Source: a bacterium 1XD8-76
GTDB taxonomy: Bacteria; Bacillota; Clostridia; Lachnospirales; Lachnospiraceae
Assembly (NCBI GenBank): GCA_003611955.1
Contig: RAZE01000001.1
Coordinates: 248,001-312,000, forward strand
Direction: 5' to 3'
Length of the DNA stretch: 64,000 nucleotides
Shown one piece after another: positions 1 through 64,000 of this stretch. Positions within the stretch are counted from its first letter, which is position 1. Every line of letters begins with the position of its first letter. Both the position numbers and the translations under genes were made by a program. The notes under the pieces are model-generated. The model ran no database searches, was not told the DNA's origin, and saw only the letters and a list, made by a program, of their open reading frames with translations.

Positions 1-759
1 ATTTTTTACAGAATCATCATTGCTTTGCCCTGCAATACCCATGATTGCAGTATTTTCGGAAATGCTTTCTTCCGACAAATCATATTGTTCCTTTATTTCC
101 ATAATTGCATCGGAAGCCTTTGAAGCATTTTGAAACTGAACATAACAGGTTGGGTTAAGCGAAATACCGTTTTGTTCCATAAGCGATGTAAACTCTGTCC
201 GCGTCATATATACAGCAACCAGATAAGTCTGCCCCTGATAATATTCCCGGTCATCCGAGCCAAAACCTGCTATGGTAAAGTCAGCAGTTCCCGCAGGGGT
301 CTCGATTGTTACGGTATCACCAATCTCCACATCCAAAGTGAGCTTCGCGTTGGAGCTAAGCATGACTTCGTTATCGCGCTGCGGAAAATCCCCTTCTTCA
401 AGGGCGTTGGAAAGCTGATTCAGATAGATACTGTCAGCACCATATAAAGCAGCTCGTTTCTCTCCAATGTAGTACGGTTGATCTACGTCTGCATTAAAGG
501 CTTCCGACCAACCGACGGCTACAACATCGGAACGACTGCCGATCTCCTCTCCGATGCTCTGAGAGATATTTTCCAACTGTATATGATACTTACCATGTTT
601 ATTCTGTAATTCATTTCTTTTTGTCCGAATGAACATGTCTGCCACGCTGAAAATTGTTGTCACAAGCAATACAGAAATGATAATACACAAAATTGTCATA
701 CGATTTTGCCGCTTCCGCACCTTTGCGGAAATTGGGATAAGACTTAAAAAGCTTTTCAT
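1..759 (-). CDS. FtsX-like ABC exporter permease, N-terminal part (runs off window)
   Basis: Permease subunit of a MacB/FtsX-type exporter. The reading frame opens at the ATG at 759 ([16 protein letters not shown]) and stays open to base 1, so the stop lies outside the window. A basic cytoplasmic start is followed by one hydrophobic segment at about residues 21-42 and then a long extracytoplasmic domain. The domain contains the conserved pattern GDTVTIETP...FTIAGF, typical of MacB-like periplasmic domains. The ATG overlaps the stop of the upstream ATPase (ATGA), so the two are translationally coupled. The kinase/regulator pair upstream suggests an antimicrobial-peptide sensing and resistance module (inference). 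Confidence 0.85.
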   Translation of the reverse strand, partial: MKSFLSLIPISAKVRKRQNRMTILCIIISVLLVTTIFSVADMFIRTKRNELQNKHGKYHIQLENISQSIGEEIGSRSDVVAVGWSEAFNADVDQPYYIGEKRAALYGADSIYLNQLSNALEEGDFPQRDNEVMLSSNAKLTLDVEIGDTVTIETPAGTADFTIAGFGSDDREYYQGQTYLVAVYMTRTEFTSLMEQNGISLNPTCYVQFQNASKASDAIMEIKEQYDLSEESISENTAIMGIAGQSNDDSVKN

Positions 760-1439
760 TCGCGGCACCTCCCCAAATCGGTCAGCACACCGTCCGATAC
801 CTGTAATATCCGGTCTGCACTCTGCGCAATGCTCCTGTTATGAGTAATCATAATAATGGTCTGCTCATACTTTCTCGACGCTTCTTTTAACAGAGCAATG
901 ACTTCTCTGCTGTTCTGCGTGTCAAGATTGCCCGTCGGCTCATCTGCAAGTATCAGCGACGGGCGCGTGATAAGGGCGCGCCCGATCGCCACGCGCTGTT
1001 GCTGTCCGCCGGATAACTGGCCCGGCAGATGGTTGCGGCGTTCTTTCAGATTAAGAACAGCGAGCAGTTCTTCCAGATATTTTTTGTCCGGCTTCTGATA
1101 GTCAAGCAGCACCGGGAAAATAATATTCTGTTCAACGGTAAGCTCCGGCACGAGATTAAACGCCTGAAAAATGAATCCTATATTCCTACGGCGGAAAATG
1201 GTAAGTTTGCTGTCGTTCATGGAAAAAATATCTTTGCCGCCAATCGTGACATTACCGGACGTAGGCGTATCAAGTGCCCCTATCATGTTGAGCAGCGTAC
1301 TTTTGCCGGAGCCGGATTCTCCGATGATGGCCACATACTCGCCCTTTGGAACGGAAAAGCTGACTTTTTTCAAAGCGTGTACGGCGGTTTCGCCGCTTCC
1401 GTAAGTTTTACAGATATTGTTCACTTCCAATAAGTTCAT
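756..1439 (-). CDS. ABC transporter ATPase, LolD/BceA-like
   Basis: ATPase subunit partnering the FtsX-like permease that follows it by an ATGA overlap. At 227 residues it has the family's usual length. Walker A is GESGSGKST (about 40-48), the signature is LSGGQQQR (about 141-148), Walker B is LILADEP followed by TGNLD, and an H-loop lies in MITHN. TGNLD after Walker B is typical of the MacB/LolD/BceA group, which energises mechanotransmission or peptide-detoxifying exporters rather than importers. It lies 71 bases downstream of the histidine kinase gene and is probably cotranscribed with it. Confidence 0.93.
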
Positions 1440-1510
1440 GTGTAAACACCTCTTTCTGTTTTGATAACCCCAATATAACAGAGAAATCCTACATCCATAT
1501 TACAATCAGC

Positions 1511-2554
1511 CTACAATTTTGTAGGGTTGAGAAAATTTATTGTAAAAGAGGTCCCCGAGCCCAATGTGCTGTCAACTTCAATTGTTCCGTTATGGGCTTC
1601 TGCGATCGCCTTTGTGAGTGACAGGCCAAGCCCAATACCCTGTGTATCTTTAGAAAAACGGCTCCGATAAAACCGCTTAAATATATGGTGCAAATCCTCC
1701 GGGTGTATGCCGCTTCCGTTATCCTTTACGGTTATCTGGACAATAGAGGGAAACGCCCGCCACTCGATACAGATAAGTCCGCCTTCTTCTGTATGGTCAA
1801 GGGCGTTCTTTACAAGGTTGCCGATCGCTTCGATCATCCAGCTACGATCGCATAAAAGTGTAATTTCTTCATTTCCCGACAAACAAATCTCTTTTCCCTC
1901 CTGTCCGGCGCGGAACAGGAAATGTTTTTTTATGTCCTCCGCAAATTCAGACACATTTTCCAAAGTCTTTTCTAACAGAATCGTACCTGCATCCAGTTTC
2001 GTGATTTTCAAAAGGTTTTGTACCAGTGTTTCTATACGGTCAAACTCCTGTTCGGAAAGCAAACTAAATTCCTGTATTGTTGAAAGCTCTTTCTCTTTTG
2101 CTTCGTCCTGTATCAGCCCGTTATAAATATTAAGAGCGGCAAGAGGCGTTTTTAACTGGTGCGAAATATCGGATATGGTTTCGCGCAAAAACTTCTTTGA
2201 GTCCTTCTCATTTTCTGCGTGGGCATTTAAGATGGCAACCAAAGAATTCACTTCATGGAATAACCGGTATAATTCGCCCTCGTCGTTACACTCAACAGAA
2301 ACATTTTTGTTGCCGGCTATATATTCCGTAATCTGCGCTATGGCATTTTTCATGATTTTATGCTGCTCCCTAAAATATCCATAACAAAGCAGCAATATTA
2401 CAGCCCCCATACACACGCCGCATATTATGATATAATCCTCCACATTCTTAACATGAAAGCTTACTAATGCCGCTGAAATCAGTACAAAACCCAGAATACA
2501 AAATAAAATACCGACAAAAAGAAATTTGATTTTTCGGTTCACCAATATTTTCAT
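1511..2554 (-). CDS. Membrane sensor histidine kinase
   Basis: Sensor kinase with two hydrophobic segments (about residues 8-33 and 41-60) separated by only a few residues, so there is almost no external sensor domain. This resembles intramembrane-sensing kinases of the BceS type. The phospho-acceptor His is at about 132 in the motif SDISHQLKTPLAAL. The ATPase boxes NLVKNALDH, DNGSGI and GIGLGLS follow. The ATG at 2554 lies 8 bases after the regulator's stop; an upstream ATG at 2581 would overlap that gene and is less likely. Small-loop kinases next to FtsX-type exporters usually read transporter activity rather than a free ligand (established for Bce systems; inferred here). Confidence 0.88.
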   Translation of the reverse strand: MKILVNRKIKFLFVGILFCILGFVLISAALVSFHVKNVEDYIIICGVCMGAVILLLCYGYFREQHKIMKNAIAQITEYIAGNKNVSVECNDEGELYRLFHEVNSLVAILNAHAENEKDSKKFLRETISDISHQLKTPLAALNIYNGLIQDEAKEKELSTIQEFSLLSEQEFDRIETLVQNLLKITKLDAGTILLEKTLENVSEFAEDIKKHFLFRAGQEGKEICLSGNEEITLLCDRSWMIEAIGNLVKNALDHTEEGGLICIEWRAFPSIVQITVKDNGSGIHPEDLHHIFKRFYRSRFSKDTQGIGLGLSLTKAIAEAHNGTIEVDSTLGSGTSFTINFLNPTKL

Positions 2555-2562
2555 GATACACC

Positions 2563-3249
2563 TCAATCTACCGTATTCCATTTGTAGCCCATGCCGCGAA
2601 CGGTAACAATCCTTTTTGGCTCTCCCGGATTATCCTCAATTTTTGTGCGAAGTCTGCGGATATAAACGGTAAGAGAATTACTGTCTATATAATTTTCGCT
2701 GCAATCCCACAGCTTTCCTAAAATCTGTTCCGGGGAAAGTATCTGGTCGGGGTTTTCCATGAACAGGCATAATAATTTGTATTCACCCGCAGTCAAGTCG
2801 AGCAGTTCCCCTCGTTTATACACCTCGCCTTTCAGGAGTTTTACGCTTATATCATTGGAATTCCATTCTGTAACAGCGGTATTGAAATTTTCACTCCTGC
2901 GGAGCAATGCGTTAATCCTTGACATAAATATTGCCAGTTTGAAAGGCTTTGTGATATAGTCATCACCCCCAATATCAAGCCCCATAATAATATCTGTTTC
3001 CTCATCAGCAGCAGTGAGAAATATGACAGGCACTTTTGAAGTCAAACGTATCTTTTTGCAAAAATCAAAGCCGGAACCATCGGGAAGCGATACATCCAAA
3101 ACAGCCAGATCATATTCTCCCCTTTCCCATAATATATCCGCTTCCAAAGTGGTGCGGGCAACTATCACTTCATATCCTTGCTTTTTCAAGGCAAAAGAGA
3201 GCCCGCTTATCAGGCTCAAATCATCTTCCAATAAAAACAGTCGTTTCAT
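2563..3249 (-). CDS. OmpR-family response regulator
   Basis: DNA-binding regulator of the neighbouring kinase. The receiver domain carries the acidic pair EDD (residues 8-10), the phosphorylated Asp at about 52 (LAVLDVSLPDG), a conserved Thr in FLTAA and Lys in ITKPF. The C-terminal winged helix contains LTAGEYKLLCLF and VTVRGMGYKW, typical of Trans_reg_C. It is the first gene of an apparent regulator-kinase-ATPase-permease operon that starts at a near-consensus promoter about 100 bases upstream. Its start codon overlaps the stop of a 23-codon upstream frame. Confidence 0.93.
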   Translation of the reverse strand: MKRLFLLEDDLSLISGLSFALKKQGYEVIVARTTLEADILWERGEYDLAVLDVSLPDGSGFDFCKKIRLTSKVPVIFLTAADEETDIIMGLDIGGDDYITKPFKLAIFMSRINALLRRSENFNTAVTEWNSNDISVKLLKGEVYKRGELLDLTAGEYKLLCLFMENPDQILSPEQILGKLWDCSENYIDSNSLTVYIRRLRTKIEDNPGEPKRIVTVRGMGYKWNTVD

Positions 3250-3317
3250 TTTATTCTCCCACCTTTCTGAAATACCCCGTTTTTTGCGGCTTCCAGTGCA
3301 GAAATATACTCAAGCAT
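3246..3317 (-). other. 23-codon upstream micro-ORF, possible HTH-gene remnant
   Basis: A short frame beginning at the ATG at 3317 encodes MLEYISALEAAKNGVFQKGG plus RIK. Its TGA overlaps the regulator's ATG (AAATGA). It sits inside the leader of the promoter at 3354-3382, so it is transcribed. The ends, YISALEAAK and GRIK, resemble the ends of small excisionase/MerR-like HTH proteins of Firmicutes, with the middle missing. It may be a decayed gene or may couple translation to the regulator. The ribosome site is weak. Confidence 0.35.
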
Positions 3318-3353
3318 TCTTACTCACTTCTTCTCATATTTTTAACAGTTATA

Positions 3354-3382
3354 ATTATATGTATCCAACCGAACAGTTTCAA
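3354..3382 (-). promoter_or_regulatory. Sigma-A promoter of the two-component/ABC operon
   Basis: On the minus strand, TTGAAA (3382-3377), a 17-base spacer and TATAAT (3359-3354). Start of transcription is expected near 3347, giving a leader of about 100 bases before the response regulator. Confidence 0.75.
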
Positions 3383-3484
3383 GTATTTAGTATCTGCTGA
3401 AAACTCCTACTGAATAATAAAAGGAATAGATAAAACTTTTCTTTTGTAGTATGATATTTCTATATGAAAAGAAAGGAGTTCTTC

Positions 3485-4498
3485 ATGCAGTTTTCCTGGT
3501 TAGAAGAAATTCCGAACGAATGGCGGCATGTCCTTGTGATCGGAAGAACTATTATAAGAGACAGTCAGAAATATCATATTGTCGGTATGTCATCGGGAGA
3601 TAAATTACAGCTCCATATCCTCGAGCCCTTCTGTGAGCCCGAGGTTCCTCCCCGCAGGAAAAAGGGGCCCTGTCGGCAGAGAAAGCTGTTGCGGGAACAG
3701 GAGGAATCGGATATCTGCTATCTGCACTGCAGCGAATTTCAGCTGGGGGACACGAAGCTGAAAATACAGGGCGGATGCGGCGGTTCCCTGAAGTATTCCG
3801 AACAGGATTACCGGACGATCCATCTCTTTCTTGATATGATGCGGGCCGGATGGGTCGTGCCCGACTGGCTGAAGGAGGAGGACTGGAACAATCTGCAGTT
3901 GATTACCCTGACGGTTGCGAACCGAAAAAGACTGCCGAAGTACTCCCCGGATATGCCCATTATTGTAAAGCACAGCCCCGACCACACAAGGCATCTCGTC
4001 GAAAAAAAAATTACCTTAACCGTGGGAAAAAGCCGCTCCTTTTCTTTCATCGACCACGAGGGGAGCGAAGTCCGGTGTCACATCAACCGGGTTTCCCTGA
4101 TCGATGTATGGGAGGACACGAAAAGGGATTTAAGCGATCCCTGGTACATCAAAAAAGTAACGCCCGAACGGCTGCAGGAAATAAGAGAACACTGCTATAA
4201 AGCGCTGGAACAGAGCTGTCCGGAAGGTATGTGCTACATCGGGATAGAGTACGAGTGCGACAGAGATTACCAGCTGCAATTTTATTCCCGGGAATATTTA
4301 GATTCTTATCCGGAAAGTCACAGCGGAAGCGCCGCCCTCCTGATGATGCACTTGAAGCCCGATCAGGAGGCCGGAACCCACGGCCTCCCGTTAAAAGGCA
4401 CTGTGATTCAGACAGCGGTTTCTCCCGATACCGTGAATATCCCTGCCGAATTGTTTCTGTATTATGAGAAAAAGGATGAGTGGGAGGAGCATCTATGA
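3485..4498 (+). CDS. Unknown protein, 337 aa
   Basis: I do not recognise this family. The protein is soluble by eye, with no signal peptide or membrane segment. It has a basic patch with PPRRKKGPCRQRK near residues 55-70 and an acidic C-terminus. The ATG at 3485 is chosen because AAAGGAG sits six bases upstream; an in-frame ATG at 3464 would place that ribosome site inside the gene. The stop overlaps the start of the DJ-1 family gene (ATGA), so the two are expressed together. GC is moderate and like its neighbours. The C-terminal half contains pattern CYIGIEYECDRDYQLQFYSR, which suggests beta strands, but no catalytic motif is evident. Confidence 0.8.
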   Translation: MQFSWLEEIPNEWRHVLVIGRTIIRDSQKYHIVGMSSGDKLQLHILEPFCEPEVPPRRKKGPCRQRKLLREQEESDICYLHCSEFQLGDTKLKIQGGCGGSLKYSEQDYRTIHLFLDMMRAGWVVPDWLKEEDWNNLQLITLTVANRKRLPKYSPDMPIIVKHSPDHTRHLVEKKITLTVGKSRSFSFIDHEGSEVRCHINRVSLIDVWEDTKRDLSDPWYIKKVTPERLQEIREHCYKALEQSCPEGMCYIGIEYECDRDYQLQFYSREYLDSYPESHSGSAALLMMHLKPDQEAGTHGLPLKGTVIQTAVSPDTVNIPAELFLYYEKKDEWEEHL

Positions 4499-5079
4499 AA
4501 GACATCGTTTTACTGTATGACGACTGTTGTATCTACGAGATCGTTATCTTAAATTATTTTCTGCGAGCGACGGGAAGTTCCCTCGTCTTCTGTTCCCCGG
4601 ATGGGCGGAAGATAACGGCGACGGAGGGGTACTCCATTCTTCCCGATGCCGCGCTCCCGGATATCGATCTGTCCGATGTCAGAAGCTTTATCGTCCCAGG
4701 CGGCGATATATCCCACATCGACACGCCCGCCGTCTACGAATGCCTGAATACTCTGCATTCGTCAAATGTGCTGGTTGCCGGCATCTGCGCCGGTGTAGAT
4801 ATTCTGGAGAAGGCCGGCCTGCTGGAAGGCATACGTTCTTCCCACCAGAAAGAGTACGATTGTGTCCTGGACGGAAATGTCCTCACCGCCAGAGCCAACG
4901 CCTATGTCGATTTCGCCATAGAAGCCGCAAAGGCTCTTGACCTGTTCGAGGACGAGGCGGATCTGCTGGAAACCGTCGCCTTCTGGAAAGAATTTAAGCG
5001 CGCCCCTATCGCAGCCACCGCATCATCTCATCATAGTTCTCCGGTCGATGCGGAAATATGCAGTTTGTGCAATCCTTGA
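4495..5079 (+). CDS. DJ-1/PfpI family protein
   Basis: Class I glutamine-amidotransferase-like fold of the DJ-1/PfpI group. The start MKDIVLLYDD matches the family's first strand. The conserved nucleophile elbow VAGICAGVDIL places the reactive Cys at about 98, and the glycine-rich SFIVPGGD precedes it. Family members are chaperone/glyoxalase-like proteins, cysteine proteases or regulator modules; which applies here cannot be read from sequence. The ATG at 4495 overlaps the previous stop. The last 25 codons, rich in Ser and His, lie antisense over the 3' end of the small Cys-rich gene. Confidence 0.85.
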   Translation: MKDIVLLYDDCCIYEIVILNYFLRATGSSLVFCSPDGRKITATEGYSILPDAALPDIDLSDVRSFIVPGGDISHIDTPAVYECLNTLHSSNVLVAGICAGVDILEKAGLLEGIRSSHQKEYDCVLDGNVLTARANAYVDFAIEAAKALDLFEDEADLLETVAFWKEFKRAPIAATASSHHSSPVDAEICSLCNP

Positions 5080-5239
5080 TATTCCCTCTGTCTTTCCCCC
5101 TGTACATGGGATTCCCCGGGCAGTCCTGCCTGTCGTACAGCGGACAGTAGCAGAACAGACAGTTAAAGTCCCCTGTGCTTTTATGGCAGGGGAAATATTT
5201 ACAGTCCCTGTTTTCAAAAAATCGATAGGAATTTTCCAT
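5006..5239 (-). CDS. Small cysteine-rich protein
   Basis: A 77-residue protein with eight or more Cys, arranged CKYFPC near residues 13-18, CLFCYC near 27-32, and CTNC near 57-60. The start pattern SYRFFENRDCKYFPCH matches the 'cysteine-rich small domain' family (PF04071 type), thought to bind metal; its function is unknown. The ATG at 5239 has AGAGGAAA upstream. The gene follows the PHP phosphoesterase after 53 bases and its 3' end overlaps the convergent DJ-1 gene by 74 bases. Confidence 0.85.
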   Translation of the reverse strand: MENSYRFFENRDCKYFPCHKSTGDFNCLFCYCPLYDRQDCPGNPMYRGKDRGNIKDCTNCIFPHRPENYDEMMRWLR

Positions 5240-5292
5240 CTTTTTTCCTCTCTTTCCGGAATGCTTTTGCGGAATCCGGACTGTGCCGTCAG

Positions 5293-6150
5293 TCAAATAT
5301 AGGCCAGCCTGCAGTGATGTTGTCCCACCTGAATAGCCGGCTTCGTCTTTCCGTGGTAATCGCTCCCACAGGTTACGATCAGATTCCTCTCCTTCGCTAT
5401 GCCATAAAAAAATTCCGCCTGCTCCCTCGTATGGTAACTGCTGAACGCCTCCACTCCATCCGGACCGAGATCCAGTATCTCATCCAGCAGATCTATATTC
5501 TGTTTCAGATTTACCCACGGATGCGCCAGCACCGCAAATCCCCCGTTTGCGTGGATCACATCAAGGATATCTTCCATCCCCGGATATTTTTCCTCTGCAT
5601 AACAGGATTTTCCCTGCGCATAATAATCCCAGTAAAAATTGACGTAAGGGTTATCTCCCCTTGAACCGCCCGGACGGTACGGTTTTAACAGCGGATGATC
5701 CGCGTACTCCGGCCTGGATAAAAGGACTTCTGCAAACATTTCCCCCGTCCATATATCCTTCCAGTAGTTGTCTTTCGCGATCTCCCACATATCATTTTCC
5801 GTCACATGGAAGCCAAGCACCTGTGTCTGCACAAGCCTTTCCATGGAAGTCCGAATGCTCTGTTCTTCTATGTTCCGCTCAATCTCCATAAAGTCATTGC
5901 TTTTATAGTCTATGCCATAGCCGAGCATATGAAAATTGATATCCCGGAAAGTGCAGTCGATCTCAATCCCCGGTATATAACAGATATTTCGTGCTTTCGC
6001 CGCCTCTGCCGCCTCCGCGTTTGCCCTCACGCAGTTGTGGTCCGTGACAGACATTATCTTTATGCCTGCATCAGAACATTTCCTTACCAGTTCCGACGGA
6101 CTGAACTCGCCGTCGTCACTGTATCTGCTGTGCATATGTAAATCAACCAT
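5293..6150 (-). CDS. PHP-domain metal-dependent phosphoesterase
   Basis: PHP-domain protein of the TrpH/YciV group. The N-terminal metal motif HMH is at residues 5-7 in VDLHMHSRYSDDG, SVTDHN follows, a central Glu lies in YIPGIEIDC, HPW appears in FAVLAHPW, and the last metal motif is TCGSDYHG. Relatives hydrolyse nucleotide monophosphates such as 3',5'-bisphosphates or short oligonucleotides. At 285 residues it is of family length. It overlaps the upstream MFS gene by 8 bases, so uptake and hydrolysis of a phosphorylated compound or its product may be linked (inference). Confidence 0.9.
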   Translation of the reverse strand: MVDLHMHSRYSDDGEFSPSELVRKCSDAGIKIMSVTDHNCVRANAEAAEAAKARNICYIPGIEIDCTFRDINFHMLGYGIDYKSNDFMEIERNIEEQSIRTSMERLVQTQVLGFHVTENDMWEIAKDNYWKDIWTGEMFAEVLLSRPEYADHPLLKPYRPGGSRGDNPYVNFYWDYYAQGKSCYAEEKYPGMEDILDVIHANGGFAVLAHPWVNLKQNIDLLDEILDLGPDGVEAFSSYHTREQAEFFYGIAKERNLIVTCGSDYHGKTKPAIQVGQHHCRLAYI

Positions 6151-7327
6151 GTTTCACCCTCCTCAACAGTTTTTCATGCATCATCGTCATCAGCACCAGG
6201 ATAATCAAAAGATATACCGGAAGCAGCGATGCGCTGATATGGTTTGCGATCAGACCGAATACCGGCGGCATCAGACAGGTTCCCACATAAGCTGCCGCCA
6301 TCTGCACTCCGATCACTGCCTGGGATTTATCCGCCCCGAAATGTTCCGGCGTGGAGTGAATGATCGACGGATAGATCGGCGCACAGCCAAGGCCGATCGT
6401 GATCAGTCCAAGGAGCGCGGCTTTCCCTCCAAGCGGCAGAAGCAGCAACAGAATCCCAAACAGGATAAATCCCTGTCCCAGCCTTATCATCTGCGTATCG
6501 CTCAGTTTTATGGTCAGAAACCCGCCCAGCGCCCGCCCTGCGGTGATCCCGATATAAAACAGACTGGCAAATCCCGCCGCAGCCTCGGAAGTAAGTCCGC
6601 CGTGCAGCACAAGATAGCTGCTCGCCCAGAGCCCGGAGGTCTGTTCCACCGCACAATAGCAGAAAAAAGTGACCATCACCTCTTTCGCTCCCGGAATCCG
6701 GAAGATCTGCGGAAGCGAAAGCGTTTCACCCGACGCCGATCCGACGTCCGCCTTTTCCCCGGAGCCCGCCCCTGCTTCTCCCTTTCTTCTCCACAGCGGC
6801 AAACTGAACAACAAGACAGCCGTCAACAAAATCTGCAGGATCCCGATATAGCGGTAACCCATATTCCAGGTCTGACCGTTCGACAGCGCAAATCCCATGA
6901 TGTAAGGTCCCAGGGAAGCTCCCACTCCCCACATACAGTGCAGCCAGCTCATGTGGCGGCTGGCATAGTGAAGCGCCACATAGTTATTCAGAGATGCATC
7001 CACACAGCCCGCACCGAGTCCATAGGGGATTGCCCAGATGCACAGCGCAATATAGGAATGGCTTATCGAAAAGCCAAACAGCGCGACGGCGGTTGTGAGC
7101 ACGCTGACCGCAGTCACCTTTCCCGTTCCGAGCTTCTTTGTCAGACGGTCGCACTGCAGACTGGAGACGATGGTTCCCGCCGCAATGATCATGGAGATTC
7201 CGCCCGCATAGGAGACAGGCACCGAGAACTCCCGATACATGATCGGCCACGCGGAGCCCAGAAGCGAATCCGGGAGCCCCAGACTGATGAACGCCAGATA
7301 TATGATCGCCAGTAACAGTTGAAACAT
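6143..7327 (-). CDS. MFS transporter
   Basis: A 394-residue, 12-helix major facilitator superfamily protein. The first helix starts at once (MFQLLLAIIYLAFISLGLPDSLLG). The A-like loop CDRLTKKLGTGK lies between helices 2 and 3, and a basic, Gly-rich central loop (about residues 185-205) separates the halves. GLPDSLLGSAWP is typical of the FucP/YbjJ-like branch. The substrate is unknown. A good AAAGGAG site precedes the ATG. The promoter is shared back to back with the AraC-type regulator, which probably controls it. Confidence 0.88.
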   Translation of the reverse strand: MFQLLLAIIYLAFISLGLPDSLLGSAWPIMYREFSVPVSYAGGISMIIAAGTIVSSLQCDRLTKKLGTGKVTAVSVLTTAVALFGFSISHSYIALCIWAIPYGLGAGCVDASLNNYVALHYASRHMSWLHCMWGVGASLGPYIMGFALSNGQTWNMGYRYIGILQILLTAVLLFSLPLWRRKGEAGAGSGEKADVGSASGETLSLPQIFRIPGAKEVMVTFFCYCAVEQTSGLWASSYLVLHGGLTSEAAAGFASLFYIGITAGRALGGFLTIKLSDTQMIRLGQGFILFGILLLLLPLGGKAALLGLITIGLGCAPIYPSIIHSTPEHFGADKSQAVIGVQMAAAYVGTCLMPPVFGLIANHISASLLPVYLLIILVLMTMMHEKLLRRVKHG

Positions 7328-7368
7328 TTTCTTTACTCCTTTACTTCCGTTTCTCTTTTGCTTCCACT

Positions 7369-7397
7369 ATGATATCGACATTTTTATCTTGTTACAA
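7369..7397 (-). promoter_or_regulatory. Promoter of the MFS-PHP-Cys operon
   Basis: Minus strand TTGTAA (7397-7392), 17 bases, TATCAT (7374-7369). Its -35 box overlaps the plus-strand -35 of the AraC gene within the palindrome TTGTTACAA. Confidence 0.65.
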
Positions 7398-7417
7398 GTT
7401 GATTTTGGACATATAAT
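7389..7417 (+). promoter_or_regulatory. Promoter of the AraC-type gene
   Basis: TTGTTA (7389-7394), 17 bases, TATAAT (7412-7417). It is about 33 bases before the ATG at 7450. The two divergent promoters share 7392-7394, so RNA polymerase cannot occupy both at once. Confidence 0.7.
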
Positions 7418-7449
7418 ATAAAAAAACCGCCCAAAACAGGAGAAGAAAT

Positions 7450-8409
7450 ATGGCTCTGCAGAAATGTACACTGAATCTGAATCCGAAACGAAAAGAACTG
7501 AACCCCCACGGTACTCTGGCTTTTCCCTGCGCCGGATATTCCTCCGTCTACACGGACAATGAGGAGAACGCCATACCCTGGCACTGGCACGAGGAGTTGG
7601 AGATTATATATGTCGCGGAAGGGCGCATAGAATTGAAAATACCCTCCCGATCATTTTATATCGAGGAGGGGAATGCCTTTGTCATAAATTCCAATATTCT
7701 TCACTATGGTATCGGCGCCGATCACTGCCATCTTTACTCTCTCGTCTTCAGCCCCCTGCTTGTCACCGGAAATGAGGCTTCCGTGTTTGCCCAGAAATAC
7801 ATACAGCCGTTGATCTCCTCAGACTGCTTTACCGGTATTCCGCTTTTGAGCTCCGGGCATCCGGATATCATCCGCCGGTTTCTTGCCGCTTTTGACGCCA
7901 TGCAGAAGGAGCCCGCCGGGTTCGAATTTACCGTCAGAGAAAATTTGTCCCGAATCTGCTTTTCTCTGTCAAAAGAATTTGAAGATACATGGAACGCGCC
8001 GGAGATTTCCCGGAGCCAGGATAATCTGCGCATCCGGAAAATGTTGGAATTCATCCACAAAAATTATTCCGCCGATATCTCTCTTGCCGAGATTGCCAGA
8101 GCCGCTGATATCGGCGAACGGGAATGTTTGCGCTGTTTCCGGAAGACAATACAGCTCTCACCCATCCAGTATCTCCTGAAATACCGGATCATGCAGGGTG
8201 CGGAAATGCTTTTATGCTGTCCGGAAAACAGTATCTCCGAAATAGCATCCTCCTGCGGATTTGACAGTCCCAGCAATTTCGCGGCCACCTTCAAACGGTT
8301 TTATAACCGCACGCCGCGGGAGTACCGAAAGAATGCCGGGGATCTTTTCAGCCGTCCATCCTCCATCTCAAAAACTTCGTCGCACAGCTCATCCAGATCT
8401 TCCCTGTGA
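7450..8409 (+). CDS. AraC-family transcriptional regulator
   Basis: The N-terminal cupin sensor (about residues 20-120) carries IPWHWHEELEIIYV, the usual AraC_binding start, and a YIEEGNAFVINSNILH strand. The C-terminal double helix-turn-helix has ISLAEIARAADIGERECLRCFRK and the second-helix motif ISEIASSCGFDSPSNFAATFKR ending at TPREYRK. The natural domain ends near residue 296. The remaining tail, rich in Ser (SKTSSHSSSRSSL), is read antisense through the 3' end of the ABC ATPase gene. Divergence from the MFS gene suggests control of that operon and of itself. Confidence 0.92.
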   Translation: MALQKCTLNLNPKRKELNPHGTLAFPCAGYSSVYTDNEENAIPWHWHEELEIIYVAEGRIELKIPSRSFYIEEGNAFVINSNILHYGIGADHCHLYSLVFSPLLVTGNEASVFAQKYIQPLISSDCFTGIPLLSSGHPDIIRRFLAAFDAMQKEPAGFEFTVRENLSRICFSLSKEFEDTWNAPEISRSQDNLRIRKMLEFIHKNYSADISLAEIARAADIGERECLRCFRKTIQLSPIQYLLKYRIMQGAEMLLCCPENSISEIASSCGFDSPSNFAATFKRFYNRTPREYRKNAGDLFSRPSSISKTSSHSSSRSSL

Positions 8410-8975
8410 TGGCTCGACAGCAGGATCGTTGTGCCCTCCTCCTTCCATTTCAGAAAGAGCAGCCTGATCTCGGCTGCCCCCTCTCTGTCCAGGCCGTTCA
8501 TCGGTTCATCCAAAATCAAAAATTGAGGATGCTCCATGATCGCCTGGGCAATGCCGAGCCGCTGACGCATACCGAGAGAATACTGTCTCACTTTCTTTTT
8601 GCTGTCGGGATCAAGTCCCACTATCTCCATGCTCCCCCGGATCTCCTCTCTGCCGATCCGCTTTTTGATGGCGGCAAGATATTCCAGATTCCGGTAACCG
8701 TTTAGCCCGCCAAGAAATCCCGGCGTTTCAATGATAATCCCGATGTCCTCCGCGAAATCCACATCTTTTCCGATCTCCTTTCCATGCACAAAGATCTTTC
8801 CCGAAGAGGGTTTCAAAAAACCGATGATCATCTTGAACAATACGGTTTTCCCGGAACCGTTCCTGCCGGCGATCCCGTATATCTTCCCCGGTTCCAGAGA
8901 CAGCGATACCTCTCTGACAGCTGTCTCATCCCCGAATTTTTTGCTCACGTTCTTTATTTCCGCTATAAATTCCAC
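8301..8975 (-). CDS. ABC-2 type transporter ATPase
   Basis: ATPase of the export system encoded just upstream. Walker A is GRNGSGKT, the signature is the degenerate YSLGMRQRL usual in the CcmA/BcrA group, Walker B is FLILDEP with MNGLD, and the H-loop is LLSSHH. I place the start at the GTG at 8975: AAAGGA lies nine bases before it, and it follows the permease stop by four bases. Frames starting further upstream would overlap the permease. The last 36 codons overlap the convergent AraC gene. The BcrA-like type suggests self-protection or export of a peptide (inference). Confidence 0.88.
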   Translation of the reverse strand: MEFIAEIKNVSKKFGDETAVREVSLSLEPGKIYGIAGRNGSGKTVLFKMIIGFLKPSSGKIFVHGKEIGKDVDFAEDIGIIIETPGFLGGLNGYRNLEYLAAIKKRIGREEIRGSMEIVGLDPDSKKKVRQYSLGMRQRLGIAQAIMEHPQFLILDEPMNGLDREGAAEIRLLFLKWKEEGTTILLSSHHREDLDELCDEVFEMEDGRLKRSPAFFRYSRGVRL

Positions 8976-8979
8976 GCTG

Positions 8980-9654
8980 CTAATTCCTTTCTTCTCTTCT
9001 CTCGACCACCGCCGCACCGATCTTCCAGACTGCCGCGATCATCAGACATTCCAGCACCATCACCACCCCCGGAGAAAAACCGTATACGTCCTCCACCCGG
9101 CTGCTCTGCACATACATACCCCAGTTCCCGAACATAAATTTCGACAGATTCCACCAGTAAAAACCGACCGTATAAGTTGACACTTCTGTCACAAACAGGA
9201 ATGCCGGAACCATCTGCCGGAAAGCAGTCAGATCGAGCAGACAGAATATGCTCGACAACGTCATCATATGAACCAGCCACAGAAGCAGGATCAGCACTTC
9301 CTCCAACCCCTGCAGCTTCGGTGAATGCCGCAGAAGATCCAGTCCCTTCAAACAGAATGCATAGCAGAAACATGCCGGCACCCCCGTCAGAAACAGATTC
9401 CAGAACCGTGCGCTCCACCAGCTTCTTCTTCCGCCGAAACGCACCATCTCCAACAGAGAGATCTGTCTCCTGCGGCTCAAATATATTCCTGTCACAAAGA
9501 GGATCACTGCAACGCCCAAAAGCCACCGCCCCAGCGGAATTAACGGAATCCTTCCAAAATAGATGCTTCCGGCGCCCGGAAATTCAACTCCCGCGAGATA
9601 ATCGTACACAAATCCTTTTTCCATATCCATCTCCGGACTTCCTCCCCTCCTCAC
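8980..9654 (-). CDS. ABC-2 type membrane protein (third of three)
   Basis: A 224-residue membrane protein with about six hydrophobic segments; the first is at about residues 42-60 (LLGVAVILFVTGIYL) and the last near the C-terminus (VVMVLECLMIAAVWKI). There is no recognised catalytic motif. The ATG overlaps the stop of the preceding membrane gene (ATGA) and the ATPase follows after 4 bases. It is therefore a permease component of the same exporter. A short Arg-rich loop (SRRRQISLLEMVRF) after the first helix may contact the ATPase. Confidence 0.75.
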   Translation of the reverse strand: MRRGGSPEMDMEKGFVYDYLAGVEFPGAGSIYFGRIPLIPLGRWLLGVAVILFVTGIYLSRRRQISLLEMVRFGGRRSWWSARFWNLFLTGVPACFCYAFCLKGLDLLRHSPKLQGLEEVLILLLWLVHMMTLSSIFCLLDLTAFRQMVPAFLFVTEVSTYTVGFYWWNLSKFMFGNWGMYVQSSRVEDVYGFSPGVVMVLECLMIAAVWKIGAAVVERREERN

Positions 9655-10502
9655 TCGTGTACATGCATCTGCTCCTTAAAGTCAACCTTATCGATCAGGC
9701 AGCATTGTATCGCCACAAGCGCCGCCGCAAGCACGACCATGACCGCCACAGGGCGTACCAGATGTATCCCTCCCGCATCCGCAAAATTGCCGGGACTCGC
9801 ATACCCCATCAGAGCAAATCTGATCTGCCCCAAAAAGCGCATGCCAAGCCCCCCGACATGTACGACAAAGGCAATCGCCAGGCCCCATATACCGCCGAGC
9901 AGCAGATTGCCCGTGTACAGAATCAGCCCTGTCAGGACAAGATACAGGAAAAAGCACAGGACTGTCGCCAGAAAAGCCTGCAGCACATTCATACTGCGCA
10001 TCATATCCCGCTGTAAAAACCGGATCCCATACTCCTCGCTACGGCTCAAAGTGAAATCCTGGGACAAAAGATACACCGGACTGCTCCACATTTTCCCCAC
10101 AAAGCCCCAGGGAAGAGATGCCATCACCATCGGGAGAGCCACCCCCGCCGTATAAAGCGCCGCCTGAACCAGAATATAGAAGACCATCGTCAGATTCCAG
10201 CTTCTCTTTTTTGTGCGGCACAGAGAATAGTATGTATTTCCGTTGACAAAGGGCGCGTCGGAGACAATGAGAAACCACCCCAGCACCAGAAACATCACGC
10301 TTTTGTATTCATGCTCCACCACCAGAAAGGCTTCCAGGATGTTCACCGGTTCCCCCACGGCGGCGACATAGTCCAGAAAATTTTTCAGCCAGTAAAAGGG
10401 CACTGTCACCCCCGCCAGAAATCCCATTATGACACGCTTGTCACTCCATTCATACAGGAGCAGATTTTTTGTGATTTGTAAAATACTCTGTAATTTCCTC
10501 AA
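9651..10502 (-). CDS. ABC-2 type membrane protein (second of three)
   Basis: A 283-residue polytopic protein with a cytoplasmic N-terminus, then about six transmembrane stretches (for example VMFLVLGWFLIVSDAPF, VLCFFLYLVLTGLILYTG and PVAVMVVLAAALVAIQ). SDAPFVNGNTYYSLCRTKKRSW between helices resembles the loop of ABC-2 permeases that couples to the ATPase. Overlaps of 4 bases with both neighbours show tight coupling. The transported substrate is unknown. Confidence 0.75.
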   Translation of the reverse strand: MRKLQSILQITKNLLLYEWSDKRVIMGFLAGVTVPFYWLKNFLDYVAAVGEPVNILEAFLVVEHEYKSVMFLVLGWFLIVSDAPFVNGNTYYSLCRTKKRSWNLTMVFYILVQAALYTAGVALPMVMASLPWGFVGKMWSSPVYLLSQDFTLSRSEEYGIRFLQRDMMRSMNVLQAFLATVLCFFLYLVLTGLILYTGNLLLGGIWGLAIAFVVHVGGLGMRFLGQIRFALMGYASPGNFADAGGIHLVRPVAVMVVLAAALVAIQCCLIDKVDFKEQMHVHE

Positions 10503-11257
10503 TTCCTTCTCTCCTGCCTTATCCCGATAGAAATGATCGAGATCGCTGCGGTAATATAAATCAGATCGAAAAACACCGCCAGCGGATAGCTCCCATGCCC
10601 GACGTCATCCCCTGACAGCAAAAACACCGGGTTAAACGACCGGTATCCTATAAAAAGCCACAGAGTGTCATACAGGATAAAGGGCGCCAGCAGACTGACA
10701 TACCGGTTCGGGATCCACACCGCGAAGGCAAATCCCACGAGCGCCCACAGCGCGCCGAACAGAAAACCCAGAACCATCTTCCCGCCCACCACATACCAGT
10801 CGCCGTACTCTGCGATCGCCTCGATGAGCTTTGATCCGGTGAGTATGTCGCTGTCCGAACCCGTCGGCAGCCCGGGAACGCCTCCGATATACACGATCAG
10901 ACAGACTATCGTGACCGGCAGGGCGATCAGCATTCCGCCGGAGCACGCCACCGTGACAGCCCGCACTCTCAAAAAACCTTTGTAGCCTGTCCGATGCAGG
11001 ATCATCTTCAGATAGCCGCTGTTATGCTCCTCACAGTAGGCAGCCGCATACGCCAGAACCGGAAAGACCGCCGCGAAGGGAGAAAAACCCGATGCGTGAA
11101 AGACATTTCCGAAACCATGCAGATAGCTTCTGCTCCCGTCCAGAGGCGTATCCAGCACCGCCGCCGGCATCAGGATCGCCAGCACAAAAATAATTCCCAC
11201 AAAAAATCCCGGATTTATAATACTTCGCCTCAGATCCTGCAAGAAAAAACGCTTCAC
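10499..11257 (-). CDS. ABC-2 type membrane protein (first of three)
   Basis: A 252-residue membrane protein with about six hydrophobic segments. The N-terminus is MKRFFLQDLRRSIINPGFFVGIIF, with the amphipathic start common to ABC-2 permeases, followed by FAAVFPVLAYAAAYCEEHNSGYLKMILHRTGYKGF, the usual coupling region. It starts at a GTG at 11257, directly abutting the stop of the lipoprotein gene. The next gene overlaps by 4 bases. It forms the transport pore with the two following membrane proteins (inference from context). Confidence 0.78.
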   Translation of the reverse strand: MKRFFLQDLRRSIINPGFFVGIIFVLAILMPAAVLDTPLDGSRSYLHGFGNVFHASGFSPFAAVFPVLAYAAAYCEEHNSGYLKMILHRTGYKGFLRVRAVTVACSGGMLIALPVTIVCLIVYIGGVPGLPTGSDSDILTGSKLIEAIAEYGDWYVVGGKMVLGFLFGALWALVGFAFAVWIPNRYVSLLAPFILYDTLWLFIGYRSFNPVFLLSGDDVGHGSYPLAVFFDLIYITAAISIISIGIRQERRN

Positions 11258-12457
11258 TCACTGCACCTCCACAAGCTCCCCTGTCACCGCGTCCATGTAA
11301 ATATTCCAGACAGGATCACTGCTGCCTGTCTGCCCGGCGTACTCCACATACTCCCCCAGATCCATATGCACACTCCACATCGGTGAAAGCTCCAGCTTCC
11401 CGTCCTTCAGTTCCACACCGTAAACCAGTTCCGCTGTGGAAAAGGGAACGTCCTCCACACACTGCAGACTGCCGTCTTTCAGATAAGTTTCCAACAGTTT
11501 CTGCACTTTATCAAAGCTCAGAATCCTCTCTTTTTCCGCCGCGGATACCTGCTCCATCAGACAGTTCCACAGACTGATCTCCGCCACGCCCTCCGCGCTC
11601 ACCCACGCGTATCCGTTCGGGTACACTCTCGAGGCTTCCTGATAACCGAAACAGCAGGCTATCGGGATCCCGTCCACCACAGGAGCAAACTGCAGCTCAT
11701 AAAAAATGAGACCGTCCGTTTCGTAAAAATATGCCTCCGACAGATAGATATCCTCCACTCCCAGAACGGAAAGCTTTTGCATCAAAAGCGCCTTCGCGTC
11801 CTGCAGGGAAAAAGAAGCATCCCCCTCATTTTCCTCTTTTACATCCAGCTCCTGCGCAGCATCCTTTGCCGCGGCAAGACATTTCTCTTTCAGAGAGACA
11901 TCCATATAACTGCCGCCTGTCTTTCCCCAGAGGACAGCCTTTCTGTTTCCGTCCGTCAGGGCAAGACAGCTTCCATCCCCCACGCCGGGTATCTCCACGA
12001 TGCTGCTTCCCTCCCCCAGCTTCTCATCGATCTCGGCTACTCTCTGCCTCTCCGCTTCCTCCTCCGCCAGCAGTTGTTCCGTATAATCTTTTACCTCTCC
12101 CTGAGGATCCAGAAAATCTCGCAGCGCTTTTCCGTCCAGCCTGCTGTCCATCTGCATCGCAAGCGTGCTCAGCTCCTCCGGAACAGCCGGGATCTCCGCC
12201 TCTATCCTCATGCGGTTCCCGTCAGTTCCGAGCACCGCACTGACCGCCTCCCCGCTCTTTGAATTCTCCTTCTCTTTCGCCCCGTCCGCGTCTATCCCTT
12301 CCTCCTCGTTCAGGATGGCTTCTACCGCGTCGTCGGAACTGCCTTTCGCCCGCAGGATCTCGTCGTCATTCGCCGTCTCCGGCGCCTTCTGACAGCCCGC
12401 CAGTAAAATCGCTGTCATAAAAAGCGGCATCCATATTTTGACCAGTTTTCTCCTCAT
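11258..12457 (-). CDS. Lipoprotein of unknown function in the ABC operon
   Basis: A 399-residue secreted protein with a lipoprotein signal: basic MRRKLVK, a hydrophobic stretch, and the lipobox LLAGC with Cys at about 22. The rest is acidic and soluble, has no transmembrane segment, and contains coiled-coil-like EEEAERQRVAEIDEK near residue 135. The C-terminal part, with GNRKAVLWGK and VDGIPIACCFGYQ, resembles a clostridial lipoprotein group often found beside LytTR two-component systems, but I cannot name a function. It heads the exporter operon with AGGAGG before the ATG. It may be a surface sensor or ligand-sequestering partner (inference). Confidence 0.8.
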   Translation of the reverse strand: MRRKLVKIWMPLFMTAILLAGCQKAPETANDDEILRAKGSSDDAVEAILNEEEGIDADGAKEKENSKSGEAVSAVLGTDGNRMRIEAEIPAVPEELSTLAMQMDSRLDGKALRDFLDPQGEVKDYTEQLLAEEEAERQRVAEIDEKLGEGSSIVEIPGVGDGSCLALTDGNRKAVLWGKTGGSYMDVSLKEKCLAAAKDAAQELDVKEENEGDASFSLQDAKALLMQKLSVLGVEDIYLSEAYFYETDGLIFYELQFAPVVDGIPIACCFGYQEASRVYPNGYAWVSAEGVAEISLWNCLMEQVSAAEKERILSFDKVQKLLETYLKDGSLQCVEDVPFSTAELVYGVELKDGKLELSPMWSVHMDLGEYVEYAGQTGSSDPVWNIYMDAVTGELVEVQ

Positions 12458-12572
12458 GATGTATCATGACCTCCTGTTTCCTTTTTCGACCATAATATAC
12501 CATATGTTTTTCATATTTTTTTCACATTGCCGAAATCCGCCCGGATTTTTGGCGAAAATAGTATAAAAACGA

Positions 12573-13691
12573 TCACACCTCATTCATATACAGCATCACA
12601 TCCACCGAAAACACCTGGTCCTCGCACCGAAACTCGATCTCCCCGTTCTGCCTCTCCACCATGCGTTCCACATTCCGCAGCCCGATCCCGTGTTCCCCGG
12701 AGTCCTCCTTCGTGGTGAGAAAACGATCCCCCTTCTTTACCGGCGCTCTCCCGAAGCTGTTCTCCACATGGATCAGAAGCACCCCCCGGTCGGCGCGCAT
12801 CACAAATTTCAGCCATCCCTGCCCGCTCTCCTGCGCCGCCTCGACCGCATTGTCCAGAAGATTTCCGAGGATCACATTAATGTCAAAGGACTTCGTCATC
12901 AGTTCTGCCGGCACATTTATGCTGCACTCCACCTTATCCAAAACCTGTCTCGCCTTCTCCAGCTTGTAATTCAACAGACTGTCGATCTCCCTGTTTCCGG
13001 TTTTCGCGTGCTCTTTCGGATTCTGCAGCTCCTCCTCCATCTTCTCCAGATAGAGCAGCGCGTCCTCGTGATCTCCCCGCCTCAGTTCCGCTCTCAGATG
13101 CAGTATGTGGTTCCTCATATCGTGGCGCAGCGCCCGCATCCTTCCCTGCGATTCCGTAATCACCTCCAGCTGGTTTTTGTAGTGATCCGTCTGCTGCCTG
13201 TAGATATCCCGCTGCCGGAGATGCGTAAAATTCTGCACCAGGACGCGATACAGATAAAATACACTTAAATCCGCCGCCAAAATACAAACGCAGCAGAGCA
13301 CAGAAAGATAATAAGGCCTCAAATCCCCTGTTAACAGGCAGGCAAGCGCGAGGATCCCCGCTGCCGGAACGATCGCCAGAGGCAAAGTCCTTCGCCCGTC
13401 CGGCTCCTCCGGCTCATCCTCCGATAGTCCCGCCCTGCCGATCAGCATAAAACACAACAGAAATAACAGCATGCCCGCCGCAATCTCCTGCACATAAAAT
13501 ATCCGCCCTGCCGCAAAATATGGGATCAGATAGCAGGATCCCTCCATGCTGACGAGCGCTGTTATAAGCCAAAACCTCTTTCGGGATCTTCCGGAAAAAG
13601 TCCGCAGCAGTTTTCTCAACAGCACGATATTCAGCAGGATGACAGCCGCCGTTATGATAAATACGTAAATATTCAAATTAAATACTGACAT
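12573..13691 (-). CDS. GHKL-type sensor histidine kinase (AgrC-like)
   Basis: The N-terminal half holds about five or six transmembrane helices (residues 8-160). A dimerisation helix has the phospho-acceptor motif ALRHDMRNHILHL. A GHKL ATPase follows, with NVILGNLLDNAVEAAQ and GIGLRNVERMVERQNG. This is the AgrC/ComD branch, which usually senses a peptide and pairs with a LytTR regulator. That regulator is the gene directly before it, overlapping by 14 bases. Length of 372 residues is slightly short for AgrC but complete. Confidence 0.9.
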   Translation of the reverse strand: MSVFNLNIYVFIITAAVILLNIVLLRKLLRTFSGRSRKRFWLITALVSMEGSCYLIPYFAAGRIFYVQEIAAGMLLFLLCFMLIGRAGLSEDEPEEPDGRRTLPLAIVPAAGILALACLLTGDLRPYYLSVLCCVCILAADLSVFYLYRVLVQNFTHLRQRDIYRQQTDHYKNQLEVITESQGRMRALRHDMRNHILHLRAELRRGDHEDALLYLEKMEEELQNPKEHAKTGNREIDSLLNYKLEKARQVLDKVECSINVPAELMTKSFDINVILGNLLDNAVEAAQESGQGWLKFVMRADRGVLLIHVENSFGRAPVKKGDRFLTTKEDSGEHGIGLRNVERMVERQNGEIEFRCEDQVFSVDVMLYMNEV

Positions 13692-14406
13692 GTAATCTCG
13701 CTTTCTCCAGTTCCTTTACTCTGCCGCGCACGGCTTTCCGGTATGGCTTGCTGATCCCGAGAATGCTCCCGTCCTGCATCGTCACGGTCTCGTAGGTGTA
13801 CTCGGCAGCATGGTCGGTATTGATCACATAGGACTGATGGATCATCACAAAGCTCGCCGGAAGCTTCTCCATAACGTTTTTCAGTTTGCCGTAAAAATCA
13901 TAACTTCCTTTTGTCGTCACCATATTTATCTTTTTATCGCTGCTCATAAAATACAGGATCTCACCGCACGGCACCTGAAAAAAATGACCGCCCTTCTGGT
14001 ACTCGAACAGCGCCCTGTTCTGTGTCCTCTGCTTAAAGCTGCGCTCCAATACCTCCCGCACCCGCTCCTCCGATACCGGTTTGATCAGAAAATCAAGCGG
14101 CTGCAGCCGGAATAACTGCATCGCGTACCCCTCCCTGGAAGAGACATAGACGATATGCGTCAGGTAATCCTCCCTGTCCGTCCGGATAAATTTCCCCACA
14201 TCGATCCCGCTCTTTTCATACAGCTCAATATCCAGAAACAAAATATCCGGACAGGCCACTGACTCCAGATCGCGCATCAGGCTCTCCCCGGAATACCAGA
14301 CCTCCGTCTCCATTTTCTGACACAAAACTCCCGCCGCCGAATGAACCATCTCCTCCAGTGCGGCACAAAATATTTTATCGTCGTCACAGATTCCTACGTT
14401 GTACAT
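13678..14406 (-). CDS. LytTR-family response regulator
   Basis: The receiver starts NVGICDDDKIF (acidic triad) with the phosphorylated Asp in DILFLDIELYEKSG and Lys in FLIKPV. The C-terminal LytTR domain shows the usual pattern: a beta strand GEILYFMSSDKKINMVTT, then FYGKLKNVMEKLPASFVMIHQSYVIN, then YRKAVRGRVKELE. The ATG at 14406 begins the receiver domain exactly; reading further upstream adds 51 residues that belong to no domain. It lies 52 bases after the anti-sigma gene. It probably drives the lipoprotein-exporter genes downstream. Confidence 0.9.
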   Translation of the reverse strand: MYNVGICDDDKIFCAALEEMVHSAAGVLCQKMETEVWYSGESLMRDLESVACPDILFLDIELYEKSGIDVGKFIRTDREDYLTHIVYVSSREGYAMQLFRLQPLDFLIKPVSEERVREVLERSFKQRTQNRALFEYQKGGHFFQVPCGEILYFMSSDKKINMVTTKGSYDFYGKLKNVMEKLPASFVMIHQSYVINTDHAAEYTYETVTMQDGSILGISKPYRKAVRGRVKELEKARLHVSI

Positions 14407-14458
14407 CCCCGTTATCCTCTTCCCTGCTCTGATTTCTGCCCGATTTCCGGTACAGATC

Positions 14459-15295
14459 TCACTCTCCCAGCATCTCTTTTCTGTACGGATTATCCCTCGT
14501 CGCGTCAAACCCGATCGGCAGATACTCCTCCGGGATCCTTTCCTGATAATCCAGATCATAAAAATAATTGCAGAAGATCAGCTCCACATACACGATCTCT
14601 CTCTTCCCCGTCTCCAGAGCATACACGAACCCATAACAGGGATCCGCTTCCACGGCGAGCAGCGTACAGTCCTGGGAAAATCCCTCCGCGCCGTAATAGC
14701 CGATATACTCTGTGGAAGCATATTCCCTCAGCCTCTCCGTCTCTTCATGATAAGCCTCCTCATCGTATTCCACAACCAGATAACTCAGATACTGCGCGTC
14801 CCAGGGATCATAATACACCATCTTGTAATCTGTCACACGCATTTTTTCCGTGATCTTTTCAGGGAAGATGCTCTCATCCATATCCCATTTTTTCACGTAT
14901 TCTTTTTCCGCTTCTTTCCCCATGTACCTCGAGTAATGGCCTGCGTCCGTGTCCTCAAAAATCTCCGCTGTTGCGCTGTCCCACAACAAAGCGCCGAACG
15001 CTCCGCCGATCACAAACACCCTGACAGCTCCCACCGCAAAAATGATCACCGCCGTGACGAGCGCCGCCTTTATCCCCAGCTTCCTCTTTTCTCTTTTTAC
15101 ATACTTCCGAAAACTCTCCGCCGGTTCCCTGTCGTAGCGGACCTGCGGCTCAGGCTTTTTCATCTCCCGATAAATTTTATTGCAGTCTTCACACTCTTCG
15201 ATATGCTCCTCTACCGCCTTTTTGCTCTTTTCGCTTGCAAGCCCCTCCACATACAGAGGAAGCAGATCTTTTATGATATCACAATCTATTCTCAT
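14459..15295 (-). CDS. Anti-sigma factor with zinc-finger domain
   Basis: The N-terminal zf-HC2 anti-sigma domain has CDIIKDLLPLYVEGLASE and the zinc motif HIEECEDC (HxxxCxxC). A single membrane helix at about residues 76-95 (LVTAVIIFAVGAVRVFVIGG) separates it from an external domain of about 180 residues rich in Tyr, Glu and Asp. It should hold the ECF sigma factor at the membrane until a signal is received. The ATG at 15295 has AGGAGA nine bases upstream; an ATG at 15313 overlapping the sigma stop is possible but has no ribosome site of its own. Confidence 0.87.
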   Translation of the reverse strand: MRIDCDIIKDLLPLYVEGLASEKSKKAVEEHIEECEDCNKIYREMKKPEPQVRYDREPAESFRKYVKREKRKLGIKAALVTAVIIFAVGAVRVFVIGGAFGALLWDSATAEIFEDTDAGHYSRYMGKEAEKEYVKKWDMDESIFPEKITEKMRVTDYKMVYYDPWDAQYLSYLVVEYDEEAYHEETERLREYASTEYIGYYGAEGFSQDCTLLAVEADPCYGFVYALETGKREIVYVELIFCNYFYDLDYQERIPEEYLPIGFDATRDNPYRKEMLGE

Positions 15296-15309
15296 GGAAT
15301 CTTCTCTCC

Positions 15310-15795
15310 TCATTTTTCTCTAATCCGCTCCTGAACCATTCCTTTTGCCCTGTGATAAGTCACACAAGCCCAGTGTTCCGATTTCTGAAAAAGCTCCCCG
15401 ATCTGTTTAAATGACAATTCTCCGAAAACCCGCAGTGAAAAAACCTCCTTATACGGTTCCCGCAGCTCGTGCAGGATTTTATGTATCCGAAATGCCGTCT
15501 CCTTATCTTCTACCACCTGTACAAACAGTTTTTCCTCTGATCCGCAGTTCTCATATGCCGCATCCTGTGCCGCACGCTTCTGCTTTTTACAGTGCGTAAA
15601 AAAGAGATTTTTCGCTATGGAGCAGAGCCATACCCGCAGGTCCGAATCGCCTCTGAACGTATCGATCGACTTAAGCGCCCGGTATATGGTCTCCTGCGTC
15701 AGTTCCTCCGCCAAATATTCGTCTCTGGAAAGCCCCCTCAGGAAACGCAGTACATCTTCATAATATTCTTCAAATGAAATATCCGGTCTGTCCAC
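15310..15795 (-). CDS. ECF-type RNA polymerase sigma factor
   Basis: A 161-residue extracytoplasmic-function sigma factor. Region 2 contains AEELTQETIYRALKSIDTFRGDSDLRVWLCSIAKNLFF. Region 4 contains YKEVFSLRVFGELSFKQIGELFQKSEHWACVTYHRAKGM. It starts at a GTG at 15795 with AAAGGAGG upstream. The anti-sigma gene follows after 14 bases. Together with the LytTR system it forms a double control layer over the downstream exporter (inference). Confidence 0.9.
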   Translation of the reverse strand: MDRPDISFEEYYEDVLRFLRGLSRDEYLAEELTQETIYRALKSIDTFRGDSDLRVWLCSIAKNLFFTHCKKQKRAAQDAAYENCGSEEKLFVQVVEDKETAFRIHKILHELREPYKEVFSLRVFGELSFKQIGELFQKSEHWACVTYHRAKGMVQERIREK

Positions 15796-15884
15796 CTTGT
15801 TTCCTCCTTTCCTATAAGACTCCTTTGGGCTGTAAATATCACAGAAAATTTTTCTTTTTTAATTTTATCATATATAATAAAAAC

Positions 15885-15913
15885 TTGACAGTTTTCCTCA
15901 CTTTCTGTAGAAT
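15885..15913 (+). promoter_or_regulatory. Promoter toward the toxin-like pair
   Basis: TTGACA (15885-15890), 17 bases, TAGAAT (15908-15913). The transcript would start near 15920 and carry a leader of about 130 bases, very AT-rich, to the ATG at 16050. I saw no other gene between 15796 and 16049. Confidence 0.6.
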
Positions 15914-16049
15914 AAAGGACATCAAAAGTTTATTATTCTTTTATTTCGGCAGTTTCTGCCATATACCCCATGTAATTCGAACTATACTTTTTTCAAAAAA
16001 CACTTTTATTAAAAATCACCAAATGTTATAATTCCTGAAAGGATATTTT

Positions 16050-16406
16050 ATGGTTACAAAAGAAAAGACCGGTGTTTTACTTTCCTCTGACCGTTCTATG
16101 GAAATTTCTTTAGAAAGCATAAAAAATGGTAATGCCGGTTTAAATAAGCATAGACTATATCTGCTTTCCAAAGTACCTGCAAGCAATGAATGGCATCGTT
16201 TTTCTAAAGATAGCATTACTATAAAAGATATAGCCTATCTTTCTGCCAAAACGGGGCATGAGTTTGCTCTTTTGAGAGGGAAAAAAGAAGATATTTTATA
16301 TCATGGTATGAAATATTATTGTAATATATCAGGTCCTCTGGTGGATCTGTTGAAAAACGGACATTTGAGACTCATTGCTCATTCACACCCGGCTGAACAC
16401 ATATAA
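16050..16406 (+). CDS. Toxin-domain-like protein, apparently truncated JAB/MPN module
   Basis: A 118-residue protein with clearly lower GC than its surroundings. The middle and end, ITIKDIAYLSAKTGHEFALL ... GHLRLIAHSHP, follow the pattern of a toxin-associated JAB/MPN-like domain (the HxHP metal motif preceded by a strand). In that fold the HxHP should be followed by about ten residues and then S-x-x-D, but here the frame stops four residues after HSHP. So the C-terminal catalytic part is missing, and the gene is either a remnant or a different domain. AAAGGA precedes the ATG. The short gene behind it may be its immunity partner. The family assignment is from pattern only. Confidence 0.5.
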   Translation: MVTKEKTGVLLSSDRSMEISLESIKNGNAGLNKHRLYLLSKVPASNEWHRFSKDSITIKDIAYLSAKTGHEFALLRGKKEDILYHGMKYYCNISGPLVDLLKNGHLRLIAHSHPAEHI

Positions 16407-16418
16407 GGAGAGCCGCCT

Positions 16419-16715
16419 ATGTTATCTTTTGAAGAAGCTAAAAAAATCGGAATTGATGCCTGTATAAAAAAGCTTGGCATCTCTTTTGTAAAGCAATATT
16501 CAGATTCCTTTTGTACAGCATATGGATGGGGTGAAAAAGATAATACAGTATTTTGTTTCGCCGGTGTAGACGATAATCCCGAAGAAATAACAGATACCGA
16601 AGAATTGATACTGACAGGTAATCATAACTTCCCCTACCGGGTAAGTTGTAATGTGAATATTATAAACAATTCCATTACTTATGTAGAATGTATAGTACCG
16701 ATTTATTCATCCTGA
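16419..16715 (+). CDS. Small acidic protein, possible immunity protein
   Basis: A 98-residue acidic protein with no membrane segment: an N-terminal helix (FEEAKKIGIDACIKKLG) then predicted strands (VFCFAGVDD, ITYVECIVPIYSS). I do not recognise the family. Its small size, acidity, AT-rich coding and position 12 bases after a toxin-like gene, with a strong AAGGAG site, are what one expects of an immunity gene of a polymorphic-toxin cassette. That role is inferred from context only. Confidence 0.55.
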   Translation: MLSFEEAKKIGIDACIKKLGISFVKQYSDSFCTAYGWGEKDNTVFCFAGVDDNPEEITDTEELILTGNHNFPYRVSCNVNIINNSITYVECIVPIYSS

Positions 16716-16737
16716 ATTATTCATTAACGTTCATAGA

Positions 16738-16778
16738 GCGGTAAAATTCCTGCATCAACTCAACAGAAGTTTTACCGC
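16738..16778. terminator. Hairpin between convergent genes
   Basis: GCGGTAAAA (16738-16746) pairs with TTTTACCGC (16770-16778) across a 23-base loop. No clear T-run follows on either strand. It lies between the immunity-like gene and the acetyltransferase, whose ends converge. Confidence 0.4.
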
Positions 16779-16793
16779 CCGATAAGAAGATTT

Positions 16794-17399
16794 TCAGATC
16801 GAAAATCCCGGAAAACCGTATTTATATTTTTCATCATCTGAAGAGCTAAGTTTCCTGATCACTTTACACGGATTTCCCCCTGCCAATACACCGGCAGGGA
16901 TATCTTTTATCACCACACTCCCCGCTGCAATCACCGAGTCATCTCCGATAGACACACCCCCTACAACCGAACATCCTGCGCCAATCCAGACATTGTTTCC
17001 TATCCTGACCGGCCATGTATACTCAATTCCTGCTATTCTGTCTTTCGGGTCAAACGGATGTCCCGCGGCATAAATTCCGCAATTTGGCGCAAATTTGACA
17101 TCGTCGCCGATCACAATTTTATTCGGTGCAAGAATCATAAAATTATAATTGGAAAAAAATCGCTTTCCAATCGTCACATTTCTCCAAAAGTCGCAGTAGA
17201 ACGGCTGCTCGATACGAAATCCTTCCCCTATACTTCCAATTTCTTTTTTGATAAAAGATTCCCTCTTCTTTTGTTCTGATGGCGACAATAAATTATACTG
17301 ATAAGAGAGCCCCTGTGAACGAACTCTCTCTGCGTCTATCTCCTCATCCTGAGCGTCATAAAACATTCCTTTCAGCGCTTTTTCTTCTTCTCTGTTCAT
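16794..17399 (-). CDS. Left-handed beta-helix sugar O-acetyltransferase (MAT/GAT type)
   Basis: Acetyl-CoA-dependent acetyltransferase of the maltose/galactoside acetyltransferase group. The N-terminal Mac domain has [22 protein letters not shown], and hexapeptide repeats follow ([61 protein letters not shown]). The catalytic His is in YAAGHPFDP. The ATG at 17399 overlaps the reductase stop (ATGA), so it is the last gene of the sugar operon. In such operons this enzyme is thought to acetylate non-metabolised sugars for export. Length of 201 residues is typical. Confidence 0.9.
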
Positions 17400-17905
17400 T
17401 CGCTGTCCTGCCTTTTCGGTATAGTATCCAGGTATCGGTAACCTTCCCATGCAAACAGCTGCCCTGTGTCACTGCCTCTGTGAATCTTTAAAATTTCCGC
17501 TGTATAAAGCAGATGATCTGACACTTCTATTTTAGAAACCACTCTGCACTCAAGAGCCGCCGTATACTCACTGATAAGCTTTGTGCTGATTTTTTCGGCA
17601 TCCCGCATTAAAAAATCAAACTCTTTTATTTTGTCTGTACTTCTCCCTGAACACTGACCACATTTCATGGCCTTTTCTCTGAGACGGGTTCCGATCACAT
17701 GAACTCCAAATTCACCCGTATCGTCGATCAGCTCATGCGTATAGCCCTTTTTACTCAGACAGATGGCCAGCATCGGCGGTTTATTCGACACAAATGTCCA
17801 CCAGGACAGCGCCATAATGTTACTGTTTTCTCCTTCTCCCGATGTAATCAGCACAAACGGGTTTGGGGATGTCATTTTCTGCAGTTCACTGATTGATATC
17901 TCCAT
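17396..17905 (-). CDS. Flavin reductase-like FMN-binding protein
   Basis: A 169-residue split-barrel flavoprotein of the flavin_reduct group. It starts with [50 protein letters not shown], where the ALSWW and SNKPPM stretches form the FMN pocket. FGVHVIGT and KCGQCSGR are usual for the clostridial branch. The ATG at 17905 is preferred because GGAGG lies five bases before it. It could be an NAD(P)H:flavin reductase or a flavin-binding enzyme of the pathway. It lies 45 bases behind the creatininase-family gene. Confidence 0.85.
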
Positions 17906-17950
17906 ATTTTCCTCCATTCTCCATAATGCAAAACTTTTTTTGCATCGACA

Positions 17951-18688
17951 TTATTGAATTGTTTTATCCAGATATTCCAGAGTGTGCCGGACGATCTCAT
18001 CTCCAAATTCCCTGCTCGCCTCATTTGCGCTTTGTGCATACCACTCCGTATTATCTTTTCTGCGGCTCAAATCCACTCTCTCCGGATACAGGCTCAGCAT
18101 CATGCTTGTCTCCACCTTGCCGGCATGATCAAATCCGCAGACTTTTTCCTGCACTTCCGCCCCCAGAAGAGGAATGACTTTTATATAGGAAAACGGATCG
18201 TCACTCGTCCCACAATTTTCATAATAGTCCGCACAGGAATCTCTTCCCCACCAGCCCGGTCCCTGGGTGTTTTCCAGATATTCCATAATCACCTTTTTAG
18301 CCGCCTTATGGCACGCCAGAGTCATCGGCATCAGCCCCGCATTTTCTGTCTGATGATGCGGAATACAATATATGTTTTTAATTCCTCCGTAAACCAATGA
18401 TTTCAGTATGCAGTAAATGTACTGTTCATACGCATCAACATCTACATGAATGGTTCCGCTTTCCGGTCCTGCGACCGCATAACTTGCCACTCCATACCAG
18501 ATAGGAGGACAGACTACTATTTCTTTTCGCTTTTCCAGTTCTCTCAAAACCCCGGTAATCACAAAGGTATCTGTTCCTGAACTTAAATGTCTTGTATGAT
18601 ATTCTATTGTCCCAATTGGAATGACAAACGGAATCTTTTTTTCCCTTGCTTCATTAAATTCTCTGAAAAAAATGTCTAATAACTGCAT
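17951..18688 (-). CDS. Creatininase-family amidohydrolase
   Basis: The family fingerprint is present: PIGTIEYHTRHLSSGTD (metal ligands Glu and His in EYH, plus the Asp) and DHAGKVETSMML near the C-terminus, with PHHQTENAG in place of the usual NGHGGN. Members open cyclic amides or related rings: creatinine, formamides in flavin synthesis (ArfB), and diketo-inositol in the Thermotoga inositol route (IolN), where the gene also sits with a PfkB kinase. Metal ligands look intact, so it should be an active hydrolase. It is 4 bases behind the PfkB kinase gene and part of the same operon. The substrate is unknown. Confidence 0.85.
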   Translation of the reverse strand: MQLLDIFFREFNEAREKKIPFVIPIGTIEYHTRHLSSGTDTFVITGVLRELEKRKEIVVCPPIWYGVASYAVAGPESGTIHVDVDAYEQYIYCILKSLVYGGIKNIYCIPHHQTENAGLMPMTLACHKAAKKVIMEYLENTQGPGWWGRDSCADYYENCGTSDDPFSYIKVIPLLGAEVQEKVCGFDHAGKVETSMMLSLYPERVDLSRRKDNTEWYAQSANEASREFGDEIVRHTLEYLDKTIQ

Positions 18689-18692
18689 ACAT

Positions 18693-19640
18693 CTATCTCC
18701 TTTTTCCTTCTTTCACCAGGTCTTCTATCTGTCCCCATTCCGGCATCGCGGCAATACCCGTTCTTCCTGTCGCACAGATCGCCGCGGCCGCATTTGCATA
18801 GACCACCATCTCCTTTAAATTCCAGCCGGGACAGTGGAGCAGAAGATAATGTATAGTGCCCAAAAAAGAGTCTCCACATCCCGTCGTATCGACTGCTTCC
18901 ACCGAAAATGCCTTTTCAAATCCTCTTGTGTGCCTGTCGCCATACCAGGTCCCCTTGTCCCCCATCGTGATAAATACATGGGAAATCCCCAGGTTCAGAA
19001 GCTTTTCCACTGCCTCTGAGGGATGGATCGTCCCTGCATTAAAAATCAGCTGCATTTCTTCCTCCGATATTTTCAGGATATCACAATACTCCAGGCATTC
19101 TTCTATTACTTCTCTGGCCTTTATCGGAGATTCCCATAAATTTTCCCTGTAATTGGGGTCAAAAGACAACAAAATTTTCTTTTCTTTCGCTGTCCTGAGC
19201 ATTTTTTTTACTGTCGATGCACTCGGTTCATCGGTAAAGCTCAGTGTTCCATAATGAAATATTTTCGTATCCAGCCAGCGGTCACTCGGAATCTTTTCAA
19301 ACACAAGTTTTGTATCCGCTCCCGGATTTCGAAAAAACGCAAATTCCCGTTCGCCGTCTCCGCCGTTCGCGACAAAATCGATCGTTGTAAACTCCGGTAC
19401 TTCCACCACATTCTCCACATCAATCTTTAACTGCTTTAGCTGCTCCACCAGAAATGTTCCGAAAAAATCTTTGCCGACGCTGCCCACAAAGGCACAGCTT
19501 CCTCCCAGTTTTGCATTTGCCGCCAGGCAGTTTGCCGGAGCTCCGCCCGGATTCATTTCAAATCCCGGATTGCCCATTGGCCCCTGAAAAGATGGGGAAA
19601 AATCAATTAATACTTCGCCAACACCAACAACGTCATACAT
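18693..19640 (-). CDS. PfkB-family carbohydrate kinase
   Basis: A ribokinase-fold sugar kinase of 315 residues. It starts DVVGVGEVLIDFSP, has the sugar-binding NPGGAPANCLAANAKLGG (PfkB signature 1), and the ATP/anion-hole motif DTTGCGDSFLGTIHYL, with Asp as the catalytic base. The usual GAGD is GCGD here. The closest named relatives are fructokinases, but sugar specificity cannot be set from sequence. It overlaps the FGGY kinase by 8 bases, so one substrate may be phosphorylated twice before aldol cleavage (inference). Confidence 0.9.
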   Translation of the reverse strand: MYDVVGVGEVLIDFSPSFQGPMGNPGFEMNPGGAPANCLAANAKLGGSCAFVGSVGKDFFGTFLVEQLKQLKIDVENVVEVPEFTTIDFVANGGDGEREFAFFRNPGADTKLVFEKIPSDRWLDTKIFHYGTLSFTDEPSASTVKKMLRTAKEKKILLSFDPNYRENLWESPIKAREVIEECLEYCDILKISEEEMQLIFNAGTIHPSEAVEKLLNLGISHVFITMGDKGTWYGDRHTRGFEKAFSVEAVDTTGCGDSFLGTIHYLLLHCPGWNLKEMVVYANAAAAICATGRTGIAAMPEWGQIEDLVKEGKRR

Positions 19641-21159
19641 ATTTCTTTTCCTCTTTCTGTATCTTTTTCAACGCATGAAAACTGTCTTTCAACGACGGAT
19701 ATAAAGAGCCGTAAATCCGGTAATAAGGTTCATACTGATATTTTCTTTCTTCGGAAGGTACGAATATCTGTCCTCTTTTAGAAAAAATTTCTGTAGCCGT
19801 ATCCCAGGTCATTTTTTCATGCAAAGCCACCATGGCAGCCATGGCTCCCGCCGCACAGCCAGCTTCCTCATTTTTCATTCTCACTATTGTTTTGCCTGTA
19901 ATATCGGCTTTCAACTGCAGCCAGTAATCCGACCTTGCGCCTCCGCCTACCGCCCGAATTTCTTCTATATTGATACCGCATCCGCGCTCTATCATTTCCA
20001 GATTCTGCCGCAATTCATAAGTAATCCCTTCCAGAACCGCCTGCAAAATCTCCTGCTTTGTTGTATTTCCCTGAAGCCCGATGAGCGCTCCCATGGAATC
20101 TGCATCTTTATACGGCGGTCCTGACCCCGCAAAATGCGGCAGAAGCAGTAAACCCGAAGGCTTTCGCCCGCACCGGCTGATCATCGTATCATATCCCTTT
20201 GTCTTTATCTCTGTATCTTCTATCTGGTCATGGTACCAGTTTACGATCGCGCTTCCTCCCACATTAGTTGCCGTGCAGATATAAAGCCCCGGGTACAGAT
20301 GGTAGTTTGTCGGATATTTTTTCTCCATAAAATATGGACTCAACAGCGGTTTATCTGTAGAAATACTCAAGGACTCCATTGTTCCCGATCCTACCACTGC
20401 CGTTCCGCTTTTGGAAAGCCCCGCCCCGGTCGCCGCGCAGGACTGGTCAAACCCGCCCGCCGCCACACAAACCGGATGTTTAAATCCAAGCCTTTCTGCT
20501 TTCTCCCCTTCGATCACTCCCACCATTGTTCCCGATTCAGCCAACGGTGAAAACCATTCTCTGCGCAGACCTGCAGCTTTCATCACATCGTCCAGGTAAC
20601 ATCTGTTTTTCAGATCGACCAACATCAATCTGGCGGCGGAAGAATAACTGCATACAGGTCTCGCAATTCCAAGCCGCAGCTGAAGAAAATCCTCCCAGGT
20701 CATCACATACCGTATCTTGCGGAAAGAAGCCGGCTCATGCGTTTTATACCACATGAGCCTGAACATACCATACTTTCTATGTACTGGAAGGCCGGTTTTT
20801 TGGAACAGGAGATCGGCTGAGTATCTGCCTAAAAGCCATTCCACCTCCTCCTGCCCTCTTTGATCGCGCGACATAATCACCGATCCCAGGCATCTTTTCC
20901 GTTCATCGAGAAGAACGCATTCATCACCGGAGACACTGATGGACAGCCCTTCTGCCGTTTCCATTCCCATATTTTCATTATTTTCAATGATACATTCCAA
21001 CACAAGCTCTGCTGCCGTCTCCGGATCCAGTTCTTCCGCTTGTATGCCCTTTCTCCTACCGGGATATCTGCGATACGCTCTGTACAGCAGATCCCCTTTT
21101 TCTGAGAACGTACAGACTTTACACCCTGTCGTTCCAAGGTCAATTCCCATATAGTTCAT
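19633..21159 (-). CDS. FGGY-family sugar kinase
   Basis: A two-domain FGGY kinase of 508 residues. The N-terminal phosphate motif is GIDLGTTGCKVCTF. The catalytic region contains SVSGDECVLLDE and MSRDQRG, and the C-terminal domain has VAAGGFDQSCAATGAGLSKSGTAVVGSGTMESL and EIRAVGGGARSDYWLQLKADITG (FGGY signature 2). Length and motifs are like xylulokinase/gluconokinase relatives. It acts in the cytoplasm on the sugar brought in by the operon's ABC importer. The gene is 27 bases downstream of the aldolase gene. Confidence 0.92.
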   Translation of the reverse strand: MNYMGIDLGTTGCKVCTFSEKGDLLYRAYRRYPGRRKGIQAEELDPETAAELVLECIIENNENMGMETAEGLSISVSGDECVLLDERKRCLGSVIMSRDQRGQEEVEWLLGRYSADLLFQKTGLPVHRKYGMFRLMWYKTHEPASFRKIRYVMTWEDFLQLRLGIARPVCSYSSAARLMLVDLKNRCYLDDVMKAAGLRREWFSPLAESGTMVGVIEGEKAERLGFKHPVCVAAGGFDQSCAATGAGLSKSGTAVVGSGTMESLSISTDKPLLSPYFMEKKYPTNYHLYPGLYICTATNVGGSAIVNWYHDQIEDTEIKTKGYDTMISRCGRKPSGLLLLPHFAGSGPPYKDADSMGALIGLQGNTTKQEILQAVLEGITYELRQNLEMIERGCGINIEEIRAVGGGARSDYWLQLKADITGKTIVRMKNEEAGCAAGAMAAMVALHEKMTWDTATEIFSKRGQIFVPSEERKYQYEPYYRIYGSLYPSLKDSFHALKKIQKEEKKYV

Positions 21160-21186
21160 AACTTTGCCTTATACATTCGACGTCTG

Positions 21187-22026
21187 TCATCGGTTCGAGA
21201 AAATATTGATCAGATGTCCAACCTCTCCCGTTACTCCCTTTTTGGCCTGCACAAGAAGTTCGGGGAATCTCATTCTTCCGTTCTCCAACACATGAGCGAC
21301 CTCATCCACTGCCGCCGTGGAAACTCTTGTAAAAATGCTGATCTTTTCAACGCCAATAGAGATAGCCCGCCTGTATGAATCATCTGCAACACCGCTTCCC
21401 CCGTGTAACGAGATAAAAACATCCGTATTATCACAGATTTTCTGAAGTCTTTCATAATCCAGATGGCTTTCTCCCGCTGCCCTCCCGTGGGTGGTGCCGA
21501 CGGATACAGCCAGAATATCTACGCCTGTCTTTGTTGTAAACTCTTCCACAAGTTCCGGATCCGTAACCGCATCGTGATCATATTTTGCCTCCGATTCCTT
21601 TCCTACAGTTCCAATTTTTCCCAGAGGAGCCTCCACAAGCACACTATGTCGGTGAGCCATCTCCACAATTTCTTTTGTCTGATGGATCTTTTCCTCAAAA
21701 GGTAACTCATATCCATCGAACATAACGGTGGAAAAACCTGCCTCTATCGCCTTTTCAATCGTCTCCGTCTTTTTCGCGTGGTCAAGCTGCAGCGCGATCG
21801 GTACGGAAGCTTTTGCCGCCTGATTTTTCATAATATAGGAGATCAGTTCCCAGTCGGAAAACTTTATATGACTTTCCGCCAGCGGAAGGATCAGCGGATA
21901 TTTTTTCTCTTCCGCTGCCGCGATGATTCCCTGAACCATCTCAATATTGAAACAGTTAAATGCCCCTACAGCATATTTTTCCTTTCTCGCCTTCTCCAGC
22001 ATGCTTTTCATTTCAACAATCGCCAT
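21187..22026 (-). CDS. Class II ketose-bisphosphate aldolase (KbaY/GatY/FbaA-like)
   Basis: A zinc-dependent aldolase of 279 residues. It has the substrate start YAVGAFNCFNIEMVQGII, the metal motif LQLDHAKK (Asp-His), the second-His motif SVGTTHGRA, and the third-His/phosphate motif SLHGGSG. Two sites differ from the common tagatose-bisphosphate aldolase form: VEAPLGKIG replaces VEAELG, and VGTTHG replaces GTAHG, so the substrate may not be fructose- or tagatose-bisphosphate. The product would be two triose units such as DHAP and an aldehyde. It is translated 2 bases after the TIM-barrel gene. Confidence 0.88.
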   Translation of the reverse strand: MAIVEMKSMLEKARKEKYAVGAFNCFNIEMVQGIIAAAEEKKYPLILPLAESHIKFSDWELISYIMKNQAAKASVPIALQLDHAKKTETIEKAIEAGFSTVMFDGYELPFEEKIHQTKEIVEMAHRHSVLVEAPLGKIGTVGKESEAKYDHDAVTDPELVEEFTTKTGVDILAVSVGTTHGRAAGESHLDYERLQKICDNTDVFISLHGGSGVADDSYRRAISIGVEKISIFTRVSTAAVDEVAHVLENGRMRFPELLVQAKKGVTGEVGHLINIFSNR

Positions 22027-22028
22027 TT

Positions 22029-22715
22029 CTATACATCTCCTTCCTTATCAAGGTACTCCAGTACTGCGTTTATGTTATCGGCAAAGGATCCCCCGCAGAA
22101 CTTTTTTTCAAAGAATGCTCCGCCGATGGTAAATGCCCAGGCACCTGTCTTCTTGATCTCTGACAGTCTTTGAAAACTGGATACGCTTCCCGCAAGGCAG
22201 ACATTCCCCTTTACCTGTCTGACAAATTCCTGATTCAGTTTTACGGCATCCCCGTTATATCGATAGCCCAAGAGGTCAAATCCTTTGATACCCTTATCCC
22301 GGATCAGTCCGTTTGCCTCCTCGATCATCCCCTCAATCGTTCCCTTGAGAACGCTCGGTCTTCCTTCAATCGTTCCAACAAACGGGTAATAGATAATATT
22401 GTTGTCTTCCGCTATTCTCTGTACGCTCTCAAAATACATCGTGCCCATAAGTATATCAAATCCACACTCTGCGCAAACCTTTGCCCCTTCGATACACGCG
22501 TCCTCCGTATAAGCCACAACCTCCAGAACCGCTGTCTTTTTCTCGTCATGAATCAGACGCACCAGTTTTATCATGTCTTCTCTCGGCAGCCCTACTTCTT
22601 TAAAACCCCAATAATTTACATTTGTATGCTTTGCGCTCTCGAACACTTCGATCGCGTTCTCGACTGTTTTATCCTTCCAGGTCAGCATGACGATCAGTTC
22701 AGAATTATTTTTCAT
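22029..22715 (-). CDS. Unknown TIM-barrel-like protein, 228 aa
   Basis: I do not recognise a named family. Alternating strand-helix pattern suggests a TIM barrel: LIVMLTWKD, NYWGFKEVGL, TAVLEVVAYTED, FDILMGTMYF, IYYPFVGTIEGRP, IKGFDLLGYRYNG, NVCLAGSVSS and AWAFTIGGAFFEKKF. The last two strands with small residues look like a phosphate-binding site (SVSS, TIGG). It could be an isomerase or epimerase or a lyase acting before the aldolase. The position between the creatinase-fold gene and the aldolase places it in the pathway. The start at 22715 follows the stop of the previous gene by 11 bases. Confidence 0.7.
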   Translation of the reverse strand: MKNNSELIVMLTWKDKTVENAIEVFESAKHTNVNYWGFKEVGLPREDMIKLVRLIHDEKKTAVLEVVAYTEDACIEGAKVCAECGFDILMGTMYFESVQRIAEDNNIIYYPFVGTIEGRPSVLKGTIEGMIEEANGLIRDKGIKGFDLLGYRYNGDAVKLNQEFVRQVKGNVCLAGSVSSFQRLSEIKKTGAWAFTIGGAFFEKKFCGGSFADNINAVLEYLDKEGDV

Positions 22716-22726
22716 TCGTCACCCTC

Positions 22727-23896
22727 CTAACAGTCTATTTCATAAATCGTACCAATCTGAGGGCTGAGCAGATCGCAGCCGGTTTCCGTGATAGCGACCG
22801 GCTTTTCCCACCGCAGTCCAAAATCCGGTCCCATGGCAAATGTATCGATTTGGAATGTCATATTCTTCTTCAGAGGGTAATCGGAGATCGTCTCCATCCA
22901 CGGCGCTTCCACCTCTATCAGACCGAGACCGTGGCAGGGACCATACAGCAGGTTTTCACCGTATCCATTCTCCTGAAAGAATGTGATAAAGTCTTTTGCG
23001 ATCTGGGACGCCAGCACTCCCGCTTTTAACTGCTTCTCTGTCCACATATGGGCTTTCAGGCAAAACTCAACCAACTCGCGTTTGAGCCCGATCAACGGTC
23101 CCATGGAAACCGGCATACCGATAGACGGTGAATATCCGTCAATTTTTGCGGCGAGATTGATCTGGATAATGTCTCCCTTCTTTATCTCCCTGTAGCTGGA
23201 TCTGGAAATAGCATGTTTTGTAGATTTCTGTGAAAATACATACAGCGGAAGTCCTTCATACTCCGCGCCGTTCTCATAAATACACTGCTGCGCCACACCT
23301 ACCATCTGAAGCTCTGTCACACCGGGTCTTAATTTACTGATTACCTCTTTCGTCGCAATCTCCGTAATGCGCGCCGCCTCCTTCAGACATGCGATCTCAT
23401 TGTCGGACTTCACGGAGCGAAGCGCTGTCATGATATCGTCACATCTCACGATCTCCGCGTTGGGATATGCATCCTTTAACCCCTCATATATGACAAGGTT
23501 CGTATCCAGCCATGCAGCCATACCAATGCGGATATGATCTCCACTCACATGGAGCTCCTGAAAAACTTCCCTGAATGTCTGGCATTTTAACTCCGGATAG
23601 GAGGGATTTGCCGATTCTCTGTATTCTCTCAGTACTCTCACTTTCTCAATTTTTCCAAAGTCACCTGCAAAAATCTCGCTCTCCGGTCCCACCATCAGCG
23701 CACAGTCACCCTCCGGTGTGATCGCAACGCCGACTCTCTCAAATACCGGCCAGAATCCGGAAAAATACCTGGTATTCGCATAGTCGGCTTCCGAACCGTT
23801 TATCACAAGAACATCCAGTTTTCTTTCTTTTGCGAGTTCCGCCGCTCTTTTAATTCTTTCTTTATATTCATAATCCGGAATACAAATTCTACCCAT
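22727..23896 (-). CDS. Creatinase/M24-fold protein with altered metal site
   Basis: A pita-bread fold protein of 389 residues with the usual N-terminal creatinase_N domain (about 1-140) and M24 domain. In metal-dependent relatives five ligands, Asp-Asp-His-Glu-Glu, are expected. Here the first Asp position reads INLAAKIDGY (Asn), the second reads SPSIGMP (Ser), the His is kept in GPCHGLGL, the next Glu is Asp in FQIDTF, and the last Glu is kept in GLRWEKPVA. So it probably does not bind two metals and may act like creatinase, which needs none. Named annotation as Xaa-Pro peptidase would be misleading. It sits in the sugar operon with a creatininase-family hydrolase. Confidence 0.82.
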   Translation of the reverse strand: MGRICIPDYEYKERIKRAAELAKERKLDVLVINGSEADYANTRYFSGFWPVFERVGVAITPEGDCALMVGPESEIFAGDFGKIEKVRVLREYRESANPSYPELKCQTFREVFQELHVSGDHIRIGMAAWLDTNLVIYEGLKDAYPNAEIVRCDDIMTALRSVKSDNEIACLKEAARITEIATKEVISKLRPGVTELQMVGVAQQCIYENGAEYEGLPLYVFSQKSTKHAISRSSYREIKKGDIIQINLAAKIDGYSPSIGMPVSMGPLIGLKRELVEFCLKAHMWTEKQLKAGVLASQIAKDFITFFQENGYGENLLYGPCHGLGLIEVEAPWMETISDYPLKKNMTFQIDTFAMGPDFGLRWEKPVAITETGCDLLSPQIGTIYEIDC

Positions 23897-23917
23897 TAAC
23901 TTTTATCTCCTTTTCTT

Positions 23918-24289
23918 TTAATCCTCGGCATAGCCCATCACGGTATAATATGCCAGGTTTGTCTGTCTTGAATCCAGTCTCCCATACTGCACGATAACCG
24001 GAACAGAACTCTCCACTTTCAACGCATACTGCGTCTCCAGAGGCTGTGTTTTTTCTTTAAAATATTTTTTCTCGTGTGTTTTCATACAGCACACACGTTC
24101 CGCCTCCACAACGATTTCATCTGTAACGACAGGATCTTTGTCTTCATAATAAAATGTTATTTTTATAACAGCCTGTTCTTTATTCGGATTTAGAACGACA
24201 ACCGATTCATGTCCTTTTAACGGGCTGTCCCCAAACGGTGGTCTGTCTCCATCCGGAAAAAACCATATTCTTTTTCCATGTTTCTCCAT
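23918..24289 (-). CDS. ASRT-like (sensory rhodopsin transducer) beta-sandwich protein
   Basis: The start KHGKRIWFFPDGDRPPFGD is the hallmark of the Anabaena sensory rhodopsin transducer family, followed by KITFYYEDKDPV and VPVIVQYGRLDSRQ. The fold is a soluble beta-sandwich tetramer; bacterial relatives without rhodopsin occur in carbohydrate operons and have been proposed to bind sugars. No rhodopsin gene is here. Start at 24289 is chosen for its position right after GAAAGG; a more upstream frame would cross the hairpin/operator. It may act as a pathway chaperone, ligand sensor or sugar-handling protein. Confidence 0.82.
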   Translation of the reverse strand: MEKHGKRIWFFPDGDRPPFGDSPLKGHESVVVLNPNKEQAVIKITFYYEDKDPVVTDEIVVEAERVCCMKTHEKKYFKEKTQPLETQYALKVESSVPVIVQYGRLDSRQTNLAYYTVMGYAED

Positions 24290-24307
24290 ATTTTTGCCTT
24301 TCAATTT

Positions 24308-24347
24308 ATTTTGCCGGTTGAGCAAACGATTGCTCAACCAGCAAAAT
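24308..24347. promoter_or_regulatory. 40-base palindrome: LacI-type operator inside the operon
   Basis: Arms 24308-24325 and 24330-24347 are 18 bases long, with one mismatch that becomes a G-U wobble in the minus-strand RNA, around a 4-base loop. The core TTGAGCAAACGATTGCTCAA (24318-24337) has the centre CG and GCAAAC half sites usual for LacI-family operators. A near copy lies at 29054-29071. It stands between the lacI-type gene's stop (24351) and the ASRT gene's start (24289). As RNA it is also a very stable hairpin, so it may act at two levels. Confidence 0.7.
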
Positions 24348-24350
24348 ATT

Positions 24351-25352
24351 TTATGTTCTGCTTTTCAATGTATGCCCCTCATAAAAACCGTAGGGTAACA
24401 GTCTGCGATTATGCTTTCCCGGCGTCTTCATATTATTCAAAACCATTTCTACCGCCGCTTCCGCAATCTCCTCAACGGGCTGAATAATCCCGGTTATGTT
24501 CGTATCCTGCATAAATGTAGGGTCCTTACCATCAAAACAAACCAGGGCTATATCCTCGGGTATACGGATTTTGTGCTTTCTCAACGCCGCATACGCCCCA
24601 TATGCCTCCATATTATTATGTGCATATATACATTCCGGCAGGCGGTTTCTGGCAATCAAATCTTCTACGATCTCAAAGCCGCTTTTATAATGGCAGTCGC
24701 CAAAATATACCCTGTCATGCGTCCACTCTATGTTGTTGGCTCTGAGGCAATTCTGAAAACCGATCAGCCGTTGGTTACTGGAAGTCTCGTCCAGACTGCC
24801 GATGATCATGATAATATCTCTGTAGCCCTGATCTATCACGCGCTGCGTCAGCTCCATAGAGGCCTCACAGTTATTGATGCTTACAAAGGAATAGGGTTTC
24901 TCCGTCATGTATGGCTCATTGTCCACAAAAACACAATTGATATTCTGTGTTTCATTTTCATATATCATACTTCGACTGGCCGGCGAAACAATAATTCCCG
25001 CCACATTTTTCTCTTTTAACAGCTGATAATATTCCAGTTCCCTCTCCACACTCTCATCGGTATCGCAGAAAATAATATTGTAACCCTGCTCCCACAATCT
25101 GAGATCAATACTTTTGAGCATTCTGACAAAAAAGGAATTTGTGATGTCGGGTATAATTACGCCAATTGTAGAACTTGTCTGTTTTTTCAGCTCTCTTGCA
25201 TTTGCATTCGGGGTATAATTCAACCTCTTTGCGGCCTCAAAAACAGCCTTTCTCTTTTCATCGCTGATTCTGCCCGTATTATTTATTACCCTTGACACAC
25301 TGGATACAGATAATCCAACCTCCTCCGCGACATCCTTTAACGTTACTCTCAT
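24351..25352 (-). CDS. LacI-family transcriptional regulator
   Basis: The N-terminal HTH and hinge are complete: VTLKDVAEEVGLSVSSVSRVINNTGRISDEKRKAVFEAAKRLNYTPNANAREL. The periplasmic-binding-like sensor domain follows (TIGVIIPDITNSFF, QGYNIIFCDTD, VCFDGKDPTFM). The start at 25352 gives the standard MRVTLKDVA beginning, with AGAGG upstream; a frame from 25370 adds six residues with no ribosome site. It probably represses the operon through palindromes at 24308-24347 and 29054-29071 and is released by a pathway sugar. It has its own internal promoter at 25397-25425. Confidence 0.93.
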   Translation of the reverse strand: MRVTLKDVAEEVGLSVSSVSRVINNTGRISDEKRKAVFEAAKRLNYTPNANARELKKQTSSTIGVIIPDITNSFFVRMLKSIDLRLWEQGYNIIFCDTDESVERELEYYQLLKEKNVAGIIVSPASRSMIYENETQNINCVFVDNEPYMTEKPYSFVSINNCEASMELTQRVIDQGYRDIIMIIGSLDETSSNQRLIGFQNCLRANNIEWTHDRVYFGDCHYKSGFEIVEDLIARNRLPECIYAHNNMEAYGAYAALRKHKIRIPEDIALVCFDGKDPTFMQDTNITGIIQPVEEIAEAAVEMVLNNMKTPGKHNRRLLPYGFYEGHTLKSRT

Positions 25353-25396
25353 ACCTCTGACCTCTATCATTCTGAAACTGATTCATCTTTCATTTC

Positions 25397-25425
25397 AGAA
25401 TAACATTTTAATCCTTAAAAGTCAA
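25397..25425 (-). promoter_or_regulatory. Internal promoter of the LacI-type gene
   Basis: Minus strand TTGACT (25425-25420), 17 bases, TATTCT (25402-25397). A dyad TTCTGAAA/TTTCAGAA (25370-25377 and 25393-25400) overlaps its -10 and could be a binding site. Confidence 0.5.
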
Positions 25426-25437
25426 AATTTTACAATT

Positions 25438-26481
25438 TTAATCATAGAGCAGCGGAGCGATCTTTTCATCGTCAATATTTGACGCGTCATACCAGTAACA
25501 GCCCGTATCTATAAACGATTCTACCTCCTCGCCGTTGATCAGTTTCACCGCACTTTCCACCGCCGCGCGTCCCATGCCGATCGGATCCTGCGTGATAGCT
25601 CCCACGATCTCGCCGTTTCGTACCGCCTCTTTCATCGCTGCGGAGGAGTCGAACCCAACAAGCATGACCTCACCGATCTTTCCCGACTCTTTCAATCCGT
25701 TGTATGCACCGACACAGGAACCTTCATTAGATGTGTAGATCAGATCGAGATCCGGGGTAGCCATCACCATACTCTTTGCTATTTCCGCCGATTTCATCTG
25801 ATCGCCTTCACCGTACTGGATATCAACGATTTCAATGTCCGGATATTCCTCTTTTAACTTTTCCTCAAAGCCGGCTACTCGTTCCACCGCATCTATTACT
25901 GTCTGTGAATGACCGATGATCGCAACTTTTCCTTTCCCGCCAAGCAGTTCCCCTGCATGCTCTGCAGCAAGCGCACCGGCGGCCACAGAATCCGTGGAAC
26001 ATTTTGCATCGGACTCCGCTTCACCCACACCGGAATCAAATCCGATCACCGGTATTCCTTTCGCCTTTTCATCCTGAAGGATTCCCGCAACGGACTCCGT
26101 ATCAATGGCAGCCATACAAATGGCATCCGGATTATTCTGAATCGCTGTTTTCAGCATATCCACCTGTTTATCCACCATCGTCTCCTGTTCCGGGCCCTCA
26201 AATGTGATACGATAACCCAATTCCGCTGCCGCCTCTTCTGCTCCCTGTTTTACGGCCTGCCAATACTGATGTGAAAATCCGAGTGCAATCATCGCAATAT
26301 ACTTGTCATCATCCGCAGATGTATCCGTATCTGCCGCCGCACTCTCACCCGCTGCTTCACCACCCGGTTCTTCCGTTTTCACTTCCGCAGTTTCCTCTGT
26401 GCTCCCACCTGAGGAGCATCCGACCAGCAATGTTGATAACATTCCTATTACCATCAATACTGCCACCAGTTTCCTTTTCAT
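25438..26481 (-). CDS. Sugar ABC transporter substrate-binding lipoprotein (RbsB-like)
   Basis: Secreted sugar-binding protein of the ribose/galactose type. The lipoprotein signal MKRKLVAVLMVIGMLSTLLVGC puts the lipid Cys at 22. A low-complexity Glu/Ala/Thr linker (about 25-60) precedes the periplasmic_binding_4 domain, with IAMIALGFSHQYWQAVKQGAEEAA, GIPVIGFDSGV and LVGFDSSAAMKEAVRNGEIVGAITQDP. It delivers its ligand to the permease and ATPase encoded immediately upstream. The sugar is unknown. Unusually for such operons the binding protein is third rather than first. Confidence 0.93.
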   Translation of the reverse strand: MKRKLVAVLMVIGMLSTLLVGCSSGGSTEETAEVKTEEPGGEAAGESAAADTDTSADDDKYIAMIALGFSHQYWQAVKQGAEEAAAELGYRITFEGPEQETMVDKQVDMLKTAIQNNPDAICMAAIDTESVAGILQDEKAKGIPVIGFDSGVGEAESDAKCSTDSVAAGALAAEHAGELLGGKGKVAIIGHSQTVIDAVERVAGFEEKLKEEYPDIEIVDIQYGEGDQMKSAEIAKSMVMATPDLDLIYTSNEGSCVGAYNGLKESGKIGEVMLVGFDSSAAMKEAVRNGEIVGAITQDPIGMGRAAVESAVKLINGEEVESFIDTGCYWYDASNIDDEKIAPLLYD

Positions 26482-26536
26482 CTAGTTACCTCCTTTTTTC
26501 TTTCCTTTTATTTTATAATGGCTTATGCCACTATAC

Positions 26537-27526
26537 TCATGTGTTATTTTTGCTGACCGTTTTTTTCTTTTTTCTCCTCTGGTCAAACGCTACCGTCAAA
26601 ATCAGCACGACACCGATGATCGCATATTGTGTCTCTGTGGATATCTGCATAATCCGAAGACCGTTCTGTAAAGAGCTGATGATCAGGGCTCCTATCAATG
26701 TCCCTACGATTGTCCCTTCTCCTCCCATCAGAGAATTTCCGCCGATAACCGCAGCCGCTATCGCGTCCATTTCATATCCCGGTCCCAGAGCCGGCTGCGC
26801 GGAATTTAACCGGGAGGATAATACCAGCCCCGCAATTCCCGCATAAGTACCGCAAAGAGTGTATACACCGATCAGCCAGTTGTCTGTATTGATACCGGAA
26901 AGCCTCGTCGCCTCCGAATTGGAACCGATGGCGAGCGTATATCTCCCAAAAATCGTTTTGGAGAAAATAATATACGACACTACGCACATTCCGAGAAGAA
27001 TGATAATGGCATTGTAAAACCCGTCAATGCCCAGGAAGTTTCCGGTAGCAATCTTCTGATACCAGGAGCACTCTGTAAAATAGACCGGTTTGCAGCCCGA
27101 AATGACAAGCGAAAGTCCCTTTGTTATCATCTGCATCGCCAGAGAGGCAATCATAGGCGGCAGTCCCAGTTTCGCACTCATGAAACCATTCAGGAAACCG
27201 CAGAATGAGCCGACCAAAATACCCAGAATAATGCACAGGCCGATCGGGAGCCCCGCGGAGTTAAATGCAACACCGCTGAGTATACAGCTGAATGTCATCA
27301 CCGTGCCGACAGATATGTCTATTCCCGCCGTCATGATCGGCCAGGATACCGCAAACGCGAGCAGGCCGTTCGTACTGGTTGCCAGCAATATTGTCATAAT
27401 GTTTGTGTAGCTCAGATACGCAGGATTAATGATCCCGAAAGCCATCAGAAGAACTATAAGGGCAAGAACAATTACGATTTTTCTTTTAAACTCCGATTGC
27501 TTTGTTAAATTTTTCAGCTTTTCCAT
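26537..27526 (-). CDS. Sugar ABC transporter permease (RbsC-like)
   Basis: A 329-residue permease with about 9-10 hydrophobic segments. It has the conserved motif WPIMTAGIDISVGTVMTFSCILSG near residue 65 and GLSGINTDNWLIGVYTLCGTYAGIAGLVLSSRLNSAQPALGPGYEMDAIAAAVIGGNSLMGGEGTI-type C-terminal loop, which contacts the ATPase. Family length and motifs are normal. The first residues overlap the ATPase gene by 13 bases, showing coupling. Confidence 0.93.
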   Translation of the reverse strand: MEKLKNLTKQSEFKRKIVIVLALIVLLMAFGIINPAYLSYTNIMTILLATSTNGLLAFAVSWPIMTAGIDISVGTVMTFSCILSGVAFNSAGLPIGLCIILGILVGSFCGFLNGFMSAKLGLPPMIASLAMQMITKGLSLVISGCKPVYFTECSWYQKIATGNFLGIDGFYNAIIILLGMCVVSYIIFSKTIFGRYTLAIGSNSEATRLSGINTDNWLIGVYTLCGTYAGIAGLVLSSRLNSAQPALGPGYEMDAIAAAVIGGNSLMGGEGTIVGTLIGALIISSLQNGLRIMQISTETQYAIIGVVLILTVAFDQRRKKKKTVSKNNT

Positions 27527-29034
27527 ACCTTACTCTCCTTTACATCTCTCTGGGTTGCAAATCTCATAATGATATCCTGCTCGATCTCTTTCCCTGTCAC
27601 TTCTCCTGTCAGTCTTCCCTCGCACATCACCAGCACTCTGTGACAGCATCTCATGATCTCCGGCAGTTCGGAGGAAATCACAATGATCGTTTTCCCCTGC
27701 TGTGCCAGCATATTCATCAATTTATAGATTTCACTTTTGGCCCCTACATCGATTCCCCTGGTAGGTTCGTCAAAAATAATAATTTCCGCATCTTTGGTCA
27801 GCCATTTCGCAAGAACAACTTTCTGCTGATTGCCTCCCGACAGGAATTTTACAAGCTGCTTCACGGAAGGTGTTTTTATTGCCAGGTCGCCGAGCTGCTT
27901 ATCCGCATTTGCCGCGCATTCCTTAAATTTAATGAATCCAAATTCAGACATATTTTGAAGGTTCGCCATGGAAATATTCGTCTCCACATCAAGCCCGAGC
28001 GCCACCCCATACCGTTTTCTGTCTTCCGACAAATATGCGATTCCCGCTTTTACCGCATCCGCAGGTGAATGGATCTTCTGCTCTTTTCCATGAATAGCGA
28101 TCCTGCCTGAGCTATGAGGATCCGCTCCGAAGATCGCTCTTGCCGTTTCCGTTCTTCCTGCCCCGACCAGTCCTGCAAATCCGAGAATTTCTCCTGCATA
28201 TGCCTTAAAACTGATATCCTGCACTAACGGTCCCGCATTTAGGTGTTCCACCTCCAGAGTCGGTTCCAGATTTTTCTTTTTGAGTTCTTTTTGCTTTTCA
28301 ACAAAAATCTCACGGCCAACCATCATTTTGATCAGTCCATCTATTGTTACCCCTTTTGCATCTACCGTGTCGATGTATTTGCTGTCACGCATCACCGTGA
28401 TCCTGTCAGCGATCAGTTTCAGTTCTTCCAGCCTGTGCGAAATATGAATAATCGATTTCCCCTCTTTCCGCAGCATTCGGATCACATCAAACAGATCATC
28501 GATCTCGTTGTCCGTCAGCGAAGCTGTAGGCTCATCCATAATCAACACTTTAATATCAAAAGACAATGCCTTTGCTATCTCCACCATCTGTTGCTGCGCA
28601 ACCGTAAGATTACCAACCTTTTCACCTGGGTCAATTTTGACGTGCAGCTTTTCAAATAATTTTGCCGCCTCTTCGTTCTGGGTTTTCTTGTCAAGAAATA
28701 CTTTATTTTTCCTGAACTCCCTGCCGATAAAAATGTTTTCTGCCACACTCAGATGATTCATAAGATTTAATTCCTGATGGATCATGATTACCCCGGCATT
28801 CTGGGCCTCTTTTACGTTATGAAACTCCACTTCTCTGCCTTCCAGAAATATCTTTCCTGAATCTTTGGAATAGACTCCTGTGAGAACTTTCATTAAGGTG
28901 GATTTTCCAGCTCCGTTTTCTCCAACCAGCGCATGTACTTCTCCTGTATCAAGCGAAAATTTTGCGTCTGACAAGGCTCTGACACCAGGAAACTCTTTTG
29001 TGATACCTTCCATCCTGATAACTTCTTCCGGCAT
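27514..29034 (-). CDS. Sugar ABC transporter ATPase (RbsA-like)
   Basis: A tandem ATPase of 506 residues with two nucleotide-binding domains. The first has Walker A GENGAGKST, signature LTVAQQQMVEIAKAL and Walker B LIMDEPTASLT. The second has the degenerate A-loop GLVGAGRTE, signature LSGGNQQKVVLAKWL and Walker B IIFDEPTRGID. This split of one canonical and one degenerate site is standard in the RbsA/XylG/MglA group. It is the first gene of the operon, behind the promoter at 29135-29163 and the operator at 29054-29071. Confidence 0.94.
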   Translation of the reverse strand: MPEEVIRMEGITKEFPGVRALSDAKFSLDTGEVHALVGENGAGKSTLMKVLTGVYSKDSGKIFLEGREVEFHNVKEAQNAGVIMIHQELNLMNHLSVAENIFIGREFRKNKVFLDKKTQNEEAAKLFEKLHVKIDPGEKVGNLTVAQQQMVEIAKALSFDIKVLIMDEPTASLTDNEIDDLFDVIRMLRKEGKSIIHISHRLEELKLIADRITVMRDSKYIDTVDAKGVTIDGLIKMMVGREIFVEKQKELKKKNLEPTLEVEHLNAGPLVQDISFKAYAGEILGFAGLVGAGRTETARAIFGADPHSSGRIAIHGKEQKIHSPADAVKAGIAYLSEDRKRYGVALGLDVETNISMANLQNMSEFGFIKFKECAANADKQLGDLAIKTPSVKQLVKFLSGGNQQKVVLAKWLTKDAEIIIFDEPTRGIDVGAKSEIYKLMNMLAQQGKTIIVISSELPEIMRCCHRVLVMCEGRLTGEVTGKEIEQDIIMRFATQRDVKESKVWKS

Positions 29035-29053
29035 TTTTTCACCTCACTCTCTT

Positions 29054-29071
29054 TGAGCTATCGTTTGCTCA
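29054..29071. promoter_or_regulatory. LacI-type operator at the operon's promoter
   Basis: TGAGCTATCGTTTGCTCA, an 18-base near-palindrome with central CG. The right half is the same as in the palindrome at 24318-24337, and the left half differs at two bases. It lies in the leader of the ABC importer mRNA, about 20 bases before its ATG, where a bound repressor would block elongation. Confidence 0.65.
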
Positions 29072-29134
29072 CTTTTCGAAAAAACACAGTAATTATTGTT
29101 ATATTTCCGTCTTTTTTCTTTCTTTTGTTTTTTT

Positions 29135-29163
29135 AATATACCATTTTCAGTTATCTTTTTCAA
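29135..29163 (-). promoter_or_regulatory. Promoter of the LacI-controlled sugar operon
   Basis: Minus strand TTGAAA (29163-29158), 17 bases, TATATT (29140-29135). The start of RNA would be near 29128, about 95 bases before the ATPase ATG. The gene-free stretch 29035-29366 holds this promoter, the operators at 29054-29071 and 29255-29272, and the promoter of the divergent reductase gene; it is very AT-rich and I saw nothing else. Confidence 0.7.
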
Positions 29164-29254
29164 CAAAATATTTCATCGATTGGCATTTTTATTAATATTA
29201 TACATAATTTAGTACTATTTATGAGAAAATAGCGCTTAAATTTTGTATAAATTG

Positions 29255-29272
29255 ACGGCATACGTTTGCTCA
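29255..29272. promoter_or_regulatory. Degenerate third LacI-type site
   Basis: The right half, ACGTTTGCTCA, is identical to the half site of the other two operators; the left half (ACGGCATAC) is poor. It is about 190-200 bases from the operator at 29054-29071, a distance that allows DNA looping, and upstream of the divergent reductase promoter. Confidence 0.4.
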
Positions 29273-29302
29273 TTTGCTCATCGCCAAAAAATACTGGTTC
29301 TG

Positions 29303-29331
29303 TTGAATTTTATATCAGGTAAGAGTATACT
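29303..29331 (+). promoter_or_regulatory. Promoter of the flavoprotein reductase gene
   Basis: TTGAAT (29303-29308), 17 bases, TATACT (29326-29331); AGGAGG at about 29352 precedes the ATG at 29367. Confidence 0.7.
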
Positions 29332-29366
29332 AAAATGCAACAAGAAAATTCAGGAGGTATTCCAAA

Positions 29367-29987
29367 ATGAAAGTCTTAATGCTGAACGGCAGCGCAAAGC
29401 CAAACGGAAATACATACTATGCTCTTTCGGAAATCGGGAAACAGTTGGAAAAAGAAGGCATATCCTATGAAATATTCCAGATGGGAGGAGATGCTGTCAG
29501 AGATTGTATCAGCTGCGGCCAGTGCACGGAGGCAGGCTGCGTCTTCACCGATGACAAAGTAAATGAATTTATTGAAAAGGCAAAAGAGGCAGACGGTTTC
29601 GTCTTCGGCACACCCGTGTACTACGCCCATCCAAGCGGCAGGATCCTTTCTTTCCTCGACCGCGTATTTTACAGCAGCGGCAGGTCTTTTGCCTTCAAGC
29701 CCGCGGCTTCTGTCGCCGTCGCGCGAAGGGGCGGTTCCTCCGCATCCTTTGATGTACTCAACAAATATTTCGGTATCGCACAGATGCCTGTAGCCGGTTC
29801 TACTTATTGGAACCTTGTACACGGACGCGTTCCCGGGGAAGCCGCTCAGGATGCGGAGGGGCTCCAGACTATGCGCAACCTGGCAAGAAATCTGGCGTGG
29901 ATGCTTAAATGTTTTGAAGCCGGCAAGGAAAAGGGAATACCTCTGCCGGAAGCTGAGCGGGGAAACCAGACCAACTTTATCCGGTAA
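29367..29987 (+). CDS. Iron-sulfur flavoprotein-like NAD(P)H-dependent FMN reductase
   Basis: A flavodoxin-fold protein of 206 residues. The FMN phosphate loop is LNGSAKPNGNTYYALSEI, the flavin-facing strand is GFVFGTPVYYAHPSG, and a compact CISCGQCTEAGC near residues 50-60 may bind an Fe-S cluster as in iron-sulfur flavoproteins. VARRGGSSASFDVLNKYF and the Trp-rich LAWMLKCF end fit the FMN_red group. It acts in the cytoplasm as a reductase. Its promoter is divergent from the sugar operon, and a degenerate LacI-type site lies upstream. Confidence 0.88.
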   Translation: MKVLMLNGSAKPNGNTYYALSEIGKQLEKEGISYEIFQMGGDAVRDCISCGQCTEAGCVFTDDKVNEFIEKAKEADGFVFGTPVYYAHPSGRILSFLDRVFYSSGRSFAFKPAASVAVARRGGSSASFDVLNKYFGIAQMPVAGSTYWNLVHGRVPGEAAQDAEGLQTMRNLARNLAWMLKCFEAGKEKGIPLPEAERGNQTNFIR

Positions 29988-30003
29988 ACCTACTTAACGG
30001 CAT

Positions 30004-30042
30004 CCCACAGCGGGCTTTCATGCTTTCCAGGCCCGCTGTGGG
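30004..30042. terminator. 12-base-stem hairpin between convergent genes
   Basis: CCCACAGCGGGC (30004-30015) is perfectly complementary to 30031-30042 across a 15-base loop. No U-run follows on either strand. It separates the reductase and the YjjW gene ends and may end both transcripts with help, or protect 3' ends. Confidence 0.5.
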
Positions 30043-30077
30043 AGGCCAAAAAGCGGAAATCGCCGTCATGTGATTTA

Positions 30078-30926
30078 TCAAATGATCACGATATCGCACC
30101 AGCCCATCTTTCGCAGGCTTTCTGCATAACCCTGCAGAACGGCATCCTCCGGCACCGGATAATGAGAATACTCCTCCCTCACTCCCATCGGGCGGTAGGC
30201 AATGATTTTATAGCGGACTTCCCCTGCATAATCCCTCAACAGTTTCCCCGTCTCCAAAATCGCTCCCTCCGCATCGTACAGCGTGGGAACGACCACGGTC
30301 CGCACCTCAAACAGCTTTCCTCTCTCTGCCAGAAACAGCGCGTTCTCCAGAACCTTTTTATTGCCACAGGCCGTCACCGCGAGATGGTCTTTCTCCGAAA
30401 ACGCCTTGATGTCCAACATCACACTGTCCGTCACCTCCATGAGTTCCGGATCGGACGCAAAGTCATAGGTTCCGTTGCTGTCTATAAAGGTGGACAGGGA
30501 AGCCTCTTTGCAGAGCGCAAAGAGTTCCCGTATAAAGGCGGGATACAGAGTACATTCCCCTCCGGATACCGTGACGCCTCTGATGTAGGGCATCTGTTTT
30601 TTGACCGTCTCAAAGGCCTCCGCCGCCGTCATATAGCGAATCCGGGGGCTTGCGTCGTGGGGGCAGGTATGGATGCAGGTATCGCAGCCCACGCACTTTC
30701 CGGGAGAAAAAATAACGCGCGTTATTCCTTCTTTTTCCTCCTTTTTCAACGCTCCCGCAGGGCATTTCGCCACGCAGAGACCGCAGCCTGTGCAGAGGCT
30801 TCTCGTCTCCGGGTTATGGCAATATTTACAGTCAAAATTGCAGCCCTGTAAAAAGATGACGGTCCTGTTTCCAGGACCATCCACGCTGCTAAAAAGTATG
30901 ATCTTATTAACAGGATATTTTGTCAT
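30078..30926 (-). CDS. yjjW: YjjW-family glycyl-radical enzyme activase
   Basis: Radical SAM activase of 282 residues. The radical SAM cluster motif is CNFDCKYCH, a variant of CxxxCxxC. A ferredoxin-like insert with two 4Fe-4S motifs follows, CTGCGLCVAKCPAGAL and CVGCDTCIHTCPHDA, as in the activases of the pyruvate formate-lyase group. GVTVSGGECTLYP is the SAM-binding stretch. It installs a glycyl radical on the YjjI enzyme encoded immediately before it, by an ATGA overlap. Works under anaerobic conditions in the cytoplasm. Confidence 0.92.
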   Translation of the reverse strand: MTKYPVNKIILFSSVDGPGNRTVIFLQGCNFDCKYCHNPETRSLCTGCGLCVAKCPAGALKKEEKEGITRVIFSPGKCVGCDTCIHTCPHDASPRIRYMTAAEAFETVKKQMPYIRGVTVSGGECTLYPAFIRELFALCKEASLSTFIDSNGTYDFASDPELMEVTDSVMLDIKAFSEKDHLAVTACGNKKVLENALFLAERGKLFEVRTVVVPTLYDAEGAILETGKLLRDYAGEVRYKIIAYRPMGVREEYSHYPVPEDAVLQGYAESLRKMGWCDIVII

Positions 30927-32467
30927 CTCACCCTACGCTCCTCTATTCTGCAGTTGTCCGTCGCGCCGAGGCCAAGCTCTGTCGTATCCTGCAATACGGC
31001 AACTCCGCTTCTGAGTTTTGCGATCTCCGATCTCTTCACCAGATAGCCTGTGATGCGGATCACATCGCTGTCTGACGCGTAGAACGATATATAACGCAGG
31101 TTATCCTGAAAGGATCCCTTGATAATATCCAGCAGAAACTCCGGATTTTTATGTACCGTAGTGTCGATCGGGAAAATATCGCCCGTCCCCGACGGGAAGT
31201 ATTTGTGGAACAGACTGCAGTGCTTCAGATGGTCGAGCAGTTCCTCCGGCTCTTCGCCTATGGGAATCCTCGTTCCGGGGCTCACATCCCTGTCATCGGA
31301 GATGCCCACCTGGGCATGCAGCAGGAAATGTCCGCCAGTGACACTGCAATAAGGATTCACATGCTGCTCATTGAAAGCATGGATCTGTTCCATGATCGCA
31401 ACGCCCAGATCATCCGCCTCTTTGGAATGTCCGTAGCGGCCTTCTTTCCCTTCTTTTTCCATCAGAATATTCACGCACTCCGCCAGCCCCACCATACCGA
31501 ACATGGCCGTAAATTTATCCTGGGAGATAAAGCCTTCCTTCGCGAGGAAGTTATTCTGGAAAAATCCGCTCTCCTCCACCTCAAACTTAATTCGTGCATC
31601 CATATAGCGCGCCATGATATCCATCACATACGGAAGCTGTTTCTCCTGAAAATCTTTCAGAGACTCCGCGCGTTTCGCGATATTAGAAAGGATCAGGCGG
31701 CAAAGCGTATAGGATCCGCCCCCCAGCTTCAGGCCGTTATAACAGCTGGCGATCACATAGTCCTCGCCCAGCTCGGAGGCAAACATACGATGGTTCGCAA
31801 AACTCGGCTTTGCGCTGCGCAGGGATGTCTTTATCGCCTGCAGCGTAAAATCATCATCCGACAGCTCGGGATCATATTTCATCGTGATATTGGGCACCGC
31901 ATGCTCCAGCTCCGCCTCCACTTCCAGCAGAAGACGCCCGGCCTTCGTCGGCTTCGGACCGATATTCGCATGGGAGAAAGAATCGAGCACCGTTCTGTCC
32001 ACATGGATCATAAAAAGACGCAGCAGTTTTTTCGCCGTCTCCTCATCTACATCGTCGATAAACGGCTCCAGCAACTCATCCAGCGCCCCCACATAGACGG
32101 GGAAATTTGTCACGCTGGGCACATGTTTGTAGAAGATCAACAGGCTGTTCAGCGCCTCAAACAGGTCCTTCGGGGGATCCAGCTGCAGGAATTTGGAACC
32201 CTCCCTCATGAATTTTGCGTAATCCGGTATGATGTATCTGGGGCGAACCGGCGCATGGCCTTCGTTCAAGTCACAGATACACTTCGTATCGATGGACTCA
32301 TTCAGCAGTTCGTCCAACCCCTCCGGCAGATCCAGCACCTCCAGCAGAGAATCCGCCTCCTTTGCCATCACGGCAACCTTCTGTTCATGTGTCAGGGTCG
32401 GGCTCTTAATCGTCTCCAGAATTTCCGCCCTTGTCTGCTCTACTCGTTCCATTGTAATTGGTCTCAT
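30923..32467 (-). CDS. yjjI: YjjI-family glycyl-radical enzyme
   Basis: Glycyl-radical protein of 514 residues, the length of E. coli YjjI (family function still unknown). The radical loop RITGYL near residue 473 fits R-(V/I)-x-G-Y, with 39 residues after it. IASCYNGLKLGGGSYTL and NPYCSVTGGHF contain Cys that could act as the catalytic thiyl. The YjjW activase follows with an ATGA overlap. Compared with PFL-like enzymes it is shorter because it lacks parts of the N-terminal barrel. GGAGGGT precedes the ATG. The HTH gene 47 bases upstream may be in the same transcript. Confidence 0.9.
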   Translation of the reverse strand: MRPITMERVEQTRAEILETIKSPTLTHEQKVAVMAKEADSLLEVLDLPEGLDELLNESIDTKCICDLNEGHAPVRPRYIIPDYAKFMREGSKFLQLDPPKDLFEALNSLLIFYKHVPSVTNFPVYVGALDELLEPFIDDVDEETAKKLLRLFMIHVDRTVLDSFSHANIGPKPTKAGRLLLEVEAELEHAVPNITMKYDPELSDDDFTLQAIKTSLRSAKPSFANHRMFASELGEDYVIASCYNGLKLGGGSYTLCRLILSNIAKRAESLKDFQEKQLPYVMDIMARYMDARIKFEVEESGFFQNNFLAKEGFISQDKFTAMFGMVGLAECVNILMEKEGKEGRYGHSKEADDLGVAIMEQIHAFNEQHVNPYCSVTGGHFLLHAQVGISDDRDVSPGTRIPIGEEPEELLDHLKHCSLFHKYFPSGTGDIFPIDTTVHKNPEFLLDIIKGSFQDNLRYISFYASDSDVIRITGYLVKRSEIAKLRSGVAVLQDTTELGLGATDNCRIEERRVR

Positions 32468-32513
32468 GGTATACCCTCCTTCTCTGATCTATTTTTTCAG
32501 AATCCTTTTTCTT

Positions 32514-32945
32514 CTAGTCTATGACCGGATAGTGCATCTCGTACAGAAGATCATTGACCTCATCCAGTGACAGTCTGTGAGAAAAACCGAAGAAAATAAT
32601 ACTGTCCCGCTCATATTTCGGATACAGTTGAAGATAATCGGTTCTTTTCAACAGCTCCTGTACCTCGTCTCCCGTGAGCCGCATCGCAAAGCACAATGCA
32701 AGTATTTTATCCCGGGAAGGCTTTTTGCGGCAGGAACCTCTGAGTATCTCGTAGCCATATTTGCGTTCCAGTCCGGAAGCATGAATCACCTGCTTCTTTT
32801 CCAGCCCTTTCTCTTCCATGACCTGCCTCAGATAATCAGAGATCGGTACCGGAGTTGTGATATCATCTGATGCCATCTCCATATAGGCGGACAGATCAGG
32901 TGATTTCTTCAATATTTCCAACAGCTCACCGGTTTCTTTTTTCAT
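32514..32945 (-). CDS. Helix-turn-helix protein divergent from a Ser/Thr kinase
   Basis: A 143-residue protein with a central XRE-like HTH (about residues 45-90): ISDYLRQVMEEKGLEKKQVIHASGLERKYGYEILRGSCRKKPSRDKILALCFAM. The C-terminal half ends ELLKRTDYLQLYPKYERDSIIFFGFSHRLSLDEVNDLLYEMHYPVID, a stretch I associate with a clostridial family that lies beside protein kinases. The start at 32945 is ATG; an upstream TTG is possible. It stands head to head with the kinase gene and may be its phosphorylation target (inference). Confidence 0.82.
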   Translation of the reverse strand: MKKETGELLEILKKSPDLSAYMEMASDDITTPVPISDYLRQVMEEKGLEKKQVIHASGLERKYGYEILRGSCRKKPSRDKILALCFAMRLTGDEVQELLKRTDYLQLYPKYERDSIIFFGFSHRLSLDEVNDLLYEMHYPVID

Positions 32946-33012
32946 TGCAATCCGTCTCTTCAATAATATATAATGTAATGAGTATTATAATTTGTACGGG
33001 AGATTAATGTCA

Positions 33013-34194
33013 ATGCCAAATGACACCGATTTTAAATTTAAATATCTTCAGGAGCAGTATGAAACCCTTACCTCTCTGGGAAACCCCGATGGAAGCGGTG
33101 TCTTTCTCTGCAGGGACAGCAGAAGCGGGGATATCGTCGTCAAAAAGTATGTTGCGCCAACTGCGCGTGCCGTCCATGAAAAGCTGAACTCCATCTCCAG
33201 TATGCACCTGGCAGCCATTTACGATATGGCCTTTAGCCCGCAGACAGGCATCGTCATTGAGGAGTTTGTCAGCGGCATTACCCTTCGAAAATACCTTCAA
33301 AGGTATGGACCTCCGAGCCAGAGGCAGCTCTGCCGGATCATCTGTGATATATGCGACGCTCTGTATGAGCCCCACCGCCTCGGCATTATACATCGGGATA
33401 TCAAACCCGACAATATCATGATCTCCAACGACGGCGTGTTGAAAGTGATCGATTTTGGCATCGCCAGAATCATGAAAGAAAGTCATCCGCAGGACACTTC
33501 CTTTCTGGGTACACCAAACTATGCATCTCCCGAACAATTCGGTTTTTCCCAGACCGACTGCCGCAGCGATATTTATTCCATCGGTATTCTGATGAGTGAA
33601 CTGCTGCTGGGGGAGGTTCTGCCTGTGGATCTTTTGCGGCAACAGAGATTTAAACTCGGCCCTCTGGCGCCAGTCATTCTGAGATGTATTGAGATGGATC
33701 CAAAACAGCGGTTTCACAATGTATCGGAACTGCGCAGAGCGATTCTGAAAATTGACTCTCCGCTGGGAACTCAAGTCCTCCCTGAAAATCATTCTCTTTC
33801 ATTGGAGAAAACTGTTTCCGATGATTCTGACCGAACTATAATTTCCTGGCTTCCGGGTTTTCGCACGGGAAAAACCTGGAAAAATTATACGGCAATAGCC
33901 GGATATGTATTTTTGGCAATAGGCACTCTGTCCATGATTACTGCCGAAAATTATCTGTGTTCCGCGCCTGTTTTTCTGCTGGAACTTTTGGCAATTATCC
34001 TCTATCTGTGGGCCGATACTCTAATCGCGCTGAATATCGGTAACTGGGATGAAAAAATATTTCCGTTCTCCAGATTTCCGCACGCTCTCATGGTTGTGAT
34101 TCGTGTATTCCTCTGGTTCGCTATCTTCTATATGGGAATATCACTGGAAGAATATGTGCATTATACGTTGATGGGACTCCCGAGAACAGGTTGA
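33013..34194 (+). CDS. Membrane-anchored Ser/Thr protein kinase
   Basis: Hanks-type kinase with the domain at about residues 15-260. The ATP lysine is in IVVKKYV, the catalytic loop is IIHRDIKPDNIMI, the metal motif is VIDFGIAR (DFG), and the substrate motif GTPNYASPEQF lies in the activation segment. Several hydrophobic segments near the C-terminus (about residues 290-390) anchor it; there is no PASTA domain, unlike PknB/PrkC. Start 33013 has GGGAG about ten bases upstream; the ATG at 33007 is the alternative. The opposite-strand HTH gene is 67 bases away, and both promoters fit in the gap. Confidence 0.88.
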   Translation: MPNDTDFKFKYLQEQYETLTSLGNPDGSGVFLCRDSRSGDIVVKKYVAPTARAVHEKLNSISSMHLAAIYDMAFSPQTGIVIEEFVSGITLRKYLQRYGPPSQRQLCRIICDICDALYEPHRLGIIHRDIKPDNIMISNDGVLKVIDFGIARIMKESHPQDTSFLGTPNYASPEQFGFSQTDCRSDIYSIGILMSELLLGEVLPVDLLRQQRFKLGPLAPVILRCIEMDPKQRFHNVSELRRAILKIDSPLGTQVLPENHSLSLEKTVSDDSDRTIISWLPGFRTGKTWKNYTAIAGYVFLAIGTLSMITAENYLCSAPVFLLELLAIILYLWADTLIALNIGNWDEKIFPFSRFPHALMVVIRVFLWFAIFYMGISLEEYVHYTLMGLPRTG

Positions 34195-34275
34195 TACAAC
34201 AATAAAATGCGTTCTGTCTGCTGCCGGCAGACCAAACAGGAAATAACTTTGCCTATAATATACATAAAGGCAAAG

Positions 34276-34605
34276 TTATTTTTGTTGGGGAGATTTTATA
34301 ACGGACTGTATGATCGACAGGATCATATCACGCTGCTGCTCTGTGGCTGCATTCCAAAGTGCGAGCAGCTGTCTGTCCTGTATCGTCTCTGTCGGCGCAA
34401 CAGAATCCTGCAGCAAAAAATCTATAGTCACATGAAAACACTGTGCCAGAAGCACAAGTTTTTCCAGCGTGACGGAACGCTCACCGCGCTCGATCAGCCC
34501 GATATATGTGGTGGAAACATTGATGGATTCGGCCACCTGCTCCTGTGTCATCCCGCACTGTATGCGTTCTTCCCGCAGCCGTTTTCCCAATGAGAATCGA
34601 TTCAT
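34276..34605 (-). CDS. XRE-family transcriptional regulator
   Basis: A 109-residue Cro/CI-like repressor. The HTH is at about residues 8-60: LGKRLREERIQCGMTQEQVAESINVSTTYIGLIERGERSVTLEKLVLLAQCFHVTIDFLL. A short C-terminal helix (QRDMILSIIQSVI) probably dimerises. It is divergent from the DUF4352-type gene. Two copies of an AACTAWTAGTT palindrome lie between them and are likely its binding sites. Confidence 0.9.
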   Translation of the reverse strand: MNRFSLGKRLREERIQCGMTQEQVAESINVSTTYIGLIERGERSVTLEKLVLLAQCFHVTIDFLLQDSVAPTETIQDRQLLALWNAATEQQRDMILSIIQSVIKSPQQK

Positions 34606-34667
34606 GAAAACTCCAATCTTTGACAGGTTTTCTTTTATTTTACCTATTGGAGATAAAAGTTATAACA

Positions 34668-34700
34668 AACTATTAGTTTTAATAAAAATAACTAATAGTT
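34668..34700. promoter_or_regulatory. Twin palindromic operator of the XRE regulator
   Basis: AACTATTAGTT at 34668-34678 and AACTAATAGTT at 34690-34700. Each is itself a 5-base dyad around one base, and the centres are 22 bases apart, two turns of B-DNA. The second copy overlaps the -35 of the plus-strand promoter, so binding would block it; the first lies toward the repressor gene. Confidence 0.65.
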
Positions 34701-34727
34701 GCTATCAGAGGAGATTAATAGTATAAT
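34699..34727 (+). promoter_or_regulatory. Promoter of the DUF4352-type gene
   Basis: TTGCTA (34699-34704), 17 bases, TATAAT (34722-34727); AAAGGAG precedes the ATG at 34767. Its -35 overlaps the second XRE palindrome. Confidence 0.7.
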
Positions 34728-34766
34728 CATATCAACATTCATTTTTAAAACAAAGGAGAGAAAGAC

Positions 34767-35522
34767 ATGTCAAAAAAGAAAAATTCAACTCTGGGTATTT
34801 TAGCACTGGTATTTTCCATATTGGGTTGTACTTTCTGGCTTGGGCTTATTTTGGCCATCATTGATCTGTGCCGGAGAGACGACAGAAAAAAGGGCTGCTC
34901 CATCGCGGCGTTAATCATCGCAGGCCTCTATTTTCTCCTCGGCGTTTTTGCCGTTCTGGGTTCCGGCAGCGATAAGCCTAAAGCTGTCAACACCGCGGGA
35001 GATAATTATCAGACTGCCCAGGAAAGCAGCGATATGGATAGTACGACCAGCCAGCCGATCGAAGAAGCCGGCCCTTCTGCCGAACAGCAGGAGCAAAACG
35101 AACCGATGCTGCCGAGCGTATCCGAAAAAGATATATTTGGTATAATGGAAACAGCGGAAATGAACGACGTACAGGTAACCATGACAAATTACAGCGAAAG
35201 CACAGGTTCTGAATGGAATAAACCGGCCGATGGAAATGTATTTGTACTTGTTGAATTTGAAATTGTAAATAATTCGGATTCCGATCTTTCGATAAGCAGC
35301 ATGCTCAGCTTCGAGGCATACGCGGACGATTATGCCGCAAATCTCTCCCTGGGCGCTCTGATGGAAAACGATCAGAATCAGCTCGACGGCACAGTCGCCC
35401 CGGGGAAGAGAATGAAAGGCTGGACAGGATATGAAGTCCCATCGGAATGGCAGGATATGGAAATTCATTTTACAAGCGATGTATGGTCAAACAACAAATT
35501 TAAATTTCTAATCAGCAAATAA
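34767..35522 (+). CDS. Membrane protein with DUF4190-like N-terminus and DUF4352-like domain
   Basis: A 251-residue protein. Two adjacent hydrophobic segments (LGILALVFSILGCTFWLGLILAIIDLC at about 8-34; IAALIIAGLYFLLGVFAVLG at about 44-63) match the DUF4190 pattern. A flexible Gln/Glu/Ser linker (about 70-120) precedes an Ig-like external domain: NDVQVTMTNY, GNVFVLVEFEIVNNSDSDLSISS and GTVAPGKRMKGWTGYEVP, as in DUF4352 proteins related to antigen MPT63. The function is unknown, probably in the cell envelope. It appears to be controlled by the divergent XRE repressor. Confidence 0.85.
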   Translation: MSKKKNSTLGILALVFSILGCTFWLGLILAIIDLCRRDDRKKGCSIAALIIAGLYFLLGVFAVLGSGSDKPKAVNTAGDNYQTAQESSDMDSTTSQPIEEAGPSAEQQEQNEPMLPSVSEKDIFGIMETAEMNDVQVTMTNYSESTGSEWNKPADGNVFVLVEFEIVNNSDSDLSISSMLSFEAYADDYAANLSLGALMENDQNQLDGTVAPGKRMKGWTGYEVPSEWQDMEIHFTSDVWSNNKFKFLISK

Positions 35523-35544
35523 GAATTAACTGTAACTGTTACAG

Positions 35545-35584
35545 AAAATCCCATTACTGAGGAAACGATGTAATGGGATTTTTT
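35545..35584. terminator. Bidirectional rho-independent terminator
   Basis: AAAATCCCATTAC (35545-35557) pairs with GTAATGGGATTTT (35570-35582), loop 12, followed by T residues on the plus strand and by TTTT on the minus strand. Confidence 0.8.
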
Positions 35585-35585
35585 C

Positions 35586-36284
35586 TCAATCGAACACCTT
35601 CATCCTCTCCTCAAACTGTTCATAGAAATCCCTCTCTTTCTCGTATGGCTTCCTGTAAAACAGTTCCAGCATGGAGAGGTTGATCTTCTTTACCTTATCA
35701 TCCTCCCCCGCCTTCAGCAATTCCTGTATCTCCTCCTGAAAATCTTTGCAGAAGTAATGCCATGTCGTTATAAATTCCTCATTCTTCTTCAGGTTCGGAA
35801 TCCCCAGCCATTTCTCAATCTTCACCTTCGTCCCATTCAGGTTCGGGCAGGAATCCTTCACGATAAAATACTGAAACCCCTTTATCTCTTTTATACCATC
35901 CTCCGTCTCCATCTGCTTTATCTCATAGTTTCTCCCCAGCGGAAACAGTCTGCACAGCCCCGGGCGGAACGCATGGATACTGCACCTGCCCTCCTCATTC
36001 AAAAAACCGCAGACCTCCTTAGAGCCGTAAGCTTTTGTCTCCCCGCTCATCTTCAGATTCGGCAGTACCATACCGTCCGTCATATAGAGTTCTATCTTAT
36101 CTTCCATCAGCTCGTCAAAGCTCCTGCCGAGATGCTGCGTCAGTTCACAAATATCAAAGGGAGTCAGTACTACCGACTCCCCCATCTCCTGACAGCAATA
36201 AGAACAGCCTTTGCAGTCGTCACAGCCGATCTTCGCCATATCTCTGGCAGTATATAATCTGTCTGGCGTCATATTGTCCCTCAT
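35586..36284 (-). CDS. YkgJ-family cysteine cluster protein
   Basis: A 232-residue soluble protein with the YkgJ/CxxCxxCC fingerprint: CDDCKGCSYCCQEMGESVVLTPFDI near residues 20-45, CGFLNEEGRCSIHAFRPGLCRLFPLG near 95-118 and a further Cys at VKDSCPNLN. The cluster is thought to bind zinc or Fe-S; the biochemical role is unknown. It overlaps the GH13 stop by 4 bases (ATGA) and ends just before the terminator at 35545-35584. Confidence 0.87.
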   Translation of the reverse strand: MRDNMTPDRLYTARDMAKIGCDDCKGCSYCCQEMGESVVLTPFDICELTQHLGRSFDELMEDKIELYMTDGMVLPNLKMSGETKAYGSKEVCGFLNEEGRCSIHAFRPGLCRLFPLGRNYEIKQMETEDGIKEIKGFQYFIVKDSCPNLNGTKVKIEKWLGIPNLKKNEEFITTWHYFCKDFQEEIQELLKAGEDDKVKKINLSMLELFYRKPYEKERDFYEQFEERMKVFD

Positions 36285-38470
36285 TTTAATTTACTCTGTA
36301 ATTTTTCAAAAATAGATCTCGGTGCGGATGATGCGCCCGGATTCTCATGCTCATAAATGGAGGAGCTGCTGATCTCTCCCTCGCGCTTTTTGTCCACATA
36401 GTTGATCTGTTCTTTATCCTCCTGAAAGAAAATCGCCGCCGAGGTCCTGCCCAGAGTGATCTCCATTCTTCCGCCCTGCACGCTGTATTCCACCTGCTCC
36501 GTCGTAAAGCCGTTCTCATCCGTCAGCATGACCCGCGTCATCGTCGCTTCCTTCGGTACGCCTAACGCCCAGACTTCGAGTTTCCTTGTCACCTCGTGAT
36601 CGTTATTATTGATCACGGTCAGTGTGCGGGAACTGTCGGTAAAACGGCCGAAAGCGATCACATTAAATTCTCCGATGATGGGCTTCAGGGAACCCGTCCG
36701 CAGCTCCTGTCTGGATTTATGGAGCTTTATGATCTCCTGGTGGAACCTTATCAGCTCTTTATCCTCATGTCCCCAGGGATAAGTTCGCCTGTTGTCCGGG
36801 TCCGTAAAGCCGCAGACACCCGCCTCATCCCCGTAATAGATCGTGGGCGCTCCGGTCCAGGTCATCTGGATCATGACAGCCTCGCGGAACACGGCTTTAT
36901 TGATATCTCTCTCCGCCATCTCCGGATTCATATAGTTGGTCCGTCCCACCTTCCGGTTCGTTCTTGTGAGGAAGCGGGAATGGTCATGGTTGGACAGCTC
37001 GTTCATCGCAACCATTCTGGCAGGTCCCATCAGCCTCGCCCCGTTATATTTCATGGCTCCCCAGAAGTTATCCGCATGCCCCAGCATATCCATCCGGAAG
37101 TCGTCGCTGTGCTTCTCCATTCCAGTCAAAAACCATGTGACGGGTTCCATAAAGGCGTCATAGTTCATGACGCTGTCCCACTCTTTTCCGTTCAGCCACG
37201 GCTTGGGGTTCCCGTACTGCTCCGCAAGGATCAGCGCGTCAGGATTTGCATTTTTCACGCGCTTGCGGAACTCCTGCCAGAAGCGGTGGTTCATCTCCGG
37301 GGACATCCCCAGATCCGCCGCCACGTCCAGCCTCCAGCCGTCCGCGTTGTAGGGCGGAGATACCCATTTCTCCCCGACGTTCAAAATATACTCCAGAAGT
37401 TCCTGGGACGTCTCATAGTGGAGCTTTGGCAGCGTGTCATGCCCCCACCAGCCGTCGTAAGTATTATTGTAAGGCCATCTGGTCGGATTCTGGTCGTGGA
37501 ACAGGAACCAGTTGCGGTACGGACTGTCCTCCGCGACATAGGCGCCCTTCTCGTACCCCGCCGCCTCCTCGTAGATCCGCTCTTTGTCCAGCCATTTGTT
37601 GAAGGAACCACAGTGGTTAAACACGCCGTCTATAATGACACGTATCCCCCGCTTATGCGCCTCCTCGATAAATTTTGCAAAAAATTCATTGGATGCTTCC
37701 AGATTCCGCTTATCTGTGACACGGTTGATGTAGCGGGAAGCAAAACGATTCTCCTTCTGCCCATCCTGAAGAAGTTCTCCCTCATCGTAGACAATTTTTC
37801 CGATATGAGGGTCTATATACTCGTAATCCTGAATATCATATTTATGGTTGGACGGCGACACGAACAGCGGGTTAAAATAGATTGCCTCGATCCCCAGCCC
37901 CTCCAGATAATCCAGCTTGTCGAGCACGCCCTGCAGATCCCCGCCGTAAAACTCGCGGATACCCATCTGGGCAGGATATTTGCCCCACTGCTCTTTCGGA
38001 ACCCGTGAAGAATAATCGCCTATATAGAAGTACTCTTTATCCAACACATCGTTATCCTCATCGCCGTTATAAAACCGATCGATCAGGATCTGATACATCA
38101 CCGCGCCCTTTGCCCATCTCGGCGTTTTAAAGCCGGGGATGATCGTGAAATAGTAATCCGGGTCGGCCTCTTTCACCGCCCCTCTCTGGTCAAAATAGAG
38201 CGTCATCTTGCCGGACTGCACTTTGAAGCAGTAAGTGACACTCTTGTTCTCAAGCTCCAGCACAAGTTCATAATAGTCAAAAAGCTCCGTCGCCTCCACT
38301 TTCTCCATCAGATGGGACGTTCCCTGCAGCTCCAGAAAGACGCTGTCAACATTGTTCTTTTCCGTGCGAAAACGTACTGTGACTTCGCTGTAAGGGGCAG
38401 GCTCTACCGGATAAATATAATTCTCCGTATTATCCGAATACAACGCCCGTTTATTAAAAACAGGACGCAT
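36281..38470 (-). CDS. Glycoside hydrolase family 13 enzyme (neopullulanase/cyclomaltodextrinase-like)
   Basis: A cytoplasmic alpha-glucan hydrolase of 729 residues, with no signal peptide. The N-terminal beta-sandwich domain (about 1-130) is of the type that forms the dimeric active site in neopullulanases. The GH13 regions are present: VIIDGVFNHCG, DGWRLDVAADLG (nucleophile Asp), ALILAEQYG (acid/base Glu) and LSNHDHSRF (stabilising Asp). A C-terminal beta domain with VIAFGRFTDSSRTLTVINNND follows. It likely degrades maltodextrins or cyclodextrins. Start chosen at 38470, at MRPVFNKRAL; an upstream ATG adds an atypical 21 residues. Confidence 0.93.
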   Translation of the reverse strand: MRPVFNKRALYSDNTENYIYPVEPAPYSEVTVRFRTEKNNVDSVFLELQGTSHLMEKVEATELFDYYELVLELENKSVTYCFKVQSGKMTLYFDQRGAVKEADPDYYFTIIPGFKTPRWAKGAVMYQILIDRFYNGDEDNDVLDKEYFYIGDYSSRVPKEQWGKYPAQMGIREFYGGDLQGVLDKLDYLEGLGIEAIYFNPLFVSPSNHKYDIQDYEYIDPHIGKIVYDEGELLQDGQKENRFASRYINRVTDKRNLEASNEFFAKFIEEAHKRGIRVIIDGVFNHCGSFNKWLDKERIYEEAAGYEKGAYVAEDSPYRNWFLFHDQNPTRWPYNNTYDGWWGHDTLPKLHYETSQELLEYILNVGEKWVSPPYNADGWRLDVAADLGMSPEMNHRFWQEFRKRVKNANPDALILAEQYGNPKPWLNGKEWDSVMNYDAFMEPVTWFLTGMEKHSDDFRMDMLGHADNFWGAMKYNGARLMGPARMVAMNELSNHDHSRFLTRTNRKVGRTNYMNPEMAERDINKAVFREAVMIQMTWTGAPTIYYGDEAGVCGFTDPDNRRTYPWGHEDKELIRFHQEIIKLHKSRQELRTGSLKPIIGEFNVIAFGRFTDSSRTLTVINNNDHEVTRKLEVWALGVPKEATMTRVMLTDENGFTTEQVEYSVQGGRMEITLGRTSAAIFFQEDKEQINYVDKKREGEISSSSIYEHENPGASSAPRSIFEKLQSKLK

Positions 38471-38557
38471 TGTAGAAACATAGTATTGCTGATTAAAAAG
38501 TGAGTAAAATCCTGAATTTATATTGAACCACAACCTTTCTATATTTCTTATGATAAT

Positions 38558-38586
38558 ATTCTATTATGTTTGCCCTGGTCTTTCAA
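38558..38586 (-). promoter_or_regulatory. Promoter of the GH13-YkgJ operon
   Basis: Minus strand TTGAAA (38586-38581), 17 bases, TAGAAT (38563-38558). Confidence 0.6.
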
Positions 38587-38634
38587 GTAAAAATTGTCCG
38601 GCTGCCAAAGAAAAACAGAAAAAAACAGAATAGT

Positions 38635-38664
38635 AAAAAGGACAGTCTTTCGACTGTCCTTTTT
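38635..38664. terminator. Bidirectional rho-independent terminator
   Basis: AAAAAGGACAGTC (38635-38647) pairs perfectly with GACTGTCCTTTTT (38652-38664) around a 4-base loop. T-runs exist both ways; it ends the ftsH transcript on the minus strand. The stretch 38665-38806 between it and ftsH has no gene that I can support. Confidence 0.85.
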
Positions 38665-38806
38665 AGAGAAGGTATTTCTTTCTTATGGGGTATAGCAAAA
38701 AACTATATAATGTATTGGGGGGTTACAAGAAGTATAATAGCATACCACCCCTTTGTCTACAAGACTTAGATTTCACAAATATCACAAATTTTGATATCCG
38801 ATTTTG

Positions 38807-40621
38807 TCAGTTTTGCACAAATAAATCTTCGAATTCTTTTCTGCCTATCTTTTCCTTCTCCAGCAGGAGCGCCGCGCAGCTGTGCAGCACCTGCTCGTGT
38901 TCCAGAATGATCTCCTTCGCCTTCTTATAGCATCTGTCGATGATCACCTTGACTTCCCTGTCGATCTCCCCTGCGATATTCTCACTGTGGCTCTTCGCGT
39001 GAGCCAGATCCCTGCCGATAAACACCTCGTCATAATCGTCGTCGTAGCACACAACACCGATATTCTCCGACATACCGTACCTGGTGACCATCATGCGCGC
39101 CTCTTTTGTCGCCTTCCGGATATCTGAGGAGGCTCCGGTCGTGATGTCGTCGAAGATGATCTCCTCCGCGATACGACCGCCCAGGGATACCATGATATCC
39201 TGCTCCATCCGGCCCTTTGTCAGGAACATATCGTCCTTGTCCGGCAAAGGCATCGTGTAGCCCGCCGCTCCGACGCCGGTGGGAATAATCGAAACCGTAT
39301 AGACAGGGCCCACTTCCGGAAGAATGTGGAACAAAATCGCATGTCCCGCCTCGTGGTAAGCCGTGATCTTTTTCTCCTTGTCGGAAATGATCTTACTTTT
39401 TTTCTCCGAACCGATACCCACTTTGATAAACGCCTTGTTGATATCGCTCTGGCACACATACTTTCTGTCCTCTTTTGCCGCCACGATGGCCGCCTCGTTC
39501 AGAAGGTTTTCCAGATCGGCACCGGTAAAGCCCGCTGTCGTCTGCGCGATGTGTTCCAGATTCACGTCATCCCCCAAGGGCTTGTTCTTCGCATGGGTCA
39601 GCAGAATTTCCTTTCTTCCCCCCACATCCGGTCTTCCCACTACGATCTTGCGGTCAAACCGCCCGGGACGCATGATCGCCGGATCCAGAATATCCACCCG
39701 GTTTGTCGCCGCAATGACGATAACACCCTCATTTACGCCGAAACCATCCATCTCCACCAGCAGCTGATTCAACGTCTGTTCTCTCTCATCGTGGCCGCCG
39801 CCCATACCGGTGCCGCGCTGTCTCGCCACCGCATCGATCTCATCAATAAACACGATACAGGGCTCATGTTTCTTCGCCTCGCTGAACAGGTCTCTCACTC
39901 GGGATGCTCCCACGCCCACATACATCTCCACAAAATCCGAACCGGAGATCGAGAAAAACGGCACCCCAGCCTCCCCGGCGATCGCTTTCGCCAACAGTGT
40001 CTTACCGGTTCCGGGAGGGCCCTCCAGCAGGACTCCTTTCGGGATCCTCGCGCCGACTTCGATAAACTTACCCGGATTTTTGAGAAACTGAACGATCTCC
40101 TCCAGATCCTCTTTCTCCTCTTTCAAACCCGCGACCCCATCGAATGTGACGCCCTCGCCGCCCAGCGAAATCCTCGCCCGGCTCTTTCCGAAATTCGCCA
40201 TTCTGCCGGCTCCTCCGCCGCCCCTGTTCATGATGGAGATCACCACCATAACAGCCAGAAAACTTAAACCCACCGGCAGGATCACGCTCGTCAGGATACC
40301 CTCGCCCTGCGCTTTATTTATCACAGGATATATATGGTATTCTTTTAACATCTTTTCCGCTTCCGCCACATCTGTGACCTGAATGTTCATCGTCTCCCCG
40401 CTTGTCAGAGTAATTCTCACGACACCGGTCGGCGGCACCTGGTAAGGCGTGATATCAGCACCTGTCACAGCTCCCGCGGACAGGGCTCCCTGCATCTGAT
40501 AGAGCGTATAGTTGTTCCGTCCTGCCGTAATGAAGTTGATAAATAAAAGTCCGGCGACACATAATCCAAAAAATACTATATATGCGGCCATCCCTTTGTT
40601 TTGTCTATTGTTCTGATCCAA
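38807..40621 (-). CDS. ftsH: ATP-dependent zinc metalloprotease FtsH
   Basis: Membrane AAA+ protease of 604 residues that degrades misfolded membrane and regulatory proteins. Two transmembrane helices (about 13-30 and 110-131) flank a short external domain. Walker A GPPGTGKT is at 201-208, Walker B is CIVFIDEID, the second region of homology is [20 protein letters not shown], and the zinc site HEAGH is at 423-427. All key residues are present. It follows hpt by 21 bases, at the end of the tilS-hpt-ftsH run, and the terminator is at 38635-38664. Confidence 0.96.
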
Positions 40622-40642
40622 AATTTATTACTCCTTCTATAT

Positions 40643-41167
40643 TCAATCAAATTCCACTACGCCTATGTAGGGCAGATTCCTATATCTCTGGTCATAATCC
40701 AATCCGTAGCCGACAACAAACTCATCGGGAATCTGGAAGCAGGTATAATCTACATGCACATCCACGACCCTTCTCTCCGGTTTGTCGAGCAATGTACAGA
40801 GCCTCACACTCTTCGGCCCTCTGTCCTTCAGCATTTCCAGAAGATAGCTCAAAGTTCTGCCGGAATCCACGATGTCCTCCACCACGAGCACTTCCTTATC
40901 TTTCAAAGGCTCATCAAGATCTTTCACGATTCTCACCACACCGCTGGATTTCGTCGCGCTGCCATAGCTGGACACCGACATAAAATCAAGAGATACCGGA
41001 ACCGTGATCCGTTTCGCCAGCTCGCACAGGAAAAAAGCGCCGCCCTTTAAAACACAGATAAGATGCACCTGTTTCCCCGCGTAATCTCTGTTGATCTGCT
41101 CCCCGATCTCCTGAATCCGTCTGTCTACCTCCTCTTCCGTCAACAATACTCTTACATGTTCCGCCAT
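40643..41167 (-). CDS. hpt: Hypoxanthine phosphoribosyltransferase
   Basis: Purine salvage enzyme of 174 residues, converting hypoxanthine or guanine with PRPP to IMP or GMP. The phosphoribosyltransferase signature VLVVEDIVDSGRTLSYLL (PRPP loop) is complete, and the N-terminal VLLTEEEVDRRIQEIGEQIN and the C-terminal FVVGYGLDYDQRYRNLPYIG are those of Hpt. It lies between tilS (13 bases) and ftsH, the conserved order in Firmicutes. Confidence 0.95.
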   Translation of the reverse strand: MAEHVRVLLTEEEVDRRIQEIGEQINRDYAGKQVHLICVLKGGAFFLCELAKRITVPVSLDFMSVSSYGSATKSSGVVRIVKDLDEPLKDKEVLVVEDIVDSGRTLSYLLEMLKDRGPKSVRLCTLLDKPERRVVDVHVDYTCFQIPDEFVVGYGLDYDQRYRNLPYIGVVEFD

Positions 41168-41180
41168 GTCTTCTCCTCCG

Positions 41181-42647
41181 TCACTCTCTCCCGCAGATCC
41201 GAATCTGCAAAATGGTTTTTGTCTTTCCTGTCACTTTATAAAAATCACTCATTCTCCCTCCCGGCACCCACATGACATGTGTGTCATCTGCTATGAGCCA
41301 GATACTTCTCCTCTCGGAGGCCGGAATCTTGTTTTCTATCATATAGCGCCGCAGACTCTTGCGATTCATCCGCTCATCTATCGTCAGATAATCTCCGCTT
41401 TCACAGTGCCTGACAGAAAACGATGTTTCTATTTTATCATAATCGAACCATTTCGTATACGTTTTTTGTGGAATACAATCTATGATTTCCGAAATATCGC
41501 GAATTCCGAGACGCTCTTTTATCGCTTTCTCATCGGAGAGGTCGATCCGTTCCGCCGTGATCTCCGGCTTCCTATCCCCGGTCAGAAATCCCCTCCTATC
41601 CTGGGAGAGGAAGATCTTCTCCGCCTCCCTCTCCCGCTCCTTCGGATAAAGCAGAAGCTTTCCGTATACTTTTCTCGCCCGCAGGCCCCCCGGCAGACAG
41701 AGCTCCCCATTTCCCTGTTTTTTTGTCAGTTCCACCATATCCTCGACATGTACCGCGCCGATATCTTTCCGGGTGGGCAGAATTTTTTCCAGTTTATGCA
41801 GAAGAATCTGTTTCTGCAAAAACACATCTTCCCGCAGTAAAGAGGCAATATCAAAGACAAGGATATCCTCTCTCTCCGCCACGATCCTCCGACAGGCGGC
41901 ACTTGCCTGACTTCTGATATAGCATTCCGCTTCCCGCACGATCCGGGCCGTATTTCCGATATGGGCCGCCGCCTGAGGACAGATCTCCCTCTCCACATAG
42001 GGAAGTATCTGCTGTCTGATCTTATTTCTGCTGTAATTGGGGAGAGCGTTGGTCCTGTCCTCACGCCATGCCGCCCCTCTATCTCTCAGATAATCCTCTA
42101 TCTCAGCCCTGGAGAGACAGAGCAGGGGACGGATGATATCTCCCCGCTGCGGAAGGATTCCGCGCAGTCCCGTCAGACCGCTGCCGCGAAAAAGCTGGAA
42201 CAGGACTGTCTCCGCCTGGTCATTCTCGTGGTGCGCCGTGGCGATCTTAAACGACGAGTGAAAGGCATCCTGCCCGGAGGATTCCTCCTCCCACCTTTTC
42301 AGGCACTCCCGAAAATTCCGATAGCGCAGCATCCTGCCCGCCTCCTCCTCGCTGAGTCCCTGCCCTTTCGCAAAGGCAGGCACATCCTCCCGGAACAGAT
42401 AGCAGGGGACTCCTTCCCCTTCGCTGAGCGCCGCCGCAAAGGCTGCGTCCTCCCCCGCCTCCTCGCGGATACCGTGGTGCACATGGGCCGTCCGCAGGGT
42501 AAAGCCGAGTTCCTCCCGGATCGCAAGCAGCAGGTAAAACAGACATACCGAATCCGCTCCCCCGGACAGCCCCAGTAGAACTTTATCTCCCTCCCGGATC
42601 AGTCCCTGCTTTTCTATAAAAATTTTTACCTTTTCTTGTACATCCAT
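41181..42647 (-). CDS. tilS: tRNA(Ile)-lysidine synthase
   Basis: Modifies C34 of the tRNA(Ile) CAU anticodon to lysidine, making it read AUA. The PP-loop motif is LGLSGGADSVCLFYLLL near the N-terminus, with HHENDQAETVLFQLFRGSGLTGLRGI and RPLLCLSRAEIEDYL further on. The TilS-specific C-terminal domain ends with KVTGKTKTILQIRICGRE. Length of 488 residues is typical for clostridia. It is the gene before hpt. Confidence 0.94.
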   Translation of the reverse strand: MDVQEKVKIFIEKQGLIREGDKVLLGLSGGADSVCLFYLLLAIREELGFTLRTAHVHHGIREEAGEDAAFAAALSEGEGVPCYLFREDVPAFAKGQGLSEEEAGRMLRYRNFRECLKRWEEESSGQDAFHSSFKIATAHHENDQAETVLFQLFRGSGLTGLRGILPQRGDIIRPLLCLSRAEIEDYLRDRGAAWREDRTNALPNYSRNKIRQQILPYVEREICPQAAAHIGNTARIVREAECYIRSQASAACRRIVAEREDILVFDIASLLREDVFLQKQILLHKLEKILPTRKDIGAVHVEDMVELTKKQGNGELCLPGGLRARKVYGKLLLYPKEREREAEKIFLSQDRRGFLTGDRKPEITAERIDLSDEKAIKERLGIRDISEIIDCIPQKTYTKWFDYDKIETSFSVRHCESGDYLTIDERMNRKSLRRYMIENKIPASERRSIWLIADDTHVMWVPGGRMSDFYKVTGKTKTILQIRICGRE

Positions 42648-42689
42648 GATTTTAATGTATAGTAAACTCTTCTAAAAAGCAAGTGTTTC

Positions 42690-43868
42690 CTATCTGGCGC
42701 TCTCCCAGAATCCGGTCACAATTACCGTCATATCATCCCGCACTTCCCCCCTGCTCTGGCGCAGCACATAACCCAGAATATCGTTGGCGAGCTCGCTGGG
42801 ATTCCTGGTCTGGAAGCGGCTGATGATCTCCGGCAGCGCCGCCTCCCCCACGCCCTGATTCATGGCATCCACCACACCGTCCGACAACAGAATAATATAA
42901 TCTCCGTCCTCCAGATACCGTATCACGGACTCTCGCTCCGGCTCCTCCACAAGCCCCAGCGGAAGATTTCTCGAGGAGATCTGCTCCACCAGATTATCCC
43001 TCTTTAAGTAAGAAGGCGCCGCCCCCACCTTATAAAAATGGCATGTCCCCTGATACAGATCAATATTGCAGCAGTCTATCGTCGAAGTGTTCCTCCCCGC
43101 TCCCCCCGTCAGAAGGACGCCGTTGATCAGCCGCATCGCCGCGTCCACAGAGAAACCTGCCTCCAAAAAACGCTGCATCAGATCCACCGCCATGGAACTG
43201 CTCTTCAGGGCGCTCTCCCCCGCGCCCATTCCGTCCGAGAGCAGAACAGCCACATTTCCCTCCCCGTAATCAAATATCTCAAAACAGTCCCCCGAGACCG
43301 TCTCTGTCTGCTTGATCGCCTTTGCCGTCCCGGTCAGCACATGGTAGGATGGCTCCTCCTGAAACAGATAGGTATTCCACTCCTGCGAGAGAAAAAATCC
43401 ACAGTTTCTGTGAGGGACAAGGCGGACATCCAGCAACACCGCCAAAAGCCCCGCCACATCATCCGAAGAGATACTGACCGGCTTTGCCGTTTTCATTTGA
43501 ACACTGTACTCCCGGTGCCCGTCCTGGGCCCGTATGTAAAAAAGATCTCCCACAAGAATGCCCTCGCTCTTCATCTCCCGCGTAAGCTGCCTGTACTTTT
43601 TCTCACTGATCTTCTCCACCTTTCTCTTATTGCTCGCGATGTTGAACAACATGCGGGACATCTCCTGCAGCTGCCCCGCAAACACAAAGCGCTGTTCCAT
43701 GAGCTGCCGCTCCCAGAGGATGAGCTGTCTCTCCTCCGCTTCCACCGGCTGTTCCTCAAGCCTCTCCTCCACATTAAAATTCTGAAAAGAATCTGCCAGT
43801 TCCCGAAAAGAATCCGCATATTCCAAAAATCTTTGCCTTTCGTAATCCTGTAATATCGTTGTCTCCAT
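42690..43868 (-). CDS. spoIIE: SpoIIE-like PP2C phosphatase without transmembrane domain
   Basis: The C-terminal PP2C-type phosphatase domain of SpoIIE is complete, with metal Asp residues in VAVLLSDGMGAGESAL, DYIILLSDGVVDAM and RDDMTVIV. In known SpoIIE a tenfold-helix membrane domain precedes it; here residues 1-150 are charged helices (coiled-coil-like ERLEEQPVEAEERQLILWERQL), and no membrane segment exists within or just upstream. The total of 392 residues is about half the standard size. The ATG at 43868 has AGGAGG ten bases upstream. It should activate sigma-F by dephosphorylating SpoIIAA (family knowledge), but it may need a membrane partner. A Spo0A-type promoter lies in front. Confidence 0.88.
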   Translation of the reverse strand: METTILQDYERQRFLEYADSFRELADSFQNFNVEERLEEQPVEAEERQLILWERQLMEQRFVFAGQLQEMSRMLFNIASNKRKVEKISEKKYRQLTREMKSEGILVGDLFYIRAQDGHREYSVQMKTAKPVSISSDDVAGLLAVLLDVRLVPHRNCGFFLSQEWNTYLFQEEPSYHVLTGTAKAIKQTETVSGDCFEIFDYGEGNVAVLLSDGMGAGESALKSSSMAVDLMQRFLEAGFSVDAAMRLINGVLLTGGAGRNTSTIDCCNIDLYQGTCHFYKVGAAPSYLKRDNLVEQISSRNLPLGLVEEPERESVIRYLEDGDYIILLSDGVVDAMNQGVGEAALPEIISRFQTRNPSELANDILGYVLRQSRGEVRDDMTVIVTGFWESAR

Positions 43869-43915
43869 AGTGATCACGCCTCCTGATATAAGTTCCGCAG
43901 ATATACGGTGTGATG

Positions 43916-43949
43916 ATTATAGCCAAAAAGAAAGCGCGGTATTTGTCAA
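43916..43949 (-). promoter_or_regulatory. Spo0A-type promoter of the spoIIE gene (long spacer)
   Basis: Minus strand TTGACA (43949-43944) and TATAAT (43921-43916) are both consensus but 22 bases apart instead of 17. This is the hallmark of Spo0A~P-activated sigma-A promoters such as B. subtilis spoIIG and spoIIE. Spo0A boxes lie over and upstream of the -35. Confidence 0.75.
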
Positions 43950-43985
43950 AAATGCACCCGTAATCCCGAGTTTTTTCCGACAAAA
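43942..43985. promoter_or_regulatory. Two Spo0A-box-like sites
   Basis: TTTGTCAAAAA on the plus strand at 43942-43952 overlaps the -35. TTTTTGTCGGAAAAAA on the minus strand (43986-43971) is one base from the 0A box core TTTGTCGAAAA. The centres are about 30 bases apart, near three turns of DNA. Confidence 0.65.
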
Positions 43986-44034
43986 ACTGCACTGGAACTT
44001 CTTATAAATCAATGTGAATCGTAAAAGGGGGCAC

Positions 44035-44061
44035 AAAAAAAGCTGCCCGCCTCCGGACAGC
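44035..44061 (-). terminator. Rho-independent terminator of the yabP-yabQ-divIC operon
   Basis: On the minus strand a stem of AGCTGTCCG and CGGGCAGCT (with one G-U) around GAGG is followed by seven T. It starts at the stop codon of divIC. Confidence 0.85.
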
Positions 44062-44373
44062 TCATTCTCCTTCCGTCTTAAAAACGATCTCATCCTCATA
44101 CACAAGCCCTAATTTTTCCTTCGCCATGTCCTCAATATATTTCTGAGTCTGTGTATATTTCTCATACTCCTTAATCTCTTCCGCCCGCGCTTCCTCCTGG
44201 TCTATCTTCCTCTGCAGCTCTTCCTGCTTCGCCTGGTATATCGCCTGTCTCTCTTTCAGTTCCGCTTTCCGAAAGTTTACTGCAACAATCAGCATGAACA
44301 GTACCAACGTGACAAGTATCATGGCAAATCTATTCTGTTTTGGCTTCTGATACGCCGCTCTTCTCCTCGCCAT
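44062..44373 (-). CDS. divIC: Septum formation initiator DivIC/FtsB-family protein
   Basis: Bitopic division protein of 103 residues: a basic N-terminus (MARRRAAYQKPKQNRFA), one membrane helix at about 17-33, and a long extracellular coiled coil (about 35-85: KAELKERQAIYQAKQEELQRKIDQEEARAEEIKEYE). The tail KLGLVYEDEIVF is typical of this family. It acts at the septum with FtsL and DivIB. The gene lies 12 bases after yabQ, the conserved order yabP-yabQ-divIC of Firmicutes. Confidence 0.9.
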   Translation of the reverse strand: MARRRAAYQKPKQNRFAMILVTLVLFMLIVAVNFRKAELKERQAIYQAKQEELQRKIDQEEARAEEIKEYEKYTQTQKYIEDMAKEKLGLVYEDEIVFKTEGE

Positions 44374-44385
44374 AGCAGCCTCCTT

Positions 44386-44898
44386 TCAGTGTTTACATAA
44401 TACTATTCTAATCATTTTACAAAATACCGTCAACTTCTTTTTTAGAATTCTGCAAAAATACCTGCACTTTCCGCCCCACAACACTCTCAGGGCATACCAT
44501 TTCGATCGGACTGCGCGCCTGGGCTTATCCAGTATGCTCTCCGCCTTTTTTCCGGCCTTCCCCGCCGCTTTGAACGCTTCCGCCTTTGTCCTGTTTAAAA
44601 ACCGTGCACTGTATTTTACAAAGAGGGTCCCTATGGACACCGTATACACAAAAATACCGATACAGACTCCCAATATCGTATAAAAGCGCAGGCTGCCGTT
44701 GTGATACTCATAGAGCATCAGAAAAGCTTTCATTCCCGTCCAGAGCCAGTACAGAAAATCCTCAAAAGCCATTGCCAGCCTGTTATGCCCCACGACCTTC
44801 CGGAAAATGCGAATCAGATCATAAATAAACGCGATCTCGGCGCCAAAATACGCGGCATACAGAAACAGCGCGAACTCCGTAGTCACCAGTTCACTCAT
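44386..44898 (-). CDS. yabQ: Spore cortex biosynthesis protein YabQ
   Basis: A 170-residue membrane protein with about four hydrophobic segments (TTEFALFLYAAYFGAEIAFIYDLIRIF; DFLYWLWTGMKAFLMLYEY; FYTILGVCIGIFVYTVSIGTLF) and a basic C-terminal tail. The N-terminal motif AAYFGAEIAFIYDL matches YabQ, a sporulation-specific protein needed for cortex formation. It lies between yabP and divIC. Confidence 0.88.
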   Translation of the reverse strand: MSELVTTEFALFLYAAYFGAEIAFIYDLIRIFRKVVGHNRLAMAFEDFLYWLWTGMKAFLMLYEYHNGSLRFYTILGVCIGIFVYTVSIGTLFVKYSARFLNRTKAEAFKAAGKAGKKAESILDKPRRAVRSKWYALRVLWGGKCRYFCRILKKKLTVFCKMIRIVLCKH

Positions 44899-44909
44899 AT
44901 CGCCTTCCC

Positions 44910-45215
44910 CTATTGAAACAGCCTGGAGAAAAAGGACTCCGTCTTCTCTCTGGCTCCAGCGGAATCGGAGTAAGTCAGAGAGTCCACGCTCCCGTCCACA
45001 TCCACTTCGCCCTTGTCCAGAGAAAGTCTGCTGACATGAAGTTCGGATCCCTTGATCATCAGCATACCCTGTTCCGTCTCCAGCAACACTTCATTGATAT
45101 CAAAAGAAAGCACATCGTTCACACCTGTGATCGTACAGGTCTTTCTGCCGGAGAGCACGATCTTGTGTGTCCGCAGTTGTGATCTTCCGTTATAACCGCT
45201 GTTTAAATCTTCCAT
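44910..45215 (-). CDS. yabP: Sporulation protein YabP
   Basis: A 101-residue YabP/YqfC-family protein: RTHKIVLSGRKTCTITGVNDVLSFDINEVLLETEQGMLMIKGSELHVSRLSLDKGEVDVDGSVDSL-type beta-rich core with a C-terminal amphipathic helix (TESFFSRLF). YabP has a sporulation role; in the mother cell it belongs to the SigE programme in B. subtilis. It follows the S4 gene by about 110 bases. Confidence 0.88.
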   Translation of the reverse strand: MEDLNSGYNGRSQLRTHKIVLSGRKTCTITGVNDVLSFDINEVLLETEQGMLMIKGSELHVSRLSLDKGEVDVDGSVDSLTYSDSAGAREKTESFFSRLFQ

Positions 45216-45327
45216 CCCATTCCTCCCTCTCCAAATACTCCGATGGTATAAAATGCTGTTCCCTTCTGAAACAGTATATGAATGGGACGTCCATCTGATG
45301 CCAAAATCTTACAGATTTACAGAAGAC

Positions 45328-45567
45328 CTACAGATAGCGGTACATCTCCTTTGCCTCTTCCTTTCGCACCACTTCGGAGACATCTAACACTTCCACCTTA
45401 ACCTCTTTAGAGCCAAACTGAATCGTGATAATGTCCCCCACTTTCACCGCCGTCCCTGCCTTGGCCGCTTTCTCGTTGATCAACACCCTGCCGGCGTCGC
45501 AGGCTTCGTTTGCTACGGTGCGCCTTTTGATCAGCCTCGATACCTTTAAATATTTATCTAATCTCAT
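45328..45567 (-). CDS. rqcP: S4-domain RNA-binding protein, RqcP (YabO/Hsp15-like)
   Basis: A 79-residue S4-domain protein of the YabO/RqcP type, an RNA-binding factor of the ribosome-associated quality control of stalled nascent chains. The core MRLDKYLKVSRLIKRRTVANEACDAGRVLINEKAAKAGTAVKVGDIITI is complete, and the tail ends MYRYL. The ATG at 45567 has AGGAGAGAG upstream; longer frames are not domain. It sits between HU and yabP in the conserved clostridial order. Confidence 0.9.
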   Translation of the reverse strand: MRLDKYLKVSRLIKRRTVANEACDAGRVLINEKAAKAGTAVKVGDIITIQFGSKEVKVEVLDVSEVVRKEEAKEMYRYL

Positions 45568-45596
45568 CTCTCTCCTCAATCTTTTAAAATATCGAT

Positions 45597-45624
45597 AAAG
45601 CCCGGACAGCATTGCCCGGGCTTT
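45597..45624. terminator. Hairpin between HU and the S4 gene
   Basis: AAAGCCCGG (45597-45605) and CCGGGCTTT (45616-45624), with a 10-base loop. Only a short T tract follows on the minus strand, so it may let a part of the transcripts pass. Confidence 0.6.
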
Positions 45625-45643
45625 CTTTTCAGTGTGTAGCAAT

Positions 45644-45919
45644 TTATGCGTTCAGCATGTCCTTTAATGCTTTTCCAGCTTTAAACTTAGGTGCCTTGGA
45701 TGCAGCGATCTGCATTACTTTACCACTCTGAGGGTTGCGGCCTTCTCTTGCAGCTCTCTCGGATACCTCAAAAGTACCGAAGCCTACCAGCTGAACCTTC
45801 CCACCTTTTTTCAGTTCATCAGCAACCACATCTGTGAAAGCCTTCAATGCCTTCTCAGCGTCCTTTTTGGAAATTTCAGCCTGATCAGCAATTGCTGCAA
45901 CTAACTCCATTTTGTTCAT
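45644..45919 (-). CDS. hup: DNA-binding protein HU
   Basis: Small histone-like protein of 91 residues that bends and compacts DNA. MNKMELVAAIADQAEISKKDAEKALKAFTDVV starts the helical body; GKVQLVGFGTFEVSERAAREGRNPQSGKVMQIAASKAPKFKAGKALKDMLN carries the DNA-clasping arm. Start 45919 follows GGAGGATTTAAC. The gene has a consensus promoter at 46004-46032, and the leader holds a stable UUCG-type hairpin (45973-45991). Confidence 0.96.
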   Translation of the reverse strand: MNKMELVAAIADQAEISKKDAEKALKAFTDVVADELKKGGKVQLVGFGTFEVSERAAREGRNPQSGKVMQIAASKAPKFKAGKALKDMLNA

Positions 45920-46003
45920 GTTAAATCCTCCTATATAACTCCTCATGGTTTCTCGACTTTTCCCGGAAAAACCTCTGTTTTCCGAAAAAACAGTCTCTAT
46001 ATA

Positions 46004-46032
46004 TTTATAGTGGGGTTTGCCCTGTTTGTCAA
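46004..46032 (-). promoter_or_regulatory. Promoter of the HU gene
   Basis: Minus strand TTGACA (46032-46027), 17 bases, TATAAA (46009-46004). Confidence 0.8.
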
Positions 46033-46068
46033 GGATTTTATGGATTTTTCACAGTTTTTTCGCAACAT

Positions 46069-46103
46069 GGCGGGGACCTGCCCGTAAAAAGCAGGTCCCC
46101 GCC
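46069..46103. terminator. 13-base-stem hairpin after the sugar importer operon
   Basis: GGCGGGGACCTGC (46069-46081) pairs perfectly with 46091-46103 across nine bases. No U-run follows on the minus strand. It lies 25 bases past the permease stop. Confidence 0.55.
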
Positions 46104-46128
46104 GGAAAATAATGTTATGCTATCAGCT

Positions 46129-47148
46129 CTATGCTTTTTTGCTTTCCTTAATCTTGGCAAAAACTGCCTGCAGAAGAATAAAGAAACACAACAGGATAGC
46201 CGTAATAATGTTCGCCCAGGAGCTCACCAGCTTACCATTGGTCTTTACCAGGGTCGAAATCGTACCGTTGATGAGCACGCCCACGAGGGAGCCCAGGACA
46301 TTGCCCACACCGCCGGTCAACAACGTTCCGCCGATGACCGAGGACGAGATCGCGTCCATCTCAAGTCCCGACGCCTGCGTTGTCGTACCGCACATCGTAT
46401 TCAGGCAGTAGCAAATACCGCCGATTGACGTCAAAAAGCTGCTCAGAGTGTATGTCAGCAATTTTGTCTTTTTTACATTCAATCCCATCAGTGTAGCCGA
46501 TACCTGATTGCCGCCCACCGCATAGATGCTTCTGCCAAACTTGGTATATTTTAACATCAGATAGACCAGAACTACGACAAGCAGCGCTACAATGACTGTG
46601 GGACGTATAAACGGAACCTGATAGATTCCCTTTTTGTTTTCATAACCACCGAAAGGAATGCTGATTTTCGCGTTGGAGATCGCCGTAAAGAGCTTGTCGG
46701 AGACAATACTCACCTGATCCTTACAGATCACGGCGGTCATACCTCTGGCAAAGAACATACCCGCCATTGTCACGATAAACGGCTGGATCTCCAGATACGC
46801 CACGCAGAATCCCTGCACCAGACCGAACACCACTCCGATCACCAGAACCATGATCATCAGAACCGGGCTCTTCATTCCCCATGTCTCCATACCTACCGCC
46901 AGAAACATACAATCCATAGCGATCAGGGAACCGACGGAGATATCGATGCCGCCCGTCAGCATTACACAGGTCATACCGGCCGCCACGGCAATCAGGCCCG
47001 CGTTATTGATCAGAACATTCAAAAATGTCTGAAAATGTGTAAATCCTTTATCTGCGTAGACGATACAGCCGCCCAGATACATGATAACAAACAGTGCCAC
47101 CGTGATGGCAAGCAGTATATTATTTCCACTCACTTTTAATTTTTTCAT
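46129..47148 (-). CDS. Sugar ABC transporter permease (YjfF-like)
   Basis: A 339-residue permease with about ten hydrophobic segments. AGMTCVMLTGGIDISVGSLIAMDC is the conserved cytoplasmic motif of RbsC-type permeases, and MDAISSSVIGGTLLTGGVGNVLGSLVGVLI contacts the ATPase. It pairs with the permease encoded before it to form a heterodimer, as YtfT/YjfF of the E. coli galactofuranose importer. It is the last gene of the operon, with a 4-base overlap to the gene before. Confidence 0.9.
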   Translation of the reverse strand: MKKLKVSGNNILLAITVALFVIMYLGGCIVYADKGFTHFQTFLNVLINNAGLIAVAAGMTCVMLTGGIDISVGSLIAMDCMFLAVGMETWGMKSPVLMIMVLVIGVVFGLVQGFCVAYLEIQPFIVTMAGMFFARGMTAVICKDQVSIVSDKLFTAISNAKISIPFGGYENKKGIYQVPFIRPTVIVALLVVVLVYLMLKYTKFGRSIYAVGGNQVSATLMGLNVKKTKLLTYTLSSFLTSIGGICYCLNTMCGTTTQASGLEMDAISSSVIGGTLLTGGVGNVLGSLVGVLINGTISTLVKTNGKLVSSWANIITAILLCFFILLQAVFAKIKESKKA

Positions 47149-48212
47149 GCCTGCACCGCCTCCTTTGCCGCTGCCTTTTTAGAGGACAGTTTTTTGAAAT
47201 AATCCTTCACAGGCTGTGACTGGATTACCACGATCAGGATAACCACGATAGCCTTGAACACAGGAGCCTGAGCGGAAGAAACACCCAGAGCGTACAGTGT
47301 CGTAGTGATCGCCTGAATCGTGTAAGCGCCGATGATGGAACCGGCCAGGTTAAACTTACCTCCGCCAAGGCTGTTACCGCCCAGCGCTACCGCGAGGATA
47401 GCATCCAGCTCCATGTTCAGACCGATGTTATTGGTATCTGCAGAATAGATCCTGCAGGTCGCAACCAGTCCGGAGATGCCTGCGCACAGACCGCAGATCA
47501 CATAGCAGAGCAGAATGATCTTCGCGGAATTGAAACCGGAAATTCTGGATGCCTTTTTATTGATGCCGACGCTCTGAATATACGTGCCCAGCGCCGTCGT
47601 CTTGAGCACGATCGAAGCGATCGCCACACAGACTGCCGCGATGATGATCGGTGTCGGAACGATACCGCAGTACGCCCCGAAGAACTGGAAGGAAGGCACA
47701 CGCACATACACGATATTGCTGTTGCACAGAAGCAGTCCGATCGCCCTGCCTGCAGACCAAAGGATCAGCGTAGCTACCATCGGCTGAATATTCATATATG
47801 CCACCAGAAATCCGTTGAACAGACCGCAGACACATGCGATCGCCACACCGGCCAGCATTCCCACCCAGAGGGGAACATTGTACTGGTCCACATTGGTCAC
47901 ACCGTATCCCGCAAGCAGCATACAGCACAGGCCGCCGGATAAGCTCATCACGGATCCCACCGAAATATCCGTCCCCGCCGAAGCCGATACCACCAGAGTC
48001 ATGCCGATCGCAAGAATCGCTACCTCACTGCCGCGGTTCAATACGTCGATCAGACGTCCGTATAAAATACCGTTGTTGATACTGATAGAAAAGAAGCTGA
48101 GCGGAGCATTTCCTGTGGCGATATCGTACACCACGTTGATCATCATGACGAGTATCATACTGAAGATCGGCAGGAACAGCTTCATCTTTGTAATTTTTTT
48201 GATTTTATCCAT
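47145..48212 (-). CDS. Sugar ABC transporter permease (YtfT-like)
   Basis: A 355-residue permease with about ten hydrophobic segments. It has the RbsC-type motif AIGMTLVVSASAGTDISVGSVMSLSGGLCCML and the C-terminal LNMELDAILAVALGGNSLGGGKFNLAGSIIG. The tail is Lys-rich (KKLSSKKAAAKEAVQA). It starts with one base of overlap with the ATPase stop (TAATG) and overlaps the next permease by four bases. Confidence 0.9.
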   Translation of the reverse strand: MDKIKKITKMKLFLPIFSMILVMMINVVYDIATGNAPLSFFSISINNGILYGRLIDVLNRGSEVAILAIGMTLVVSASAGTDISVGSVMSLSGGLCCMLLAGYGVTNVDQYNVPLWVGMLAGVAIACVCGLFNGFLVAYMNIQPMVATLILWSAGRAIGLLLCNSNIVYVRVPSFQFFGAYCGIVPTPIIIAAVCVAIASIVLKTTALGTYIQSVGINKKASRISGFNSAKIILLCYVICGLCAGISGLVATCRIYSADTNNIGLNMELDAILAVALGGNSLGGGKFNLAGSIIGAYTIQAITTTLYALGVSSAQAPVFKAIVVILIVVIQSQPVKDYFKKLSSKKAAAKEAVQA

Positions 48213-49729
48213 TATTTAGCACCTCCCGCAATTGCCTTCATGACACCTTCCTGAGACAACTCTTCGCCGCTGATCTCTCCGACCTTCGCACCGTCTCTGA
48301 GGACTGCCATACGGTTACAGGTTCTGAGCATCTCCTCGATCTCGGAGGATACAAAGATCACGCTCGTTCCCTCCTCCGCCAGTTTGATCACCAGCTTCTG
48401 GATCTCTGTCTTTGTTCCGATGTCAATACCTCGGGTGGGCTCATCCAAAATCAGGAAATCCGGATTTGTCGCCAGCCATCTGGCCAGAATAACCTTCTGC
48501 TGATTTCCGCCGGAGAGCTGTTTGATCAGAGTCTCTCTGCTCGCCGTTTTAATCTGAAGCATCTCGATAAACTTATCCGCGATCTCGATCTGTTTCGCCA
48601 TCGGTATCTTCTTAAAGATACCTGACTTTGCCTGCATGGCGAGAATGATATTCTCCCGCACGGACAGATCGCCGATAATGCCCTCGGCCTTTCTGTCATC
48701 CGGCAGAAGTCCCATGCCGAGATTCATCGCATCGATCGGGTTCTTGATATTTACTTCCTCGCCCTTCACCTTCAGTGTGCCGGTCTGGGCTCTGTCCGCG
48801 CCGTAGATAACACGGGCCAGTTCCGTACGGCCGCTGCCGAGAAGTCCGGTCAGACCGATCACTTCCCCTTTATGTATATCCAGATTGAAAGGCTTGATCG
48901 TTCCGGAATGGCTCAATCCCTTCGCCTCGATCACCAACGGTTCTTTGGATTTGTCACCGCTTCCCTCCGGTTTGATGCTTGCCAGATCGTCAAAATCTTT
49001 TCCCATCATAGCCGCCACCAGTTTTACACGGGGCAGCTCCTCAATACTGTACTCTCCAACGAGCGTACCGTTTCTGAGAACGGTGATACCGTCGCATACC
49101 TCGTATACCTGCTCCAGGAAATGAGTTACAAAGACGATCCCTACTCCCTGCTCGCGAAGCCTTCTCATCATGCCGAAAAGTTTCGCCACTTCGTTGTCGT
49201 CCAGTGAAGACGTGGGCTCATCCAGGATCAGCACCTTGCAGTCCATATCCACCGCCCGGGCGATCGCTATCATCTGTTGCAAAGCCAGCGAATACTCCTC
49301 CAGATTCTGTGTCACATCGACATCCAGATCCAGATCCTTCATCAGCTTTGTTGCCATCTCATTCATTTTCTTTCTGTTTACCGTGCCGATCTTCGTCATC
49401 GGCTCCCTGCCGATGAACAGATTCTCCGCCACGGAGAGGTTCGGACAGAGGTTTACCTCCTGATAAACCGTGGAAATACCTTTTTTCTGGGCATCCATCG
49501 TGTCCTTGTTCACGATCGGACCACTGATGCCGTCCAGATAGATTTCTCCCGCCTCAAACTTGTTTACCCCAGTAAGACACTTGATCAGTGTGGACTTTCC
49601 TGCCCCATTTTCCCCCATGAGCGCACGAATTTCGCCTTTTTTCAAGTTGAAATCCACATTTTCCAACGCTTTTACACCGGGGAATGTCATACAGATTCCT
49701 TTCATACTCAAAACAACATTATTTTCCAT
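48212..49729 (-). CDS. Sugar ABC transporter ATPase (YtfR-like)
   Basis: A tandem ATPase of 505 residues. First domain: GENGAGKST, EYSLALQQMIAIARAV and LILDEPTSSLD. Second domain: GLLGSGRTE, LSGGNQQKVILARWL and LILDEPTRGID. The start at 49729 (MENNVVLSMKG) has GGAAGGAG upstream; an ATG at 49822 adds 31 residues with no domain. Between it and the binding-protein gene lies a long hairpin (49802-49851), which usually limits downstream expression relative to the binding protein. Confidence 0.93.
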   Translation of the reverse strand: MENNVVLSMKGICMTFPGVKALENVDFNLKKGEIRALMGENGAGKSTLIKCLTGVNKFEAGEIYLDGISGPIVNKDTMDAQKKGISTVYQEVNLCPNLSVAENLFIGREPMTKIGTVNRKKMNEMATKLMKDLDLDVDVTQNLEEYSLALQQMIAIARAVDMDCKVLILDEPTSSLDDNEVAKLFGMMRRLREQGVGIVFVTHFLEQVYEVCDGITVLRNGTLVGEYSIEELPRVKLVAAMMGKDFDDLASIKPEGSGDKSKEPLVIEAKGLSHSGTIKPFNLDIHKGEVIGLTGLLGSGRTELARVIYGADRAQTGTLKVKGEEVNIKNPIDAMNLGMGLLPDDRKAEGIIGDLSVRENIILAMQAKSGIFKKIPMAKQIEIADKFIEMLQIKTASRETLIKQLSGGNQQKVILARWLATNPDFLILDEPTRGIDIGTKTEIQKLVIKLAEEGTSVIFVSSEIEEMLRTCNRMAVLRDGAKVGEISGEELSQEGVMKAIAGGAK

Positions 49730-49801
49730 GTAGACGTCTCCTTCCAGAGTTTTCTTCCCAGGTAATGATTCTTGCTTCCGCCAGTTTTTTCCGTCACAAT
49801 G

Positions 49802-49851
49802 CGTAAAGGGGAGAAACCCCAAGTTTCCCCGGGATCCTCTCCCCCTTTACG
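49802..49851 (-). repeat. Intercistronic hairpin between binding protein and ATPase genes
   Basis: CGTAAAGGGG (49802-49811) pairs with CCCCTTTACG (49842-49851), with an inner stem of GGGGAAAC/GGTTTCTCCCC type. No U-run follows on the minus strand. Such elements stabilise binding-protein mRNA in sugar operons. Confidence 0.6.
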
Positions 49852-49888
49852 ACTTTTTATTTTTTTACATCAGAGTTTTTTCTCTATC

Positions 49889-50989
49889 TTAGTAAGCACG
49901 ACCATCCAGAACTTCCTGGCTCATGGTTACTGCGTACTGGCTCTCGATACCAGGTGCTACGAAAGCCTGATCCTCAACCAGTGTCCACTTGTCAACTTCT
50001 TCGCCGGCTTCCAGTTTCTTGATAACTTCCTCAGCGAAACCTGCCTGCAGAGGATTGCACTCTACGTTACATGTGATCTTGCCGTCCAGTGTGTACTGAA
50101 GTCCGTCGTGTGTAGCATCGAAGGAGATGATCTGTACATCGCCGTCAACACCATATGTAATACCTGCCGCATCCATAGCGTCCATTGCGCCGTATGCTTC
50201 GTTATCGTTCTGGCATACAACTACGTTGAAGTTGCCTGCGCCGTAGGTCTTAATGAAGGACTCCATAACTTCCTGTCCGCCTGCCTGTGTGAAGTCACCG
50301 GACTGAGAGTCGAGAACTTTCCAGTTGGAGTTCTGAGCTACGATGTTGTTGAAGCCTTCTGTACGGCCAAGTGTAGCGGATGCGCCAACGGAACCTTCGA
50401 TAACGAGGATGTTTGCATCTGCGCCATCCAGGTACTCAGCAAGCCAGTTACCAGCTGCCTCACCTTCAGCGATCATGTCGCAGCCGAGAGCTGTTGTGTA
50501 CAGAGTGTCAGCAGCGTCAACCGCACGGTCAACGATCAGTACAGGGATACCTGCGTCCTGTGCCTCCTGGAGAACGGTGTCCCAACCAGCGGACTGGATC
50601 GGAGCGATGCAGATGTAGTCAAGTTCCTGCTCGATAAAGCCACGAACTGTCTCGATCTGAACTGCATGGTCATTGTCGCAGTCTACGAAAGATAACTCAT
50701 AGCCGTTTTCTGCACTGAAAGTATCCTGATAGTTCTTTGTGTTAGCTGCACGCCAGTCAGACTCGTGACCAACCTGTGCAAAACCTACTGTGACAACTTC
50801 ACCGTCTGCTGCCGGAGCCGCTTCCTCTGTAGCTGCTTCCTCTTCTGCCGGAGCTGCTTCCTCCTCTGCCGGAGCTTCCACTTCCTCTGTAGCTGCTGCC
50901 GGAGCTTCTTCTTCCGCTGCGCCGCCACATGCAACCAAACTGGAAACTGTCATTGCAGCAACCAATAATAACGCAATTTTTTTCTTCAT
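49889..50989 (-). CDS. Sugar ABC transporter substrate-binding lipoprotein (YtfQ-like)
   Basis: Binding protein of 366 residues with the signal MKKKIALLLVAAMTVSSLVACGG, lipid Cys at 21. A long Ala/Glu-rich linker (about 24-60) precedes the sugar-binding domain: TVGFAQVGHESDWRAANTKNYQDTF, GWDTVLQEAQDAGIPVLIVDRAVDAADTLYTTALG, SVGASATLGRTEGFNNIV, VVCQNDNEAYGAMDAMDAAG and QIISFDATHDGLQYTLDGKITCNVECNPLQAGFAEEVIKKLEAG. The pattern is that of galactofuranose/arabinose-binding YtfQ. It is the first gene, with the promoter at 51054-51082. Its paralogue is the membrane-anchored sensor at 54156-55205. Confidence 0.93.
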   Translation of the reverse strand: MKKKIALLLVAAMTVSSLVACGGAAEEEAPAAATEEVEAPAEEEAAPAEEEAATEEAAPAADGEVVTVGFAQVGHESDWRAANTKNYQDTFSAENGYELSFVDCDNDHAVQIETVRGFIEQELDYICIAPIQSAGWDTVLQEAQDAGIPVLIVDRAVDAADTLYTTALGCDMIAEGEAAGNWLAEYLDGADANILVIEGSVGASATLGRTEGFNNIVAQNSNWKVLDSQSGDFTQAGGQEVMESFIKTYGAGNFNVVVCQNDNEAYGAMDAMDAAGITYGVDGDVQIISFDATHDGLQYTLDGKITCNVECNPLQAGFAEEVIKKLEAGEEVDKWTLVEDQAFVAPGIESQYAVTMSQEVLDGRAY

Positions 50990-51024
50990 TTTTTTTCCTC
51001 CCTAATGAATATTTTTTTTTGCGC

Positions 51025-51046
51025 CGGAACAGTTTTTCTGTTTCCG
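51025..51046 (-). promoter_or_regulatory. Stem-loop at the mRNA 5' end
   Basis: CTGTTTCCG (51038-51046) and CGGAACAG (51025-51032) pair around five T. The predicted transcript starts at about 51047, so the stem is at the extreme 5' end and may stabilise the mRNA. Confidence 0.45.
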
Positions 51047-51053
51047 TAATTTT

Positions 51054-51082
51054 ACTTTAACCGATTTACAATTTACAGGCAA
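51054..51082 (-). promoter_or_regulatory. Promoter of the sugar importer operon
   Basis: Minus strand TTGCCT (51082-51077), 17 bases, TAAAGT (51059-51054). Weak boxes suggest that it needs an activator. A GCACTTTTTGTGC dyad lies at 51083-51095 directly upstream of the -35. Confidence 0.55.
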
Positions 51083-51101
51083 GCACTTTTTGTGCATTAT
51101 A

Positions 51102-51213
51102 TATGATTTCGTACATCTAAACAATACAAATTTTTGTCTATTATGACATTTTATGATACAAATTTTGCTGAAGAAGTTGAATTTTTTATGATTCTGTATG
51201 ATTTTTTATGATT
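51102..51213. promoter_or_regulatory. Phased TATGATT repeats upstream of the importer promoter
   Basis: TATGA-type elements start at 51102, 51142, 51152, 51187, 51197 and 51207. Spacing is 40, 10, 35, 10 and 10 bases, so most lie on the same DNA face or exactly opposite. They are upstream of the importer -35. AraC-type regulators such as the nearby YesN-like one bind direct repeats, so these may be its sites. The gene-free stretch 50990-51408 also holds the promoters and leader hairpin noted above; nothing else was seen. Confidence 0.5.
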
Positions 51214-51351
51214 TTTACTTATTTCAAAGATTTTCCGGGAGAGATTCCCCCCGTAAAATATATGCCAAATTGCCCAAAATAAGAAATGCATCCGGAAAAA
51301 TATTGAATTTTTTAAACTTTACCCGGAAAAAAGAGAAATTTTTACCTTTTC

Positions 51352-51380
51352 TTGATGGCGTTCTTCAAATATGTTATTTT
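51352..51380 (+). promoter_or_regulatory. Possible promoter of the GntR-type gene
   Basis: TTGATG (51352-51357), 17 bases, TATTTT (51375-51380). A second TATAAT occurs at 51384-51389 with a poor -35. Confidence 0.35.
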
Positions 51381-51408
51381 ATTTATAATACCGGAGGAAA
51401 TATTCCCT

Positions 51409-52491
51409 ATGCCCGCAAAATATATAAGGCTCGCAAACCTGTTAAAAAATCTGATCGACGAAAATAACGGCGATATCTTTAAACTTCCCACCGAAGCGCA
51501 GCTCTGCCGGAAATACGGTGTAAGCCGGCAGACCGTTCGAAAAGCGCTCTTTGTTCTGGAACAGGAGCATTTAATAGAAAAACGGCAGGGCAGCGGTTCC
51601 TACGCCACCGGGCTTTCCGGCACGGCAGGAAAAAATACCGTAGCCATCCTGATCTGCTCCGACACGGAATACATCTATCCCGCTCTTCTCGCCGACCTGC
51701 GCGGTGCGCTGCAGGCGCAGGGATTTTCCTTCACCGTCTGCACGACCGAAAATCGGATCTCCAGAGAAAGGGAGATTTTGCAGCATCTCCTCGCCCACCC
51801 TGTCCGCGGTATATTGAGCGAAGGCTGTAAGACGGGATTTCCGACGCCGAATCTGGATCTGTACAACCGACTGGCGGAAAAAAACATTCCCGTCCTGTTT
51901 TTCCATGGGAACTATTCCAACCTGCCGGATTTTCCCTCCATAAAGGATGATAATTACGGCGGCGGCTATTACCTGGGGAAATATCTTGCCTCTCTCGGCC
52001 ATAAAAAAACGGCCGGCATCTTCAAGGCGGACGACATCCAGGGAAGTGAGCGTTATTTCGGATTTCTGTCTGCTCTGCGGGATGAAAATATCCCTTTTTC
52101 GGAGGACTGCGTCTGCTTTTTTGACACCGCACAGCTCACCGCGCTGCAGAAAAGGCAGGACACCGGTTTTTTGTCCGAATTTGTAAGCAAACAGTTAAAC
52201 GGTTCCACCGCTGTCATCTGCTACAATGATGAGATCGCCTACTGGCTGATCAAAGAACTTTCCTATAAAAATCTGCGGGTCCCGGAGGACATCAGTGTCG
52301 TCTGTTTTGACAATACCTATCTCAGCGAACTCTCCTCCGTGCAGATCACTTCCCTGTCCCACAAAAATCACGAGATGGGGATGATCATCGCCGAAAATAT
52401 CCTGAAATTGATAAAGGGATTTCCCGTTTCCTCTCAGAAGATTCCCTGGCATCTCGATATAAAGCGAAGCTGCGGCCCTGCATCCGGATAG
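51409..52491 (+). CDS. GntR/LacI-hybrid repressor (AraR-like)
   Basis: A GntR-type winged helix (about residues 1-70: NLLKNLIDENNGDIFKLPTEAQLCRKYGVSRQTVRKALFVLEQEHLIEKRQGSGSY) fused to a LacI-type sugar sensor (about 80-355: TVAILICSD, PVLFFHGNYSN, VPEDISVVCFDN). This is the AraR architecture, in which a sugar releases the repressor from operators. Start 51409 has GGAGG upstream; a further upstream ATG adds hydrophobic residues of no domain. It is divergent from the importer operon and convergent to the YesN-type regulator. It probably responds to the same sugar family as the importer. Confidence 0.9.
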   Translation: MPAKYIRLANLLKNLIDENNGDIFKLPTEAQLCRKYGVSRQTVRKALFVLEQEHLIEKRQGSGSYATGLSGTAGKNTVAILICSDTEYIYPALLADLRGALQAQGFSFTVCTTENRISREREILQHLLAHPVRGILSEGCKTGFPTPNLDLYNRLAEKNIPVLFFHGNYSNLPDFPSIKDDNYGGGYYLGKYLASLGHKKTAGIFKADDIQGSERYFGFLSALRDENIPFSEDCVCFFDTAQLTALQKRQDTGFLSEFVSKQLNGSTAVICYNDEIAYWLIKELSYKNLRVPEDISVVCFDNTYLSELSSVQITSLSHKNHEMGMIIAENILKLIKGFPVSSQKIPWHLDIKRSCGPASG

Positions 52492-52509
52492 CTCATCCCC
52501 GGCAGGCTC

Positions 52510-54129
52510 CTACTTTCCGTTTCTGTATTCCCTCGGCGTGCAGCCCACCGTCTTCTTAAAGACAAAACTGAAATAATGGGGGTCTTTATACCCGACTTCC
52601 GCCGCGATATCGCCGGAGTGCATCTCGCTCTGGCGCAGCAGTTTCTTCGCTTTATCCATCCGCTTTTTCGTGACATATTCAATGAACGTCATCTGCATCT
52701 CCTGGCTGAAAACACTGCTGAAATAATTGCCGCTGACCCCGATCGCCCCGGCCACGCTGTTCAGGGAGAGCGTATCTTCGCTGAAGTTCTCCTCGATATA
52801 TTCCAGTCCTTTCTTTAACACCTTCTTGCCCTGGTTCTCGCTCTCCCTGTCCCTGAGAATTAACGCCCGCTCCAGAAGTTCCTGTATATAACCGTATATA
52901 TCCCTGCTGTTCACGGAAACCTCCCGCACTTTCTCATTGTCGTCCTCCGCCAACAGTTCCTCTTTACTTATTCTCAGCATCTCCATATAGTTCACGGTCG
53001 TAAAGCGCACGTTTAACAGCAGGTAATCCCGAAACAATCTGGATTCCAGCGCATCTTTCACCCCCGCCAGATAACCGTTCACAAAATCTTCTATCTCCTC
53101 CTGCTTGCCCTCCCTCAAAAATCCCTGTATAATTTCCGGGTTTACCTTCGCGCTGTCCACGGACTCAAAACTTTTGGTATCTTTCCCCGGCAGAAATTCC
53201 ACCGCGTCTTTCTCCGTCAGAATATGCTGCTGCGGATTAAAAAAACGGTGAGCCAGAATATGATTCACCTTCGTATAGCACTCCGGCAAAAGGGAGAGCC
53301 GCTCCACCGGTCTGCCGATCGCCGCGTACCACTCCATCGAAAATTCTTCTTCCTTACATATTTTTTCTATGTTGGCGATACAGCGCTGCTCCAGCTCCTC
53401 CATCCTCTCCGTCTCACCTTTTATCAGGATCCCGTACAGACTGATATTCCAGCGAAATGCCAGATACTCCGGAAACCGCATAAAGAACCGCAGCAGCGCT
53501 TCCCTGACCCGGTTGATTCCCTCAGGTTCGCTCACCGCGATCTCCGGGTTCCGATGTTTTGCCTGCAGACTCAAAAGCACCAGATTATAGCAGGGCGCAT
53601 CCAGTTCCAGGGAAAGTTTCGCCGCCTCCTCATAAATCTGCTGGACGGAGAGAACCCCCCCAAACACCTTTTCCAGAAAGCTTCTGCGGGAATAATCTTC
53701 GTACTCCTTCATCTCATTCTGAAATGTCTCCAGATAGTTTTTCTGCTCCTTCTCCGTCTCGATCTTCTCCCGGATCTCCAGCAGCACCTTCCGCAGGGCC
53801 CCTCTCGTGATCGGCTTTAGCAGGTACTGCTCCACACCCACGCGGATCGCCCGCTGGGCATACTCAAATTCATCGTAGCCGCTGATAATAATGATTCGGA
53901 TATCCGGTATCTCCTGCGTCACGATCTGGCTCAACGCCAATCCGTCCATAAACGGCATCTTAATATCCGTGATCAGCACATCCGGACGTATCTTCCTTAT
54001 CATCGGCAGCGCCATCTCTCCGTCGCTGGCTTCCCCCATGAACTGATATCCATACTCCTGCCAGGGGATATTCTTTTTCAGTCCCTCTCTGACAATACTC
54101 TCATCTTCCACCAAAAATACCTTCAGCAT
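52510..54129 (-). CDS. YesN-like response regulator with AraC output domain
   Basis: A 539-residue regulator. The receiver (1-120) has VEDESIVREGL, the phosphorylated Asp in DVLITDIKMPFMDG, and LKPI. The middle (about 130-430) is a linker domain without a clear family. The C-terminal AraC double HTH has LSLNSVAGAIGVSGNYFSSVFSQEMQMTFIEYVTKKRM and GDIAAEVGYKDPHYFSFVFKKTVGCTPREYR. It pairs with the YesM-like kinase, two genes upstream. Convergence with the GntR-type gene leaves an 18-base gap. It is the likely activator of the importer operon. Confidence 0.92.
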   Translation of the reverse strand: MLKVFLVEDESIVREGLKKNIPWQEYGYQFMGEASDGEMALPMIRKIRPDVLITDIKMPFMDGLALSQIVTQEIPDIRIIIISGYDEFEYAQRAIRVGVEQYLLKPITRGALRKVLLEIREKIETEKEQKNYLETFQNEMKEYEDYSRRSFLEKVFGGVLSVQQIYEEAAKLSLELDAPCYNLVLLSLQAKHRNPEIAVSEPEGINRVREALLRFFMRFPEYLAFRWNISLYGILIKGETERMEELEQRCIANIEKICKEEEFSMEWYAAIGRPVERLSLLPECYTKVNHILAHRFFNPQQHILTEKDAVEFLPGKDTKSFESVDSAKVNPEIIQGFLREGKQEEIEDFVNGYLAGVKDALESRLFRDYLLLNVRFTTVNYMEMLRISKEELLAEDDNEKVREVSVNSRDIYGYIQELLERALILRDRESENQGKKVLKKGLEYIEENFSEDTLSLNSVAGAIGVSGNYFSSVFSQEMQMTFIEYVTKKRMDKAKKLLRQSEMHSGDIAAEVGYKDPHYFSFVFKKTVGCTPREYRNGK

Positions 54130-54155
54130 ATGTCTTCCCTCTTCCGGATAAATTG

Positions 54156-55205
54156 TTAATATGTCCTGCTGTCCAAAAACTCAGCGACATTCTCCTTTGT
54201 AAATATATTTTCCTCGACTATATAACTCTTTTCCACCGGCTCTCCGTTTTCCAGCTTCTTTATGATACTGTCGACGTAAATACCCTGCACCGGATTACAC
54301 TCGATATCCACATTGATCAGCCCTTCGTCCACCATCTCCAGCGCGTCCCGGATCGCGTCAAAGGAAAGGACCGTCACCTTCCCGCGTTCCCCAAAGCTGA
54401 CACCCGCCTCCTGCATCGCCTCGATAGCTCCCATCGTCATATCATCGTTCTGGGACACCAGCACATCGATGCTCGGATAGCGGTGCAGCATCTCCCGCAT
54501 GACTTCCTTCCCCTTTGTGGCCGTAAAATCAGCCGAAGCCGACTCCAGGATATACCAGTTCTCATGGCGCTCCGCGATCTCTTCAAACCCCTCCGTTCTG
54601 CCGATCTGCGCCGTGGAACCGATCGTCCCCTGCAGCACCACGATATTGATATTTTCCGACTGCCTGTTCCTTTTTCTCAGATATTGCTCTAACCATATCC
54701 CCGCCTTTTTCCCTTCCTCCCTGGCGTCGGTACCGATCCATGTCGTGTAGAGGGATTCATCCTTTACATCCACCATTCGGTCGATAACAATAACAGGAAT
54801 TCCGGCATCCTTCGCCTCCTGCAGCACCGTATCCCAGCCGCTCTCTATCACCGGCGCAAACACGATATAGTCCACGCGCTGAGAGATAAAACTCCGGATC
54901 GTCTTGATCTGGTTTTCCTGGGTCTGCCTCGCATTGTTATAGATCAGAAAATAGCCCGCATCTTTCGTCAGCGCCTCCTGAATCGAGCGCGTATGCGCCG
55001 TTCTCCAGCCCGACTCGCTCCCCAGCTGAGAAAATCCCACCACGATCAGGTCTTCCATCTCCGAGTCGGCAGGACTCTGTTCTATCTCGATCCCCCGATA
55101 AAGCCCGTGGCTGATAAAGACAAGCGGCAGGACGCAGAGCAGCAAAATGCAGATTCCAACATGTCCGAAAATGATCTTTTTTAATATCTCCACTGCCCTT
55201 TTCAT
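54156..55205 (-). CDS. Membrane-anchored sugar-binding sensor protein
   Basis: A periplasmic-binding fold of 349 residues with an uncleaved N-terminal helix (about residues 15-34: VGICILLLCVLPLVFISHGL) and no lipobox. The domain mirrors the importer's binding protein: VVGFSQLGSESGWRTAHTRSIQEAL, GWDTVLQEAKDAGIPVIVIDRMVD, TIGSTAQIGRTEGFEEIAE, VSQNDDMTMGAIEAMQEAG and LSFDAIRDALEMVDEGLINVDIECNPVQG. It lies between the kinase and the regulator and overlaps the kinase stop by 4 bases. As in Clostridium XylFII-LytS-YesN, it probably presents a sugar to the kinase rather than to a transporter (inference). Confidence 0.88.
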   Translation of the reverse strand: MKRAVEILKKIIFGHVGICILLLCVLPLVFISHGLYRGIEIEQSPADSEMEDLIVVGFSQLGSESGWRTAHTRSIQEALTKDAGYFLIYNNARQTQENQIKTIRSFISQRVDYIVFAPVIESGWDTVLQEAKDAGIPVIVIDRMVDVKDESLYTTWIGTDAREEGKKAGIWLEQYLRKRNRQSENINIVVLQGTIGSTAQIGRTEGFEEIAERHENWYILESASADFTATKGKEVMREMLHRYPSIDVLVSQNDDMTMGAIEAMQEAGVSFGERGKVTVLSFDAIRDALEMVDEGLINVDIECNPVQGIYVDSIIKKLENGEPVEKSYIVEENIFTKENVAEFLDSRTY

Positions 55206-56752
55206 CTGTCTTCCTCTTTTTTATCCGTTCTTATATTTTCCTGCAACAGTTCTCCCGATGATTTTTCATGCAGTTTTACCGCGGGGATCACAATACTGAC
55301 TTTTGTGCCTTTTCCCTTTTCCGATTCTATCGTCATCCCGTATTCCATCCCGAAATTCATACGGATGCGCTCATTGACGTTGGCAAGTCCGAATCCCTTC
55401 TCCGTCTCCTTGCACGGTCTGCCGATCTCTGTCTGCAGCCGTTTCAGCTCGGCCTCATCCATCCCCACGCCGTTGTCCCGCACGCACAGCAGGATCCTGT
55501 TCTCCTCCGATCTCTCCATCTCCCCTGTGATCCAGATCTTTCCCTTTGCCCGTTTATATTTTATGCCGTGATATAAGGAATTTTCCACCAGGGGCTGCAG
55601 GGTCAGCTTCAATATCTTATACTGGTACAGCTCCGGATCGATAGCGATCTCATAGTCCAGGATATCCCTATAGCGCACCTGCTGGATCTCCAGGTATCCC
55701 CGTATATGCTGTTCCTCCTCCCGGATCGAGATATACTCTTTTCCCTTGCTCAGCACCAGCCGGAAAAATTCGGACAGCGCTACGACCACGTCCACCGCTT
55801 TATCCGGATCGTCCCCCTCTATCAGCCAGACGATCGTGTCTAACGTATTGTAAAGGAAATGGGGGTTGATCTGCTCCTGCAAAAGCCGAAGCTCCGCATG
55901 CCGCATTTTCCGCTCGTCCTCCTTGATCTGGTGCACCATTACTTCCAGATTCTCCGACATGTCGTTCACACTGTCCGATAGTACCTCCAGCTCATCCTCC
56001 GTCTGCATCTTCGCCCGATGGGAAAAATTGCCCTCCGCTATCTGACTGGTGATCCGACACAGCTCCTGGATCGGTTTCGTGATACTGTTCAGAATAGCGC
56101 TGGTGATCAAAATCACCGAGGCGACAATACAGCCGCCCATCAGGACGCTGATTAAGATCACATGTTCCACTTCCGTGTTCAACTGTACCTTCAGCTGTTC
56201 GATCGTTCTGGTCTGATAATAGATATAATACTGTATATCATCCTGTATCAGTTCCGTCAGAATATAGATATCGTTGTACAGCATGTCCGTATTTTTTTCG
56301 TATTCCCCCTCCGACTCCTGGTTCTCCCTGACGTCATCCACCCTGTCCTCCAGCGTGTCCAGGTTGCGCAGAAGGCTTTGCAGCCACACCCGGCTCTCCC
56401 GGTCCGTCGTGATCGTCAACAGTCTGCTGCCCTCCATTCTGAGCTCATCGATCAGAGTATAGGGATTTTTCAGCGTGCCGTCCTCGTCCACCGTGTCAAA
56501 CGTCACATTGCTGACCACCAGTTTATAGAGGCTCTCATCGATCTCCTCCTTGAAGTTCATATTGTAGTTGTTCGCGACGGTCATGCTGCTCACGATCTGG
56601 TCGTAGGCGCGGCTGTAGTTGAGAAGCGCCATGATCAGATAGATCGCGACGTAGAGGATCGGCACCATCGCCACGACCACCAGCACGATCAGTTTATTTT
56701 TCAGGGGGTACTTTATTTTTTCCGCAGTCATAATGTTTTCCGGTTCCTCCAT
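55202..56752 (-). CDS. YesM-like sensor histidine kinase
   Basis: A 516-residue membrane kinase. Helices at about 18-38 and 198-222 flank an external sensor of about 160 residues. A HAMP domain (about 222-275: SITKPIQELCRITSQIAEGNFSH) follows, then the His_kinase domain with LRLLQEQINPHFLYNTLDTI (the phospho-acceptor His is in NPHF) and a GHKL ATPase: LKLTLQPLVENSLYHGIKYK, VRDNGVGM, GFGLANVNERIRM. It is the first gene of the sensor unit with a TTGACA promoter and is divergent from a PutP symporter. Confidence 0.92.
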   Translation of the reverse strand: MEEPENIMTAEKIKYPLKNKLIVLVVVAMVPILYVAIYLIMALLNYSRAYDQIVSSMTVANNYNMNFKEEIDESLYKLVVSNVTFDTVDEDGTLKNPYTLIDELRMEGSRLLTITTDRESRVWLQSLLRNLDTLEDRVDDVRENQESEGEYEKNTDMLYNDIYILTELIQDDIQYYIYYQTRTIEQLKVQLNTEVEHVILISVLMGGCIVASVILITSAILNSITKPIQELCRITSQIAEGNFSHRAKMQTEDELEVLSDSVNDMSENLEVMVHQIKEDERKMRHAELRLLQEQINPHFLYNTLDTIVWLIEGDDPDKAVDVVVALSEFFRLVLSKGKEYISIREEEQHIRGYLEIQQVRYRDILDYEIAIDPELYQYKILKLTLQPLVENSLYHGIKYKRAKGKIWITGEMERSEENRILLCVRDNGVGMDEAELKRLQTEIGRPCKETEKGFGLANVNERIRMNFGMEYGMTIESEKGKGTKVSIVIPAVKLHEKSSGELLQENIRTDKKEEDR

Positions 56753-56779
56753 ATGTGTCGGTGAAAACCCTTTACTCCT

Positions 56780-56808
56780 ACTCTACCCATTCCGGGTATT
56801 CTTGTCAA
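56780..56808 (-). promoter_or_regulatory. Promoter of the sensor unit (yesM-type)
   Basis: Minus strand TTGACA (56808-56803), 17 bases, TAGAGT (56785-56780). GTGTCGG (56755-56761) and CCGACAC (56813-56819) are complementary and flank the promoter. Confidence 0.6.
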
Positions 56809-56824
56809 TTATCCGACACCGATT

Positions 56825-56853
56825 TTGACAAATGCGCTTTAGTGTGCTAAACT
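56825..56853 (+). promoter_or_regulatory. Promoter of the PutP-type symporter gene
   Basis: TTGACA (56825-56830), 17 bases, TAAACT (56848-56853); AAAGGAGG lies before the ATG at 56896. Confidence 0.7.
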
Positions 56854-56895
56854 GTGAAAGATTTGTATAAAGATGCAGAAAAGGAGGAGTTTACT

Positions 56896-58416
56896 ATGTT
56901 GACGCAAAGCTGTATCATTCTGGCTATTGTGATCTATCTGTGCGGTATGCTGTACATAGGCATCGCTTTTTCCAAAAAGAATTCCAATACGGATGATTTT
57001 TATCTGGGCGGAAGAACTCTCGGTCCCTTCGTCACCGCCATGAGCGCGGAAGCTTCCGACATGAGCAGCTATCTGCTGATGGGGCTTCCCGGGCTTGCCT
57101 ATCTGTCCGGTCTCGCCGACGTGGGGTGGACCGTGATCGGGCTGGCTGCCGGCACCTATCTGAACTGGCTGATCGTCTCCAAGAAGATCCGCCGTTATTC
57201 CCATGCGGTAGGCGCCATCACGATCCCGGACTTTTTCGCAAAACGCTACGGCGATCAGAAAAACATCCTGACCGCCATTGCCGCCGTGATCATCATTATC
57301 TTCTTCATCCCCTACACCGCATCCGGTTTTTCCGCCTGCGGCAAACTGTTCAGCACGCTCTTCGGCATGAACTACATGGTGGCGATGATCGTCTCCGCCG
57401 TGATCATCGTGACCTACTGTGCATTCGGCGGCTTCCTGGCGGTCAGCACCACGGACCTGATCCAGAGTATCATCATGACGATCGCGCTGTTCATCGTGAT
57501 CGGATTCGGTGTGGTTCAGGCGGGCGGAACTGCCGCTGTGATCGAAAATGCGAAAGCTCTGCCTGGTTATCTGAGTTTCACGCAGACTTACCTGGCGGAC
57601 ACGAACAGCGCCTCCCCATACACACCGCTGATGATGGTGTCCATGCTCGCCTGGGGGCTCGGCTATTTCGGTATGCCCCATATCCTGCTGCGCTTCATGG
57701 CCATCGAGGATGAGGAAAAGCTGTCGTTATCCAGAAGAGTCGCCTCCGTATGGGTGGTCATCTCCATGGCGGTGGCCGTGCTGATCGGCATCATCGGCTA
57801 CGGCATGACAAAGGCGGGCGTCCTCCCCGCCCTCGAAGATTCCGAGACGATCATCATCCGGATCGCCGGTTATCTGAGCAATTTCGGTGTCTTCCCTGCG
57901 CTGATCGCCGGCATTATTATGGCCGGCATTCTCGCCGCCACGATGTCCACCGCGGACTCCCAGCTTCTGACCGCGGCCTCCGGCATCTCTCAGAATATCA
58001 TGCAGGACTTCTTCGGCGTCAAGCTGAAAGACAAAACGGCGATGTCTATCGCGAGGATCACTGTCATCGCCATCGCCGTGATCGGTATCTTTCTGGCAAG
58101 AGATCCGAACAGCTCCGTGTTCCGGATCGTATCCTTCGCCTGGGCGGGCTTCGGCGCGACCTTCGGCCCCGTTGTCCTCCTCGCGCTGTTCTGGAGGCGC
58201 TCCAACAAATGGGGCGCTCTGGCTGGCATGATCTCCGGCGGCGTCATGATCTTTGTCTGGAAATTCGGCATCGCAAAGCTGGGCGGCGCCTTCAATATCT
58301 ATGAACTGCTGCCCGCTTTTATTATCGCCTGTGTCTTCAATGTCGTTGTCAGTCTGCTGACACCGGCTCCCGGGGAGGAGATCACAAAGGTGTTTGATCA
58401 GGTGAGCGGGAAGTAA
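56896..58416 (+). CDS. Sodium/solute symporter, PutP-type
   Basis: Na+-coupled symporter of the SSS family, 506 residues, with about 13 hydrophobic helices. FYLGGRTLGPFVTAMSAEASDMSSYLLMGLPGLAYLSGLADVGW matches the PutP sodium site, and GGFLAVSTTDLIQSIIM and ATMSTADSQLLTAASGISQNI are the later signature segments. It is very like sodium/proline symporters; other amino acids remain possible. The start at 56896 is chosen because AAAGGAGGAG stands before it. A terminator follows at 58432-58458. Confidence 0.92.
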   Translation: MLTQSCIILAIVIYLCGMLYIGIAFSKKNSNTDDFYLGGRTLGPFVTAMSAEASDMSSYLLMGLPGLAYLSGLADVGWTVIGLAAGTYLNWLIVSKKIRRYSHAVGAITIPDFFAKRYGDQKNILTAIAAVIIIIFFIPYTASGFSACGKLFSTLFGMNYMVAMIVSAVIIVTYCAFGGFLAVSTTDLIQSIIMTIALFIVIGFGVVQAGGTAAVIENAKALPGYLSFTQTYLADTNSASPYTPLMMVSMLAWGLGYFGMPHILLRFMAIEDEEKLSLSRRVASVWVVISMAVAVLIGIIGYGMTKAGVLPALEDSETIIIRIAGYLSNFGVFPALIAGIIMAGILAATMSTADSQLLTAASGISQNIMQDFFGVKLKDKTAMSIARITVIAIAVIGIFLARDPNSSVFRIVSFAWAGFGATFGPVVLLALFWRRSNKWGALAGMISGGVMIFVWKFGIAKLGGAFNIYELLPAFIIACVFNVVVSLLTPAPGEEITKVFDQVSGK

Positions 58417-58431
58417 AACAGTTGTTTTAAA

Positions 58432-58458
58432 AAAGGCAGCCATCAACGGGCTGCCTTT
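58432..58458 (+). terminator. Terminator of the symporter gene
   Basis: AAAGGCAGCC (58432-58441) pairs with GGCTGCCTTT (58449-58458) around seven bases. A short T tract ends the stem. Confidence 0.65.
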
Positions 58459-58491
58459 CACATTGGCCATATCTAAGATTGAACTGTCCGC

Positions 58492-58626
58492 TCACAGTTC
58501 TTTCAGCAGGAACGCCATATCATCCTCATAGGAGCGGACAATATCGCGCTGGATCTGCAGCACCTCATTCATCTGCTTCGTATCTACAAAAGTCTGCATG
58601 GCGTCCGGCACCCGTATATCAAGCCC
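58492..58626 (-). pseudogene. Fragment of a DUF4143/AAA_14 ATPase
   Basis: On the minus strand an open piece reads GLDIRVPDAMQTFVDTKQMN and then EVLQIQRDIVRSYEDDMAFL, ending LKEL and stop. It aligns without gaps with the middle of the intact gene just upstream (MPAIVFSFVSKKNYSGTLKM, QQQILLDYEEDITKY). It has no start and is a remnant of a second copy. A 40-codon frame with a good AGGAGG site (58706-58584) crosses it in another frame; I do not support it as a gene. Confidence 0.65.
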
Positions 58627-58733
58627 ACGACAAAAAATTTACTACTTTTTTTGAAGATTTCCGGGCAGCCGCATAGCTGTCCGCAGCTACTTAATACGGT
58701 ATTCATGGCTCACGCCTCCTGGTTTGCTTATTC

Positions 58734-60095
58734 CTAATGTGCAACATTTTTGTCCTGTTCCGTTTTTTCCCGCAGAAACCGTTTCAATAAAAAAGTGAAA
58801 AAATACGGAAAAGTATAAAACAGGCCGTTAAATCCTATATTGCGATCCGCAAGTTTGACTCCGTACTTTATATCCGCGTATTTTTCCTTTTTGATCAGAT
58901 TATTTAAAGAAGCCGTCGCCGAGTCGCCCGCTTTCACCTCTATCGGTACAAGGGAATTCGCATCCCGCACAAAAAAGTCTATTTCCAGTGTTCCCTTCTC
59001 ATTCCTGTAGAAAAACAGAGAATACCCCTGCTTTACCAGCATATCTCCAACAACATTTTCATAGATAGCGCCTTTGTATGTGTTAAAGTTCTTATTATAG
59101 CGTAAATCTTCCTGCGCTTCCTCATCCAGTGATCCTACAAGCAGGCCCGTATCGGCAAAATAGACTTTATAATGATCCGGGAGATAATTTCCCTTCAACG
59201 GAAGTTCCGGTTGTTCCATGCAGTAACATACATTGACGATTCCTGCATTGGCGAGCCAATCGATCGCCCCTATATAATCACGGTTTCTGGCCCCTTTTGC
59301 CACCTTTGATATCTGAAACTTCTTGTTGTCTTTCCCGAGAAATGCCGGTATCTTGCGATAGGTATTCAATACTTTCGCCTTATCAAAGCCTTCCGCATAT
59401 TTCGTGATATCCTCTTCGTAATCAAGCAGGATCTGTTGCTGCATCTTCAATGTGCCACTGTAATTTTTCTTCGAGACAAAGGAAAACACGATTGCGGGCA
59501 TCCCCCCCAACACCATATATTCCCTGAAATTTTCCAGTATCACTTCATACTCTACCCTGGAAAGGGGCTCCAGAGAATGCATATGTTCGTACAGAGATTC
59601 TATCTGCGGTCCGGTATAGCCTTTTGCCCACAGGTACTCCTCAAAATCCAGAGAATACATGATAATATCTTCTTTGTTACCGACGCTGTTCGATTCTATT
59701 TCTCTGTAGTTGATGCCCATCAGTGAACCGGAACATATTACATCATAACGTCCATTTTCACGAAACGACTTCAGGGAAGTCGCACAGTTTACACAATCCT
59801 GTAATTCATCGAAAAACAGCAGCGTTTCACCCGGCACAAATTCCAACGACGGATTTTTCAACGAAATATTTTTTAAAATCGTATCCACTTCAAATCCATC
59901 GTCGAAAATATCTTTGTACTGTTTTTGCAGTGCAAAGTTGATTTCTACCACAAAGCGATAATTCTGCTTTGCAAAATGACGTATCGCCTCCGTCTTTCCG
60001 ATCTGCCTTGCACCTTTGATAATCAGCGGGTATCTGTCTGGGTTCTCTTTCCATTCCGAAAGTCTTAAATCTATTTTTCTCGCCAGTCGCTCCAT
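58734..60095 (-). CDS. ATPase of the AAA_14/DUF4143 family
   Basis: A 453-residue protein with an N-terminal AAA ATPase (Walker A KGARQIGKTEAIRHFA; Walker B ETLLFFDELQDC) and a C-terminal DUF4143 domain, where IEVDFFV-like nuclease-fold residues are seen in GTLEIDFFVRDANSLVPIEVKAG (D-ExK type). The family is common in anaerobes, often in multiple copies, with no known role; a nucleic-acid or defence link has been suggested. AAAGGGGG precedes the ATG. A decayed copy lies immediately downstream. Confidence 0.9.
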   Translation of the reverse strand: MERLARKIDLRLSEWKENPDRYPLIIKGARQIGKTEAIRHFAKQNYRFVVEINFALQKQYKDIFDDGFEVDTILKNISLKNPSLEFVPGETLLFFDELQDCVNCATSLKSFRENGRYDVICSGSLMGINYREIESNSVGNKEDIIMYSLDFEEYLWAKGYTGPQIESLYEHMHSLEPLSRVEYEVILENFREYMVLGGMPAIVFSFVSKKNYSGTLKMQQQILLDYEEDITKYAEGFDKAKVLNTYRKIPAFLGKDNKKFQISKVAKGARNRDYIGAIDWLANAGIVNVCYCMEQPELPLKGNYLPDHYKVYFADTGLLVGSLDEEAQEDLRYNKNFNTYKGAIYENVVGDMLVKQGYSLFFYRNEKGTLEIDFFVRDANSLVPIEVKAGDSATASLNNLIKKEKYADIKYGVKLADRNIGFNGLFYTFPYFFTFLLKRFLREKTEQDKNVAH

Positions 60096-60315
60096 AGAGG
60101 CTTCCCCCTTTACAGCGTTATTTTATCACAAAATTCCTCCGATTACAATTATAGTATTCACATTTTTCCTATATATTATCGCTCTTATTTCACATTTTTC
60201 TTTCCGCTTCCCTCAGGAAAAAGACACCTGCAAAAGTTCCATGGTATCATTTCGAGAAGACTTCGCAGGCAGTTTGGTACATCCCTTTTGATGGTATATC
60301 ATCCGTATATGATGG

Positions 60316-60453
60316 CAACCCCGAATTGAAGCATACCTGCCTGCTAAAATTGGGGAAATAGGCATAAAAAGCGGCATAATGCTTCACTCCCTTCTGCGAC
60401 ACAATTATGGCGTAATTATGTCACAGATGACAATAAAAAATGCAACACAATGA
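60316..60453 (+). pseudogene. Possible tyrosine-recombinase (integrase) remnant
   Basis: One plus-strand frame reads QPRIEAYLPAKIGEIGIKSG and then IMLHSLLRHNYGV. The LHSLLRHNYGV piece resembles the H-x-L-R-H active-site block of tyrosine recombinases, and the upstream GIK is in the usual position. The frame lacks any start and stops soon after. It is too short to be sure. The rest of 60096-60477 holds only an AT-rich stretch with a TATAAT at 60148-60153 (minus strand) for the ATPase gene. Confidence 0.3.
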
Positions 60454-60477
60454 AACTTTTAATTCGTGCTTATTTTC

Positions 60478-60669
60478 TCACATCCCAAACTCCGCACATA
60501 GCCTCTCAAACCGTGCATGCTCCTTCTCCTTCACAGGCTTCGACAAATCATTCATGCAGTGATGAATGACATCCGCATCCTTCAAAACCTCGTCCATTGG
60601 GCTGTCCGCCACGAGCTTGTCATCGTGATGGTATATCGCAGAGCAGATAAGTTCCTTTAGTCTGCCCAT
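60478..60669 (-). pseudogene. C-terminal fragment of an HD-domain hydrolase
   Basis: A 63-codon frame, ICSAIYHHDDKLVADSPMDEVLKDADVIHHCMND, carries the HHD and DAD patterns of the C-terminal part of HD phosphohydrolases. The N-terminal HD motif is missing, there is no ribosome site, and a stop codon stands five codons upstream. It appears to be a truncated remnant next to the sortase gene. Confidence 0.55.
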
Positions 60670-60681
60670 CTGCGTTTGCTC

Positions 60682-61458
60682 TTACTCATTATACGGCACC
60701 AGCATCCCGTGCAACACATACCTCGCATCCTCAAAATAATATACACAGGTGGAGAGGACGACAAACTTTTCCTTCGAATCTATCTCCACATCGGCAGTGA
60801 AGTCCGAATCTGCCACGGCTTCCTGCAGATACTCCTCGAACTCAGGGCAGTCCGCCCGAAAGATCCGGTATGTATTCGATACCGCTTTCGTCGTATACCC
60901 GCTGAACAGAACAATCTGATAATTCTGCTCCGGCGTCAGAAGCCACATTATCGGATGCTCCTCATAGTAAGCCTGATCCGCCCAGTCGCTCAGTGTGGCG
61001 AACATGGCTCCGTTTTTCATATGGTGGCCGTGGATGATCGTGTTGGCGTCCGCAAAGCCCCTTGTATTCCTCATTTCCACGAAAATGGAGCCTGCCCGGT
61101 CCTCTGACATGCGATAGTTGTGGTTCAGATAATACTCATTATTCTCCCCCTGCAGCACCGGGTAGTTGATTCTTGTCCCCTCACAGTAGATCCAGCCCAC
61201 CACGTCCTCGTTTATCTTTCGCAGCGCCTCGAAATCCACCGTGATCGGCACGCCCTTCTCCTTCTCCTCTTCTTCCTTCTCTTCCTTCTCCTCCGGAGGA
61301 CTGTCCTGCGTTATCACCCTGGTATACTCCGCCGCAGATTCCTCGTACAGTTTATCTATGGCGCGGTACTCCAGCATTTCGCGCAGAGCAGCTCCGGTCG
61401 AGAAGACAAAGACGGCGCCGCAGACCACCATCAGTATTCTTCGTATCTTCTTTTTCAT
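60682..61458 (-). CDS. srtB: Class B sortase
   Basis: A 258-residue membrane transpeptidase. An N-terminal membrane helix (about 8-24) anchors it, a Glu/Lys-rich linker (about 52-70) follows, and the sortase barrel holds the catalytic His at about 145 (IIHGHHMKNG), Cys at about 238 (VLSTCVYY) and Arg at about 246 (EDARYVLHG). Class B sortases attach NPxTx-type proteins to peptidoglycan, sometimes pilins. No substrate gene with a sorting signal was seen in the window. Confidence 0.92.
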   Translation of the reverse strand: MKKKIRRILMVVCGAVFVFSTGAALREMLEYRAIDKLYEESAAEYTRVITQDSPPEEKEEKEEEEKEKGVPITVDFEALRKINEDVVGWIYCEGTRINYPVLQGENNEYYLNHNYRMSEDRAGSIFVEMRNTRGFADANTIIHGHHMKNGAMFATLSDWADQAYYEEHPIMWLLTPEQNYQIVLFSGYTTKAVSNTYRIFRADCPEFEEYLQEAVADSDFTADVEIDSKEKFVVLSTCVYYFEDARYVLHGMLVPYNE

Positions 61459-61461
61459 GAT

Positions 61462-62808
61462 CTACAGTCTTCTCAGCAACGCCTCACGCTGTTCCTCAAA
61501 TCCCGGCTTTCCGAGCAGAGCAAACATATTCTTCTTGTAACTCTCCACTCCCGGCTGATTGAACGGATTCACACCCAGCATATAACCGGATACGCCGCAG
61601 GCAAACTCAAAGAAATAGAAGAGCTGTCCCAGATAAAACTCATTCGCTTCCGGAATCTTTACCATCAGGTTGGGTACCTGCCCGTCCGTGTGGGCAAGGA
61701 TCGTTCCGTTCATCGCGGATTTATTGACAAAATCCACGGTCTGCCCCGCCAGATAGTTGAGGCCGTCCAGATCCACAGGCTCCTCACCGATCGTCAGCGT
61801 CTCTCTGCTCGTCTCCACATCGATCACTGTCTCGAACATGATCCTTGCGCCGTCCTGGATGAACTGTCCCATAGAGTGCAGGTCGGTGGTCAGATCCACG
61901 CTTGCCGGGAAGATACCTCTCTGGTCTTTACCCTCGGACTCGCCGTAAAGCTGTTTCCACCACTCGGATACATAGTGGACGGAAGGTTCATAGTTCGCCA
62001 GAATCTCGACAGATTTGCCCTTTCTCAGCAGAATATTGCGGATCCCGGCATACTGTAATGCATCGTTTTCCTCAAACGGATTGTTCAGCGCCGCCTCTCT
62101 GCCGCTCGCTGCGCCTTCCATCAATTTATCGATATCTGCGCCGGAAACCGCGATCGGAAGCAGACCCACCGCCGTCAGAACGGAGAAACGTCCGCCCACG
62201 TCATCGGGCACCACAAAGGTCTCATATCCTTCCTCCGTCGCAAGTTTCTTCAACGCACCCCGCGCCTTGTCGGTGGTCGCGTAAATTCTCTTCGCCGCTC
62301 CCTCTTTCCCGTACTTTTTCTCGCACATCTCCTTAAAGATACGGAAAGCGATGGCCGGTTCCGTTGTTGTCCCTGACTTGGATATAATATTGATGGAGAA
62401 ATCTCTCTCTCCGATCACATCCATCAGATCTTTCAGATAGGTGGAACTGATGGAGTTGCCGCAGAAATAAATTTCCGGCGTCTTCCGCACGGACTTGTCC
62501 ACAGTATTGTAGAAACTGTGGCGCAAAAATTCAATCGCCGCCCTCGCCCCCAGATAGGAGCCTCCGATACCGATCACCAGAAGTACTTCGGAATCGCCCT
62601 GGATCTTTTCCGCCGCTTTTTTAATTCTGGAAAACTCATCCTTGTCATAGTCCACGGGGAGATCGATCCAGCCCAGAAAATCATTTCCAGCCCCGGTTTT
62701 ACTCGTCAGAACTTCTTTTGCATCCAGTACGGGCTTTTTTATATTTTCCACTTCATGCTCCGCAATAAAGGGTGCCGCTTTCGAATAATCAAATGTTACT
62801 TTACTCAT
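61462..62808 (-). CDS. pgi: Glucose-6-phosphate isomerase
   Basis: Glycolytic isomerase of 448 residues, the short Gram-positive form. Motifs: [40 protein letters not shown] (phosphate loop), [25 protein letters not shown], and the late [30 protein letters not shown] with the catalytic Lys. The start at 62808 has AAAAGGAG upstream. It interconverts glucose-6-phosphate and fructose-6-phosphate. It is followed at once by the sortase gene, 3 bases away. Confidence 0.96.
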
Positions 62809-62843
62809 TTTCTCTGCTCCTTTTCTCAAGATTTATCAGTTTT

Positions 62844-62872
62844 AGTTTAGCAAAGAACAGTTTTTCTTTCAA
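62844..62872 (-). promoter_or_regulatory. Promoter of pgi
   Basis: Minus strand TTGAAA (62872-62867), 17 bases, TAAACT (62849-62844). Confidence 0.7.
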
Positions 62873-62882
62873 TAGCATTTCA

Positions 62883-63569
62883 TCAAGAATGATAAACAAA
62901 TTCCAGTAAAAGCCCTTCCAGTTCCTCCGCTTCCTCCGGTTCCAGTTTTTTCTTCTCCTCCTTTGTTCTGTGGGCGGCAAAATCCGTGATCTCAGCCTGC
63001 TTTTTTTCCGTATTTCTCTCCAGCTCGTCAAGCCTCTCCTGCTCCTTTTTGGACTGTGGGATCCGGGCGCTGATATTGTTTTCCAGATAGTCGATCAGAT
63101 TTGTCTTTAAAATCTCCTTCTTTCCCTTGATATCCACCGCCGCGGAGATCGAAAAATATGCGTAGAGCATAATAAAAGAAAGTATGTAATAGGAAGAGAT
63201 CTCCCCCACGGTCTTCTCCTCTATAATCGCTCTGCACGCCCCCGCTCCCGCCAGAAAGACCGCCAGCAAAAGAAACTGTCCGCTGAGATGCTGCAAACTC
63301 CTCGCGGAAAACGGTCCGAATTTGATGCCGTAGAGGAACTTGTCCACGAAGACCGAAACATTCGCCACTTTCTCGTGCAGCTCATAGCAATTGGTAAATT
63401 TTAATTTGCATACCTTCAGCATTTTATTTTCCGTGGATGACATATTATATGTCTCTTTTATCATATTTTGGTAAAGAAAACCTGTTGTAATCTGGCATAA
63501 CAGGCTTAAAAAAAACAATAATAATACTGCGCCTGCAAGTATTTCATGTTCTGTAAAAAGGCTTTTCAT
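62883..63569 (-). CDS. Unknown membrane protein with C-terminal coiled coil
   Basis: A 228-residue protein with three likely transmembrane helices (about residues 10-32, 94-110 and 123-140), then a charged coiled-coil tail (about 155-215: QSKKEQERLDELERNTEKKQAEITDF...KEEKKKLEPEEAEELEGLLL). The first loop has two Cys (KVCKLKFTNCYELHEKV). No catalytic motif or known family. It lies upstream of pgi with 74 bases between. Function unknown. Confidence 0.7.
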   Translation of the reverse strand: MKSLFTEHEILAGAVLLLFFLSLLCQITTGFLYQNMIKETYNMSSTENKMLKVCKLKFTNCYELHEKVANVSVFVDKFLYGIKFGPFSARSLQHLSGQFLLLAVFLAGAGACRAIIEEKTVGEISSYYILSFIMLYAYFSISAAVDIKGKKEILKTNLIDYLENNISARIPQSKKEQERLDELERNTEKKQAEITDFAAHRTKEEKKKLEPEEAEELEGLLLEFVYHS

Positions 63570-63775
63570 ATTGCAAACTCCTTTCCTCTGATTGGATTTG
63601 TTCCAGTATAATCCGGAAAAACCTTTCCACTCAACAGAAAAATCTCGTCAGACTTTTAGAAAATGTGACTTCTTTTTCTTTCTTTCTCTGGAAAGCGGCA
63701 TCTTTTTCTGCTATAATTCTTTTTTAGCAAAGAAATTTGTCAACCAAAACTTGTTTTCAGAAAGGAGAGAGGAAT

Positions 63776-64000
63776 ATGCACTACGCACCATCAGGAGTTT
63801 GTTCCAGAGGTATTGATTTTGAATTGGAAGACGGCATCGTAAAGAATGTCCGTTTCACAGGCGGCTGCAGCGGAAATACACAGGGTGTTGCGGCTCTCGT
63901 CGAGGGTATGTCCGCAGAGGAGGCTGTCAGACGGCTCAAAGGAATAAAATGCGGTTATAAGCCCACTTCCTGTCCCGATCAGTTAGCAAAAGCATTGGAA
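63776..64000 (+). CDS. TSCPD-domain protein (start only; runs off window)
   Basis: The first 75 residues are present: MHYAPSGVCSRGIDFELEDG, VRFTGGCSGNTQGVAALVEG and GYKPTSCPDQLAKALE. This is the TSCPD domain of the small TIGR03905-type proteins, about 80-90 residues long, related to the C-terminal part of some ribonucleotide reductases. Cys in CSRG, GGCSGN and TSCPD could bind metal. AGAAAGGAGAGAGG precedes the ATG. A weak TATAAT at 63712-63717 may be its -10 box. The stop is beyond the window. Confidence 0.85.
   Translation, partial: MHYAPSGVCSRGIDFELEDGIVKNVRFTGGCSGNTQGVAALVEGMSAEEAVRRLKGIKCGYKPTSCPDQLAKALE

Follow-up and report, generated by a model that had tools for sequence, protein, structure and literature searches.

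In the window, the whole stretch of 64,000 nucleotides analysed here, a sugar importer has as close neighbours the genes for a sensor kinase, a response regulator and a sugar-binding protein anchored in the membrane. This raises the question of whether the cell senses outside the same sugar that it imports and how such a signal would reach the importer genes. As the probable answer, we propose an arabinose-responsive three-component system that controls the neighbouring furanose importer. The three genes are arranged head to tail from 56752 to 52510 on the minus strand, and the CUT2 importer is located 3 kb off, where genes for an ATPase and two permeases come after that of its binding protein (Table 1). 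According to the coordinates, the kinase and sensor genes share 4 bp and a gap of 26 bp separates sensor and regulator, so that all three likely form a single transcription unit. A first-pass annotation had described this architecture of kinase, anchored binding protein and AraC-type regulator, and gene positions and domain searches bore out its layout, coordinates and domains; errors in the latter two were rejected, since genes and domains were found where it had placed them. The true start of the CUT2 ATPase is probably situated some 31 codons after the listed TTG, because ortholog lengths are near 505 aa. For the repressor gene, the good ribosome site preceding ATG 51409 makes this start more likely than TTG 51352.

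Table 1. Features of the sensor cassette, the importer operon and the region between them.
Feature	Position	Strand	Basis or remarks
LytS/YesM-class sensor histidine kinase	55202..56752	-	HAMP + His_kinase PF06580 + HATPase
Membrane-anchored YtfQ/GafA-like sugar-binding protein (sensor)	54156..55205	-	Peripla_BP_4; own permease/ATPase absent
YesN-type response regulator	52510..54129	-	Response_reg + HTH_18 (receiver + AraC-type HTH)
AraR-like repressor	51409..52491	+	GntR wHTH + LacI-type sugar domain (Peripla_BP_3)
Tandem element	51088..51164	-	two direct repeats; spaced, conserved boxes follow site 2 as far as 51088
Site 1, AATTTGTAT	51164-51156	-	tandem element
Site 2, AATTTGTATTGTTTA	from 51132	-	32 bp start-to-start from site 1
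Candidate importer promoter TTGCCT-17-TAAAGT	51054..51082	-	by eye, alignment of 8 loci
Inverted repeat in importer leader, hairpin in RNA	51025..51047	-	alignment of 8 loci
Importer lipoprotein binding protein, YtfQ/GafA-like	49889..50989	-	domains, sequence comparison
CUT2 ATPase, YtfR-like	48212..49822	-	domain/family profiles
Permease, YtfT-like	47145..48212	-	domain/family profiles
Permease, YjfF-like	46129..47148	-	domain/family profiles

The kinase belongs to the LytS/YesM class (PF06580) and carries an extracytoplasmic helical domain flanked by two membrane segments, and a HAMP domain. Its partner in the same unit is a regulator of the YesN type, in which D55, read by eye, is probably the phosphorylation site. 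The closest solved relative of the kinase by sequence is GanS (E 2.1e-26), the solved structure of which covers the kinase domain only. GanS was also the best match of the kinase model (Z 20.3 across 193 residues, against 15.7 for the next unrelated entry among the matches listed), which has a pTM of 0.42 and whose structural matches cover the kinase part alone (residues 297-496); LytS was absent among the matches listed for this model. The GanS system of Geobacillus stearothermophilus senses galactan products.

The anchored protein had been called a paralogue of the importer's own binding protein. The relationship itself was evident, as 131 of 309 residues (42%) are identical in pairwise comparison (E 1e-91), and a search of the own genome with the sensor gave 15 matches, among which the importer protein ranks directly behind the self-match (45%, 265 bits; next 31%, 130 bits). 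The N-terminus of the sensor is strongly hydrophobic and devoid of a lipobox by pattern test, while the importer protein has the lipobox LVAC; in the predicted structure of the sensor, which is poor in the N-lobe, residues 2-32 appear to form an N-terminal helix. The kinase is accompanied by a membrane-held binding protein without a transporter of its own, and the linked importer has a second one. The sensor is not a XylF-family protein (YtfQ profile 254.6 bits versus xylF 50.2 bits). Its solved-structure matches include YtfQ (E 1.5e-69) and chain 5xsj_X, which we take to be XylFII (E 7e-11). Importer gene order and furanose pocket resemble those of GafABCD and YtfQRT-YjfF, but the four importer proteins of the window score under the curated NCBIfam equivalog cut-offs (243/510, 682/850, 263/535 and 302/363 bits). 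Neither of the two binding proteins reaches the curated cut-off for YtfQ, which counts against our best explanation. In a tree of binding proteins (quick, midpoint-rooted, SH-aLRT support only, 4 of 160 proteins omitted for length), the sensors group in a sensor-only clade, and importers adjoining the cassette are spread over three clades. Therefore, the sensor is no private copy of this importer's protein, and a recent local copy could be ruled out; judged by the tree, the two are old paralogues with no duplication at this locus. The earlier claim thus stands for the kinship, but not for an origin next door.

Beside the cassette we found the GntR/LacI hybrid that had been proposed as a sensor inside the cell, and its domains (GntR and Peripla_BP_3) are those of an intracellular-sensor type repressor. 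In this protein a GntR wHTH is joined to a LacI-type sugar domain, and B. subtilis AraR (3tb6) is the best solved relative (E 1e-43; next 1.9e-15). Palindromic AraR boxes were not recovered near the repressor gene or above control level in the own genome, where allowing up to three mismatches gave 11 sites of the B. subtilis type versus 14 in the reversed control; the sole site with two mismatches lies, by eye, inside a phage-like coding region. We therefore name the protein AraR-like only.

The order of kinase, sensor, regulator, divergent hybrid repressor and importer recurred in 20 further loci of a first set, which comprised 100 fetched stretches and the window (family hit G196 left out). 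It was also present in 48 of 70 new loci; these derive from the best 80 of 302, from which 10 copies of earlier loci had been dropped, and they favour close relatives because of this choice. The cassette is common in gut Lachnospiraceae, and no earlier description of it in this family was found in the open-licence literature. In the wider phylum, 21 of 398 genomes had a match; of the 18 stretches fetched, 8 had YtfQ-like importers next to L-arabinose isomerase and none contained the full cassette order.

Several observations bear on the sugar. Sensor and importer protein share the pocket residues E28, W31, R32, D105, R106, R163, F187, N213, D214 and D241 (GafA-Ms numbering), and all ten are identical in three solved GafAs, which marks a furanose pocket. 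Positions other than those named for GafA were, by our assumption, taken from ribose-binding protein. Named for GafA are the Trp, a Phe, Glu28, Asp105 and the Arg (PMC10191376). From the shared pocket we predict that both proteins likely bind the same sugar. Pocket, AraR-like repressor and neighbouring arabinose genes together point to L-arabinose, as furanose, as the likely signal. In the first set, L-arabinose isomerase was present in 21 stretches, L-ribulose-5-P epimerase in 24 and a sugar-kinase family in 26. At least one of these three families occurred by the full cassette in 5/20 loci of the first set and 20/48 new loci (25/68); by chance, we estimate, any one gene would fall within 20 kb in about 1% of cases if the genome measures 3 Mb. 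The own genome encodes three arabinofuranosidase-type proteins and one L-arabinose isomerase (80% identical), the latter about 170 kb from the cassette; that no catabolic gene lies beside the own cassette counts against our best explanation.

How the signal could reach the importer is suggested by a tandem element in front of the importer genes. Its strict two-repeat form occurs once in the own genome of 4.02 Mb, before this importer. The element was present in 15 of 23 intergenic regions and absent in all 200 shuffle rounds. A matrix built on these 15 loci recovered it out of sample in 39 of the 46 new loci with a usable repressor-importer gap (46/70), compared to 1 of 460 shuffles, and gave no hit in 70 kinase-upstream regions or on 46 reverse strands.

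In the mechanism that we propose, the anchored YtfQ-like protein would bind L-arabinose in its furanose form outside the cell and would press against the kinase's helical outer domain, by analogy with XylFII-LytS and CuaD-CuaS. The domains suggest that the kinase then phosphorylates the YesN-type regulator. This regulator may bind the two AATTTGTAT repeats, which lie upstream of the importer promoter, and would thereby activate the operon of binding protein, ATPase and permeases. The divergent AraR-like repressor would add another level of control inside the cell, which arabinose, once imported, would probably lift.

Alternatively, the AraR-like repressor could be the protein to which the tandem element belongs, with the kinase controlling something else, which we consider unlikely. 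The half-site ATTTGTA is similar to one half of the AraR box of B. subtilis, At(T/A)tGTaCGTAcaa(A/T)T, which counts against our best explanation, and L101, a locus from Lachnospiraceae whose hybrid repressor is related, has true palindromic AraR boxes before araA (ACTTGTACGTACAAGT) and before the repressor gene (ACATGTACGTACAAGT). Moreover, the partial rank correlation of element strength with divergence over 69 loci leans to the repressor (0.23) and does not favour the regulator (0.02). Against this stand the shape and place of the element, as well as the lack of box enrichment described above: the repeats are direct, the boxes behind site 2 are asymmetric, extend 35 bp and have no mirror half, and the repeats sit upstream of the candidate promoter, not over it. 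In C. bescii, AraC-type two-component regulators use asymmetric repeats in direct orientation that precede the promoter, whereas AraR sites overlap promoters or leaders (PMC8579813). The shape of our element would accordingly suit the AraC-type regulator as predicted binder. Two loci with the full cassette minus the repressor (L194 and L244) lack the element, but they do not decide the binder, because their regulators are only distant relatives.

A different sugar, D-galactofuranose or another furanose, appears unlikely, since arabinose genes adjoin the cassette in relatives and the repressor is AraR-like. Nevertheless, E. coli YtfQ binds both L-arabinose and D-galactofuranose, and at the second-shell position where a bulky Phe restricts Shewanella GafA to arabinose, the sensor has His and the importer protein Asn. 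Binding of D-galactofuranose by the GafA/YtfQ family (PMC10191376) also counts against our best explanation. The fold and pocket of the anchored protein are of the importer-protein type, as would be expected of a second feeder of the importer. We regard this role as very improbable, as its gene overlaps that of the kinase and is retained beside kinase and regulator when the importer is of another type, it belongs to the sensor-only clade, and it diverges faster than the importer protein (lower identity to the window copy in 9/9 loci compared); a dedicated sensor of this kind has an experimentally tested analogue in CuaD (PMC10384115).

The architecture is already known from systems of the AraPST, XylFII-LytS and CuaDSR type, and the locus is another such system with no new mechanism; here the design is widespread and is joined by a clear DNA element before the importer. 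XylFII-LytS-YesN, named earlier as the precedent, is apt for the mechanism, but AraPST (arabinose) and GanS (kinase sequence and structure) are nearer. AraP is the binding protein, AraS the kinase and AraT the regulator, and AraPST was reportedly described with araEGH in G. stearothermophilus by Shulami in 2011. Much as at our locus, this organism uses different binding proteins for sensing and for transport, and it has a CUT2 arabinose transporter together with an araR gene (PMC4194401, PMC10384115). Compared with AraPST by description, the repressor gene of our locus is divergent between regulator and importer, and the importer is YtfQ/GafA-like. XylFII-LytS-YesN of C. beijerinckii likewise joins a binding protein, a LytS-type kinase and a YesN-type regulator, and has two binding proteins (PMC10384115); however, it is a xylose system, and the window sensor is far nearer YtfQ than 5xsj_X. 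In Ruminiclostridium cellulolyticum, CuaD, but not the transport protein, binds the outer domain of the kinase, and the CuaDSR regulator induces the importer CuaABC (PMC10384115). Sensing and transport proteins are separate there too, but the sugar is cellobiose, CuaD is a lipoprotein and the source passages mention no AraR-like partner.

We tentatively suggest, at slightly below an even chance, that cassette and tandem element are a lasting unit repeatedly paired with non-orthologous furanose importers and that dedicated sensors arose several times in Lachnospiraceae from dual-job binding proteins. Since single-protein loci and sensor-plus-importer loci occur in one family, the evolution from transport protein to sensor is testable by comparison. 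A cheap and sharp test would need no more than three small proteins and a promoter stretch of 77 bp. Arabinose from plant fibre is a main food of gut Lachnospiraceae, and the cassette suggests which sugar dozens of unnamed kinases are likely to sense.

The first-pass annotation had described a kinase, a membrane-anchored binding protein and a regulator as a three-gene sugar sensor unit, and all genes and domains of this unit were found where described. According to the gene coordinates they are consecutive minus-strand genes, the first two overlapping by 4 bp and the last two separated by 26 bp, and the importer operon, whose first gene encodes a lipoprotein binding protein, starts 3.2 kb further along. 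Moreover, the claimed kinship between the sensor and the importer's binding protein was confirmed by 42% identity across 309 residues (E 1e-91), and in its own genome the sensor has no closer relative than this importer protein, by a wide margin. The GntR/LacI hybrid put forward as an inside sensor is also present, located between the sensor unit and the importer and divergent from the latter. A gene for a PutP-like sodium symporter, which diverges from the kinase gene, is probably a mere neighbour because, of the 7 further matching genomes fetched from the genus, 6 have it at this position.

Coordinates of the cassette, the importer and further features (window numbering unless a locus is named)
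Feature	Locus	Coordinates	Remark
LytS/YesM-type kinase	window	55202-56752
Sensor binding protein	window	54156-55205	membrane-anchored
YesN-type regulator	window	52510-54129
AraR-like GntR/LacI repressor	window	51409-52491
CUT2 importer operon	window	46129-50989(-)	binding protein 49889-50989
Tandem element	window	51088-51164(-)	sites 1 and 2
Inverted repeat	window	51025-51047	importer leader
PutP-like symporter	window	56854-58416
Second CUT2-type importer	window	24351-29034	distant kin of the studied one; binding protein 25438-26481, Peripla_BP_4
Arabinose cluster	L161	C11:112000-131900	own genome
Tandem two-domain binding proteins, 622-672 residues	L150	5582-7462
	L153	2188-4053
	L158	1064-3079

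Among the genomes searched, the sensor was matched in 8 of 9 from the genus and 86 of 299 from the family (thresholds 1e-40 and 1e-60). Our first set comprised 100 stretches around same-family relatives of the sensor, plus the window. A scan of named genomes, in which the best 80 of 302 relatives were kept, mostly returned Lachnospiraceae and included Parablautia muri, P. intestinalis, Hungatella effluvii and Dorea sp. D27; 70 of these loci form the new set, copies of earlier loci being left out. Kinase, divergent repressor and importer ATPase were all present in 48 of these 70 stretches, while 18 contained kinase and repressor without the full ATPase, which a contig end explains in some cases.

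An alignment of eight loci revealed two AATTTGTAT repeats in the repressor-importer gap. In the 4.02-Mb genome the strict form TTGTAT-N25-27-TTGTATTG has a single occurrence, upstream of the studied importer, and a reversed control pattern has none. The strict element was found in 15 of 23 repressor-importer gaps and in none of 200 shuffling rounds. A matrix built from the 15 element-bearing gaps reached the cut-off score of 16 in 39 of 46 gaps of the new loci versus 1 of 460 shuffled gaps, and in none of 70 kinase-upstream regions or 46 reverse strands. When all loci (3.14 Mb) were scanned, 67 of 68 matches had a binding-protein gene next to them, which shows the element's place and not its genome-wide rarity because the loci were picked for the cassette; the remaining match (L074) lies in the same gap, where the gene start was mis-called. 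Among 65 elements the repeat spacing was 32 in 37, 31 in 24, 30 in 3 and 33 in 1, and conserved spaced boxes without a mirror half continue behind site 2 for about 35 bp. Three loci (L180, L186 and L187) have the cassette with repressor and no matching importer in the stretch; no tandem element was found in them at a score of at least 10. Besides, the importer leader contains an inverted repeat, and repeats at the same place in related loci differ in sequence with pairing preserved. The leader RNA fold reached -9.5 kcal/mol (z -2.15), with 7 of 200 shuffles equally good.

Judged from sequence, the element is probably bound by the YesN-type regulator. In C. bescii, AraC-type two-component regulators are predicted to use tandem repeats that have large spacers and lie upstream of promoters, whereas AraR sites overlap promoters or leaders (PMC8579813); the repeat layout found here resembles the former and not the latter. 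Binding by the AraR-like repressor instead is rather unlikely, although the half-sites are similar to AraR half-sites and a correlation test gives the repressor a slight edge. The AraR box described for B. subtilis is a palindrome (PMC4218819). Such boxes were seen upstream of araA and the GntR/LacI gene at L101, a Lachnospiraceae arabinose locus, but not in the window's repressor-importer gap, which again favours the regulator.

In the PDB, sensor and importer protein are both closest to YtfQ/GafA proteins (M. smegmatis GafA, E about 1e-70). Of 110 columns identical across three GafA structures, the sensor retains 75, the importer protein 74 and both together 60. The pocket positions that could be placed are identical in the two proteins, some of them having been placed after ribose-binding protein. 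In the distant-clade importer proteins inspected, E28, R32, D105, R106, R163, N213, D214 and D241 (GafA-Ms numbering) are retained, with W31 changed to Tyr and F187 to Trp. GafA family ligands are reported to be L-arabinofuranose and D-galactofuranose, with identical pocket residues in three solved members and a second-shell Phe that confines the Shewanella protein to arabinose (PMC10191376). At this second-shell position, His is found in the sensor and Asn in the importer protein.

The AraR-like repressor, together with arabinose genes near the cassettes and in the own genome, makes L-arabinose our best guess for the sugar sensed and imported. B. subtilis AraR is the top solved relative of the repressor (E 1e-43; runner-up 1.9e-15). 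Recurrent neighbours in the first set were an FGGY-type sugar kinase (26 loci), L-ribulose-5-phosphate epimerase (24) and L-arabinose isomerase (21). One tested representative each of isomerase and epimerase scored above curated cut-offs; the XylB match of the kinase was weak, and it is called ribulokinase because of its neighbours only. At least one of these three genes lay in the stretch at 5 of 20 full-cassette loci of the first set and 20 of 48 of the new set. The own genome encodes an L-arabinose isomerase (80% identity) about 170 kb from the cassette, three arabinofuranosidase-type proteins and one GH43 protein. This isomerase belongs to the L161 cluster, in which a ribulokinase and an epimerase were identified by eye; two more importers of CUT2 type and, again by eye, a regulator resembling RpiR adjoin the cluster.

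A tree of 156 binding proteins, including 27 importer proteins from single-binding-protein loci, placed the window sensor within a sensor-only set of 35 rows (support 96); a nested set of 22 rows (support 87) contains the sensors of this cassette, the window's included. The window importer protein belongs to a 12-row importer set (support 99). Dedicated sensors have probably been gained or lost several times, because the sensor label changes 9 times on the tree, at least 5 of them on well-supported branches. Cassette-adjacent importers span three clades, of which one is very distant (branch 2.31, 35 rows). The first set has 10 near, 1 intermediate and 9 distant importers; the new set, classed by ATPase score, has 16 near and 32 distant ones. 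Importers may have been exchanged under the cassette, or the cassette may have relocated. Sensors diverge faster than importer proteins at all 9 loci compared. Other loci, for example L087, L088, L090, L095 and L098, have the order regulator, kinase, single binding protein, ATPase and two permeases, and this lone binding protein may act in sensing as well as in transport.

Related binding proteins also occur in other arrangements. At L061, L121, L135, L141 and L107 a sensor-type binding protein adjoins a membrane GGDEF protein family with no kinase there (domain confirmed in the L061 member), and such pairs may route sugar sensing into c-di-GMP signalling. A chemoreceptor-family gene precedes a sensor-type binding protein at L107, L112 and L132, with MCP signal and sCache domains confirmed at L107. 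The two-domain binding proteins lie near a kinase and a CUT2 importer, the L150 kinase having a dCache sensor domain.

Separate sensing and transport proteins have been described for CuaDSR, tested with mutants, two-hybrid and binding assays, and the same paper ascribes two binding proteins each to C. beijerinckii (xylose) and G. stearothermophilus (arabinan) (PMC10384115). GanS of G. stearothermophilus is the closest solved structure to the window kinase. Therefore, three-component systems that assign sensing and transport to separate proteins are an established kind, and the present analysis adds this member to them, with a likely sugar, a repressor partner and a DNA element.
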